Positions 1 through 39,108 of a DNA stretch of 39,108 nt are shown here, piece after piece. The stretch is from a virus. Below the pieces are notes generated by a model. It ran no database searches. It was not told where the DNA came from and saw only the letters and a list, made by a program, of their open reading frames with translations. Positions within the stretch are counted from its first letter, which is position 1; the number at the start of each line of letters is the position of its first letter. The position numbers and the translations under genes are program-made. The stretch covers positions 1 through 39,108 of the IMG/VR virus record IMGVR_UViG_3300029265_000561; one strand, given 5' to 3'.

Positions 1-1
1 A

Positions 2-3000
2 CAACAAGAGGAAGCCGTAAGATCAACTAAACAAAAGTTAATAGATAAGACTAACGAAAAAAACAAAACAGAAAAAGGTGTTAAGAAAGCATTACAAGAT
101 TATATAGATGCTAACCTTAGTAAAGCACAAGCTCTACAGGCTGATGATGCAGACACCAATAAACTTGTAAAAATAGTAGCAGACGCTAAAACAGATATTA
201 ACGGTTTAAAAGCAATTCAAGAAATAGACGCTTTAATTGCTAAACTAGACACTAAGTACAACAATAATAAAACAGAACTACAAAAAGACAGAGACAAAGC
301 TAAAGAGTTAGAAAATGAAAATAAATATCAAAAGTCAGAAAGAACTAAAATCATAAAAAAATATTTAAAAGCTGTTGTTCAAAACAAATTCTTATCAGAA
401 ATTAATTTTAATGATGTTCTTCGAATTAATACTCTTATAAATTTGCCCTTAATAGCAAAGAGCAGCACGGAAATACTCAATAAAATAGACGAACTTGCAG
501 TTAATTTAGAAACTAAATATAACGAGTCAAAGTCTCGTAATGAAGAGAAAAGACGTGTAGCGGATCAAAAAATAAGAGACAAAAAAACAAGTATAAAAGA
601 AGCTAGAAAAGCGGTTTTAGACTTCATTAATGACAGCTTTGATAATAAAACTCTAAGCCAAATACAAGTGTCTGATTTTAAAAAGTTAATATCCAAAACT
701 AAATTTGAAGGTAAAAAAACAGGAACAGATGCAGAAAAAAGAGAAAAGCTAAATGAAGTCCTTTTAGATATTACTGACACCAAATTAAAACTAGAAAATA
801 AAAACACAAAAAATAAAATAGATAAAATACTTGACAAAAAAACAAGAATAAAAATAAGCGGAAGAAAAAAAGGAAATCTAACTACTGATGAAGAATCTGA
901 ATTTTTAGAAGGTGTAAAGCAAAACACATCTATAAAAGGTAGTAAAGGAACTGTTACTCCTTTTAAAAACACATCAATTAGTAAAATAAGAGATAGAATA
1001 AACGATCTTTCAGATAAATTGTTTGTAGAACAAGATAAAGAAAACAGAGACGTACTAAAAGAATTAGAATTAGATGTTTCTATAAAAATTCTTTCAGCAA
1101 ACCTAGTATCTAATCAAGAAGCTAGTATTTTGCTTGAAGAGTCTTTAAATAGCATAAATGAAGTTTACTTAGAAGGCAGAAGTAAAATGAAAGAGCTTAA
1201 AGAACAAAGTAGCAACGAAACTAAAAAGATTATTACAGAGGTAATTAAAGACGTTTCTATATCTAAAAACAAAAAACTTACAAGTACTCAAATAGAAACA
1301 GAACAAAATAAAATAAAAGGAGCTGTTTCTAGGTTGTTTTTTAGAATGTTTAAAGGTACAGGCTTTATAGGTAATTTAGATTCTCTAAGTTCTCTATTAT
1401 CCAGATCAGAAGGAGAAAGCAGAGATGATAGTGCTTTAGTTAACTTAGTAAACAGAGCTAAAAATAGACGTACAAATAAAAACGCTTCAATAAGAAACTA
1501 TAATAAAGCATTGTTAAATATTCATGAATCTATATTTGGAAGTCAAAGAAAAACAGACAAAGCATTAAACAAAGTTCATGTATTTAAAGCACAAAGACCA
1601 ACATTAAAGTCTATACAAGATGATAGTAACACACCCTCAAACAGAGAGGACGTTACTCATAACTTAACTGTAGATAAAATGTTAAACGTATGGATGAACT
1701 CAAAAAATGAATCACTATTAGAAGGTTTAGCAAATGAAGGTTTTACAGCAGAGGTAATATCGGAAATAGATTCAATATTAAGCGAAAAAGAAAAAACTTA
1801 TGCAGAATCACTATTCTTATTGTTTGATGAAATACATGCTAATGAAAGTGTTGTTTATAAAAAAATGAATTTTACAGAATTAACTAAAATTCCTTTCTAT
1901 GCAGGAAGACTATCAAGAGATGGGGTTTCTAGTAACGTACAATCTAATTCTTTAGAAGACTCTAGAAACAGTGTAAACACCACCGCTCACTCTAGTCAAA
2001 AAGAAAGATTAGGAAGTTCATTACCTATAAAGGCACAGTCATCAACGTATTTAGCTAGACAAGCTATACAAGAAAGTTCACATTATACAGCCTTTGCAGA
2101 GGTTCATAGAGATATTAAAAAACTTATAGGAGATAATAGTTTCAAAAAAGCTTTAGAAAACGCAAATCCATTAACATCAGATATAGCTATAGAAGGTATT
2201 AGGGCTTATGTAAAAAATGATTTAGAGCAAGGTGGAGCAAGAGGTAATAAAATAGTAAACTTTTTTGGATCTAACATAGCAAAAACAACGTTAGCACTTA
2301 GCCCTAAAATATTACTTACTCAAACTATATCAGCTTTTAATGCAATCGCAGATATGCCTAGCAACATAAGCCTTTCTGAAAGAGCAGAATACATACTTAA
2401 TATAATAGAAAATATCAAGGTTTTTAAACAACTACTTAAAGATTCAGAATACTTAAAGTCTAGATATGACATTGGAGGTATGGAAAGAGCAGCTTTAGGT
2501 CTTTCCGACATTTCTAAAAAACAATTTGTAAATAGTGGGAATGCAAGTCTAGATGCAAGAAGAAAACAAGCTGCAAGATTTTATAAAACAGCAATAGACA
2601 AATCTTTAGTTAACGTTTCAATAGGTGATGCAATAGGTGTTATGGGTGCAGTTCCTAATTACAGAGCTTATCTTGATATTTATAGAAAAACCATGCCAGA
2701 GGAACAGGCTAAGAAAAAGGCTCTTAAAAAGTTTGAAGCAATAGCAGATAGAGCACAACAAACAATAACAGCAGAAGGTAAATCTGAACTTCAAAAAAAC
2801 CCTATTCTTAGGTATTTTGCAATGTTTGCAACCTCCCCTATTCAAAATCATCAAAACGCAATGTATCATTGGAGAGAATTAAATAGAGCTAGAAAAGGAG
2901 AGGGTAGTAAAGGTAGTGTAGGACAAAACGTTTACGGAGTTCTTAACTATCAGTTCTTTCAGCCAATGCTTTACACTTATATTTCACAGATGTTTGTCGG

Positions 3001-3646
3001 TAATATATTAGCTGTTTTAGGATTTGGAGATGATGAACCTAATGATGATGACAAAAACCTACTTAGAGCAGTCGTAATGGGTAACACACAATCAATACCA
3101 TTTATAGGAAGCATGGCGGTAGCCATAATGGACATTGTTGTATTAGAAAAAAGTAACACTTACGGAAGTGCAGTTTCAAGTGCACTTTTAGGCTCTTTAG
3201 ACAATGTTTCAAAAAACTTAATTACATTAAGTACATCTAATGATGTAAAAATGTTAAAAAGGGCAGAAGAAAACGTTTATACTGGTTTAGCTGGATTAAT
3301 AGGGGGAGTTCCTACTAAAATATTAGATTCTTTTTTAAGATTTGACGAAATATATTGGAATGATGAAGTAACGCAAAACGTTAAAGTGTGGAAGACTTTA
3401 GGATGGAGTGAATACCAAATAAACAAATCTATAGAAAAAAGTATATCTAGAATAGAAGGTGATAGACAAAGAGCAAAAGAAGAAGCAGCATACAAAAGAT
3501 CATTAATTAGATGGGATAAAAATGGTGGAGTTGATGTTTATGATAATTTTTACAAAATAAGTAAAAAAAATAAAGGTTCAAAGAGTAATAAACTACCTTC
3601 ACTACCTAGTACATCAATGGATAAACTTCCAAAACTACCTAACTAA
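2..3646 (+). CDS. Large internal virion / polyvalent protein, 3' part
   Basis: The reading frame is open from base 2, so the start lies upstream; a start near base 443 is only a TTG inside the frame. 1214 codons are visible. The first half is Lys/Glu/Asn-rich and looks like long coiled coil. The second half has hydrophobic stretches near 2270-2350, 2950-3025 and 3090-3150, between which lies a conserved-looking stretch with MFATSPIQNHQNAMYHW. The C-terminus is Pro/Leu-rich (KLPSLPS, KLPKLPN). Very long proteins with this make-up, next to terminase and portal genes, are usually DNA-ejection or large polyvalent proteins packaged in the head. That role is inferred from size, composition and position; no catalytic motif was recognised. 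Confidence 0.75.
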   Translation, partial: QQEEAVRSTKQKLIDKTNEKNKTEKGVKKALQDYIDANLSKAQALQADDADTNKLVKIVADAKTDINGLKAIQEIDALIAKLDTKYNNNKTELQKDRDKAKELENENKYQKSERTKIIKKYLKAVVQNKFLSEINFNDVLRINTLINLPLIAKSSTEILNKIDELAVNLETKYNESKSRNEEKRRVADQKIRDKKTSIKEARKAVLDFINDSFDNKTLSQIQVSDFKKLISKTKFEGKKTGTDAEKREKLNEVLLDITDTKLKLENKNTKNKIDKILDKKTRIKISGRKKGNLTTDEESEFLEGVKQNTSIKGSKGTVTPFKNTSISKIRDRINDLSDKLFVEQDKENRDVLKELELDVSIKILSANLVSNQEASILLEESLNSINEVYLEGRSKMKELKEQSSNETKKIITEVIKDVSISKNKKLTSTQIETEQNKIKGAVSRLFFRMFKGTGFIGNLDSLSSLLSRSEGESRDDSALVNLVNRAKNRRTNKNASIRNYNKALLNIHESIFGSQRKTDKALNKVHVFKAQRPTLKSIQDDSNTPSNREDVTHNLTVDKMLNVWMNSKNESLLEGLANEGFTAEVISEIDSILSEKEKTYAESLFLLFDEIHANESVVYKKMNFTELTKIPFYAGRLSRDGVSSNVQSNSLEDSRNSVNTTAHSSQKERLGSSLPIKAQSSTYLARQAIQESSHYTAFAEVHRDIKKLIGDNSFKKALENANPLTSDIAIEGIRAYVKNDLEQGGARGNKIVNFFGSNIAKTTLALSPKILLTQTISAFNAIADMPSNISLSERAEYILNIIENIKVFKQLLKDSEYLKSRYDIGGMERAALGLSDISKKQFVNSGNASLDARRKQAARFYKTAIDKSLVNVSIGDAIGVMGAVPNYRAYLDIYRKTMPEEQAKKKALKKFEAIADRAQQTITAEGKSELQKNPILRYFAMFATSPIQNHQNAMYHWRELNRARKGEGSKGSVGQNVYGVLNYQFFQPMLYTYISQMFVGNILAVLGFGDDEPNDDDKNLLRAVVMGNTQSIPFIGSMAVAIMDIVVLEKSNTYGSAVSSALLGSLDNVSKNLITLSTSNDVKMLKRAEENVYTGLAGLIGGVPTKILDSFLRFDEIYWNDEVTQNVKVWKTLGWSEYQINKSIEKSISRIEGDRQRAKEEAAYKRSLIRWDKNGGVDVYDNFYKISKKNKGSKSNKLPSLPSTSMDKLPKLPN

Positions 3647-3655
3647 AAATAAAGA

Positions 3656-3976
3656 ATGGACACTTTAAAACAAAAGCAAATAGAAATACTAAAAAATCAT
3701 ATAGAAGCTTTATACAGCAGTTATGAGAAAATGATTGATATACTTAAAAAGGAAATGGACACAACAACAGACGATGACGGTAACACATCTGTTTCCTTAA
3801 AAGACGGTCAAGTTAAAAGTTTTGCTGATGGAATATCTAAAGCAGCAGAAGCAGCAGATAACCTATTAGAGCGTATTCAAGAAAAAGAACAGCAATTAGA
3901 AAAGCTTAAAAATCCAAACGCTAAAGTTAAAGAAGAATCTACTAGTAATAACACACTTTCTCAAAGAACAAGATAA
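3656..3976 (+). CDS. Small coiled-coil protein upstream of TerL (possible small terminase)
   Basis: 106 residues, almost entirely helical by composition: an N-terminal helix, an acidic loop (TTTDDDGNTS), then a helix with heptad-like Leu/Ala spacing (ADNLLERIQEKEQQLEKL) and a polar tail. The stop shares one base with the terminase start (TAATG), so the two are probably translationally coupled. Position immediately before TerL, size and coiled coil fit a small terminase subunit, but no DNA-binding HTH is visible, so a head-associated adaptor is equally possible. Confidence 0.6.
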   Translation: MDTLKQKQIEILKNHIEALYSSYEKMIDILKKEMDTTTDDDGNTSVSLKDGQVKSFADGISKAAEAADNLLERIQEKEQQLEKLKNPNAKVKEESTSNNTLSQRTR

Positions 3977-6315
3977 TGATAGAAGTTTCTAAAAATTATC
4001 GTGGAAGAATAAGCACAAAACTAAATCCTTACGATTATGTGCCTAAGAAAATATACGATAAGAAAAATAAAGAAAAGTCATGGGAATACAAGGAGTACCC
4101 AGAATTTGATATAAACTTTGTATGCATTAGTAAAGACGGTACAATAGGAGAAATATATCAAGTAGAAGATTTAATAATAGCACTACCTAGCTTATCAATT
4201 AGCGGATCTATTAATGATTTAGATCAAGATGGTCAAGTTATTAAGAAACAATATACTAAGACAGTAGTTAACAACAATAAAAAAGGTAAAAATGCAAAAT
4301 GGAAACGTGATGAAACAAACCTTAAAGAATTTGACGATATATGGTTTAGGTACAAAGCTAGAATGGCAAAGGAAAAAGCTGGTAGCAAGCGTCAACAGGT
4401 TCGTAATAAGTTTATATTAGAACGAAATAACTCATTACACAAACATAAAGAATTTGTAGATAGCGAGTTTGAACGTAGAGAACATGGGATCTTTGTAAAG
4501 ATAGATCAAGAAACTCACTACATAACTGGATCAAATTGGATGTTCTTACAGCATTACTACCTTACGGAAAGTGATATGTACCCAGACTTTAGAATGGTTC
4601 AGACAGAAGCTTATTGGCATTGGGAAGCTTGCGTAGCAGACAGTAGATGTTGGGGAGAAATAAGAGGTAAAGGTCGTAGATCAAGTTGGTCAGTAGAAGC
4701 AGCTAGTTTAGCTCTTGATATGTTTTCTATTGTAAAATACGCAGAAATACCTATAGTTTCAGAACGTAAAGATTTAGCAGAAAAGTTATTTAGCGGTAAA
4801 ATTGTTAAGTCATGGGAGTATTTTCCTATATACTTTAAACCACTCATTGAATTGCCTAACGTAGAAGCTAAGTCTAGCCTTGAAATAAGACATGAGAGCG
4901 ACAGAAAAGAAAGCGGAAGCATTACACCCTACCCAACAAAAGAAACAGCTTACGACAGTACTAAAGTAAAGCCTTTTTCTATTAATGATGAAATAGGTAA
5001 ATGGGAAGAATGTTCTTTAACAGCCTTTATATCTAGGCACTCTAAATGCCATACGCAAGGTGGTGGTAAAGCAAAGTTTGGAAGTACAGCAGGAGAATAT
5101 TTTAAAGGTGGTGGTCAAGAGTTTGAAACAGAGTTTAAAAACGCAAACGCAAAAGAAAGAAACGAACTAACAGGAAGAACAGCAAATGGTTTAGTATCTT
5201 TTTTTATAGATTATTGCCAATCTATGACGCAACCCTATGGTTTTTTTGACGAGTGGGGTTATTCAGTTGTTTACGATCCAGAAGAACCTATACTAAGTCA
5301 AGAAGGTAAATGGTTAGAAATGGGTGCTGAAACCTATTGGAACTCTACTTACGAACAACTTAAAAAAATAGGAGAAAAGAAATCGATAAACGGTTTTTTA
5401 CGTGATAGCCCAAGAAATACGCAACACATGTTTCGTAATGAAGGTGGAAAAAACAATGATTTTGACATAGAGAATTTAAACAATCACTTAGACCACTTAG
5501 AGGGAATACTAGATCACGACCTAAAAGAAATAGTTTACATAGGAGATCTAGAATACGAAGGAGAAAAGTTTAATTCTAAATTAAGATGGAAGCCTAACCC
5601 AAAAGGTAAGTTTAAAACAACATGGATTCCTACACAAGATCAAAGTAATAAATCAAGCATTAGAGATTTTCATGGGCGTAAGTTGAGAATGCCAGATAAT
5701 AATGACATTGGTGCGTTAGGTGTAGATAGTTATGACATATCAACTACCGTAAATAAGAACGGTTCTAACGGAACAATAAGCGGTCATACTAAAATGAATA
5801 TGGCAGGAGCCCCGAGCAGAGCTTTCTTTTTAGAATACTGTGAGCGACCAGATAAAGTAGAGGATTTTTACGATTGCGTAATTATGGCTTGTGAGTTTTT
5901 TGGAATGTTAGCTTTAGTTGAAAACAACAAGCCTAGACTACTTCATTACATGAATGATAACGGTTACAGAGGTTATTCAATGACTAGACCAGATAAAAAA
6001 TGGAAAGACTTATCTCAATTTGAAAAAGATTGTGGTGGTGTTCCTTCATCAAAGCAAGGCAATAACGATCAAGCAATGCTTCTTAAAAACTATATTTTTG
6101 ATAATATAGGTGTTAACCTAGATCAAGAATGTAAGGTTTACTCCAAAACTCGTATTCAAGAATGGATAGACTTTAACGTGAACAAACGTACCAAATTTGA
6201 CCTTGCAGTAGCAGACCAGTTGGCTTTATTAGCTTGTCAGTACATGGCAAAGCAAAGAAAGGTAGTCGGTATAGGTGAAAATACAGGAATGAGCATGAAG
6301 ATTTTTGAAGCTTAA
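3976..6315 (+). CDS. terL: Terminase large subunit
   Basis: ATPase-nuclease motor that packages phage DNA into the head. Three features support it. The Walker A region around residues 230-239 is atypical (RGKGRRSSWS, no GKS/T). A Walker B with catalytic Glu lies at about 336-342 (INDEIGKW), followed by a coupling motif at about 369-380 (GSTAGEYFKGGG). A C-terminal RNase H-like nuclease begins with an acidic strand at 582-587 (GVDSYD). At 779 residues it is long for TerL, with about 200 extra N-terminal residues, as in crAss-like and some flavophage terminases. The portal follows after 66 bases, the standard packaging order. Family assignment is from motifs and context. Confidence 0.85.
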   Translation: MIEVSKNYRGRISTKLNPYDYVPKKIYDKKNKEKSWEYKEYPEFDINFVCISKDGTIGEIYQVEDLIIALPSLSISGSINDLDQDGQVIKKQYTKTVVNNNKKGKNAKWKRDETNLKEFDDIWFRYKARMAKEKAGSKRQQVRNKFILERNNSLHKHKEFVDSEFERREHGIFVKIDQETHYITGSNWMFLQHYYLTESDMYPDFRMVQTEAYWHWEACVADSRCWGEIRGKGRRSSWSVEAASLALDMFSIVKYAEIPIVSERKDLAEKLFSGKIVKSWEYFPIYFKPLIELPNVEAKSSLEIRHESDRKESGSITPYPTKETAYDSTKVKPFSINDEIGKWEECSLTAFISRHSKCHTQGGGKAKFGSTAGEYFKGGGQEFETEFKNANAKERNELTGRTANGLVSFFIDYCQSMTQPYGFFDEWGYSVVYDPEEPILSQEGKWLEMGAETYWNSTYEQLKKIGEKKSINGFLRDSPRNTQHMFRNEGGKNNDFDIENLNNHLDHLEGILDHDLKEIVYIGDLEYEGEKFNSKLRWKPNPKGKFKTTWIPTQDQSNKSSIRDFHGRKLRMPDNNDIGALGVDSYDISTTVNKNGSNGTISGHTKMNMAGAPSRAFFLEYCERPDKVEDFYDCVIMACEFFGMLALVENNKPRLLHYMNDNGYRGYSMTRPDKKWKDLSQFEKDCGGVPSSKQGNNDQAMLLKNYIFDNIGVNLDQECKVYSKTRIQEWIDFNVNKRTKFDLAVADQLALLACQYMAKQRKVVGIGENTGMSMKIFEA

Positions 6316-6381
6316 TAGATTACCTAAATTAGCAACAATACAGAATATCAATTACTATTTTTACATATTAGAATTTAAACA

Positions 6382-8787
6382 ATGGCAAACCTACTTCAAG
6401 ATAATAATTTCCCAGATGACAACCTATCCAATGCTGATAAGTTGGATCGTGACTTTGGAAAAGAGGTTGGTGAAGCCATATATTCACAATGGGGAGCAAA
6501 CGGAGCTTTGTCTTTTAGAAGAGGATGGATTCAAAAAATGCGTTCTTATTCTAGAGGTGAGCAAAAAACAGATTACAGAACTGTCATTGAAGGTAAAAAC
6601 CACAAAAAAGATGTAAAGACTCACAAAATTGAATACGATAAGATCCTTAAAGTAATGTCTACTTTTAAAGATTTAGTTATTAATCCAATAGATGAAACAT
6701 TATTTAAACCTAGAGCAGAAGCCATAGATGAATTAGGTATAGACGAAAAGAAAAATTACTTTAAAAATTTAGAAAAAGCGTTTATAACAAAAGACCTTAC
6801 AGAACAAGTAAGTAAAAACATAGGTTTAGATTTAAGAGATCCCAACACTCCTAAAACCCAAGACGAATTAGGAGTGAAAAAGTTAGAGTATAAGCCAATG
6901 ATAGAGCTTGCACAAGAGTTAGCTATTGAAGAAGTTATAAAACATCAAGACTTTGGTAAAATAAAAGATAAAATTAATGAAGATTTATTTGATTTAGGCT
7001 TTGGTGTAGGTAGACACTTTACGTCTAAAAATGAAGGTATTATTACTAAGTATGTAGATGCTTACAACTACATAAACAGCAGTTTTGAATATGATGACGG
7101 CAGAGATATAAGATATCATGGTGTTTGGAACGAAGGTACTTTAGCAGAGTTAGAAGCTGAATGTGGTGGTCTTCCAGAAGATCAAAAAGAAAGAATTATA
7201 GAAAACGCTAAGAAAGAAGACAACACACATAAAACAAGAGTAAACGAAAAGTATTCAAATTCAGAAGACGAAGAAAGGCTATACGAATGGATTTCTTACG
7301 CATATAAAACATCTTTAAAAAGAGCTTACAAAAAACAAAGAGTTAATAAGTCAACAATACTTATTGATAGGACAGACGATGAAGGTAGAGAAACGGAATA
7401 TAAACCTAACAATCCAAATAAGAAGCTAGAGGTTTGCTACAATGTTTGGTTTGAAGGTATATATGTGCCTAAAGCAGAAGAGTGTGTTCAATGGAGTATT
7501 ATAGAAAATCAAATTGATGAAAGCATAAATAATGCGATGTCACCATTTATTATTTATGCTCCTAAAGTGAAAAGAAATTCTGAAACAGGAAATGTAAGAT
7601 TTGATTCTATGATAGATAGAGCAATTCCTATACTAGATGATTTGCAAACGGATTGGTTTAAATTTCAACAGCTAAAAAGAGAACTTAGACCAAATACGGT
7701 AGAAATAGATGCAGACGCTCTTAATGATGTTATGCTAGGTAATGAAAAAGTCACCCCACAAGATTTGCTGAATATGTTTTTTGGTCGAGGGGTTCTTTTA
7801 AAAAGAGCAACAAACGATGATGGTGACGCCATGAATAGAGCTATTACAGAAAATAACGGAGGTGTAAACAATACTTCTCTTAATTTTTTATCCGCTGAAA
7901 TATCTAATAACTTAGGTCGTCTAAGACAGTTACTAGGAATTAATGAAGTTCGTGATGGTACAGCTCAATCAGACAGAACAGCAGTTGCAGTTCGTAAAAT
8001 ATTATTAGCAAGTTCAAATAATTCTACAAATCATATAGTAAAAGCTAGTTTTGCAATCTCCTTAAAGTTTGCAACCGCTATTTCTCATAGGCTTTACGAT
8101 GTACTATCTACACCAGATCTCAAAGATATGTATATGAGTATTATTGGAAGATCTAATGTAGAAATTTTAGAGGAAATTAAAAACTTGTCTATGCGTAGGT
8201 TTGGAATATACTTTGACTTTGAACCAGACGACAAACAAAGGTTAGACTTTGAACAAGCTTTAATTGACTCTTATAGCAAAGGAGAAGTGAATGCAGCTCA
8301 ATATCTTAAAACAAGAAATATACGAAACGTAAAAAATGCTGTTAAGTATATGGAAATTGTTATAGAGGAAAATTCTATAAAAAAAGAACAAGCACAGATA
8401 AGATTTTCACAATCACAAGCACAGGCACAAGCACAAACTAGCATTCAAAGCGAACAAGCTAAACAGCAGACTAAAGCAATGGAGTTAGACGCACAAATGA
8501 CTTTAGAAAGATTAAAGTCTGAACTTAATGACAATTATCTTAGAAAAAAATCTTTAACTGACAACGCCTTAGATCAAGAAAAGCACATAAGAAAACTAGA
8601 GCAAATACAACTAGAGTCACAAATTATATCCAATAAACTAACATATCAAGAAGGTAAAAAAGATGATAGAGAAGATCAAAGAGCAGGAAATCAATCTAAA
8701 TTAATAGAGCAAAGAAAAACTGGCTCTAGTCCTAGTTTTGATAACTCAATCAGTAATATATTTTCTGACCAACAACAAAACGCCTAA
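6382..8787 (+). CDS. Portal protein
   Basis: Dodecameric ring protein at the head vertex through which DNA enters and leaves. 801 residues, the long portal type of crAss-like and related phages. The region around residues 510-570 has the conserved portal pattern (SNNLGRLRQLLGINEVRDG, then a run of small and polar residues and a helix). The last 140 residues are Gln/Ala/Lys-rich coiled coil (SQSQAQAQAQ, then MTLERLKSEL), as in portal crown or barrel tails. The ATG at 6382 has an A-rich leader; a 103-codon frame starting at 6305 is only a shadow. Position just after TerL supports the call. Confidence 0.8.
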   Translation: MANLLQDNNFPDDNLSNADKLDRDFGKEVGEAIYSQWGANGALSFRRGWIQKMRSYSRGEQKTDYRTVIEGKNHKKDVKTHKIEYDKILKVMSTFKDLVINPIDETLFKPRAEAIDELGIDEKKNYFKNLEKAFITKDLTEQVSKNIGLDLRDPNTPKTQDELGVKKLEYKPMIELAQELAIEEVIKHQDFGKIKDKINEDLFDLGFGVGRHFTSKNEGIITKYVDAYNYINSSFEYDDGRDIRYHGVWNEGTLAELEAECGGLPEDQKERIIENAKKEDNTHKTRVNEKYSNSEDEERLYEWISYAYKTSLKRAYKKQRVNKSTILIDRTDDEGRETEYKPNNPNKKLEVCYNVWFEGIYVPKAEECVQWSIIENQIDESINNAMSPFIIYAPKVKRNSETGNVRFDSMIDRAIPILDDLQTDWFKFQQLKRELRPNTVEIDADALNDVMLGNEKVTPQDLLNMFFGRGVLLKRATNDDGDAMNRAITENNGGVNNTSLNFLSAEISNNLGRLRQLLGINEVRDGTAQSDRTAVAVRKILLASSNNSTNHIVKASFAISLKFATAISHRLYDVLSTPDLKDMYMSIIGRSNVEILEEIKNLSMRRFGIYFDFEPDDKQRLDFEQALIDSYSKGEVNAAQYLKTRNIRNVKNAVKYMEIVIEENSIKKEQAQIRFSQSQAQAQAQTSIQSEQAKQQTKAMELDAQMTLERLKSELNDNYLRKKSLTDNALDQEKHIRKLEQIQLESQIISNKLTYQEGKKDDREDQRAGNQSKLIEQRKTGSSPSFDNSISNIFSDQQQNA

Positions 8788-8792
8788 TTAAA

Positions 8793-9002
8793 ATGATAAG
8801 CTCAATAATAAAAAATATTTTAGTACTGTTATTTAGTTGTGGAATAATAGGTTTTGAAGTAGAGCTTTCTTTACAAGATTCAAAGGCGTTAGAAATATTA
8901 GACTTAATGCTTATGTCATTTAGCGGAGTTGTGTTTACTATATCGTTTATAAAGTTAAAAAATAAAATTACTGAAAAAAATGTGGATAACACCAGAAGTT
9001 AA
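8793..9002 (+). CDS. Small two-helix membrane protein
   Basis: 69 residues with two hydrophobic segments (about 5-21, IIKNILVLLFSCGIIGF, and about 37-53, LMLMSFSGVVFTISFI) and a basic C-terminus. It starts 5 bases after the portal stop and overlaps the next gene by 23 bases. Size and location at the head of the lysis cassette suggest a holin or antiholin component; the family was not recognised. Confidence 0.6.
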   Translation: MISSIIKNILVLLFSCGIIGFEVELSLQDSKALEILDLMLMSFSGVVFTISFIKLKNKITEKNVDNTRS

Positions 9003-9297
9003 GCTGATTATAATTGTATCAATATCTGGTTTTATAGGAACAACCGTAAGAGTGTTACATGAGTCACAGAAAAAAAAAGTATCTAAAACTAGAATAAGCT
9101 ACATATATTTTTGCAGTATAGCTATAGTCTTTGCTATATGGTATTCACCGCCATTTTTAGGGATGGATAAAGCAAAAGTATTTTTTAGCATTGTAGGAGG
9201 TATTCTTTCAGTAGATGTTGTTGAACTAATTATAACTCATGGAAAAGAATGGATTCAAAAATTAATGAATAAAAAAATAGATAGAGATGGAGATTAA
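8980..9297 (+). CDS. Holin-like membrane protein
   Basis: 105 residues with three hydrophobic segments (about 8-24, 41-57 and 66-86) and a short charged C-terminus (KEWIQKLMNKKIDRDGD). The three-helix layout with a charged tail, just before an amidase, fits a class I holin that permeabilises the inner membrane to time lysis. It overlaps both neighbours (23 and 11 bases), so the genes are cotranscribed and probably coupled. Holin is inferred from topology and context; holins diverge too much to assign a family by eye. Confidence 0.55.
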   Translation: MWITPEVKLIIIVSISGFIGTTVRVLHESQKKKVSKTRISYIYFCSIAIVFAIWYSPPFLGMDKAKVFFSIVGGILSVDVVELIITHGKEWIQKLMNKKIDRDGD

Positions 9298-9742
9298 TGA
9301 ATTTAAAGAGTTACTATATTTAGTAGCTCACTTTTCAATAATAGCAGCACTTTTGAGGGCTTTCTTTTACTTGTGGTTAGCTAAAAGAATACTAAAGACA
9401 AAATCTTTTTTGGTTAGAGCAGTACCGTTACTCGTAGGTCTTTTTGGACTTACAATGCAGACAAGTAATTCTGAAATACTAGCTTCTAGATTTCCAGAAG
9501 TTTGGCTTCTTTTTATGTCGCTTAGTCATTTAGCTTATGTAAACGCTAGAGATATAGCAAGAGAAACGCAGTCTATTAGCATATTATTAAAGCACAAAAT
9601 AGATATTTGCGAAGTAGATCTAGTTAAAGACTCTAAAGAAAAAACTAGCCAAATAATAAGAGTTCAGAATGGAGAAGTAAAACAAGTGTACAACGGAATT
9701 GATTATAAAATAGGTGACTTAATAATAAAAAAAGATGTCTGA
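9287..9742 (+). CDS. Membrane protein of the lysis cassette
   Basis: 151 residues. The N-terminal 85 residues carry two to three hydrophobic segments (VAHFSIIAALLRAFFYLWLA; FLVRAVPLLVGLFGLTM; VWLLFMSLSHLAYV). The C-terminal 60 residues are soluble and charged, ending in short beta-like segments (EVKQVYNGIDYKIGDLIIKK). It overlaps the amidase start by 8 bases. It may be a second holin, an antiholin or a membrane anchor; no family was recognised. Confidence 0.55.
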   Translation: MEINEFKELLYLVAHFSIIAALLRAFFYLWLAKRILKTKSFLVRAVPLLVGLFGLTMQTSNSEILASRFPEVWLLFMSLSHLAYVNARDIARETQSISILLKHKIDICEVDLVKDSKEKTSQIIRVQNGEVKQVYNGIDYKIGDLIIKKDV

Positions 9743-10451
9743 TATAAAAAGAAAGTGGCAATGGAAAGGTCATAAAGTAATAGATTATATATTTCCAGAA
9801 GATCAGTATTATAAGAAAGAAACAGAAAAGAAAACTGTAGTGCTTCATCACATGGCTAGTGGTGAATCAGCTAAAGGAGATATTAATTGGTGGAAATCAA
9901 ACAAACAAAGAGTAGCTGTTTGTGTTGCGACTCAAAGGAATGGAGATATATCTACCATTTTTGACAGCAAATATTGGTCGCACGCTTTAGGTGTTAAAAT
10001 CAAAGATTTTGATACCGCAGGAGTAGAAAGAATATTTAGAAAAAGCAGTAACGGTAAAGTTTATGTCGCTAACAATGAAATTTTAAATGAACAAGCAGTA
10101 CAATGTGAATTAGATTCATGGGGAAGACTAACTAAAAAAGGCAATAGTTTTTATTCATGGACTAATAAAAAAATAGATACTGGCTTAGTAACTAGATTAC
10201 ACAAATCTTACAGAGGTCAATATTACTACGAATCATATACAGATAAGCAGTTAGAAGCAACTAGAAAGCTTTTAATTCATTGGAATGAAGAATACGGCAT
10301 AGACACATCTTACAAAGGTGATAAAATATTTGAGGTGTCTAAAGATGCTTTGCAAGGAAAAGGAGGTCTGTGGACTCATGGTAGTTACAGACAGGATAAA
10401 GATGATGTTTTCCCACAGCCAGAATTAATACAAATGCTAAAATCTATATAA
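9735..10451 (+). CDS. Endolysin: zinc N-acetylmuramoyl-L-alanine amidase
   Basis: Cuts the bond between N-acetylmuramic acid and L-alanine in peptidoglycan during lysis. The amidase_2/PGRP fold is recognisable: beta strand plus first zinc ligand at residues 35-39 (VVLHH), the WSHALG loop, and the last zinc ligand and catalytic Lys near the C-terminus (THGSYR at 214-219, K222, then D223/D224, ending VFPQPEL). 238 residues is normal for a single-domain phage amidase. There is no signal peptide, so release through a holin is expected, and membrane-protein genes sit directly upstream. The next gene begins in its stop codon. Confidence 0.9.
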   Translation: MSDIKRKWQWKGHKVIDYIFPEDQYYKKETEKKTVVLHHMASGESAKGDINWWKSNKQRVAVCVATQRNGDISTIFDSKYWSHALGVKIKDFDTAGVERIFRKSSNGKVYVANNEILNEQAVQCELDSWGRLTKKGNSFYSWTNKKIDTGLVTRLHKSYRGQYYYESYTDKQLEATRKLLIHWNEEYGIDTSYKGDKIFEVSKDALQGKGGLWTHGSYRQDKDDVFPQPELIQMLKSI

Positions 10452-10855
10452 TGACTTTTAATTTCAACTTTAAGGAAAATAAAGTAGTGGTCTATGGTAG
10501 TGTATTTATAGTGTTGCTTCTTTTAGGCTTCTATCTATTTATTAGGTGGAATAATTCAAATCATCATGAGTCAATGCTTATACAAGCTAAGAGTAACAAA
10601 GAAGCAGCTTTTAAGGAGCAACAAGAAAGTAGCAAGAAAATAAAATCTCAAAACGATTCTCTAAATAAATTAACAAAGGATTTATATACATTACTTTTTG
10701 AAGAACAAAATAAGCCACCTATAAAAATACCACCAATATATTATGAAACTATTGTTTATGTTAACGCTGACGATGCTACCCTTATTAAGTCTATCTCAAA
10801 ATCCGCAAAAAGATATAGAGAGACTAAACAAAGACAGCTTCAAAATATCAAATGA
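10451..10855 (+). CDS. Inner-membrane spanin-like protein (Rz-like)
   Basis: 134 residues. A single N-terminal membrane segment at about 13-30 (VVYGSVFIVLLLLGFYLF) is followed by a periplasmic coiled coil (about 40-80) and a Pro-rich stretch (KPPIKIPPIYYE), then a basic tail. Type II topology with a periplasmic coiled coil downstream of an endolysin is the i-spanin pattern. Its last 113 bases overlap the next gene in another frame, like Rz/Rz1 pairs. Function is inferred from topology and gene order. Confidence 0.6.
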   Translation: MTFNFNFKENKVVVYGSVFIVLLLLGFYLFIRWNNSNHHESMLIQAKSNKEAAFKEQQESSKKIKSQNDSLNKLTKDLYTLLFEEQNKPPIKIPPIYYETIVYVNADDATLIKSISKSAKRYRETKQRQLQNIK

Positions 10856-11282
10856 CGCAGCACAAGCTCACCATTTTTTAATAATACAAAGAGACTCATT
10901 ACTAAATAATAATGATCTTCTTAGAAAAGCCGTTGATTCTTTAAACAAAAGAAACAAAAGGCTTGTAGATAAAATATTTAATATAGCTGACCAGCAATCA
11001 AAAGCACTATCTAGTCAATCAAAAGCTATAAAAAATCAAGAAAAAGCAACAGAAGACTTATCAAAAGCCAATAGTTTTATAACTGACTATTGGAAAGACA
11101 TATCAGACAACAGTCATTTGTCAACTTCTATTATTACTGACTTAACTCAATTTAGTTCATATAGGCTTCAAATAAACTTATCAATTCCTGTATCTGGAAA
11201 GTTTAGTATTATAGCTAGACCTATCTATACTAATTTACAAAAGCCTGTTTACCTAATTGGTTTAAATTATAGGTTGTTTTAA
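10743..11282 (+). CDS. Secreted coiled-coil protein with outer-membrane-like C-terminus (o-spanin-like)
   Basis: The start ATG lies inside the preceding gene in a different frame. Residues 1-19 form a clear signal peptide (MKLLFMLTLTMLPLLSLSQ) with predicted cleavage at SLS/Q, the usual Bacteroidota pattern; there is no lipobox Cys. Residues 25-120 are predicted coiled coil. The last 45 residues form three alternating amphipathic strands (YRLQINLSIPV, FSIIARPIYTN, YLIGLNYRLF) and end in Phe, like the C-terminal signal of outer-membrane beta proteins. It probably partners the preceding inner-membrane protein to disrupt the outer membrane, with beta strands replacing the usual lipid anchor. This is an inference from layout. 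Confidence 0.6.
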   Translation: MKLLFMLTLTMLPLLSLSQNPQKDIERLNKDSFKISNDAAQAHHFLIIQRDSLLNNNDLLRKAVDSLNKRNKRLVDKIFNIADQQSKALSSQSKAIKNQEKATEDLSKANSFITDYWKDISDNSHLSTSIITDLTQFSSYRLQINLSIPVSGKFSIIARPIYTNLQKPVYLIGLNYRLF

Positions 11283-11308
11283 TTAAATTTACATAATAAT
11301 ATTACACC

Positions 11309-14300
11309 ATGGCTAAGATAAAAAATAAAGATAGATACCCAGAAGACATAAGTATAACAGATAAAGATTACCTTATTGGTACTGATTCTGATGAAGGAAA
11401 CAGAACCAAGAATTATCCCATAAAGTCCATAGCCGAATATATCTATAAACAAATATCTGGTTTAGATCAAAACAATACAATAGTTGAAATTGAAACTTCA
11501 AATGAAAGCCTTAGTTTTTACGAAAATATATACGAAGCTACTAACAACTCTACTTTATTTGAGGTTTCAGCTTCCGAATTATTTGTAATATCTAATACAT
11601 TTACAGTTCAAGAAAGTGTTGGCTCATTTGCTTTTAGAACTGAATGGTGGGCTTTAAAAACAGGTAAAGGAACTTACGGATTTGGTTCTGGAACAGCCCT
11701 AGAACAAAAAGATTTTCTTTTTCTAAGATCACAACAAAGATCCCAATTAGCTACTTTGTCTAATTTACCTCCTAAAGTTGAGCAAATTAAATCTTTAGAC
11801 TTTAGCAATCCTTCTGAAAGTGTAAATATATCCTCCGTATCTTATAATGTGTTAAACAATAGAGATACCTACTTTGTAATATATGACGTAACGTTAAATG
11901 AAATAGGTGTAACCCCAAGTAAAACATATCGATTTACAGGAGATATAGGTACTTATGGGCAAGGAGCTACAAGTACAGTAGAATCAGATTTTTTATTAGT
12001 AGAAGATCAATCCACACCGTCTACAGTTACGACACCTAGAGCAATAGACATATCTACAGACGAAATATTAGGTTTATCTTCTACAAACGTACAAACTGCA
12101 CTTCTAGAAATATTAAATAAATTAACAATAGTAAAAATAACTGAAAATGGTAAAACAGGGTCTGGTCTTAAAGGAACAGACAGAAGCAACCACGTAGAAA
12201 TAGGAAAAGGAGCTGTAGACTTAAGTTCTCATAAAGTAGATGACCAGTCTTTTATACCAGATAACGGTTTCGTAGAGACTACAGGGGCAGGGGCAGAACA
12301 GTCTTATGCACATGGGGAAAATGTATTAATAGAAGAAGGTGCATACGGAGCAATAGTTACTGGCTACAATAATGTTGTAAGACCTTTTGCTTATTTTGCA
12401 AATGTATCGGGAAGAGACAACGAGGTAATTAAAGGCTTTAATGACTTTGTAAGCGGAGTTAATTGTATAGTAGACACATCTATAGGTTACAGTTCAACTT
12501 TTGGTAGAAACCATTTAAACAAAGGAAATTACTCTTCTTTACATGGTACTGGTTTAATAAGTCGAGGACCGAGCCACGTAGTCGGTATATCAAACAAAGA
12601 TGATAAACCTACTACTAGTGTACTTACTGGTGAAGTAGCTTTATTCATAGTTGGAAATGGAACAGTACATACAGGCAATATTAAAAACTTACCAGCCATA
12701 AGAAGCGATGCATTTTTAGTTTGGAAGTCTGGAAAAGTTCAAGCACCTTCCTTAACAACAGATTTAATTGATAGCGAAAAATCTTTAATTACTAAAGAAT
12801 ACTTAGAAGAAAACTCTGTTCAAAAAACTGGCGAGACTAGTCAAAGTGTTGAAGGATCGTTAAATATTGGTGAAGTTACCTTAAATAATTTGAATGATGT
12901 ATCTGTAAATACTAATGAAGTAAAAATAGATGGATTTGGTTTTATAGGTAACAGAGGAAATATATATTTCACTAATGAATTAGCAACAGGAAAACTTTTA
13001 TTTGGTATTGGAGGTACGCACAACCAAAATGTGAAAATGACCATTGATGCTAATGGTAAAGTAGCAGCGGATAAGTTTGCAGGTAACGGATCAAATTTAA
13101 CAAACTTAAAAGCACCTTTTGCTTCTTACACAAGCGAATCGGCTTTATTCAACGATCAATCAGAACAAGAAACTGGCTACGCCTACTTTGTAACAGGCTT
13201 AGATAACATTTACGTTTACTTAGGCACTACTAACGGAGATGCAGATGATTACAAGATATATAGCGGAGCAGAAAATTCTGTTCAAAAGATTATCGGTACT
13301 GTTCAAGAAATAGATGCAGACTTAGAGATAAACGGACTTAGGGTTGGGCGTGGTAGTGGTGATATAGATTCAAATACTGCATTAGGTAAAGCGTCTCTTC
13401 TTAACAACACTACAGGAAGTCAAAATACAGCGATTGGTACATCTTCTCTAATTTATAACACTACAGGTAACTCAAACACAGCAACTGGTAGAAGCTCTTT
13501 GTATAATAACACTACAGGAAATGACAATACAGCAAGTGGTAAAGACTCTTTACTTTATAATACTACAGGAGGTGGTAACACAGCAAGTGGTAAAGATTCT
13601 TTAAGAAACAATACAACAGGAATTTACAACACAGCAAGCGGTCAAGCATCTTTATACAGTAACACGGCAGGATCAAACAACACAGCAAGTGGTGTAAGTT
13701 CTTTATACAATAACACCACAGGATCAGACAACACAGCAAATGGTCAAGATTCTTTAAGTCGTAACACCACAGGAAACAACAACACAGCAACTGGAAAAAG
13801 TTCTTTACAAAATAACACGACAGGATCAAGCAACACAGCTAGTGGTAGAAACAGTTTGCTTTTAAATACCACAGGAAATTACAACACAGCGAGCGGTCAA
13901 GCGTCTTTACAAAACAACACTACAGGAAGTCAAAACACAGCAAATGGTCAATCGTCTTTACAAAACAACACCACAGGAAGTCAAAACACAGCAAATGGGG
14001 TAGCTGCTTTAAGACAAAACACCACAGGATCAAGCAACACAGCAAGTGGTATAAGTTCTTTAAAAAACAATACAACAGGATCAGGTAACACAGCTAATGG
14101 TGGGGCAGCTTTACAAGCTAATACTACAGGAGGTAACAACACAGCAAGCGGTGTAAATTCTTTAAGTAGTAACACCACAGGAAATGACAACACAGCGAGT
14201 GGAGTCAGTTCTTTAAGTAGTAACACCACAGGAAGTGAAAACACAGCAACTGGAAAAAGTTCTTTACAAAATAACACGACAGGATCAAAAAACACAGCAA

Positions 14301-17300
14301 GTGGTAAAAATTCTTTATATGCTAACACCACAGGAAGTGGCAATACAGCGAGTGGTCAAGATTCTTTATTCCTTAACACTACAGGAAGTGATAACACAGC
14401 AAGCGGAAAAAGCTCTTTAAGACTTAATACCACAGGAAGTTACAACACAGCAAGTGGTGGAAATTCTTTATATGCTAACACCACAGGGAGCCAAAATACA
14501 GCAACTGGGGTAAATTCTTTATTTAGTAACACTACAGGAGCTAACAACACAGCAAATGGTATGTTTTCTTTAAGACAAAACACCACAGGAAGTAATAACA
14601 CAGCTAACGGCTTAGGTTCTTTATTAAGTAACACTACAGGGAATCAAAACACAGCAACTGGAAAAGACAGTTTAATATCAAACACCACAGGAGATAGTAA
14701 CACAGCTAACGGCTTAAGTTCTTTAAGATTTAACACTACAGGAAATAGTAACACAGCTAATGGTGTTAACTCCCTGTACAGTAACACAGGAGGTCAACAA
14801 AACACAGCAACTGGTGTAAATTCTTTATTTGCTAACACAGTCGGAGGTTCAAATACAGCAAGTGGTTTCGGTAGTTTAGGTTCTAACACCACAGGAAATG
14901 AGAATACAGCAACTGGTCAAAACTCTTTAAATAAAAACACTACAGGAAATAGCAACACAGCAAGCGGTGTAAACTCTTTAAGGCTTAATACATCAGGAGG
15001 TAGTAATACTTCAAGTGGTGAGAGTTCTTTAAGAGAGAACACTACAGGAAGCAATAATACTGCAAGTGGTAAAGGCTCTCTACAAAGCAACACAATAGGA
15101 TTTAGTAACACAGCAAGTGGGGTAAACTCTTTAAATGCTAACACCGTAGGAGGTAACAACACAGCAAGTGGTGTAAATTCTTTATACACCAACACAACAG
15201 GAAATTTCAACACGGCAAGCGGTGCAAATTCTTTAAGAAACAACACAACAGGAACTTTCAACACAGCAAGTGGGGCAAGTTCTTTAGAAAACAACACCAC
15301 AGGAGGTAGTAACACAGCAAGTGGGGTATTTTCTTTATACAATAACACTACAGGAAGTAATAACACTACAAGTGGTGTAAATTCTTTGAGAGAAAACACC
15401 ACAGGAAGTGGTAATACTGCAAGTGGTGAAAGTGCTTTAAGATTGAACACTACAGGAAGCAATAATACTGCGAGTGGGGTAAGTTCTTTATTTTTTAACA
15501 CCACAGGATCAGAAAACACAGCAACTGGCACAAGTGCTTTAACTCGTAATACCACAGGAAATAGGAACACAGCATTTGGTAGAAGCTCTTTGTTTAATAA
15601 CACAACAGGATCAAGCAACACAGCAAGTGGTGTAAATACTTTATACAACAACACAATAGGATCAAACAACACAGCAAATGGTATTGATTCTTTATTTAGT
15701 AACACCACAGGAAATGACAACACAGCAAGTGGAGTAGGTGCTTTACGAGCAAACACAACAGGAAATTACAACACAGCAAGTGGTGTAAGTTCTTTATACA
15801 GTAATACTACAGGAACTCAAAATACTGCAACTGGGTTAAGTTCTTTAAAGAACAACACGACAGGAAGCAGTAATACAGCTAACGGTAAAGGTTCACTAGA
15901 GAAAAACACTACGGGAAATGATAATACAGCGAGTGGTGAAACTTCTTTAATCAATAACACTACAGGATCAAGCAACACAGCAAGCGGTAAAGCTTCTCTA
16001 CAAAGTAACACCACAGGAAATAACAACACGGCAAATGGTAGAGCTTCCTTAAATAGAAACACTACAGGAAGCGATAATACTGCAAGTGGGATAAATGCTT
16101 TATATTATAACACCACAGGATCAAAGAACACAGCAAGCGGATCAGGATCTTTAGTTTTTAATACAACAGGTAACTCAAACACTGCAAGTGGTCAGGGTTC
16201 TTTACAAAGTAACACCACAGGAAATGACAACACGGCAAGTGGTGCAGGCTCTTTATATAATAACACCACAGGAAGTAGCAACACTGCAAGTGGCTTAAAT
16301 GCTTTAAGAAACAACACCACAGGAGATTACAACACGGCAATCGGGGTAAGTGCTTTGAACTTTAACACCACAGGAACTGCAAACACAGCAAGTGGCGAAA
16401 GTTCTTTAAGATTCAACACTACAGGAGATTACAACACAGCAAGTGGTGCAAATTCTTTGAGAAACAACACGACAGGAAGTGGTAATACAGCAAGTGGTAG
16501 AGAGTCTTTGTATTTTAACACTACAGGAAGTTCAAACACATCAAGTGGTCAAGGCTCTTTACAAAGCAACACTACAGGAAGTAACAACACAGCAAGTGGT
16601 TTTGGATCTTTAAATAGTAATATCAATGGTTACAACAACACAGCAACTGGTAGAGACTGTCTAAAAAGTAACACTACAGGACACAGTAACACATCAAATG
16701 GTACATACTCCCTAAGCAATAACACGATAGGAAATAACAACACAGCGAGTGGTGTAAGCAGTTTAAACCAAAACACAACAGGATCAGAAAATACCGCAAT
16801 CGGTAGAGACTCTTTAAATCAAAATACGTCAGGAAATAAGAACACTTCTGTTGGTGAAGGCTCTATGAGAAACAACACCACAGGATCAAACAACACAGCA
16901 AGTGGTCAAGGTTCTTTATACAGCAACACTATAGGAAATTATAACACAGCAAGTGGTAGAGATTCTTTAAAAGAAAACACTACAGGAAGTAATAACACAG
17001 CGAGTGGTTATGGCTCTTTAAGTAGTAACACTACAGGAGACAATAACACCGCAAGTGGTTTAAGCTCTTTACAAAACAACACAACAGGAGATAACAACAC
17101 GGCAAGTGGTGTAAATTCTTTATACAGTAACACTACAGGAGATGAAAACACAGCAAATGGTAGAAGTTCTTTATTTAAAAACACCACAGGAAGTTTCAAC
17201 ACAGCAAGTGGTACATACTCTTTACAAAACAACACTACAGGAAGTCAAAATACAGCAAGTGGTGCAAATTCTTTATTCAAAAACACCACAGGATCAAGCA

Positions 17301-18721
17301 ACACAGCAACTGGTTTAAGTTCTTTGTACTGGAATAGTACAGGATCAAGCAACACAGCAACTGGTAAAGATTCTTTAAATAAAAACACTACAGGATCAAA
17401 CAACACAGCAACTGGCTTAAATGCTTTATACTATAACACCACAGGAGATGGCAACACAGCAAGTGGGGCAAACTCTTTACTCTTTAACACTACAGGAAAC
17501 AACAACACAGCAAGTGGTGTAAGTTCTTTAAGACTTAATACCACAGGTCACTCAAACACAGCAAGTGGTGTAAATTCTTTAACAACTAACACTACAGGAT
17601 TTAATAACACAGCAAATGGTACAAGTTCTTTAAGTAGCAACACCACAGGAAGTAATAACACAGCAAATGGTGAGGACTCTTTATACCATAATCTTACAGG
17701 TTATGACAACACAGCAAGTGGGGTAGAATCTTTAAATAAAAACACGACAGGATCAAGCAACACTGCAACTGGTAAGCAATCTTTAAAATTTAACACAACA
17801 GGAGATAGTAACACAGCGAGTGGTGTATTTTCTTTATTGAGTAACACCACAGGAACTGGTAATACTGCAAACGGAAAAGACTCTTTGTTATTAAATACAG
17901 CAGGAAGTTACAACACAGCAAGTGGTACAAACTCTTTAAGAAATAACACCACAGGAAATGACAATAATGGTTATGGTTTAAGTGCTTTGCTTTCAAACAC
18001 CACAGGAAGTAAGAACTTTGCTGGCGGTGCAAACTCTGGACGTTTTATTCAAAATGGTACTACTGAAAACACTATCACAAATAATTCAGTCTTTTTAGGA
18101 TCAAATACAAAGGCTTTAGCAGACAATCAAACGAATCAGATAGTTATGGGGCATGATGCAATAGGTCATGGCTCTAATACCGCTACAATAGGAAACGACG
18201 ACATAGAAGACACCTACTTAAAAGGAATAGTACATGGTGACGGTTCGGAACTTAAAAACTTAAAAGCACCTTTTGCTCCTTATGACAATGTATCAGCTCT
18301 GTTTAATGATCAAACAGGACAAGAAACTGGCTACGCATATTATGTAAGTGGGCTAGATAGTATTTACGTTTATCTAGGCACTACTAATGGAGATGCAACC
18401 GACTATCAAGTATTTACAAACACAAAAACAACAAAGACAATAGAAGAAGACACTTATACAATTTTAGCAACAGATGTATATCAATATTTAGAGTTTACAA
18501 AAAACTGCGTTGTAACTGTGCCTTTAGGTCTTTCAGAGAACTTAGAGTTTCAAGGTGAACAAGTAGGTACAGGAGAAGTTAGTTTTGTTTATGAAAATAC
18601 TGGAACACTTAACAAGCCAGTAAGTTGCCAAAACAAAGTAGAAGGTCAATTTGGTGTTTTTGGAATAAGAACTAAAGGGAATGATATTGCAACCTTATTA
18701 GGATATTTAAAACTCGCATAA
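11309..18721 (+). CDS. Giant repetitive tail fibre / adhesin
   Basis: 2470 residues. Residues 1-45 form a virion-anchor-like segment (MAKIKNKDRY, DYLIGTD, TKNY) that recurs in the 401-residue protein at 21626. Residues about 60-590 are beta-rich, with a YadA-head-like stretch at about 325-430. A 60-residue module at about 592-651 is repeated after the array. Residues about 689-2235 are about 90 copies of a 17-residue repeat, TGxxNTAxGxxSLxxNT, probably a trimeric beta-roll stalk. The last 100 residues (about 2370-2470) form a compact beta domain of the kind that caps phage fibres. It likely projects from the tail to bind the host surface. The Asn/Thr/Ser/Gly bias is extreme. Confidence 0.85.
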   Translation: MAKIKNKDRYPEDISITDKDYLIGTDSDEGNRTKNYPIKSIAEYIYKQISGLDQNNTIVEIETSNESLSFYENIYEATNNSTLFEVSASELFVISNTFTVQESVGSFAFRTEWWALKTGKGTYGFGSGTALEQKDFLFLRSQQRSQLATLSNLPPKVEQIKSLDFSNPSESVNISSVSYNVLNNRDTYFVIYDVTLNEIGVTPSKTYRFTGDIGTYGQGATSTVESDFLLVEDQSTPSTVTTPRAIDISTDEILGLSSTNVQTALLEILNKLTIVKITENGKTGSGLKGTDRSNHVEIGKGAVDLSSHKVDDQSFIPDNGFVETTGAGAEQSYAHGENVLIEEGAYGAIVTGYNNVVRPFAYFANVSGRDNEVIKGFNDFVSGVNCIVDTSIGYSSTFGRNHLNKGNYSSLHGTGLISRGPSHVVGISNKDDKPTTSVLTGEVALFIVGNGTVHTGNIKNLPAIRSDAFLVWKSGKVQAPSLTTDLIDSEKSLITKEYLEENSVQKTGETSQSVEGSLNIGEVTLNNLNDVSVNTNEVKIDGFGFIGNRGNIYFTNELATGKLLFGIGGTHNQNVKMTIDANGKVAADKFAGNGSNLTNLKAPFASYTSESALFNDQSEQETGYAYFVTGLDNIYVYLGTTNGDADDYKIYSGAENSVQKIIGTVQEIDADLEINGLRVGRGSGDIDSNTALGKASLLNNTTGSQNTAIGTSSLIYNTTGNSNTATGRSSLYNNTTGNDNTASGKDSLLYNTTGGGNTASGKDSLRNNTTGIYNTASGQASLYSNTAGSNNTASGVSSLYNNTTGSDNTANGQDSLSRNTTGNNNTATGKSSLQNNTTGSSNTASGRNSLLLNTTGNYNTASGQASLQNNTTGSQNTANGQSSLQNNTTGSQNTANGVAALRQNTTGSSNTASGISSLKNNTTGSGNTANGGAALQANTTGGNNTASGVNSLSSNTTGNDNTASGVSSLSSNTTGSENTATGKSSLQNNTTGSKNTASGKNSLYANTTGSGNTASGQDSLFLNTTGSDNTASGKSSLRLNTTGSYNTASGGNSLYANTTGSQNTATGVNSLFSNTTGANNTANGMFSLRQNTTGSNNTANGLGSLLSNTTGNQNTATGKDSLISNTTGDSNTANGLSSLRFNTTGNSNTANGVNSLYSNTGGQQNTATGVNSLFANTVGGSNTASGFGSLGSNTTGNENTATGQNSLNKNTTGNSNTASGVNSLRLNTSGGSNTSSGESSLRENTTGSNNTASGKGSLQSNTIGFSNTASGVNSLNANTVGGNNTASGVNSLYTNTTGNFNTASGANSLRNNTTGTFNTASGASSLENNTTGGSNTASGVFSLYNNTTGSNNTTSGVNSLRENTTGSGNTASGESALRLNTTGSNNTASGVSSLFFNTTGSENTATGTSALTRNTTGNRNTAFGRSSLFNNTTGSSNTASGVNTLYNNTIGSNNTANGIDSLFSNTTGNDNTASGVGALRANTTGNYNTASGVSSLYSNTTGTQNTATGLSSLKNNTTGSSNTANGKGSLEKNTTGNDNTASGETSLINNTTGSSNTASGKASLQSNTTGNNNTANGRASLNRNTTGSDNTASGINALYYNTTGSKNTASGSGSLVFNTTGNSNTASGQGSLQSNTTGNDNTASGAGSLYNNTTGSSNTASGLNALRNNTTGDYNTAIGVSALNFNTTGTANTASGESSLRFNTTGDYNTASGANSLRNNTTGSGNTASGRESLYFNTTGSSNTSSGQGSLQSNTTGSNNTASGFGSLNSNINGYNNTATGRDCLKSNTTGHSNTSNGTYSLSNNTIGNNNTASGVSSLNQNTTGSENTAIGRDSLNQNTSGNKNTSVGEGSMRNNTTGSNNTASGQGSLYSNTIGNYNTASGRDSLKENTTGSNNTASGYGSLSSNTTGDNNTASGLSSLQNNTTGDNNTASGVNSLYSNTTGDENTANGRSSLFKNTTGSFNTASGTYSLQNNTTGSQNTASGANSLFKNTTGSSNTATGLSSLYWNSTGSSNTATGKDSLNKNTTGSNNTATGLNALYYNTTGDGNTASGANSLLFNTTGNNNTASGVSSLRLNTTGHSNTASGVNSLTTNTTGFNNTANGTSSLSSNTTGSNNTANGEDSLYHNLTGYDNTASGVESLNKNTTGSSNTATGKQSLKFNTTGDSNTASGVFSLLSNTTGTGNTANGKDSLLLNTAGSYNTASGTNSLRNNTTGNDNNGYGLSALLSNTTGSKNFAGGANSGRFIQNGTTENTITNNSVFLGSNTKALADNQTNQIVMGHDAIGHGSNTATIGNDDIEDTYLKGIVHGDGSELKNLKAPFAPYDNVSALFNDQTGQETGYAYYVSGLDSIYVYLGTTNGDATDYQVFTNTKTTKTIEEDTYTILATDVYQYLEFTKNCVVTVPLGLSENLEFQGEQVGTGEVSFVYENTGTLNKPVSCQNKVEGQFGVFGIRTKGNDIATLLGYLKLA
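13082..13261 (+). repeat. Fibre module, copy 1 (before the repeat array)
   Basis: Encodes about 60 residues starting GNGSNLTNLKAPF and containing ETGYAYFVTGLD and VYLGTTNGDA. It matches copy 2 at 18236-18415 at about 44 of 60 residues, aligned by eye without gaps. The two copies bracket the 17-residue repeat array. Confidence 0.8.
13373..18010 (+). repeat. Tandem array of about 90 51-bp units
   Basis: In-frame coding repeats with period 51 bases (17 residues, TGxxNTAxGxxSLxxNT). The span divided by 51 gives about 91 units. Variation concentrates in three dipeptide positions (after TG, after the first G following NTA, and after SL) and in Ser/Thr before that Gly. Period is kept throughout the units inspected, with no frameshift. 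Confidence 0.9.
18236..18415 (+). repeat. Fibre module, copy 2 (after the repeat array)
   Basis: Encodes about 60 residues starting GDGSELKNLKAPF, homologous to copy 1 at 13082-13261. It is preceded by TATIGNDDIEDTYLKGIVHG, a segment type often seen where fibre shafts meet tip domains, and followed by the C-terminal beta domain. Confidence 0.8.
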
Positions 18722-18722
18722 T

Positions 18723-19484
18723 ATGAACATATCAATCATAGCAGCAAGTAGATTAAGAGCAGTTAATGCTTTGCAAGAGTTAAAAAACGCTTGTAGAATA
18801 TATATGACTTTAGACAACTCTAGCAGAAACGGTCTAATAATAACGCCTGAAAAAGGAAACGGGACAATTTCTAGTTCAGCTAGTAACTCCGCTACTGGAG
18901 TAATTAATCAAGGCGCATTAATCGACACGGTATCAAAAATACTACTAGGTAATGCTAACATGAATACAAACAACGGATTAATTAATAGTAATGTTTTTTC
19001 GTTTAGTTTTTGGAGAAAGCCCTATGTATCGCCAAACGCTAGCGGCAATTTTGAATTAATGGCTTTAGACAATTCCAGCATGAACTACTCTAGTTATATG
19101 AATAATAATTCTACCCTAGATATAGGTATAGCAACCAGAGCCACAAACGGAGCAGCTAATAATTATAGAATAAACAGTTATGCGTTATCGTCTGGTTTAC
19201 AGAGTGGTTTTAACCACATTTACGGACATTATAACACGTCAAATAATGAATCTAAACTATTTGTTAACGGGGTTGAGCAAACTAGTTTTACTATTTTTTC
19301 GCTAGGATCACAAAATACCGTTTCTGGAAATGCTTTGGTTAGAGTTGGCTCTCACAGTGTTATAAACAACAGTTTCATATTAAAAACAGCAATAGACGAA
19401 GTGGGTTTTTTTTACGGAATTGAAGCTACACAAGAAAGAGCAAATATTTTATATAATAGCGGTAACGGCTTACAACTTTTTTAA
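18723..19484 (+). CDS. LamG / concanavalin-A-like adhesion protein
   Basis: 253 residues. The pattern of a laminin-G_3 jelly roll is visible: FSFSFWRKP strand, NNYRINSYAL, GHYN with SKLFVNGVEQTSF, then IDEVGFFYGIEATQERANILYNSGNG near the end, the usual LamG_3 closing helix. Such domains bind carbohydrate or act as fibre or baseplate side domains. The start lies 1 base after the giant fibre stop, so it is probably a fibre tip or accessory protein made with it. The ligand is not predictable. Confidence 0.7.
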   Translation: MNISIIAASRLRAVNALQELKNACRIYMTLDNSSRNGLIITPEKGNGTISSSASNSATGVINQGALIDTVSKILLGNANMNTNNGLINSNVFSFSFWRKPYVSPNASGNFELMALDNSSMNYSSYMNNNSTLDIGIATRATNGAANNYRINSYALSSGLQSGFNHIYGHYNTSNNESKLFVNGVEQTSFTIFSLGSQNTVSGNALVRVGSHSVINNSFILKTAIDEVGFFYGIEATQERANILYNSGNGLQLF

Positions 19485-19503
19485 ATATAAACGAAGAAAT
19501 AGA

Positions 19504-19683
19504 ATGAAAGATTTTTTAATGCAATACGGCGATAAGATAGGCGGGTTTATTGCGATAGTCCTCTCATGGGTAGGAGGACGTAAACTAAAAGCATCAACAG
19601 ATAAAAAAGCAGCAGCGCAAGCAGGAAGAGATGTACTAGTTAACACTTTTAATTTTACAATCACAGACGGTGGGGTCGTTTAA
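19504..19683 (+). CDS. Small protein with one hydrophobic segment
   Basis: 59 residues from the ATG at 19504; an earlier in-frame ATG at 19420 would overlap the LamG gene by 65 bases and is less likely. There is one hydrophobic stretch (IGGFIAIVLSWVGG), then a Lys/Ala-rich helix and a polar end. It is perhaps a minor membrane or virion protein; the family was not recognised. Confidence 0.55.
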   Translation: MKDFLMQYGDKIGGFIAIVLSWVGGRKLKASTDKKAAAQAGRDVLVNTFNFTITDGGVV

Positions 19684-19697
19684 AATAAATAAAAATA

Positions 19698-19835
19698 ATA
19701 AATAAACACGAAAATTTAAACAGCCCTTATTGGGTAGCGAAGAAACAAGATAATTCAGTTCTTCACTACGGAAAAGTAGAAGTAGGATCAGAGGTAGCAA
19801 CTAATATGCCTATCTACACTTTTAAGACAAAATAA
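19698..19835 (+). CDS. Probable 45-residue protein without an ATG start
   Basis: The frame is open from 19689 to the TAA at 19833-19835. It reads like a real protein (ENLNSPYWVAKK, HYGKVEVGSEV) but has no ATG, GTG or TTG before residue 36. The ATA codons at 19695 or 19698 sit in an A-rich leader where an ATG would be expected. Either initiation is at AUA or the start codon has mutated. It fills an otherwise unexplained gap between two genes. Function unknown. Confidence 0.45.
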   Translation: MNKHENLNSPYWVAKKQDNSVLHYGKVEVGSEVATNMPIYTFKTK

Positions 19836-19843
19836 GAAATGAT

Positions 19844-19851
19844 TATATTTG
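19844..19851 (+). promoter_or_regulatory. Possible Bacteroidota -7 promoter box
   Basis: TATATTTG matches TAnnTTTG and lies about 74 bases before the ATG at 19925. No good TTG box is seen about 19 bases upstream, so it is only a candidate for internal transcription of the 19925 gene. Confidence 0.3.
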
Positions 19852-19924
19852 TAGAAAAAAAAAACGGTCATGAATATATTGATCAAGAAGATTATCAAAA
19901 ATTAACAACTTAAAATAAAGAAAA

Positions 19925-20719
19925 ATGAAAATTAGACACGAAGGAACAGCAAAAGTAACTTACACAGATTGGAGTGAAAGAATGTCGGGATTCATGCTAT
20001 CCCCAAACAGAATAGATAGTTCAAACCCACCAGAAAATAAAGATTCTTTCCCAAGAATTGATATTGACATTGAAAGAATAATTGACGGCTTTGACGCAAA
20101 AGTTAGATACTACCAAGTTTTTAACCCCAATGACGATTTAACACAAGAACAAATCGATCAAATATTGAGCGATATGCTAGTTCAAGCGAATGCTGAAAGT
20201 GTATATTTCAATAATGATGCACAATTTAGAAACGAAGAAGCTTTAGTTTTAAATGCAAAAAATGAAATATTAAACGAACAAAATGCAGTTTTAAATGCAG
20301 AAAATCAAGCAATAAACGAAGAAAACGAAGCACAGCAAGAAGACGTAGACGAGGAAGAAGAGGTACAACCAACAGACGAGCAACCAACAGACGAGGAAGA
20401 GGTAGACCAAGAGCCTATCCCAATGATACCTATTATAGAAATGGTAGAAATGATAGCTCTTATGGATCTAATACCTTTAGACGACATGGTTCTACCAGAA
20501 GGAGTATTGAGAGCCAGATTAATATTTAGCTACCGTTACAAGTCAAGCTTAGAAAGTACTCAAGAGATGTTATTGGCAGCAAGCGCACACCCTAGCGTAG
20601 ATGGTCTTGTTGGTCTAGAACTGATAAGAAAGTTAATGGAAGTTATGACTATAGCAGACATACTTGAAAACAACGTGTTTGGATTAACAAAAGAGCAATG
20701 GGTACAAAAAGTAATATAA
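19925..20719 (+). CDS. Acidic protein of unknown function in the tail block
   Basis: 264 residues. The N-terminal 95 residues look globular (FPRIDIDIERIIDGFDAKVRYYQVF). Residues about 100-140 are a helical Asn/Glu/Ala repeat (NEEALVLNAKN, NEQNAVLNAEN, INEENEAQ). Residues about 141-160 are an Asp/Glu/Pro/Thr linker containing PTDEQPTDEEEV. The last 100 residues form a Met/Leu/Ile-rich helical domain. Possibly a virion assembly or scaffold protein; no family recognised. The next gene starts 22 bases before its end. Confidence 0.6.
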   Translation: MKIRHEGTAKVTYTDWSERMSGFMLSPNRIDSSNPPENKDSFPRIDIDIERIIDGFDAKVRYYQVFNPNDDLTQEQIDQILSDMLVQANAESVYFNNDAQFRNEEALVLNAKNEILNEQNAVLNAENQAINEENEAQQEDVDEEEEVQPTDEQPTDEEEVDQEPIPMIPIIEMVEMIALMDLIPLDDMVLPEGVLRARLIFSYRYKSSLESTQEMLLAASAHPSVDGLVGLELIRKLMEVMTIADILENNVFGLTKEQWVQKVI

Positions 20720-20964
20720 TTAAAGTTGTACTTGCACATGATAAATTAAAGCATTTCTTTTTAGGATTCTTTATTTTTGAGTTTGCAAGTACATTTACTT
20801 GTTTATTAAATTCTCTTATAGTAACTTTATCTGTTGCTTGTCTTTGGGAGTTAGGTCAAGTTGCAACTAAAAAAGGAAAAGGAGAACTTTTAGATATATT
20901 CTATACGGTTTTACCAGCATTACTAATCTATTTAAAATATATTTTACAAAATGGCACTATTTAG
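20698..20964 (+). CDS. Small membrane protein with HDKxxH motif
   Basis: 88 residues. H14-D15-K16-x-x-H19 starts a hydrophobic helix (FFLGFFIFEFAST); a second hydrophobic segment, a WELGQ stretch and a third segment (IFYTVLPALLIYL) follow. The DKxxH...G...E...D layout is shared by a widespread family of small phage and bacterial membrane proteins of unknown function (from memory, not searched). It overlaps both flanking genes (22 and 14 bases), so translation is probably coupled. Confidence 0.6.
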   Translation: MGTKSNIIKVVLAHDKLKHFFLGFFIFEFASTFTCLLNSLIVTLSVACLWELGQVATKKGKGELLDIFYTVLPALLIYLKYILQNGTI

Positions 20965-21439
20965 CGAATCAAATTATTTTAAACAATCCAAGGCAAGCCT
21001 TGATTTAGGACTAGAAGATATGATCTTCACTCTAGATCTTAGAGGTTTTAACGAAGAACAAAACGGTTATTTTATATTAGCTTATGAATACTTTTCTTTA
21101 TTCCCAGAAAAGTATGACGGAGCTACACAAAGCCAAGACTTAGTAGACATACCTTCTCGTCAAAAAGGTTTTGACGGTTTAGAAATATCAACTATGTTAC
21201 ATGATTGGATATACATATTTTTAAAAGCTAGATACTCTGTTAAAACCATGAGAATAGCAGATAAAATAATGGAGTCAACAATGAGAAAATTTAGTAAAAG
21301 CGGTTTTGAGATAAGTTGGAGATTATTTAGATTAGCAATAATTAGAAGACCATTTGCTATATTTAATCAAATTAAGAGTTATTTTAAAGTATCACCTTAT
21401 TTATATAAAATAGCCAAGGTTTCAAAAACATTCCTTTAA
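20951..21439 (+). CDS. DUF1353-like phage protein (tentative)
   Basis: 162 residues. The segment LEISTMLHDWIY followed by RIADKIMESTMRKFSKSGFEISWRLFRLAI resembles the DUF1353 pattern (HDWLY, then AD, then a helix pair) found in phage tail or lysis neighbourhoods. The N-terminus is beta-like (DMIFTLDLRGF) and contains FPEKYDG. The resemblance is from memory and could be superficial. Confidence 0.5.
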   Translation: MALFSESNYFKQSKASLDLGLEDMIFTLDLRGFNEEQNGYFILAYEYFSLFPEKYDGATQSQDLVDIPSRQKGFDGLEISTMLHDWIYIFLKARYSVKTMRIADKIMESTMRKFSKSGFEISWRLFRLAIIRRPFAIFNQIKSYFKVSPYLYKIAKVSKTFL

Positions 21440-21462
21440 CTCAAAAATATAATTAAATTAAT

Positions 21463-21603
21463 ATGGCAAAGACAGGTAAAAAAGTAAGTTGGATGTATGG
21501 AGGTAAAAAGTATTCTGGAACAGAAATTGCTTCGATGGAAACTTCTAAGGCAAGGTTCGCTAGGACAGAAAACGGAAAAATAAAAAAGATAATTAAAAAA
21601 TAA
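21463..21603 (+). CDS. Tiny basic protein, 46 residues
   Basis: 46 residues starting MAKTGKKVSWMYGGKKYSGT and ending KIKKIIKK; strongly basic. The start follows an A/T-rich leader. The gap between neighbours fits one gene exactly. Function unknown. Confidence 0.55.
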   Translation: MAKTGKKVSWMYGGKKYSGTEIASMETSKARFARTENGKIKKIIKK

Positions 21604-21625
21604 CTAATATTTTAAAAACAGTAAA

Positions 21626-22831
21626 ATGGCAAAAATAAAAAAAAAAGAAAAGTACCTATTGCAAAACCCTATAAATCTAAATGATTATGTAGTAGGTACT
21701 GATGTATTAACAGGACAAACCAAAAACTTTAGTTTAGGTCAATTAATGAATCAAGATTATAATTTAGATAATCTTGATTTACAATGTTTAACAGTAGTTA
21801 GAAGAACTGTTACCGACTCAAATGGGTTAGTAACGGTTTTACCTATTCAACCATTAGATGTTTTTCAATCTATAATAAACAAGCTTTGTAATGTTGAAGC
21901 AATACCTGTTTTTGAACTTTTAATAATTAAAAAAGTAAGTAATTCAACTCCTACAATAGGAGAGACTTTTTTTTACAGTATTACAGTACAAAACAGAGGT
22001 AATATAAACGCAACAGGCATTCTTTTAACTGATCTCTTGCCAAATGAATTAGTATTCTCTTCGTCAAATACTAACGCTTACAACCCTACTAACGGACTTT
22101 GGACTTTGGGTAGTCTAGATGCAGGAAATTCATTAACTTTGAATATATCTGTAAACATATTAGAAAGTGTAAATGTAGGGCAAACTATAACCAACACAAT
22201 TACATCAATAGCTTCTAATCAATCAGATACATTAACTTCTGGTGAAAATCTTTCAGTAGATATAACTGTAGTAGAAAATCAAGCTTTAAGAATAGATGCT
22301 GGGTATAATAGGTTTATAAACTTATCGGAATCGACAACTTCATTAAGTGCTATTTCAAGCAATACTAATGTCACCTATTTATGGGAGCAAATTACTAGCG
22401 GAACTGTAGAGATATCAAACTCTAATTTAAAGGAAACAATAGTTTCTCTAGATAACAGTAGTGATTTTGAGTTTAAAATAACGATGACTGATAATATAAA
22501 TGGTGTAACCACATCTGACACAGTTAAGGTTTTTAGGAGGGAAAACTCGGTTTCAGATTCACCAATAGTTTCTTTATCAGACCAAAACACTACTTTGTCT
22601 AGCGTTACAATTAATGGAGAGTACACAGATCCTAGAGGTTTATTAAGCCCTCAATTTCAATGGAGTTTTATTCCAACAGGAAGTACAGGCACTAGTCATA
22701 CAATAGTTAATGAAAATGTACAAAACGTTACTATTAATGATTTAACTACAGGTGTTTATATATTTAGATTAACTGTTACAAACAGTAATGGTTTTATTGG
22801 AGAAGATGCCGTGGTTATACAGATCGGTTAA
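21626..22831 (+). CDS. Second tail fibre with DUF11 and Ig/PKD-like domains
   Basis: 401 residues. Residues 1-40 match the anchor of the giant fibre (MAKIKKKEKY, DYVVGTD, TKNF). Residues about 108-215 form a DUF11 domain (SNSTPTIGETFFYSITVQN, TDLLPNELVF, TITNTITS). Two Ig/PKD-like domains follow: about 220-305 (LSAISSNTNVTYLWEQ) and 315-400 (QFQWSF, GVYIFRLTVTNSNG). It is likely attached to the same tail site as the giant fibre and presents Ig-like surface-binding domains. The stop codon overlaps the stop of the convergent gene (TTAA). Confidence 0.75.
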   Translation: MAKIKKKEKYLLQNPINLNDYVVGTDVLTGQTKNFSLGQLMNQDYNLDNLDLQCLTVVRRTVTDSNGLVTVLPIQPLDVFQSIINKLCNVEAIPVFELLIIKKVSNSTPTIGETFFYSITVQNRGNINATGILLTDLLPNELVFSSSNTNAYNPTNGLWTLGSLDAGNSLTLNISVNILESVNVGQTITNTITSIASNQSDTLTSGENLSVDITVVENQALRIDAGYNRFINLSESTTSLSAISSNTNVTYLWEQITSGTVEISNSNLKETIVSLDNSSDFEFKITMTDNINGVTTSDTVKVFRRENSVSDSPIVSLSDQNTTLSSVTINGEYTDPRGLLSPQFQWSFIPTGSTGTSHTIVNENVQNVTINDLTTGVYIFRLTVTNSNGFIGEDAVVIQIG

Positions 22832-23184
22832 TCTACAAGGATATATCCAATAATATCATTAATACCATAAATAGAACCTAATTCGCTAGAATACTCACTA
22901 GCATTAGGTTCTATTTTTTTATATAAACTTTCATAAAATTGAGGTGTAACATTATGGGGCTTAAACACTACTATGTCATTAAATTTATTAAATGAAGAAG
23001 CATTAAAGCACAAAAGACAACACTTAGGTATCAAGTCCTTGTCTTTTATATTAATTTCGGCATAGAACCCGAAAGAGTTCAATTCAAACCTTACAGGTAG
23101 CTTAAAATCAGTTTTTACTTTATAACATATTGAATGCTTTGTGAAAATTATTTCAGTTGCTATTAATGCTATTTTATTATTCAT
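22828..23184 (-). CDS. Leftward protein of unknown function (distal gene of switch cassette)
   Basis: 118 residues with alternating strand and loop composition and several Cys (CCLLCF). No family recognised. Its start overlaps the end of the 121-residue gene by 8 bases, so both form one transcript. Its C-terminal coding part contains, on the other strand, the terminator of the tail operon at 22873-22920. Confidence 0.6.
   Translation of the reverse strand: MNNKIALIATEIIFTKHSICYKVKTDFKLPVRFELNSFGFYAEINIKDKDLIPKCCLLCFNASSFNKFNDIVVFKPHNVTPQFYESLYKKIEPNASEYSSELGSIYGINDIIGYILVD
22873..22920 (+). terminator. Strong intrinsic terminator of the tail operon
   Basis: AGAACCTAAT, 2-base bulge, GCTAG, 8-base loop, CTAGC, ATTAGGTTCT: 15 paired bases, followed by ATTTTTTT. 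It lies 42 bases after the stop of the second fibre. The U-tract is on the + strand only. It sits within the coding region of the opposite-strand gene. Confidence 0.85.
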
Positions 23185-23542
23185 CTATTTTTTGTTTTAA
23201 TTTTTGACAGGTTTTGTACATTTCAAACATTCTAGGAGTTAAATATTTTATTGGGTAATTATAGACCATCATAGAGTTGGACATATAATGATATTTATCT
23301 CTTACTCCATTTTCAGAATTACTTCTTTTCTTTTTAAGATATAAGTTAATCTTTAGTATTTCAAAAACTTCTAATACACTATACTTTTCTAAAAGTACCT
23401 CAAACAAATAAAGCCTTTTATAAGAAACGCAATTCATCGTATATATTAAATTACTTTTAGTGGAAACCACTTTTTTTAAGTAAACATCAATATACCTGTC
23501 AAATATTTTACCTTCTGTTATTTGAAATCCATACTTTATCAT
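23177..23542 (-). CDS. Leftward protein of unknown function (proximal gene of switch cassette)
   Basis: 121 residues, rich in Tyr, Lys and Leu and mainly helical in the second half (LKKKRSNSENGVRDKYHY, MFEMYKTCQKLKQK). No family recognised. A TAAATTTG box lies 4 to 12 bases upstream of the ATG on this strand, giving a very short leader. It is transcribed away from the HTH regulator at 23626 and may be its target. Confidence 0.6.
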   Translation of the reverse strand: MIKYGFQITEGKIFDRYIDVYLKKVVSTKSNLIYTMNCVSYKRLYLFEVLLEKYSVLEVFEILKINLYLKKKRSNSENGVRDKYHYMSNSMMVYNYPIKYLTPRMFEMYKTCQKLKQKIDE

Positions 23543-23546
23543 AATA

Positions 23547-23554
23547 CAAATTTA
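23547..23554 (-). promoter_or_regulatory. -7 box for the leftward gene pair
   Basis: On the minus strand this reads TAAATTTG, matching TAnnTTTG, directly upstream of the 121-residue gene. No clear TTG -33 box is seen at the expected spacing, which could indicate dependence on an activator. Confidence 0.5.
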
Positions 23555-23569
23555 ATCTTTTTTTAATTA

Positions 23570-23591
23570 TTATTAGTATTATTACTAATAA
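23570..23591. promoter_or_regulatory. Palindromic operator candidate
   Basis: TTATTAGTA, 4-base spacer (TTAT), TACTAATAA: a perfect 9-bp inverted repeat centred between the two divergent -7 boxes (23547-23554 and 23597-23604). The dyad form, position and adjacent HTH gene suggest the binding site of that regulator. Confidence 0.6.
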
Positions 23592-23596
23592 ATAAG

Positions 23597-23604
23597 TATA
23601 TTTG
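23597..23604 (+). promoter_or_regulatory. -7 box for the HTH regulator operon
   Basis: TATATTTG matches the Bacteroidota TAnnTTTG consensus and ends 21 bases before the ATG at 23626. The palindrome lies just upstream, within the expected polymerase footprint. Confidence 0.6.
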
Positions 23605-23625
23605 CCATGTAATAAAACTTACATA

Positions 23626-23841
23626 ATGACAAGAGAGGATTCAAATATAGATGATGTAATGTCAAGTAAAGGCATTAAGACTGATAAAACATTAGCTGAA
23701 ATGATAGGCATAAGCACACCATCTATGTCTCAAAGATTAAACGGTAACATAAGCATGAATACTGTAGAACTTATAGCAAAAACTTTAGATGTTTCTACCG
23801 AAGAAATTATGTTTAAAAAATCAAAGTTTAAAAACAAATAA
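23626..23841 (+). CDS. Cro/CI-type HTH regulator
   Basis: 71 residues from the ATG at 23626; a TTG-started longer form at 23602 would begin inside the promoter box and is rejected. Residues about 20-60 form an HTH_3 fold: TLAEMIGISTPSMSQRLNG is the helix-turn-helix, followed by SMNTVELIAKTLDVSTEEI. It is likely a dimeric repressor that binds the palindrome upstream and controls its own promoter and the divergent pair. It is the first gene of the metabolism operon. Confidence 0.8.
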   Translation: MTREDSNIDDVMSSKGIKTDKTLAEMIGISTPSMSQRLNGNISMNTVELIAKTLDVSTEEIMFKKSKFKNK

Positions 23842-23842
23842 T

Positions 23843-24172
23843 ATGAGTAAAGAAAAAGAAATTGTAAAACCTTTAGGTACAGTTAGTGTGACTAAATGCA
23901 AATGCGTTTTAAGTCAAAAGCAAGATAAACAAAGTGCTTTAGTAGCTGTAATTGGAAAACTGTTAAAGAATAAAAACGACCAAAAATATATTTTTGCTTT
24001 CCAAATTAAATACAAAGGTCAAATACGATTAAAACCACAAGATATTTTAGTCACTAAAAACGGAATAAGACTATTTGTGGAAAGAGAAGAAGATTGGACA
24101 GCTTTATTAATTTGTGGAGAGCCACTATCGGTAGAGCCTAACATTGTATCAACACTAAAAATATATAGATAA
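23843..24172 (+). CDS. Protein of unknown function in metabolism operon
   Basis: 109 residues from the ATG at 23843 (MSKEKEIVKPLGTV); a longer frame from 23789 overlaps the regulator and is unlikely. It is beta-rich and basic, with one CKC pair near residue 20 and a DWTALLICGEPLSVEPN stretch. It lies 1 base from the regulator stop and 1 base from the dUTPase start. No family recognised. Confidence 0.6.
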   Translation: MSKEKEIVKPLGTVSVTKCKCVLSQKQDKQSALVAVIGKLLKNKNDQKYIFAFQIKYKGQIRLKPQDILVTKNGIRLFVEREEDWTALLICGEPLSVEPNIVSTLKIYR

Positions 24173-24173
24173 T

Positions 24174-24614
24174 ATGAGTGAATTAACAATTAATTTTAAA
24201 AGGCTTTCTCGCAGAGCTGTAATGCCTAAGTTTGGTAGAGAAGGTGATGCTGGTGCAGACTTAACGGCTATTGAGATAGTTGAGATTGAGGATGATAACG
24301 ATACTATAAAATACAATTTTGGTATAGCAGTTGAAATACCAAAAGGATATGTAGGGTTAATCTTTCCTAGATCAAGTATCTACAAAAAAAAGCAAATACT
24401 TACAAATTCAGTAGGTGTTATAGATAGTAATTATCGAGGTGAATTATCAGCAGTAATGACTATAGGTTTAAATGATGATCTAAGATACCAAGTAGGTGAA
24501 AGAATTGCTCAATTAGTAATTGTACCTATACCTACTGTGACTTTTGTGCAAGTAGATGAATTAAGTGAAACCAATAGAGGTGACGGAGCTTACGGATCAA
24601 GCGGAGATAAATAA
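24174..24614 (+). CDS. dut: dUTP diphosphatase
   Basis: Hydrolyses dUTP to dUMP and pyrophosphate, keeping uracil out of phage DNA and supplying dUMP. All five trimeric dUTPase motifs are present: DAGADL (25-30), PRSS (65-68), GVIDSNYRG with catalytic Asp (81-89), GERIAQL (108-114) and the C-terminal P-loop-like RGDGAYGSSG (135-144). 146 residues is the usual length. It is an operon partner of the OB-fold protein and the nucleases that follow. Confidence 0.95.
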   Translation: MSELTINFKRLSRRAVMPKFGREGDAGADLTAIEIVEIEDDNDTIKYNFGIAVEIPKGYVGLIFPRSSIYKKKQILTNSVGVIDSNYRGELSAVMTIGLNDDLRYQVGERIAQLVIVPIPTVTFVQVDELSETNRGDGAYGSSGDK

Positions 24615-24631
24615 TATAAAAATAAAATAAA

Positions 24632-24991
24632 ATGAGTGAACTTACATTTACAGGATTAATTACAGAAATCGGAGAAATTAGAACAGGTGCAGGAGCTAAA
24701 GGAGATTGGGCAAATGCAGAATTTGAAGTTACTGAAATAGGAGCTGCTAACCCAGAATATCCACAAATAGGTTTCTTTGATTTTTTTAAGAACGGAGAAT
24801 ATATAGGTAACGCTAGAGATTTCGCAGCAACTAATCCTTTAGGAACGCAAGTAACTGTTTCTTTTAATTTAAAGAAAACACAGTACACAAAGAAAGATGG
24901 AACAGCAGGGAAGTTTTACAAAAATTCTGCATGGAAAGTTGAAAAACTAGCTAGTCAACAAGCACCGCCACAAGCACCACCTTTTCCATAA
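24632..24991 (+). CDS. DUF3127-like OB-fold (ssDNA-binding) protein
   Basis: 119 residues. The pattern FTGLITEIGEIRTGAGAKGDWANAEFEV, then GTQVTVSFNLKKTQYTKKDG and SAWKVEKL, resembles the DUF3127 OB fold that is common in Bacteroidota and their phages. The end is disordered and Gln/Pro-rich with PPFP, similar in form to SSB tails that end in a hydrophobic residue, though not acidic. It probably coats single-stranded DNA in phage replication or recombination. Confidence 0.7.
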   Translation: MSELTFTGLITEIGEIRTGAGAKGDWANAEFEVTEIGAANPEYPQIGFFDFFKNGEYIGNARDFAATNPLGTQVTVSFNLKKTQYTKKDGTAGKFYKNSAWKVEKLASQQAPPQAPPFP

Positions 24992-25333
24992 ATGAAGGTA
25001 TGTAACGTTTGCGACGAAGCAAAAGAGTTAGATTTTTTTTACAAAAACATACATAGCAAAGATGGTCACGCTTCAAAATGCAAAATGTGTTGGCGTAACA
25101 TAAAGCCTAAAATCTATAAAAGAGTTGGTATAGACACTAAAAAAATGCATCACGATTCAATAAAAAAGTTGCATTTAATAAAAAAACCCCAAAAGTATAT
25201 AAAAGAAAAACTAGGTATTTCAAGGGCTATTTTTTGGAGGATGTCCGTAGGTAAAGCTATAGACATAAAAACTTATCTTTTATTTTGTGATTGGTTAAAT
25301 GTTGAACTAGAAACATATGTGATTAAAGAGTAA
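24992..25333 (+). CDS. Zinc-finger plus HTH protein
   Basis: 113 residues. C4-x2-C7 and C30-x2-C33 form a zinc knuckle of the FYKN...DGHASKCKMC type, often seen next to or fused with HNH nucleases. Residues about 70-110 look like an HTH (KEKLGISRAIFWRMSVGKAIDIKTYLLFCDWLNVE). The start follows the previous stop directly. It may recognise DNA and work with the HNH protein encoded 14 bases downstream. Confidence 0.65.
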   Translation: MKVCNVCDEAKELDFFYKNIHSKDGHASKCKMCWRNIKPKIYKRVGIDTKKMHHDSIKKLHLIKKPQKYIKEKLGISRAIFWRMSVGKAIDIKTYLLFCDWLNVELETYVIKE

Positions 25334-25347
25334 AGAATGGACGTTTT

Positions 25348-25644
25348 ATGAAAAATCACACAAAAGTATATTTTACTGCTTTAGGCTATGACATAACGGA
25401 CTTTGTTCCGTCGGAGATTAGCGGTGCTAAAGCAGTTGATACAAATCATATTATATGTAGGAGTCGTGGCGGTAAAGATAGAATAGAGAACCTAATGGCT
25501 TTGACTCGTAAAGAGCATGATTTTCACGGAGAAAACAATAGCACTTTGGTTTATCAATTACAGACTCACAGAGATTTTCTCATTGATAACGGAGTAAAAT
25601 TTGAAAATAGTTGGTTTGAAGAAAAAATAAAAATTTACTCATGA
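25348..25644 (+). CDS. HNH endonuclease
   Basis: 98 residues. The HNH core is visible: TNHIICRSRGGKDRIENLMAL with H34 and N48, then H57 and H60 (KEHDFHG). The flanking CxxC pairs found in many HNH enzymes are missing, and the preceding gene supplies a separate CxxC knuckle. It could be a packaging-associated or recombination nuclease or a homing-type enzyme. It overlaps the VRR-NUC gene by 4 bases (ATGA). Confidence 0.8.
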   Translation: MKNHTKVYFTALGYDITDFVPSEISGAKAVDTNHIICRSRGGKDRIENLMALTRKEHDFHGENNSTLVYQLQTHRDFLIDNGVKFENSWFEEKIKIYS

Positions 25645-26027
25645 AAGAATCAGAAATACATAAGTTAATAACTGATTGGATAAAAGAAACATACCCTACA
25701 GTTATATTCAACACAGACTCTAGCGGTATAAAACTAAACGCTGGTCAATCTGTTCAAATGAAAAAACTTCGTAGCTCTAACGGATTCCCAGACATAACTA
25801 TTTATGAAGATGGACGCTTAGGATCTATACTTTTTTTAGAAGTTAAAAAAGAAACTCCTTATAAAGTTAATAGAGATTTAAAAAAGAACAAGCATTACGA
25901 AGAACAAGATCAAATGCACATTGCCCTAAAAGGTAAAGGCTATCATGCTCAATTTGTTTGGACTTTAGAAGCTGCACAAGAAGTAATTAAAAAACATTTG
26001 TCTCACATAAACACATATCATGGCTAG
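25641..26027 (+). CDS. VRR-NUC domain nuclease
   Basis: 128 residues spanning a single VRR-NUC domain of the PD-(D/E)XK superfamily. D51 (FPDI) and E67-V-K69 (LFLEVKK) form the catalytic core, with Q42-region basic residues before and a C-terminal KGYHAQFVWTLEAAQEVI strand-helix. Stand-alone VRR-NUC proteins in phages act in replication or recombination, often on branched DNA; the substrate here is unknown. It is coupled to the HNH gene. Confidence 0.85.
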   Translation: MKESEIHKLITDWIKETYPTVIFNTDSSGIKLNAGQSVQMKKLRSSNGFPDITIYEDGRLGSILFLEVKKETPYKVNRDLKKNKHYEEQDQMHIALKGKGYHAQFVWTLEAAQEVIKKHLSHINTYHG

Positions 26028-26187
26028 TGATTTAAAATATCCTAACGGATTAGTTTACGGAAAGTTTCTACGTGAACTAAGGGTAACAGATACTTGTCCA
26101 AGATGTCAGTTTAAAGAAGACAAGTACATTATAGAAAACAATAACATTTACAAGCGTGTAGACGCTTTTGGAAATAAAAACAAATAA
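26020..26187 (+). CDS. Small protein with CPRC zinc knuckle
   Basis: 55 residues. It starts 8 bases before the VRR-NUC stop (MASDLKYPNG). One CxxC pair (DTCPRCQF) lies mid-protein; the second pair is absent, so zinc would need dimerisation. Function unknown. Confidence 0.5.
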   Translation: MASDLKYPNGLVYGKFLRELRVTDTCPRCQFKEDKYIIENNNIYKRVDAFGNKNK

Positions 26188-26191
26188 TAAA

Positions 26192-26509
26192 ATGACTGAA
26201 AAAGATTTTGATCAAATAATAGAAGATACTTTAAGCAACATAAAAAATTTGATTTTAGTAAAGGGGAAAGAGTACAGACGCCAAAACAATCCGTTGCATA
26301 ACTTTGAATCTGGTTCAAACATAAGCGGTAGACACCCATTAGAAGTCTTAGATGGATTTTTGCTAAAACACGAAGTTTCTATACGTGATATTACTTTTGA
26401 TAAGGTAAAAGGATTAGACATTAGTGTTAAGCAAGTTCACGAAAAAATAGACGACAATATTATTTATTTACTAATTAAAAAAACAATGCTCTTGTCTAAA
26501 ATTAATTAG
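26192..26509 (+). CDS. DUF1599 / MazG-like helical protein (tentative)
   Basis: 105 residues from the ATG at 26192; a TTG at 26168 would overlap the previous gene. The order KGKEYRRQNNPLHNF, HPLEVLDGFLLKHEVSIRD, then EKIDDNIIYLLIKK resembles the DUF1599 family (nucleotide modification associated domain 1), an all-helical fold related to MazG-like phosphohydrolases. A role in nucleotide pools or modified bases fits the dUTPase operon. The match is by eye only. Confidence 0.55.
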   Translation: MTEKDFDQIIEDTLSNIKNLILVKGKEYRRQNNPLHNFESGSNISGRHPLEVLDGFLLKHEVSIRDITFDKVKGLDISVKQVHEKIDDNIIYLLIKKTMLLSKIN

Positions 26510-26513
26510 AATT

Positions 26514-26696
26514 ATGAAAAAAACAAGAGGTGAGCGAAGATCAACAAAGTTTGAATCTTTTAAAAACAAAATCTATTTATTAAGCTGGATGCAGATACAC
26601 GTAAACATAATTGGTATGCCTGTATTTATTAGAAAGGTTCATACACCTAATAGAATAATAGTTAGTACCGTTAATCAAAACGGCTTTACAATATAA
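26514..26696 (+). CDS. Small basic protein of unknown function
   Basis: 60 residues, N-terminus MKKTRGERRSTKFESFKN, then two beta-like stretches (MQIHVNIIGMPVFIRKV, RIIVSTVN). It starts 4 bases after the previous stop. No family recognised. Confidence 0.5.
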   Translation: MKKTRGERRSTKFESFKNKIYLLSWMQIHVNIIGMPVFIRKVHTPNRIIVSTVNQNGFTI

Positions 26697-26747
26697 AACC
26701 TTTTTTTAGTGTTGGGGATCAAGCACTATCATTTAATTAATAATAAT

Positions 26748-27050
26748 ATGGACATAGGACAATCAGAACCACAAGCAAAACAATTAAACACAGAAGGTAC
26801 TTTAAGAAACTCTTTTCATAAATTACTGTCAGTAGAGGATGAATTAGAGAATCTTTTAAGTTTAAGTAATGAACTAAGACGAAACATGGAAGGAATAGGT
26901 CTAGACCCTGTAAATAATGAAAGTTTAAAATGTTCTGTTCAAGATGAAACTACTGTAGTTGGTCAGTTTGATATTTTATCATCTAGGTTATCAAGTTTAA
27001 TTTTAAAGATTTATGAAAACAACGTAGTTGTTTTAAAAATGATAGGGTAG
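26748..27050 (+). CDS. Helical protein of unknown function, last gene of the operon
   Basis: 100 residues from the ATG at 26748 (MDIGQSEPQAKQ); an upstream TTG start at 26709 is unlikely. It is mostly helical with Leu/Ser spacing (VEDELENLLSLSNELRRN, FDILSSRLSSLILKIYEN). A terminator hairpin follows 40 bases later. No family recognised. Confidence 0.55.
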   Translation: MDIGQSEPQAKQLNTEGTLRNSFHKLLSVEDELENLLSLSNELRRNMEGIGLDPVNNESLKCSVQDETTVVGQFDILSSRLSSLILKIYENNVVVLKMIG

Positions 27051-27090
27051 CTCCTACTGCTGACGGAATCAAAATGTAATAACGGTAAAA

Positions 27091-27126
27091 AAAACCCTAG
27101 CATTAATTTGTTAGGGTTTTCTTTTT
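27091..27126. terminator. Terminator between convergent operons
   Basis: AAAACCCTA, 12-base loop, TAGGGTTTT, followed by CTTTTTG on + and preceded by an A-run, so it can work in both directions. It ends the rightward metabolism operon. The stop codon of the leftward 113-residue gene (27111-27113) lies within it. Confidence 0.7.
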
Positions 27127-27452
27127 GAATATATTGAGTATTCATTATAGACCTCCATAGCTCTATTAAGAGTAGATATTTCTCGTTTTATTCTAATGTC
27201 AATACAACTATTTTCTGCCGTGTATTTTTCATTGTCAGTATATAGCCACCAAGTGTTTGTATCATGCCTACCAATCTCTATTGACACACTAGATAACCAC
27301 CTTCGATAACAAGAGTGTATAATAAATTCTGGTAAGTTCTCAAAAGGGATCAAACCTAAAACCAAGACTCCATAATCAACAATTTTAAAATTAGAGTCCT
27401 CTTGTAAGATCCAATCATTAAAATCTAACCTAGCCTTTCCATGTAGTCTCAT
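27111..27452 (-). CDS. Protein of unknown function downstream of the helicase
   Basis: 113 residues, Trp/Tyr/Ile-rich, alternating beta-like stretches (FKIVDYGVLVLGLIPFENL, SVSIEIGRHDTNTWWLY) and a C-terminal helix. It overlaps the helicase stop by 1 base, so it is translated with it. No family recognised; it could be an accessory subunit of the helicase. Confidence 0.6.
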   Translation of the reverse strand: MRLHGKARLDFNDWILQEDSNFKIVDYGVLVLGLIPFENLPEFIIHSCYRRWLSSVSIEIGRHDTNTWWLYTDNEKYTAENSCIDIRIKREISTLNRAMEVYNEYSIYSKRKP

Positions 27453-29257
27453 TAGTATTCTACTATCTTAACGTTAATGCCTAAATCTTTTGCTTCGTTT
27501 ATTTTACACATCGTCCTAGCACAATTACCATTATAAAAAGCAATTACTCCGTCCACAACCTTCATGTTACCGTCATATTCTAATCCTAAAAAATCCTTAC
27601 TGCCAGCAATACAAGTTTTAAGAACATCGTCTTTACGCCTGTCTATACCGTCTAAAACAGCAAAGTTTTTTTCGCTAGACAAAAAATAATTTATTCTTTC
27701 CAAATATAATTTATAAACATCAAAATCTTTATCGGCTAAAATTAAGATAGTCATATCAAATATAGACTTTAAACCCATTTCTTTAATAACAGAATCACGG
27801 TAGTCAATCATGTTTTTAGTATCAAAAGACCATTTAGACTTCGTTAGAGTCCATTTTAGATAGCTAGATTCCGTTTTTACTAAATCTTTAATGCTTTTGC
27901 CACTATGTTTGCCAAAGTGCATTAGATAGCCTTGTTCGTGTTTTAATAAATCTTTTTCTTTTTTACGTTGGGTATAATTGAATTTAGATATTTCGTGATT
28001 TCTAGAAGGTTGATATCCGTCTTTAAGAGAATATCCTGTAAGCATTTTGTCACTATTCCAAGCTTGATAACCATTAGTATAAGGTTGGTCTTCAAATGTA
28101 ATATCTTCCACTCTTCCAAAGCTATTATAGCTTCCGCTAAGATCAATTATAGTGGCAAACTCTTTACCTTCAAACTTCCTTACTAAACGACCAACTATTT
28201 GATACCATATTATTAATGAATTAGTAGGTCTTGCCATTACAGCACTTGCTAAATTAGGTTTGTCAAAGCCTTCAATTAAAACACCTACGTTAGATATTCC
28301 TTTTAACCTACCTTCTTTAAAATCATTTATAATTCTAGTGCGATCTTTCTTTTTAGTTTTACCATGAAGAACCTCAAATCCTTCTAATAAAAAAGCTACT
28401 TGTTCAGCTTCTTTAACGCTTGCTAAATAAACTATGCACGATTCATTACCTTCTGAAAAAAGTTTATTTACCGCAGCAACGCATTTAGAAACTATATCGT
28501 TTTTGGCATAAAAAATTTCTAATGACTTTTGAGTATAATCATTGCCAGTAGTGTTAAGCTCTAGCATTGTCTCATCTAGGTCTTCTACTTCATATCTAAT
28601 AGGACTCCACCTACCTTTGTCTACAATATCTTTTATTTGAACTATGCTTTCTATTGATGAATAAAAACAGTCACGCATTCTATTCATCATCTTTAGCCAA
28701 CCTTTATCTAGTCTTAAAGGAGTAGCCGTAACACCTATGAGTCTACACTTTTTTATTTGCTCATAGAAAACATGAAGTTGAGATTCTTTTAAAGAGTTAT
28801 TATGAGCTTCATCACAAAGTATAACAACCTCTTTGTCTATGTAAAAGTCAATGTATTTTTTTATTGTTCCTATAGTTGCAAATGTAACTTTACCTAAATC
28901 TTTTTTACCTAAACTAGCAGAGCAAATAGAAGCCTTGTAGCCATATCCTATGTACTTTTCATAATTCTGTTCAAGCAATTCTTTTTTAGGAACAATGTTT
29001 ATGAACCACTTTTCTGGAAAAGCAGCAGCAACGTTAGCTATTAAGATACTCTTTCCGTATGAGGTGGGGTAAACAAAAAGACCTTTTTTCTGTGACTTGC
29101 CTTTAACAAAAGCAATCATCTTGTCAATTTCTATTTGTTGATCTGGGTAAGGCTTATGCAATTTATTTATATTTTTTATTGAGTTTATCCGATGTTGTAA
29201 AACATATTGCTTAATGTTCGTGAAATTCCATTCCACACGTCTTGCATTTTGTGGCAC
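27452..29257 (-). CDS. SF2 helicase fused to DUF3820-like and DUF2493/SLOG-like domains
   Basis: 601 residues. Superfamily 2 motifs: I PTSYGKS (64-70), II DEAH (149-152), III TATP (177-180), VI QIVGRLVR (353-360). Residues 447-470 (HFGKHSGKS, then SYLKW) match the small DUF3820/ExoX-C-terminal-like module. Residues about 502-601 resemble DUF2493 of the SLOG superfamily: TILILADKDF, then VLDGIDRRKDDVLK, then VIAFYNGNCARTMCKINEAK and GINVKIV; the usual GaD and GT signatures are degraded. It probably remodels DNA during phage replication; the C-terminal domains may sense a nucleotide or bind DNA ends. The start is upstream of the Q-motif-like YPDQQ and overlaps the previous gene by 47 bases. Confidence 0.85.
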   Translation of the reverse strand: MPQNARRVEWNFTNIKQYVLQHRINSIKNINKLHKPYPDQQIEIDKMIAFVKGKSQKKGLFVYPTSYGKSILIANVAAAFPEKWFINIVPKKELLEQNYEKYIGYGYKASICSASLGKKDLGKVTFATIGTIKKYIDFYIDKEVVILCDEAHNNSLKESQLHVFYEQIKKCRLIGVTATPLRLDKGWLKMMNRMRDCFYSSIESIVQIKDIVDKGRWSPIRYEVEDLDETMLELNTTGNDYTQKSLEIFYAKNDIVSKCVAAVNKLFSEGNESCIVYLASVKEAEQVAFLLEGFEVLHGKTKKKDRTRIINDFKEGRLKGISNVGVLIEGFDKPNLASAVMARPTNSLIIWYQIVGRLVRKFEGKEFATIIDLSGSYNSFGRVEDITFEDQPYTNGYQAWNSDKMLTGYSLKDGYQPSRNHEISKFNYTQRKKEKDLLKHEQGYLMHFGKHSGKSIKDLVKTESSYLKWTLTKSKWSFDTKNMIDYRDSVIKEMGLKSIFDMTILILADKDFDVYKLYLERINYFLSSEKNFAVLDGIDRRKDDVLKTCIAGSKDFLGLEYDGNMKVVDGVIAFYNGNCARTMCKINEAKDLGINVKIVEY

Positions 29258-29435
29258 TTGTAGTATTTAAAATTCCTTGAAAATAACCGCAAGACGATTT
29301 TACAACACCGTATAAAGAAAATGCTTTATTCATACCTTCTATAACACCTGTAAGTCTTTGGTTTTCTTTTTCAAGGGTTTGCACTTTATTTAAAACACTT
29401 TCCCATTCTTGGTCAGTAATAGTATATTTTTTCAT
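29211..29435 (-). CDS. Small coiled-coil protein with C-terminal zinc site
   Basis: 74 residues. Residues about 10-35 are coiled coil (WESVLNKVQTLEKENQRL). The end has CKTCGMEFHEH, a plausible C-x2-C...H-x-H zinc site, with another Cys at about 49. It overlaps the helicase start by 47 bases. No family recognised. Confidence 0.6.
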   Translation of the reverse strand: MKKYTITDQEWESVLNKVQTLEKENQRLTGVIEGMNKAFSLYGVVKSSCGYFQGILNTTSATKCKTCGMEFHEH

Positions 29436-29495
29436 TGTTTAATTATTTAAGTTATTATTTTGTCGCACTTTCCTTATACCATACGTTGGTAGTAA

Positions 29496-29705
29496 TTATT
29501 TTAACCTATTCATACTACCATCTTTACAATAGACAATTATATCATTAAGGTCTGTGGTAAATCTATTAACACCTCCTTTGTTTTCGCATTCTTTGCAAAT
29601 TTTTTCAAGGTCATATTCGTAAAATGTCTGTTTACAAGCGGTTAAAAGAACTACAACCAACACCATATAAAGTGCATAGCTAATTTTTGTTTTTAAGTTT
29701 TTCAT
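29496..29705 (-). CDS. Small phage lipoprotein
   Basis: 69 residues. A lipoprotein signal is clear: basic start (MKNLKTK), hydrophobic core (ALYMVLVVVLL) and lipobox LTAC with Cys at residue 24. The mature 46 residues contain three more Cys (CKEC and YCKDG). Small lipoproteins expressed early by phages often block receptors or superinfecting phages, but also serve in lysis; its place in the leftward operon favours the first. Function is inferred. Confidence 0.65.
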   Translation of the reverse strand: MKNLKTKISYALYMVLVVVLLTACKQTFYEYDLEKICKECENKGGVNRFTTDLNDIIVYCKDGSMNRLK

Positions 29706-29751
29706 TTTCTGTTTATTTAAGTTTTTTAATTATTCAATGTTTCGTTCTGTT

Positions 29752-29799
29752 TTAGGTCGCTACGCCACCTGACCACCATACAATTATTTCATTTACCAT
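29752..29799 (-). pseudogene. Remnant of a PP-loop (PAPS-reductase-like) gene
   Basis: A 15-codon frame ending at TAA: MVNEIIVWWSGGVAT. The strand plus SGGV is the ATP-pyrophosphate loop that opens PAPS-reductase and related phage enzymes, where it is normally followed by S or A and some 200 residues. Here it stops at once and no continuation is seen in any frame downstream. It overlaps the 46-residue gene by 7 bases. It probably marks a deletion scar. Confidence 0.45.
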
Positions 29800-29933
29800 A
29801 TTAAAAAAGTTATAAAAACTATTACAATAATATAAATTAAATAAGCTAAACAGTCGTTAGGTGCTTCTTTTCCAATAGATTTATAATAATCTCTTTCTTC
29901 TTCTATCATTTCTTGTGGTGTTCCTGAGTTCAT
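29793..29933 (-). CDS. Tiny single-pass membrane protein, 46 residues
   Basis: Acidic N-terminus (MNSGTPQEMIEEERDYY) and one C-terminal membrane segment of about 18 residues (LAYLIYIIVIVFITFLIW) ending at the stop. Tail-anchored topology. In the leftward operon between the winged-helix gene and the lipoprotein gene. Function unknown. Confidence 0.55.
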   Translation of the reverse strand: MNSGTPQEMIEEERDYYKSIGKEAPNDCLAYLIYIIVIVFITFLIW

Positions 29934-30001
29934 CTTGTATTGTTTTAAATTAGTAACCTCTAGTACTTGTTATTAAATTGCTTTGTATTTTTTCATAAAT
30001 A

Positions 30002-30544
30002 TTAATTTTTAACGCCAAAGTCTGGCTTTTCTGTTTTCTTATAATTGCTCATTAGATCATGGCTAGGTTTATCATTACCCTTCAAAACTACTGGTAAACT
30101 CTTATCGACATATCTAGGATTAAATAAATACTTTGTTCTAGCAATGCTGCCGTCATCTTCTTTAAACTTATTTACTTTGTAAACGATTTTATAAAACAAA
30201 AGCTTATTTCTAAAACTAAAGAAAGTGTCTTTAGATACACCTTTGCCAGAACCATCCTTAATAGTATTCATATCCATATCAAAAAGATACCCCTCATGAC
30301 CACCCATCCCTTTAGGTACTGAATTGTAAACCAAAAAAAATAACATACCCATTTCAGTTATACTAACCTCTTCCATAAACTCGCTAGGAAAGAATCTAGA
30401 TAATCTAAACTTGCCTTGACGAGAACTATAAGACCAAGAAGTTAAAGAACCTCCGTCACCAATACCTATAGTACCAACGTTCTTAACGCCCATGCTACTG
30501 TCTAAAAAAGAATTAATCTCGCTGTAATCAATTAAATATCCCAT
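30002..30544 (-). CDS. Winged-helix-like protein, possible replication initiator
   Basis: 180 residues. The middle (SITEMGMLFFLVYNSV, then KDTFFSFRNKLLFYKIVYKVN, then TKYLFNPRYV) follows the order of a winged-helix domain with a closing beta hairpin, as in RepL-like plasmid replication proteins, where an xNPxY strand is usual. The first gene of the leftward operon, next to a 1-kb repeat-rich non-coding region that could hold an origin. Replication role is an inference; a transcription regulator is the alternative. Confidence 0.5.
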   Translation of the reverse strand: MGYLIDYSEINSFLDSSMGVKNVGTIGIGDGGSLTSWSYSSRQGKFRLSRFFPSEFMEEVSITEMGMLFFLVYNSVPKGMGGHEGYLFDMDMNTIKDGSGKGVSKDTFFSFRNKLLFYKIVYKVNKFKEDDGSIARTKYLFNPRYVDKSLPVVLKGNDKPSHDLMSNYKKTEKPDFGVKN

Positions 30545-30636
30545 TCCTTATATAAGGTAAAGTTTTTACAAATATAGTGTAATTATTAAGGTTAATACTA
30601 ATTTATTACTAAAACTTTACCCTTAATAAGGAATGG
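30541..30636. repeat. 26-bp inverted repeat around the leftward promoter
   Basis: Left arm 30541-30566 and right arm 30611-30636 match in inverted orientation at 23 of 26 positions (outer 11 and inner 9 exact). The left arm holds the start codon of the 180-residue gene; the 44-base spacer holds its promoter box. It could be an operator, a site for the encoded protein, or an RNA fold-back. Confidence 0.7.
30569..30576 (-). promoter_or_regulatory. -7 box of the leftward operon
   Basis: On the minus strand this reads TATATTTG, matching TAnnTTTG, 24 bases before the ATG of the 180-residue gene. It lies just inside the inverted repeat that flanks this start. No consensus -33 box was seen. Confidence 0.55.
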
Positions 30637-31447
30637 CGTTAACAGCCTTAAAGACACTTGTTTAGGCACGTTATCACACCACAACAACACGCTCTAAGCC
30701 CAGTAAAAGCATTGCTACTCCCTTTCTTTACTTAAGGATAAACATTATTTAGTGGGATAAGAATTTATATAGAGGGATAGTGATATTTAGATTTTACACT
30801 TAGTTACAGACTAGTGGTTATTATGATTATACGCAGCATTTTTTTCCAATGGGTTTTTTGTTTCAGAAAGCCCCTACCCCTATTTATAAATGATTGATGT
30901 TTGAAAAGTTTTAGCGTTTTTATATGGCTGTGTCTTCCTTCTATATTTTGGGAACTATAACTATATATCTAACTTATTAAGTCCTCATACGTGACGTATA
31001 TGGTTTAATGGTGGGCAGTTATACTAATACGCTAAGCATATCAACATAGTATTATGAGTTAATCATATTCATTTGCTGGTATGGGTTAAGTACTGACACA
31101 ATACCACTACATTAAACCACCGCAAACAATAACAGGAGTAAGAAGCAAAACGATTTTATTAAAGAATCATTAATTAACTATAATTTTCTTTCGTCTTCCT
31201 GCTTTAAAAACTGGCTAAAAAAAAGCAGGATCAAAAGTATAAAATAAAAAAGGCGGTATATATTTCATTTGTTTTTTAATGGTCATATGATAAGCTATAT
31301 TTTAAAAGGCGTAATTAATAAAAGTATTAATATAATTTCGATTATGATTTTTAGAATGCTGGTTATCTTTATACGTGGTATAAATTACTTTTTAATGTAG
31401 TTCATCGGTTATAGTGTTAAAGTTTGGCTTTAGAGCAATGAAATATA
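30637..31447. other. Gene-free region, inverted-repeat-rich (possible origin)
   Basis: About 800 bases with no convincing frame on either strand. Small dyads include ATACGT-g-ACGTAT at 30987-30999, TCCTGCTTT/AAAGCAGGA at 31197-31230, TTTATAC-gtg-GTATAAA at 31368-31384 and the larger repeat at 31001-31119. GGGATA occurs twice near 30754-30780. No iteron series or DnaA-box cluster was recognised. Location between divergent operons, beside a putative initiator, fits an origin or control region. Confidence 0.4.
31001..31119. repeat. Nested inverted repeats
   Basis: Outer stem TGGTTTAATG (31001-31010) with CATTAAACCA (31110-31119), extended after a 2-base bulge by GTGG/CCAC. Inner stem TAATAC (31025-31030) with GTATTA (31049-31054). 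It could form a cruciform or a structured RNA. No reading frame explains it. Confidence 0.6.
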
Positions 31448-31477
31448 TTGAATTTCCTTCATTAGGTTGTATATTTG
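31448..31477 (+). promoter_or_regulatory. Consensus Bacteroidota promoter for the early region
   Basis: TTG at 31448-31450, exactly 19 bases, then TATATTTG at 31470-31477: the full TTG-N19-TAnnTTTG consensus. Transcription would start near 31483-31486, at the 5' side of the tRNA-like RNA, and continue into the early gene array. Confidence 0.7.
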
Positions 31478-31483
31478 TGCATG

Positions 31484-31614
31484 CTCTTGCGTGAGCTGGT
31501 TGTTCTTTGAAATCTTGGTCTTTCCCCTAATGCAATAGGGCAAACTACCAAAACGAGCGTAAACGGTTAACAGGGTGCAAATCCTTGTTTGTGGTTCGAT
31601 TCCATTAATACGCA
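31484..31614 (+). ncRNA. tRNA-like structured RNA candidate
   Basis: Closing stem TGCGTG (31488-31493) with TACGCA (31609-31614), including one G-U. Inside are a hairpin TTGGT/ACCAA enclosing CCCTA/TAGGG (about 31515-31551); a 7-bp stem with 7-base loop AACAGGG-tgcaaat-CCTTGTT (31569-31589), like an anticodon arm; and GTGG-ttcgatt-CCAT (31591-31605), a T-arm-like hairpin with the TTCGATT loop. There is no CCA and no normal D-arm. A shorter fold, 31557-31613 closed by GCGTA/TACGC, would be a D-armless tRNA. It may be a decayed tRNA or a leader RNA. Confidence 0.4.
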
Positions 31615-31637
31615 CTAAACAAATAAATTATACTATT

Positions 31638-31880
31638 ATGAAAAACACATTTTTATCATACACAGATAACTCCTTTGCATACGAAAGCACAAAAGAGTTA
31701 TCTATTGAAAGCCTAAAGAGACAGCAGGCAAAGAATAATACAAGTTCGGGAGCTTGTTTTATTGTAGACGTTAGCGACATTAAAAACGGTACTGAAATCA
31801 TCATGGAATATAATTATATTAAATTTCAAAATGAAACATTTGAAGATGTGAAAAGAGAATCTTATATTTTTAACTTTTAA
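31638..31880 (+). CDS. First early-region protein, unknown function
   Basis: 80 residues from the ATG at 31638; a longer frame through the tRNA-like RNA is rejected. Beta-rich C-terminus (GACFIVDVSDIKNGTEIIMEYNYIKF). Directly downstream of the early promoter and the structured RNA, so probably the first translated gene of this transcript. No family recognised. Confidence 0.6.
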   Translation: MKNTFLSYTDNSFAYESTKELSIESLKRQQAKNNTSSGACFIVDVSDIKNGTEIIMEYNYIKFQNETFEDVKRESYIFNF

Positions 31881-31890
31881 AAAAATAATC

Positions 31891-32004
31891 ATGAAAAACT
31901 TATCTGAAAACCAAATCGTTTTTTTGTCGGGCTTGTGTTCCTTTCTTTTAGCGATAACACTTTTAAGCTCCCCCTTCATTTATGGGTATATATTTAACCA
32001 CTAA
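31891..32004 (+). CDS. Tiny membrane protein, 37 residues
   Basis: MKNLSENQ followed by a long hydrophobic stretch (IVFLSGLCSFLLAITLL) and a short aromatic tail. Leader AAAAATAATC before the ATG, as for neighbours. Single-pass membrane protein; function unknown. It resembles in plan the 32-residue protein at 32501. Confidence 0.5.
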   Translation: MKNLSENQIVFLSGLCSFLLAITLLSSPFIYGYIFNH

Positions 32005-32015
32005 AAAAAATAATC

Positions 32016-32204
32016 ATGATAATAGAAATAAGTGAATCAGCATTTCAAAAATTATTTAATAGTAGTAATTTGATAAAAGTAGAAAATTTAGAGCATGCAA
32101 GGAAACACCATTATAAAAATAATGAAATAGAAATTTCTGGTTTAATCCTTCATAATTTCATAGGTAATATAGTTCAGCACTATTTAATAGACATTAACGC
32201 ATAA
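32016..32204 (+). CDS. Small early protein, unknown
   Basis: 62 residues, helical N-terminus (ISESAFQKLFNSSNLIK), a basic His-rich patch (EHARKHHYKNN) and an Ile-rich end. A/T-rich leader before the ATG. No family recognised. Confidence 0.5.
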   Translation: MIIEISESAFQKLFNSSNLIKVENLEHARKHHYKNNEIEISGLILHNFIGNIVQHYLIDINA

Positions 32205-32215
32205 AAAATACAATC

Positions 32216-32476
32216 ATGAAAAAATTATCTTATACCTCACTAATGAACCTCAAACCTACATTTTACAGCTCAATAATAAACCAATTAGGGCAAAAAGTAG
32301 ATTTCTACGAGCATCCAACACAAGGAGACGAGTCCGAAATTATCGGAGTCATAGAGAAATACAAAGAAGCGTTTCAAACTGGTTTTTTTGATACAGAAGA
32401 ATTTTATAAAGACAGTGATTATAATCCTGTTTATATGCACGGTTCAGTATCTCCTGCGTGGGAGTTTGATTTATAA
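32216..32476 (+). CDS. Small acidic early protein, unknown
   Basis: 86 residues with several aromatic residues (DFYEHPTQGDESEIIG, GFFDTEEFYKDSDYNPVY) and an acidic C-terminal half ending WEFDL. The composition is that of a soluble protein. No family recognised. Confidence 0.55.
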   Translation: MKKLSYTSLMNLKPTFYSSIINQLGQKVDFYEHPTQGDESEIIGVIEKYKEAFQTGFFDTEEFYKDSDYNPVYMHGSVSPAWEFDL

Positions 32477-32500
32477 ATTAACTTTTAAAATTATATCAAT

Positions 32501-32599
32501 ATGAAAAACTTACCTAAAAAAATATTTTACTGTGTCTTTTACGCCACAATAACCAGCATTTTAATAATTATAATAGGAGTAACACTTTTAAACATATAG
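32501..32599 (+). CDS. Tiny membrane protein, 32 residues
   Basis: MKNLPKK followed by one membrane segment of about 22 residues (YATITSILIIIIGVTLL). Starts like the 37-residue protein at 31891, perhaps a distant duplicate. Function unknown. Confidence 0.45.
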   Translation: MKNLPKKIFYCVFYATITSILIIIIGVTLLNI

Positions 32600-32602
32600 A
32601 CC

Positions 32603-32815
32603 ATGAAAAAATTAACAGCAGTACAAGGAAGATTATATGAAAAGCTATTAGTTTATATGACCACAAAAAGCCCCATGAAATCCGACCATCTAAAAAATTT
32701 AACTGAATTTAAAACTTTTAGCTCATCTTTTAACGCCTTACTTTCTAAAGGTTGGGTTAAACGTTACAAAGAAGGAGACGGAAATAATACATATATATTA
32801 ACTAAAAAAAAATAA
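32603..32815 (+). CDS. Small winged-helix-like protein
   Basis: 70 residues. Helix (VQGRLYEKLLVYM), helix (KSDHLKNLTEFKTFSSSFNALLSKGWV), then a beta hairpin (VKRYKEGDGNNTYILTKK): the order of a winged HTH. It may bind DNA and regulate host or phage transcription. Judged by pattern only. Confidence 0.5.
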   Translation: MKKLTAVQGRLYEKLLVYMTTKSPMKSDHLKNLTEFKTFSSSFNALLSKGWVKRYKEGDGNNTYILTKKK

Positions 32816-32819
32816 GACC

Positions 32820-33077
32820 ATGAAAACTCAGATAATGATACAAGGACAGCCAGCAAGTGTTACGACACTTTTAAATAAGATACAGACAGTTAACAGCGAG
32901 GAAGAAAAGCTTCCATTTAACAGCGTCTTAGTAACTTTTAAAACTAAAAAAGAAGCGGTTAAATCATTAAGCAATTCTTACCAGCTATTAAAAGGAGAGG
33001 AAACAACAACTTATTTAAGAGGTTTAATAATTTCATACGATGCTGCAAAAGCTTGCATAGTTAAAAATAGATCTTAA
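32820..33077 (+). CDS. Small early protein, unknown
   Basis: 85 residues. Mixed alpha/beta (MIQGQPASVTTLLNKIQ, NSVLVTFKTKKEAVKSLSNSYQLL, LRGLIISYDAAKACIVK). It starts 4 bases after the preceding stop. No family recognised. Confidence 0.55.
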   Translation: MKTQIMIQGQPASVTTLLNKIQTVNSEEEKLPFNSVLVTFKTKKEAVKSLSNSYQLLKGEETTTYLRGLIISYDAAKACIVKNRS

Positions 33078-33094
33078 TTCTTTATCATAGGTTT

Positions 33095-33116
33095 ACGGTT
33101 AACCTTTAAAAACCGT
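33095..33116 (+). promoter_or_regulatory. Leader hairpin
   Basis: ACGGTT, 10-base loop, AACCGT in the 66-base gap before the ATG at 33144. Its 3' arm opens a 17-base direct repeat, AAAACCGTTTAAATAAT (33109-33125), found again at 33375-33391 across the end of the next gene. No U-tract follows, so it is not a terminator. Confidence 0.4.
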
Positions 33117-33143
33117 TTAAATAATATTATAAAAGACAAAATC

Positions 33144-33386
33144 ATGAAAACACAATCTTTACAATTAGCAGAATTTAAAAGGAAAGCAAATATTTTAATA
33201 GATGAAAAAGAAAGCCGTTTAATAAGTTACGATACAGAAGTCGCAACTTATAACCATACAAATAAAAAAGTAACTGTTAACGGTTGGTACAGTGCGACAA
33301 CTTCCCGACATATAAACGCCTTTTTAAAATTTTATGGACTTGATCCGATGAATAAAAAACAAATGCAAAAAGATAAAACCGTTTAA
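33144..33386 (+). CDS. Small conserved-type phage protein
   Basis: 80 residues. RLISYDTEVATYNHTNKKVTVNGWYSATTSRHINAFL has the S-x-TT-x-x-HI pattern found in many small Bacteroidota phage proteins of unknown function (recalled, not searched). The stop lies within the second copy of a 17-base direct repeat. Confidence 0.55.
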   Translation: MKTQSLQLAEFKRKANILIDEKESRLISYDTEVATYNHTNKKVTVNGWYSATTSRHINAFLKFYGLDPMNKKQMQKDKTV

Positions 33387-33409
33387 ATAATCTTACAAAA
33401 TAAAACATC

Positions 33410-33781
33410 ATGACAGCAACCGTACAAGAAATAAAAGGTAATATGGTAGGAACTACCTCAATTATAATGAGAATTAAAGGGATGCGTAAGGATCAATCCT
33501 TTATAGTTTACCCTATCAACAAAGAAAGCCAAATTTTGACCATACAAAGCGGTACTAGAATCGCAAATGTAAGCATTGAAGGAATGGGGCAAATGAGTAA
33601 AAGCCACGCAAACGGGGCTTATTTTCATCATTTAAGTATTGATAAATTAACGCTTTTTAATTTCACCTTTGAAGACTGGCAAAAGATAAAAAAAGCTATT
33701 GGATTAACCGAAAGCCTAAAGGCTGGCAATAATGTAATTCATAGCGATAACAGCGCAGCAAAATCAATTTTTGAACTTTAA
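33410..33781 (+). CDS. Early protein, unknown
   Basis: 123 residues, beta-rich (TTSIIMRIKGMRKDQSFIVYPI, SQILTIQSGTRIANVSIEG), then a helical end (FEDWQKIKKAIGLTESL). ATG within the ACATCATG context typical of this region. No family recognised. Confidence 0.6.
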   Translation: MTATVQEIKGNMVGTTSIIMRIKGMRKDQSFIVYPINKESQILTIQSGTRIANVSIEGMGQMSKSHANGAYFHHLSIDKLTLFNFTFEDWQKIKKAIGLTESLKAGNNVIHSDNSAAKSIFEL

Positions 33782-33794
33782 AAAATAAAACATC

Positions 33795-33986
33795 ATGCAA
33801 ACAATATATTTAAACGTTAGAACTTCAGAAGGAATTGAGACAGTCGACCAATTTACACAAGGAAAGGACGCCCCGAAAGAATACAGAGAATTTAAAAAAT
33901 ACGTTAATGATATGGTATCTGATTATATTATGACAGGGCAAAACGTCTATAAATCTCAAAGAGCTACAAACTACTGGAAAAAATAA
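33795..33986 (+). CDS. Small early protein, unknown
   Basis: 63 residues, basic end (NVYKSQRATNYWKK), a short beta start (TIYLNVRTSEGIETVDQF) then a helix. AATAAAACATCATG leader. No family recognised. Confidence 0.5.
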   Translation: MQTIYLNVRTSEGIETVDQFTQGKDAPKEYREFKKYVNDMVSDYIMTGQNVYKSQRATNYWKK

Positions 33987-34009
33987 AAAACCATTTAAAA
34001 TAAAACATC

Positions 34010-34213
34010 ATGACAATTTACCAAGAATTAAAAGGAGAGTTAAGAAATTTTGCAAACAGACTAGGAACACAAGACAAGCCCATGAGAAGACAAAATTTAA
34101 ACGATTTTACGGACAGTTTAACAAAGCGAAATAATAACGGACTAAGCGAAATTAAAAAAGAGCAGGTTTATAACTGGCTAACTCTTTACTGTATAAAAAG
34201 ACACGAAAAATAA
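34010..34213 (+). CDS. Small basic helical early protein, unknown
   Basis: 67 residues, rich in Asn, Arg and Lys (YQELKGELRNFANRLGTQ, MRRQNLNDFTDSLTKRN, YNWLTLYCIKRHEK). Could bind nucleic acid. AATAAAACATCATG leader. No family recognised. Confidence 0.5.
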   Translation: MTIYQELKGELRNFANRLGTQDKPMRRQNLNDFTDSLTKRNNNGLSEIKKEQVYNWLTLYCIKRHEK

Positions 34214-34221
34214 AATTTAAA

Positions 34222-34268
34222 GCCGTTCCAGTTTAAAGGCTGGCAAGCATTGCGAGAATGTAAACGGC
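34222..34268 (+). promoter_or_regulatory. Three-way-junction leader RNA
   Basis: Closing stem GCCGTT/AACGGC (34222-34227 with 34263-34268); inside, CCAG/CTGG (34228-34243) and CAA/TTG (34244-34252). It sits in the 79-base gap before the ATG at 34293. No U-tract. Possibly a regulatory leader or an RNA processing site; no known riboswitch was recognised. Confidence 0.45.
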
Positions 34269-34292
34269 ACTAATTCAAAAAAAAACAACATC

Positions 34293-34427
34293 ATGACAGA
34301 TTTACAAATTTTAGAGCAACTTTTAAACGGTAATCACTTAAACCAAACCGAAATAATAAGAGCCGAAGAAATAGCCTATTTAATTAACATGCAATTAAAC
34401 AACCTCAAAAAAACAAATAAAATATAA
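34293..34427 (+). CDS. Tiny helical protein, 44 residues
   Basis: MTDLQILEQLLNGNHLNQTEIIRAEEIAYLINMQLNN and a Lys-rich end. Predicted two-helix protein with an AACATCATG start. No family recognised. Confidence 0.5.
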   Translation: MTDLQILEQLLNGNHLNQTEIIRAEEIAYLINMQLNNLKKTNKI

Positions 34428-34439
34428 AAACTTAAAACC

Positions 34440-34703
34440 ATGAAAAACGCAATTAATTTAGACCAAAGGACTTTTTTAGTGACTTTTTATTTAAAGTCTA
34501 CAAATCAAAAATTTATATTTAATACTGATGTACAGTTGATGAACCTAATAAAGTATCACGAACTCAAAGGAATTGAAAAAATTCAAGAGTTCAACACGAA
34601 TAAAAATTCATTTCAAAGAATTAACAAAAAGAATGTTCTTTCCTGCCTAAGTAATGACACACAAGCGACCTTCTTTTTAAAGCAACATGCTTTTTTTAAC
34701 TAA
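34440..34703 (+). CDS. Small early protein, unknown
   Basis: 87 residues, beta start (RTFLVTFYLKSTNQKFIFNTD), a mixed middle (LMNLIKYHELKGIEKIQEF) and a Phe-rich end. No family recognised. Confidence 0.5.
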   Translation: MKNAINLDQRTFLVTFYLKSTNQKFIFNTDVQLMNLIKYHELKGIEKIQEFNTNKNSFQRINKKNVLSCLSNDTQATFFLKQHAFFN

Positions 34704-34730
34704 AATTAAACAACCTCAAAAAAAACAATT

Positions 34731-35102
34731 ATGAATTTTACAGATACAATAAGCCAGAAGTACAACGGACTAAGCGTACAAGATTTAAAAGAGTTTAAAA
34801 ACCGCGAGATCTTTTTTAATTCAACTCAAAGCAGTTGTTTAGGTTCAGAGAATGCCGTTTTAACCCTTGAAAATTTACAGATCTTTAGTAATGCCATGAA
34901 TAATTTTTTTAAGCGGTTAAACGGCTCTAAGTTCCTGCAATACCCCGAAGAAAAAAGGGCAGAGCTTTTTTATAAGTGGGTGGGTAACTTTTTAAGCCAA
35001 AACCAAGAGACAAACAGAAGCATAAAAGAAATTTACAAAGGAACGCTTTTAAATGAATTGAAAGAAGCTTCTTTAATTTTCTATTTTCAAGAAACAAAGT
35101 AA
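34731..35102 (+). CDS. Helical early protein, unknown
   Basis: 123 residues, mostly helical (SVQDLKEFKNREIFFN, NLQIFSNAMNNFFKRL, REELFYKW-like region near 80, then NELKEASLIFYFQ). Followed by a structured leader before the next gene. No family recognised. Confidence 0.55.
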   Translation: MNFTDTISQKYNGLSVQDLKEFKNREIFFNSTQSSCLGSENAVLTLENLQIFSNAMNNFFKRLNGSKFLQYPEEKRAELFYKWVGNFLSQNQETNRSIKEIYKGTLLNELKEASLIFYFQETK

Positions 35103-35117
35103 TAAATATAATTAACT

Positions 35118-35162
35118 CCTTTGCAGGTTAACGACCACGAGCGCAGCAAGAGCGCACAGAGG
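35118..35162 (+). promoter_or_regulatory. Second three-way-junction leader RNA
   Basis: Closing stem CCTTTG/CAGAGG with one G-U (35118-35123 with 35157-35162); inside, GGT/ACC (35126-35136) and GCGC-agcaaga-GCGC (35141-35155). Locally GC-rich against an AT-rich background. It precedes the ATG at 35193 by 30 bases and resembles in plan the element at 34222. Confidence 0.45.
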
Positions 35163-35192
35163 AACAAAACAAATAATTTAATAATAAACATC

Positions 35193-35483
35193 ATGAGAAA
35201 CATAGATTTTAAAAACTTCAATTTGCAAGGCTTAAAAAGCCATTACACCGATATAAATTTAAGATTTGAAAACAGCACAAGAACGAAAGCGGATAATTTA
35301 ACAATTTCAGAATGTTTTTTAATTCCTCATATATCTAAAGGTGTGGAAAATTTATATTTCGATATAGTAGTTTATAACGCTGATGATAAAAACGACCAAA
35401 CCCAACACGTAATTAAGGGAAGCACAAAAGACAATATACAAGGAGTTAAAGAACTTTTAATTGAATTAATAAAGCAATCATGA
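35193..35483 (+). CDS. Early protein, unknown
   Basis: 96 residues from the ATG at 35193 (MRNIDFKNFN); a TTG start at 35121 would run through the leader hairpin and is rejected. Beta-rich middle (NLYFDIVVYNADDKNDQTQHVIKG) and a helical end. It overlaps the next gene by 4 bases (ATGA). Confidence 0.6.
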   Translation: MRNIDFKNFNLQGLKSHYTDINLRFENSTRTKADNLTISECFLIPHISKGVENLYFDIVVYNADDKNDQTQHVIKGSTKDNIQGVKELLIELIKQS

Positions 35484-35914
35484 AAACACAAAACGCAATT
35501 TATAACCAGCTTTTTAAATTAATAGAAAAAAAAATAGTTAACTATCGTGAAGACCTCACAGAAATTGATAAAAGAACCATTTTAAAAAACGGAAATACAA
35601 AGTTTATTCACATAAGCAGGAGAAACGGTACAAGTATGATAAATTTTTATAAAAGCGAAATTTTTCCGAAAGAAGGAGAAACAACAAAACATTTTTTTGA
35701 TAATTACGCAAGCAGAAAAAAAATATTAGATTCTACTTTTACAACTTTGGAATTTTACATTGAAAACGAACCTTTGGCAATATATTTTTTTGACGGCAAA
35801 AAGCTTTTAAAAATTAATTCTTTTAAAGCAATAGAACTTTTCAATAAATACAAAAACGCCCTATTAAACCAATGGAGTGAAGAAGAGGAAAAAAAAGAAC
35901 TTTTAAACTATTAA
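35480..35914 (+). CDS. Early protein, unknown
   Basis: 144 residues, helical start (YNQLFKLIEKKIVNYREDL), beta middle (TTLEFYIENEPLAIYFFDGKKLLKI) and an acidic/basic end (EEEEKKELL). Coupled to the preceding gene by overlap. No family recognised. Confidence 0.55.
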   Translation: MKTQNAIYNQLFKLIEKKIVNYREDLTEIDKRTILKNGNTKFIHISRRNGTSMINFYKSEIFPKEGETTKHFFDNYASRKKILDSTFTTLEFYIENEPLAIYFFDGKKLLKINSFKAIELFNKYKNALLNQWSEEEEKKELLNY

Positions 35915-35925
35915 AATAAAACACC

Positions 35926-36093
35926 ATGAAAACACAAATTTTAAAAAATCATAAAACAATAAAACTTATAAAATTTATTTGCCCTAATAATGGGATAAGT
36001 TACGGAGTTAAAACATTCTCAAAACTTGATAAAAGTTTAACCCTAGAAAAAGCAAAAGATCTTTTTTCTATACTTAAAAAATTACAAAGATGA
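35926..36093 (+). CDS. Small basic early protein, 55 residues
   Basis: MKTQILKNHKTIKLIKFICPNN, then GISYGVKTFSKLDKS and a helix (LEKAKDLFSILKKLQ). Its TGA overlaps the next ATG (ATGA). Function unknown. Confidence 0.5.
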   Translation: MKTQILKNHKTIKLIKFICPNNGISYGVKTFSKLDKSLTLEKAKDLFSILKKLQR

Positions 36094-36287
36094 TTAATAT
36101 TTGTTTACTTGAAAACTACGAAGACCAACCGCCAGCACTAGCAAAAATTTGCGAAAGCTGGAATAATAAAATCGAAAACGGTTTTAATTACCAAGACTGT
36201 GAGAAATTCAAAAAAGAAGTTGAAAATATAGGTTTTACTTTTGACTATGGACTTGACGCAATACCCTACGATTTGAAACCGCTATAA
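36090..36287 (+). CDS. Small acidic early protein, 65 residues
   Basis: MINICLLENYEDQPPALAKICESWNNK, then EKFKKEVENIGFTFDYGLDAIPYD. Acidic with several aromatics; no family recognised. The class A form of the repeated leader begins at its stop codon. Confidence 0.5.
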   Translation: MINICLLENYEDQPPALAKICESWNNKIENGFNYQDCEKFKKEVENIGFTFDYGLDAIPYDLKPL

Positions 36288-36304
36288 TTCTATCAAAAAA
36301 CACT

Positions 36305-36324
36305 CTTTACCAATTCACGCAAAA
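36305..36324 (+). repeat. Repeated leader element, copy 1 (class A)
   Basis: CTTTACCAATTCACGCAAAA, exact copy, 10 bases before the ATG at 36335. Preceded by AACCGCTATAATTCTA and CAAAAAACACT, shared with copy 3. Confidence 0.8.
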
Positions 36325-36334
36325 ATTAAACAAA

Positions 36335-36544
36335 ATGAAAATAAAATTAAACAAAGAAATAAGCCAAGGCTTAAAAGTTTTTAAATTACGAACAGTTGAT
36401 GTCATTCTTTTTTTAATTTCAAAAGGATTTGAAACAAAAAAAGAACCGTTTTCCACAAGCTTGCAAGAGCTAACATTTGAAAATAAAAAGGTAAAGAAGT
36501 GTTTTTTTGACACTTGCGAAAATACTATAATAATTAAATTTTAA
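36335..36544 (+). CDS. Small basic early protein, unknown
   Basis: 69 residues; helical start (LNKEISQGLKVFKLRTVDVILFLISKGFE), then TSLQELTFENKKVKKCFF. Preceded by leader element copy 1. No family recognised. Confidence 0.5.
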   Translation: MKIKLNKEISQGLKVFKLRTVDVILFLISKGFETKKEPFSTSLQELTFENKKVKKCFFDTCENTIIIKF

Positions 36545-36548
36545 AAAA

Positions 36549-36770
36549 ATGAAGGTATCAAATTTTAAAACCGATGAACTAGAAACTTTTTATAAAAAAG
36601 ATGAAATATTTTTTTTTAACTATCGAAAAATATATAAATTAATAAGGCTAAAAAACGAATTTAGTTTTTCACACCTAAAGACTCACGACAAAAAGGAAGG
36701 ACTTCCCTACATGGGTAGAGGTAGATTTTTAGCAGCAAAAGAAAGTTTTTATTTAAAATTAACAACCTAA
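36549..36770 (+). CDS. Small basic early protein, unknown
   Basis: 73 residues, Phe/Tyr/Lys-rich (YKKDEIFFFNYRKIYKLIRL, HDKKEGLPYMGRGRFLAAK). It starts 4 bases after the previous stop and shares its transcript. No family recognised. Confidence 0.5.
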   Translation: MKVSNFKTDELETFYKKDEIFFFNYRKIYKLIRLKNEFSFSHLKTHDKKEGLPYMGRGRFLAAKESFYLKLTT

Positions 36771-36791
36771 AAAAACTCTTTAAATTTTAAC

Positions 36792-36811
36792 CTTTACCAA
36801 TTCACGCAAAA
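36792..36811 (+). repeat. Repeated leader element, copy 2 (class B)
   Basis: Exact CTTTACCAATTCACGCAAAA, 17 bases before the ATG at 36829. Preceded by a TTTAA-rich flank shared with copy 4, not by the ACACT flank of copies 1 and 3. Confidence 0.8.
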
Positions 36812-36828
36812 TTTTAAAATAAAACATC

Positions 36829-37113
36829 ATGAAAAACACAACTTACACGCAAGAAAAGGAAAACGCATGGGATTTAAAAACCTTAAAACAATGCGGATTT
36901 ATAGAACCGTACAAAGACAACACAAAAAAGGTTCAATTTATGAGATATTGTAATAATTGCCTATCCTACGGCTATAACATGAAAACAAATACTTTCTATT
37001 TATGTACAAGTCCTGTTTTGGAATGTTCTATTTTAGAAATATTAAGCAGCCATAATACGTTTGAAGAATTAAAAGAAGCTTTCTATATAGAACGAAATAA
37101 AATAATTTACTAA
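36829..37113 (+). CDS. Cysteine-containing early protein, unknown
   Basis: 94 residues. YCNNCLSYGYN and YLCTSPVLEC give two Cys pairs that could bind zinc. Helical end (SSHNTFEELKEAFYIERN). Leader AAAATAAAACATCATG. No family recognised. Confidence 0.55.
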   Translation: MKNTTYTQEKENAWDLKTLKQCGFIEPYKDNTKKVQFMRYCNNCLSYGYNMKTNTFYLCTSPVLECSILEILSSHNTFEELKEAFYIERNKIIY

Positions 37114-37124
37114 AGTAAAAAATC

Positions 37125-37421
37125 ATGAAATTATTAAAATCATCAAATTACAACAACAAAGAGGTAATTAATTTTATAAAATCATCATTTTCAATTATGG
37201 AGTCTTTAAAATGTGCTTTTCAAACAAGTCAGTTTTTAGAAATTGAACACGTTAAGGTATATAAAAAAAATGATATTTATATAGTTGAATTAACAAATAT
37301 TCAAAACGTAACCTTATGCTCTAATCACTCAAAAACAGAAAAAACAAAAAGCAGGACTAAGGCAATAAAATTTATTCTTTTAAATATAGGTATCATAAGT
37401 AAAAAAGACTTTAATAATTAA
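37125..37421 (+). CDS. Small basic early protein, unknown
   Basis: 98 residues; helix (NKEVINFIKSSFSIMESL), beta pair (LEIEHVKVYKKNDIYIVELTNI), basic loop (KTEKTKSRTKAIKF). No family recognised. Confidence 0.55.
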   Translation: MKLLKSSNYNNKEVINFIKSSFSIMESLKCAFQTSQFLEIEHVKVYKKNDIYIVELTNIQNVTLCSNHSKTEKTKSRTKAIKFILLNIGIISKKDFNN

Positions 37422-37448
37422 ACCGCTATAATTCTAGCAAAAAACACT

Positions 37449-37468
37449 CTTTACCAATTCACGCAAAA
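37449..37468 (+). repeat. Repeated leader element, copy 3 (class A)
   Basis: Exact CTTTACCAATTCACGCAAAA, 17 bases before the ATG at 37486. Preceded by the same AACCGCTATAATTCTA and CAAAAAACACT flank as copy 1. Confidence 0.8.
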
Positions 37469-37485
37469 TTTTAAAATAAAACATC

Positions 37486-37731
37486 ATGAAAACAAAAACA
37501 GTAGTAGTAAGAAATTTAATAACAGATAAAGAAGATATTTATTTTAACAGATATTCTTTATCTGAAAACATGGTAAGCTCAATTATAAACCTAACAGATC
37601 AAAATAGAAACCTAATGAATACTGAATTAAGACAGAAGTATTTAAAAAAAATAGAAATGATACCCAGTATTAAAGGAGGAAAAACAGCCTATTCCCAAGA
37701 ATTTGATTTAGTAGCGTCATTCAGAGATTAA
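37486..37731 (+). CDS. Small early protein, unknown
   Basis: 81 residues; beta start (KTVVVRNLITDKEDIYFN) and helical middle (SSIINLTDQNRNLMNTELRQKYLKK). AAAATAAAACATCATG leader after copy 3. No family recognised. Confidence 0.55.
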   Translation: MKTKTVVVRNLITDKEDIYFNRYSLSENMVSSIINLTDQNRNLMNTELRQKYLKKIEMIPSIKGGKTAYSQEFDLVASFRD

Positions 37732-37754
37732 AAAAAAACTATTTAAACTTTAAC

Positions 37755-37774
37755 CTTTACCAATTCACGCAAAA
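37755..37774 (+). repeat. Repeated leader element, copy 4 (class B)
   Basis: Exact CTTTACCAATTCACGCAAAA, 15 bases before the ATG at 37790, with the TTTAA-rich flank of copy 2. Confidence 0.8.
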
Positions 37775-37789
37775 CTTTAAAATAAAACG

Positions 37790-37993
37790 ATGGAAACCCA
37801 CGAAATAAAAATATTTAAATTAATGTCTCAAGGATTAACACAAATAGAAGTTAGTAAAGAGTTGATTAAGCAAGGATATAAGGCAAGCTCCTTATCTAGT
37901 ATAGAAAAAAAGATAAAATCCGTTAGGCGAGAGTACAAAGCAAATACTAATTTTAAACTAGCTTTAATTTTAAGAGCTAAAAAAATAATATAA
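37790..37993 (+). CDS. Stand-alone LuxR-type HTH protein
   Basis: 67 residues. IFKLMSQGLTQIEVSKELI, then SSLSSIEKKIKSVRREYKANTNFKLALI, follows the GerE/LuxR HTH pattern (GLTxxEIAxxL, SxxTVxxHIxxIxxKL) closely. There is no receiver or ligand domain. It likely binds DNA and may regulate phage early genes or host promoters. It overlaps nothing and starts after leader element copy 4. Confidence 0.7.
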   Translation: METHEIKIFKLMSQGLTQIEVSKELIKQGYKASSLSSIEKKIKSVRREYKANTNFKLALILRAKKII

Positions 37994-37995
37994 TT

Positions 37996-38367
37996 ATGAA
38001 ACCACTATACAAAGCAGAGAACACAGTTAAGAAAATAATTGATTTCGCAACACTATTAAACGAGGAAAGCGAAAAGCAAATAAAAGAATACAATGATTTT
38101 AATAATTATATTGAACCTTTATTTTTTGAAAAGTTCGGGCATAATTATGAGTCTTCATTAAGTTCTATCTACCAAGGAGAAAGAAGAGATTTTTTAAACT
38201 TTCACAAAGCAGAAATTAAAGCCATTAAAAAAAGACCTAAAAACTATACAAAAAAGCATGAAAAATTAAGAATGATATTAATTGAATACGGATGTAAAGA
38301 ATTTGGAGACTGTATAATTGATGAAATAAGCGAAGTTTTTAATGCCAAACTAACACCCATAATATAA
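37996..38367 (+). CDS. Helical early protein, unknown
   Basis: 123 residues, helical and charged (TVKKIIDFATLLNEESEKQIKEY, RRDFLNFHKAEIKAIKKRPK, KKHEKLRMILIEYGCKEFGD). It starts 2 bases after the HTH gene stop and is cotranscribed. No family recognised. Confidence 0.55.
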   Translation: MKPLYKAENTVKKIIDFATLLNEESEKQIKEYNDFNNYIEPLFFEKFGHNYESSLSSIYQGERRDFLNFHKAEIKAIKKRPKNYTKKHEKLRMILIEYGCKEFGDCIIDEISEVFNAKLTPII

Positions 38368-38405
38368 AACACTAAAAACATGAAAAATAAACCCCTAAAA
38401 ACACT

Positions 38406-38425
38406 CTTTAACAATTCACGCAAAA
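38406..38425 (+). repeat. Repeated leader element, copy 5 (class A, one mismatch)
   Basis: CTTTAACAATTCACGCAAAA, one base different from the other four copies, preceded by the AAAACACT-type flank of class A. It ends 11 bases before the in-frame ATG at 38437. Confidence 0.75.
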
Positions 38426-38436
38426 AAATCACATTT

Positions 38437-38658
38437 ATGGAAGTTATAATTAGTTCAGTACCTAAAAATTTAATTGACCAAGATCCAGAGCGATTTGTAA
38501 ACTGGTTTACAGAAATTATAAAATCTGAATTTTCAAATGAGATAGACTTATTTATGGAAATACGCAGAAACGAACACTACAAATGTAGTTTGGAAAAGCT
38601 ATTAATTAAAAAACCTTTATTAAACGCAAAGGATATAGCGTTTTACATTAACAGTTAA
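38437..38658 (+). CDS. Small early protein, unknown
   Basis: 73 residues from the ATG at 38437 (MEVIISSVPKNLIDQDPERF). An in-frame ATG at 38380 exists, but the 57 bases between are a leader-element copy, so the later start is preferred. Acidic helical middle (NWFTEIIKSEFSNEIDLF). No family recognised. Confidence 0.55.
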   Translation: MEVIISSVPKNLIDQDPERFVNWFTEIIKSEFSNEIDLFMEIRRNEHYKCSLEKLLIKKPLLNAKDIAFYINS

Positions 38659-38668
38659 AAATAATACA

Positions 38669-38866
38669 ATGGCAAAAATACAAACTATCAATAGGCTAAT
38701 AAACGTTGAGGAAACTAAAGAAAGTGTAGATATTTCTATACTTAGCGGTTCTTTTACCTTCATAGTACTAACAGAAAAAGAATTTTATTTTGATGAAATG
38801 AGAGGTGATATGGAATCAAAAAGAAAAATAACAATAGGAACAAACCATATTATAGAGGTTTATTAA
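38669..38866 (+). CDS. Small early protein, unknown
   Basis: 65 residues, beta-rich (VDISILSGSFTFIVLTEKEFYF, RKITIGTNHIIEVY). It starts 10 bases after the preceding stop. No family recognised. Confidence 0.5.
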   Translation: MAKIQTINRLINVEETKESVDISILSGSFTFIVLTEKEFYFDEMRGDMESKRKITIGTNHIIEVY

Positions 38867-38878
38867 AAAAAAAACATC

Positions 38879-39085
38879 ATGAGCACAAGACTTTATAACA
38901 TAAAACAAATCAAAAAAGCAGACGTTAATTCCGCTTATAAATTTCAACTTGATAATTCAGATTGGGCAACCTTGATAGAGGAAAATGAAGAAATATTAGT
39001 AGAAAATGAAAATGGAGCTATTATAGGAATCGATGAATTATCTAATGAGGAACTGCAAATCGTAGTTTACAACCTAAACAACTAA
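38879..39085 (+). CDS. Small acidic early protein, unknown
   Basis: 68 residues, acidic (WATLIEENEEILVENENGAIIG, LSNEELQIVVYNL). ACATCATG start context. No family recognised. Confidence 0.5.
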   Translation: MSTRLYNIKQIKKADVNSAYKFQLDNSDWATLIEENEEILVENENGAIIGIDELSNEELQIVVYNLNN

Positions 39086-39088
39086 ATT

Positions 39089-39108
39089 ATGCAATTAACT
39101 GGAAAATG
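39089..39108 (+). CDS. Start of a further gene, cut by the window edge
   Basis: ATG at 39089 with frame open to the last base (MQLTGK and continuing). It begins 3 bases after the preceding stop and continues the early-gene array. Too short to say more. Confidence 0.4.

Follow-up and report, generated by a model that had tools for sequence, protein, structure and literature searches.

A phage RadD-like SF2 helicase fused to a degenerate DUF2493-type SLOG domain

Why would a phage helicase carry at its C terminus a relative of the SLOG domains in which most of the scored motif residues have been exchanged? The question arises from an open reading frame (ORF) on the minus strand of a virus record of 39,108 bases (the window, meaning the whole stretch of DNA analysed here), which occupies positions 27452-29257 and encodes 601 amino acids when counted from the GTG at 29257. 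A check of frame and motifs found this ORF, and the motifs named for it in the initial annotation, to be present (Table 1). Likeness to other helicases starts at about residue 33 of the 601-residue frame, and the TTG at 29161, which is preceded by an A-rich stretch, is a likelier start codon than the GTG. The window's terminase shares 57% identity, across 99% of its length, with the terminase of Tenacibaculum phage Gundel_1 (family Pachyviridae), a likeness that points to a marine-type member of the Flavobacteriia, or close kin, as the probable host. A sister contig (L002) is 91% identical to the window at the nucleotide level; the short ORF downstream of the helicase is kept at the equivalent place there, with a dN/dS of 0.109, and matches phrog_34301 among the PHROGs families (E 0.0016). 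Elsewhere in the window, a DUF11 plus PKD-domain protein (21626-22831) and a Laminin_G_3 lectin-like protein (18723-19484) lie among the late genes and are possibly surface-binding, and an ORF at the end of the sister contig (L002:8744-9076) encodes a protein that resembles, by eye, an IS200/Y1-type transposase.

Table 1. Positions in the window of the parts of the helicase and of the adjoining ORF
Feature	Positions	Strand	Residues	Basis or remark
RadD-like SF2 helicase core	28100..29161	-	33-386	Motifs I, II, III, V and VI intact; Pfam, RadD structures
ExoX-like_C/DUF3820-type module, FGKHSGKS...SYLKW	27773..27940	-	about 440-495	PF20600, relatives
Degenerate DUF2493 (YAcAr) SLOG domain	27455..27754	-	502-601	hhalign/HMM, alignment, viral fold matches
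113-aa ORF	27111..27452	-		Directly downstream of the helicase, overlaps the helicase stop

The protein is a member of the SF2 helicases. A script located a Walker A-like PTSYGKS (residues 64-70), DEAH (149-152), TATP (177-180), motif V as EGFDKP (329-334) and motif VI as GRLVR (356-360), with all core motifs in SF2 order, and Pfam searches of the whole protein returned ResIII (E 1.2e-17) and Helicase_C (E 9.7e-11), both above their cut-offs, in agreement with the intact DEAH-type motifs described at the outset. Among PHROGs the core matches phrog_16, and both the best PDB sequence match (E 1.1e-30, residues 40-377) and the best PDB fold match of the protein were to RadD (YejH), an SF2 DNA repair protein of E. 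coli. Judged by its sequence, however, the core is RadD-like and not RadD: the RadD equivalog model NF053632 (NCBIfam) reached 157.7 bits, far below its curated cut-off of 720. RadD, as described in the part of PMC9049331 drawn on here, possesses two zinc fingers and a C-terminal domain of its own, whereas the window protein has ExoX_C-type and SLOG tails and, in a script scan of its entire length, no CxxC pair. The RadD ATPase speeds up RecA strand exchange, and no stand-alone helicase activity was seen, according to the portion of PMC8887467 used here.

Behind the core, FGKHSGKS (448-455) and SYLKW (465-469) confirmed the ExoX-like module of the initial annotation. ExoX-like_C (PF20600) scored 23.8 bits (E 2.9e-5) in the whole protein, below its cut-off of 26.5, and 27.7 bits, above that cut-off, when the module was scanned alone; DUF3820/QSregVF_b (PF12843) reached 12.7 bits on the module (E 0.12), below its cut-off of 22. 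The tails of related helicases were surveyed at 220 loci, which yielded 220 frames (192 unique), and were classed by length in the 188 frames reaching query residue 340, four having been dropped, including one with a probable intein (L094). Seventy-three frames stop right after the core, 97 bear a tail of 41-157 residues and 18 are longer; the last group consists of the sister, a frame with two FGK modules (L179), one with an insertion (L180) and 15 with two or three CxxC pairs. The pairing of a helicase with a DUF3820-type module is thus ordinary, belonging to the commonest tail class (97/188) of these relatives. A GK/GQ-aromatic motif was present in 94 of the 97 tailed helicases but also in 14 of the 73 short ones, an approximate count given the looseness of the pattern, and at E <= 0.01 Pfam placed PF20600 in 15 and PF12843 in 10 of 42 representative relatives. 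The module is common to most relatives that have a tail, and on these sequence comparisons its union with a helicase is not new. The helicase of Cellulophaga phage phi17:2 (ALO80484.1), for example, is 47% identical over residues 28-472 and alike in core and FGK module; such ExoX-like_C/DUF3820-tailed helicases of Bacteroidota and phages, unlike the window protein, lack a terminal SLOG domain.

Several relatives showed peculiarities of their own. By eye, two Bacteroidales helicases (L179 and L228) contain a tandem pair of FGK/ExoX_C-like modules. The related helicase at L094:4022-6622 has a large in-frame insertion that, from its LAGLIDADG_3 match and a sub-cut-off Hom_end match, probably represents an intein that carries a homing endonuclease. 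The helicase at L180:2950-5238 also has a large in-frame insertion; this one is Cys-led, ends in an Asn-Cys junction at motif VI and looks intein-like by eye, with no Pfam match.

The last part of the protein is clearly homologous to DUF2493/YAcAr SLOG domains by its sequence profile, which resembles theirs beyond chance from end to end. Searched alone, the domain had no Pfam match and no PDB sequence match, and the Pfam model PF10686 (DUF2493/YAcAr) matched neither the window protein nor the domain. The window's C-terminal piece matched nothing in PHROGs, and the sister's matched only at E 0.26; pairwise BLAST of the window protein against the DUF2493 protein of phi17:2 gave nothing significant, and a tblastn search of 50,697 phage records, with the final 139 residues as query, gave no match at E <= 1. 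We built a DUF2493 profile from 71 phage sequences, seeded from the stand-alone phi17:2 protein (ALO80440.1) and widened to 82 viral loci (L008-L089). With this profile, hmmsearch scored the domain at 22.9 bits, whereas none of 2000 shuffles exceeded 12.8. The hhalign score was 51.6 over 100 columns; the highest among 300 shuffles was 24.0, and the highest among the 41 remaining frames of the window that reach 100 aa was 16.8. The profile comparison proposed in the initial annotation thus upheld a DUF2493-like identity for the last 100 or so residues, and extends end to end to stand-alone phage DUF2493/YAcAr (PF10686) proteins such as ALO80440.1. DprA and LOG were rejected as nearer SLOG relatives, as profiles of eight proteins each scored 11.2 and 14.1, within the shuffles. 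An intact DUF2493 protein used as a control also scored low against these DprA and LOG profiles (23.4 and 18.8), so the test sets DUF2493 apart and leaves wider kinship possible.

Structure prediction gave a mixed picture of the fold. In the full-length AlphaFold2 model (42 alignment rows), the core and the module were modelled well and the last 80-100 residues, which only two rows cover, had a pLDDT of about 30-50. A model of the domain made with 60 DUF2493 rows, and hence dependent on the assumed homology, reached a mean pLDDT of 76.8 and a pTM of 0.73, with a poor middle. Foldseek searches of the PDB with this model found nothing at E <= 0.001, the best match being DprA (E 0.11), and in VIA-align searches of the PDB YpsA ranked second by Z (7.6) among many unrelated Rossmann folds; neither of the two stood out. 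Against predicted viral structures, the same domain model had eight matches at E <= 0.001, with DUF2493/YspA models down to E 3e-4. The names among these eight include a Rossmann-fold nucleotide-binding protein, a DUF2493 protein and a YspA/YpsA-related SLOG protein, as well as a putative guanylate kinase and a D29 Gp61-like protein; lower matches were mostly named DUF2493 and YspA-SLOG, with some deoxyribosyltransferases. The top viral match, F1D2S8, is a 561-aa protein without a name that might come from Vibrio phage ICP1 or ICP2, but the DUF2493 profile found no match in the records of these two phages. For the proposed SLOG or DUF2493 fold the outcome is mixed: most named top viral matches are DUF2493/YspA-SLOG, whereas the PDB offered no match at E <= 0.001 and the model had itself been built with DUF2493 rows.

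The alignment confirmed that the nucleotide-binding signatures are altered, as first noticed: DRRKDD replaces the GaD loop and NCART the SxGT loop. In addition, LADK replaces AG(G/S)R, YD replaces the RN pair, and the stretch that bears FPADW is missing from the window domain. This alignment held 62 rows, namely the window, the sister and 60 other phage DUF2493 sequences. Measured on the residues of AG(G/S)R, GAD, RN and DGxSxGT, the domain would not qualify as an active-type DUF2493 SLOG domain, as the window and the sister keep two of the ten scored residues (D544 of GAD, and T582) and have changed eight; among the 60 other rows, all ten are present in 52, nine in seven and eight in one, a contrast partly built in, as the search patterns used to collect these rows included AG(G/S)R or RN, with the GAD and SxGT positions outside the patterns. 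Window and sister alike show changes at the motif glycines, at the RN pair and, in the last loop, at S-x-G; the structural positions retained are F512, the SG, AG and WDG glycines, and a Met. In the single pairwise comparison with the sister, dN/dS was 0.036 in the core and 0.095 in the module. In the SLOG part, whose 100 codons contain 23 synonymous and 9 non-synonymous changes, it was 0.069. From this low ratio in one pair of sequences, the degenerate domain appears to be maintained under purifying selection.

We found the fusion only in the window and the sister contig when the 192 unique helicases were searched with the DUF2493 profile; the conservation in other phages that the initial annotation had proposed to check thus extends to one further contig and to no other of these helicases. 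No separate DUF2493 gene was detected with PF10686 elsewhere in the window or the sister record, and such a gene is held by two of the 16 records with close helicases (the sister included). Among the 220 helicase loci, a DUF2493 frame lies in the flank of three (L272, L279 and L320) besides that of the sister, two of these being 62-aa scraps, and none of the 220 has a stand-alone DUF2493 gene adjoining the related helicase, the arrangement expected of the ancestor. Phage DUF2493 proteins mostly stand alone with intact motifs, whereas the window domain is fused, shortened and degenerate: at 81 of the 82 phage DUF2493 loci the open frame does not exceed 234 aa, with motifs intact nearly throughout. 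On a viral contig, L077:250-3819 holds an intact-motif DUF2493 domain in a 1272-aa frame that encodes a protein of over 1100 aa with no helicase signs by eye, possibly a virion-injected polyprotein, and the DUF2493 protein at L011:3001-3387 has a long insertion ahead of GAD and a changed last loop. In bacteria, the DUF2493 profile hit four places in three of 296 genomes from the order of a Flavobacterium genome (G002), each within an open frame of 125-162 aa, a size that leaves no room for a fusion in those 296 genomes. A two-sequence profile of the C terminus gave weak partial matches (E 0.002-0.01) in four of 395 genomes of the same class and none in four further genomes; the four matches were rejected as chance, being partial and lying in large frames that look unrelated by eye and that we take to encode an AraC-type regulator, PurH, a glycosidase and a Mur ligase.

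Taken together, the reading that we favour, tentatively and somewhat short of an even chance, is a RadD-like accessory helicase of recombination or replication whose C terminus is a fusion-derived pseudo-SLOG docking domain that has lost ancestral nucleotide binding. The motor would be an ATP-driven remodeller of DNA that is branched or coated with recombinase, and may act at phage recombination or replication intermediates in a RadD-like job, as suggested by the likeness of the core and by phi17:2, where the related helicase gene lies upstream of the recombinase A and thymidylate synthase genes. (The stand-alone DUF2493 gene of phi17:2, L007:2231-2590 or KT962247.1 26730-27089, is set between structural-protein genes, a placement that may point to a late-made or packaged product.) The C-terminal domain may have arisen when read-through joined a stand-alone DUF2493 gene to the helicase: its first residue, Met502, is the position where stand-alone DUF2493 proteins begin, which fits a read-through joining of neighbouring genes, and an internal translation start at this Met is possible. 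The fused domain would no longer bind the ancestral nucleotide. Its fold may be retained not as a ligand switch but as a surface for docking or scaffolding, on which a partner protein, DNA or the protein itself could settle.

The helicase controlled by a ligand that the initial annotation envisaged is not supported by the domain, with eight of ten scored motif residues changed and the FPADW stretch missing. A version of it, in which the domain still binds a small molecule with altered specificity and gates the helicase, is nonetheless the alternative that we weigh most seriously, although we consider it doubtful. Sporadic phage fusions of SLOG domains to nucleic-acid enzymes, an SF1 helicase among them, have been read as sensor-regulated enzymes, with NAD+/ADP-ribose derivatives as the proposed ligands (PMC9503650, in the part drawn on here); the domain is under apparent purifying selection, and by eye the basic DRRKDD loop could contact phosphate. 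Against sensing stand the motif glycines, RN pair and S-x-G, changed in both sequences, and the missing stretch, yet a new ligand for the degenerate domain is conceivable. We regard as unlikely a rewired SLOG domain that gates the RadD-like motor, in which the DRRKDD and NCART loops would together make up a new pocket or surface for sensing either an immune signal of the host or an intermediate of recombination. A shade less unlikely is a role in defence or counter-defence in place of recombination or replication, since the core resembles defence helicase subunits (PADLOC mREase_IV, E 5.9e-18; PbeA, E 8.4e-15) and SLOG domains are known in immune systems (PMC9503650, same part); these PADLOC matches, however, are confined to the shared helicase core, and Pfam and NCBIfam found no nuclease or effector domain in the protein. 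That the C terminus is a neutral leftover of the fusion, without a role, would suit the loss of most motif residues and its occurrence in two contigs only, but the excess of synonymous changes over its 100 codons makes this improbable. Least probable of all is a convergent likeness of some other Rossmann-like or unrelated domain to DUF2493; the absence of Pfam and PDB sequence matches, the non-significant pairwise BLAST, the weak PDB fold matches and the low confidence of the AlphaFold2 model made without DUF2493 rows would allow it, whereas profile scores far above the shuffles, an end-to-end alignment of 100 residues and viral fold matches named mostly DUF2493/YspA-SLOG argue for homology.

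We found no description of a RadD-like core, ExoX_C-type module and degenerate SLOG domain in one protein in the open-licence PMC literature. The published phage fusions link a SLOG domain with a DNA enzyme, as the window protein does; compared by their description in the part of PMC9503650 drawn on here, the window protein differs in its SF2 RadD-like core, its ExoX_C-type module and the degeneracy of its SLOG domain. The finding would thus extend phage SLOG fusions from the published SF1 helicase to a RadD-like SF2 motor, and the survey shows that a helicase with an ExoX_C-type module is widespread among Bacteroidota and the phages of this group. The window protein also provides a natural example of a SLOG domain that has had its motif residues exchanged and yet appears to stay under purifying selection, and so lets one ask whether SLOG domains on DNA enzymes are sensors, as has been proposed, or scaffolds.

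Follow-up and report, generated by a model that had tools for sequence, protein, structure and literature searches.

The 20-mer CTTTACCAATTCACGCAAAA, repeated ahead of small genes in a phage gene array, is on balance probably a start-associated regulatory leader that has been reused as a joint for swapping genes, as judged from sequence comparison. The window, i.e. the whole stretch of DNA analysed here, is a 39.1-kb virus record and represents an incomplete phage genome. It contains five copies of the 20-mer, all on the plus strand; four are exact and one carries a single mismatch, as the preliminary description had stated. None of 100 dinucleotide shuffles contained a match (chance expectation 0). 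The 10–17 bases given there for the distance between copy and start codon are likewise confirmed, the individual values being 10, 17, 17, 15, and 11 nt:

36305..36324, plus strand: copy E1, exact, ends 10 nt before the ATG at 36335
36792..36811, plus strand: copy E2, exact, ends 17 nt before the ATG at 36829
37449..37468, plus strand: copy E3, exact, ends 17 nt before the ATG at 37486
37755..37774, plus strand: copy E4, exact, ends 15 nt before the ATG at 37790
38406..38425, plus strand: copy E5, one mismatch (C6 to A), ends 11 nt before the ATG at 38437

The start of the gene behind E5 is taken as the ATG at 38437, because the longer alternative ORF, beginning at 38380, spans the element. When both strands of the window are scanned with a profile, copies E1–E5 score 31–33 bits; the runner-up (14.9 bits) is off-position. 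According to simple ATG-based ORF calls, which underlie the gap and spacing statistics, all five gaps of more than 40 nt between 36.0 and 38.5 kb contain a copy—a match that is partly circular, because element and spacer alone occupy at least 30 nt. Genes inside the units are 2–12 nt apart.

The terminase and portal proteins encoded in the window match PHROG families. Since the terminase is 57% identical to that of Tenacibaculum phage Gundel_1 (Pachyviridae) and ~29% identical to those of Cellulophaga phages, the window is most likely a fragment of a Pachyviridae-like flavobacterial phage. A close relative is IMGVR_UViG_3300037325_000137 (hereafter G001; 78,375 bases with repeated ends), whose terminase is 96% identical to that of the window; its coordinates are given on the reverse complement (rc). 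Searches with four array proteins and the terminase returned no second close relative, and the comparison of elements rests on two genomes, the window phage and G001. The latter has five copies, located in a matching small-gene array and spaced as in the window:

rc 9219, coding strand: exact copy, ends 12 nt before an ATG
rc 9426, coding strand: copy with 3 mismatches, ends 17 nt before an ATG
rc 10800, coding strand: exact copy, ends 10 nt before an ATG
rc 10974, coding strand: degenerate copy, ends 11 nt before an ATG
rc 12211, coding strand: copy with 1 mismatch, ends 10 nt before an ATG

All 10 copies in the two phages therefore lie on the coding strand 10–17 nt ahead of an ATG, a count whose members are not independent because the copies are related by descent. 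Positions at this distance make up 0.7% of the genome and ~3% of the coding strand of the array. A profile built from the copies assigns 21–33 bits to the ten and at most 15 bits to the rest of both genomes. So strict a placement ahead of ATGs suggests that the element has a part in starting expression, and we infer that it acts at initiation: a regulatory leader is favoured because a neutral repeat is not expected to keep a distance of 10–17 nt from the following ATG in all ten cases.

The motif search over the genome and its relatives proposed in the preliminary description yielded five copies each in the window and in G001. Absence from related phages, named there as a counter-argument, applies in part: the element is present in the closest relative, G001, but missing from more distant ones, namely Gundel_1, Cellulophaga phi13:2, IMG/VR 3300027852_000809, and the partial 3300035698_007137; a profile search likewise found no copy in Gundel_1 or in G003, a more distant relative. 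Scanning 2.9 million viral contigs for exact and degenerate copies returned G001 only, plus chance matches; a 17-letter degenerate match in 10 other viral contigs lacks the start-codon context. A weak match (E 0.02) in the human-gut phage MT835528 was rejected, the site being far from any start codon. A host origin of the 20-mer was also rejected, as 84,980 genomes gave 21 scattered, single, chance-like matches in many phyla. As far as the collections show, the 20-mer is specific to one phage lineage and confined to one small-gene array. We note that Gundel_1 harbors another short repeated leader, AAAACAACCTTA, a few nt before four start codons (positions 865, 1341, 11999, and 15330; a fifth copy lies near 74781). 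It is possibly that phage's own start-associated sequence and is too short to interpret.

The ten genes directly downstream of the element in the two phages are mutually unrelated. In the window, the element heads the following small genes:

36335-36544 and 36549-36770, plus strand: two small genes after E1, no homologue found in G001
36829-37113 and 37125-37421, plus strand: two small genes after E2
37486..37731, plus strand: small gene after E3, no homologue found in G001
37790..37993, plus strand: gene after E4 for a 67-aa small helical protein (phrog_6776), G001 orthologue 90% identical and without element
38437..38658, plus strand: small gene after E5, G001 orthologue 86% identical and preceded by a decayed version of the element, ATTTAATAATTAACTAAAA

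Three of the genes headed by the element in the window (36829, 37790, and 38437) thus have G001 orthologues that lack an intact copy; the orthologue of 36829 is 98% identical, sits at a different place, and has no element. E1 and the G001 copy at rc 9219 share the same upstream gene (36090 and rc 9004, respectively) and precede unrelated downstream genes. Since the downstream genes are unrelated and their orthologues are found without an intact element, the 20-mer tracks positions and junctions rather than genes; and because orthologous genes exist without it, it is not essential to any given gene.

The sequences flanking the copies re-assort. Upstream, two classes of flank can be distinguished: AAAAACACT ahead of E1, E3, and E5, and ACTnTTTAAAnTTTAAC ahead of E2 and E4. 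E1 and E3 additionally have AAACCGCTATAATTCTA in common (at 36276 and 37420). Three segments are relevant here:

36276..36304, plus strand: left flank of E1, consisting of the last codons of gene 36090-36287 (K P L stop, AAACCGCTATAA) plus 17 nt
37420..37448, plus strand: orphan copy of the E1 left flank ahead of E3, joined to the stop codon of gene 37125-37421, which is unrelated
36812..36835, plus strand: translation-start region forming the right flank of E2, matching 37469-37492 behind E3 at 24 of 24 positions

For every copy, the 30 nt on its left and the 24 nt on its right were compared; unrelated pairs agree at ~8–12 positions, and random upstream pairs in the array have a mean of 12.4/24 with a maximum of 19. 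E1 and E3 agree at 28/30 positions on the left and 10/24 on the right, E2 and E3 at 11/30 and 24/24, respectively. E3 is a chimera: its left side is that of E1 and its right side that of E2, the two meeting inside the shared 20-mer. The gene tail at 37420..37448 is a relic of an exchange. Between the two phages, E1 and rc 9219 agree at 24/30 positions on the left, 12/24 on the right, and 20/20 in the core, the upstream gene being shared; E2 and rc 9426 agree at 7/30 and 21/24. Homology between the window and G001 begins or ends at elements (36090-36346, 36808-37104, and 37790-38007). Nothing constant among the copies is found to the left of the element: two G001 copies start 1 nt after the preceding stop codon, and one overlaps the end of the preceding gene.

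These results bear on two proposals of the preliminary description. Its A-B-A-B-A pattern of flanks survives insofar as the two classes are real, but the alternation does not, as the flanks in G001 differ and the right side of E3 groups with E2. An alternating code was rejected, since left and right classes re-assort independently and the flank shared by E1 and E3 is the tail of gene 36090-36287, with its relic at E3; the same origin explains the longer sequence AACCGCTATAATTCTA reported there. Its suggestion of a recombination seam, on the other hand, gains support from the re-assorted flanks and from the homology breaks at elements between the two phages.

The reading that we favour, a regulatory leader reused as a joint, would combine these observations as follows. 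The 20-mer would be a module that directly precedes the translation-start region of the leading gene in a small-gene unit and helps to switch on expression of the unit. As one and the same 20-mer precedes many unrelated genes, recombination between two copies would combine the left part of the first with the right part of the second, such that small accessory genes are exchanged and each keeps a working leader. The junctions may have been made by a protein that anneals short homologies: G001 encodes an ERF-family protein, and judging from this gene content an Erf-like annealing protein is a plausible agent of such joins. A more specific version, in which the 20-bp joint is at once an expression signal and a preferred crossover site served by the phage's own short-homology annealing system, appears rather improbable. 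If true, the phage could cycle small accessory genes through a plug-and-play array that resembles a cassette array and needs neither attC sites nor a site-specific recombinase.

As to the layer at which the element acts, transcription initiation (a promoter or activator site for host polymerase and a phage factor) is a reasonable candidate that falls short of probable, the RNA level or translation a more tentative one; the remainder falls to a seam without regulatory function or to other explanations. Specifically, the 20-mer could be a second-wave phage promoter, recognised by host RNA polymerase that an unrecognised phage factor redirects, with transcription starting just downstream and leaving a leader of 10–17 nt. 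We regard this as possible, if somewhat less than an even prospect. Position and orientation of the element fit, as do the units of 1–3 genes; a leader of 10–17 nt is normal in flavobacteria (median 24 nt, PMC9723704), and the precedent of the intergenic repeats of halovirus HF2, which turned out to be promoters (PMC8707807), favours this reading. The small-gene array as a whole has a separate upstream promoter:

31448..31477, plus strand: host-type (Bacteroidota sigma-A) promoter, TTG-N19-TATATTTG, heads the whole small-gene array

This promoter (window letters TTGAATTTCCTTCATTAGGTTGTATATTTG) is conserved in G001 at rc 5618-5647. It leaves room for a second promoter class, and it also counts against a regulatory leader in that the array is already headed by a conserved promoter. 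No Bacteroidota sigma-A promoter (TTG-N17-23-TAnnTTTG) was found on the coding strand at any of the elements; the preliminary description, which had stated that the element is not the TAnnTTTG promoter, is right for the plus strand. A second-wave promoter is thus opposed by the absence of a -7 box (TAnnTTTG or TAnnTTGY) and of a constant -33 region, and by the scan of ~25 G001 proteins (a part of its proteins, the 3044-aa one included), which revealed no phage RNA polymerase or sigma factor. The copies share no constant partner box on their upstream side, which a promoter of the sigma type would require; this weighs against the regulatory leader in general. On the minus strand, a host-type promoter TTG-N17-TATTTTTG covering the element in antisense direction matches exactly in two G001 copies (minus 10790 and 12201), but it is missing from the five window copies and the remaining G001 copies, and its genome-wide match count equals the shuffled expectation; a minus-strand sigma-A promoter was rejected for want of conservation among copies, and this reading is very improbable. 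Downstream of the promoter at 31448-31477, the window contains at ~31480-31625 a tRNA-like 3' half (GGTTCGATTCC...) with a possible acceptor stem, which is missed by ARAGORN and Rfam and absent in G001; a similar GGTTCGATTCC stretch occurs in Gundel_1 ahead of the first early gene.

Control at the level of translation or RNA is a weaker candidate, in which the unstructured, G-poor leader would provide a stand-by site for ribosomes or a target for a phage RNA-binding protein or small RNA. Bacteroidota ribosomes do not rely on Shine-Dalgarno pairing, and hence the usual ribosome-binding reading is inapplicable. To our knowledge, the first 16 conserved letters of the 20-mer have no ribosomal partner, which we count against this reading. 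To the right of the element lies the ordinary translation-start region of the phage, with AAAATAAAACATCATG occurring at genes with and without element; neighbouring genes that start with this generic region alone argue in the same direction. The contact with the translation-start region, together with the lack of a constant upstream box, nevertheless favours the RNA level. All five window leaders are predicted to be nearly unstructured by RNA folding, and degenerate copies keep the 3' half, beside the start region, better. An A-run located at -14 to -11 enhances initiation in F. johnsoniae (PMC6847099), and a 10-nt spacer places the terminal AAAA of the element exactly at -14 to -11. The SAS repeats of Cluster K phages have been proposed to act in translation initiation (PMC3203893). 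An RNA hairpin was rejected, none being conserved in the leaders, and an Rfam search gave no match. No convincing complementary RNA was found either: the search for a complementary small RNA resulted in one 11-nt site (G001 rc ~19056-19075), which is close to chance and was rejected.

The preliminary description had also considered a site for the adjacent protein encoded at 37790, assigned there to the LuxR type. The assignment is unsupported and the proposal weakened: the product matches only PHROG 6776 (function unknown), a LuxR family search gave no match, and the predicted model (three helices, mean pLDDT 80) has no significant match in a structural search. That the 20-mer is an operator for this small helical protein is consistent with the three predicted helices and with the gene lying in the array in both phages, although co-occurrence is uninformative because the two phages share most of the array. 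A test for a dimeric-repressor operator found no dyad symmetry in the 20-mer, only the central AATT being self-complementary, and the G001 orthologue's own gene has no element; we therefore consider an operator quite unlikely.

Finally, the 20-mer might be purely a recombination seam. In that case a repeat without function would have spread by duplication and been kept identical by gene conversion, and its position at start codons would only reflect which exchanges at gene borders are viable. The chimeric flanks, the orphan gene tail, the homology breaks at elements, and the existence of degenerate copies are all compatible with such a seam, and the identity of the copies could in part derive from recent duplication and gene conversion rather than from function. 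A further argument comes from gene 33144-33386, which likewise lies between direct copies of its own tail, with no 20-mer present. A neutral repeat, however, need not stand in one orientation at this distance from an ATG in ten of ten cases, and the core was kept between the two phages while the flanks changed; a seam devoid of function is therefore unlikely, if far from negligible. With respect to gene 33144-33386, the direct copies of AAAACCGTTTAAATAA are located at 33109-33124 and 33375-33390, the downstream copy including the gene's own stop codon. Its G001 orthologue (rc 6375-6608) has similar flanking letters, and the layout equals that of the orphan gene tail at E3, minus the 20-mer.

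Several phage groups are known to carry start-associated repeats, most of which have no assigned function. Among the nearest kinds are SAS (13 bp, 3–7 bp from the start, with a Shine-Dalgarno core) and ESAS (with inverted repeats), found in Cluster K mycobacteriophages and Cluster EF Microbacterium phages; in actinobacterial phages, SAS and similar repeats precede start codons by 3–30 bp (PMC3203893, PMC7302621). Like the 20-mer, SAS and ESAS are short, asymmetric repeats in one orientation, located just before the starts of non-structural genes after large gaps; they are specific to a phage group and stand ahead of unrelated gene families whose members occur with or without the repeat. The 20-mer resembles SAS in being asymmetric, in one orientation, confined to non-structural genes, and absent from hosts and other phages apart from chance-like single hits. 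It differs from SAS in length (20 bp), distance (10–17 nt), and the lack of a Shine-Dalgarno sequence (no AGGAG), and from ESAS in having no inverted repeats, its flank classes being direct and without a conserved hairpin. Re-assortment of flanks is not described for SAS in the consulted parts of both papers. Repeats 22–30 bp before starts are also reported in Cluster EC (Quhwah) and 14–22 bp in Cluster EG (Hyperion) of Microbacterium phages (PMC7302621). These resemble the 20-mer in placement, copy number (8–12), and small-gene region, and the EG repeat is conserved though the surrounding genes differ; yet the sequences are unrelated, the host phylum is different, and the Hyperion repeat, unlike the 20-mer, is an inverted repeat. 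The intergenic repeats of HF2 (29–58 bp, with archaeal TATA/BRE parts), for which experiments established promoter function (PMC8707807), are also leader-type, virus-specific sequences between early or middle genes and fall into two classes; the 20-mer has no TATA/BRE parts.

With regard to exchange, the 20-mer can be set beside two further systems. Flanks re-assort at the element and gene content changes there between relatives, as would be looked for in a seam or mobile regulatory cassette. In T4-type phages, mobile regulatory cassettes reportedly consist of an early promoter and a stem-loop, and Arbiol and colleagues are said to have described in 2010 how such a regulatory sequence at gene borders mediates the exchange of neighbouring genes (cited, for instance, in PMC4177764). 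The 20-mer is alike in its place at gene borders and in the exchange of neighbours, but differs from these cassettes, as they are said to be built, in having neither a stem-loop nor a recognised promoter. Integron attC sites carry RYYYAAC/GTTRRRY core sites and a foldable palindrome. As in the 20-mer array, single small genes are exchanged at short repeated sites; in sequence and folds, however, the 20-mer has no core sites and no palindromic structure, and no dedicated recombinase is implied. The 20-mer thus apparently belongs among the start-associated phage repeats, outside the SAS family proper, as an example from Bacteroidota. The finding overturns nothing and rests on two genomes; the traces that exchange has left within a short regulatory repeat are unusually clear and bear on how phages may swap small accessory genes without loss of expression.

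Elsewhere in the two genomes, several features were observed. G001 contains at rc 14.2-20.6 kb an integron-like stretch of about a dozen small plus-strand ORFs separated by gaps of 60–160 nt, with paired motifs such as ..ATTGTTAGCCACCG [gene] GGTGGCTAACGG.. and GTTAGGCAC [gene] GTGCCTAACG. Beside it, at rc 20626-21435, a 269-aa tyrosine recombinase is encoded (Phage_integrase and SAM_4), for which XerA/XerD and integron-integrase models score below cut-off. In the window, 29435-29496 and 29705-29793 (minus strand) are possible leftover integron-like sites. Integrons in phages have been reported (PMC9892861); flavobacterial phages are not mentioned there. The first ORF of the window (2-3646) is the 3' part of a gene whose G001 version encodes the protein of 3044 aa, for which a family search gave no match better than chance. 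The window also encodes a 2470-aa protein (11309-18721) with ~90–100 tandem 17-residue repeats (51 nt each, NTTGSxNTASGxxSLxx) located at 13.3-18.3 kb; the matching ORF in G001 comprises 342 aa only.
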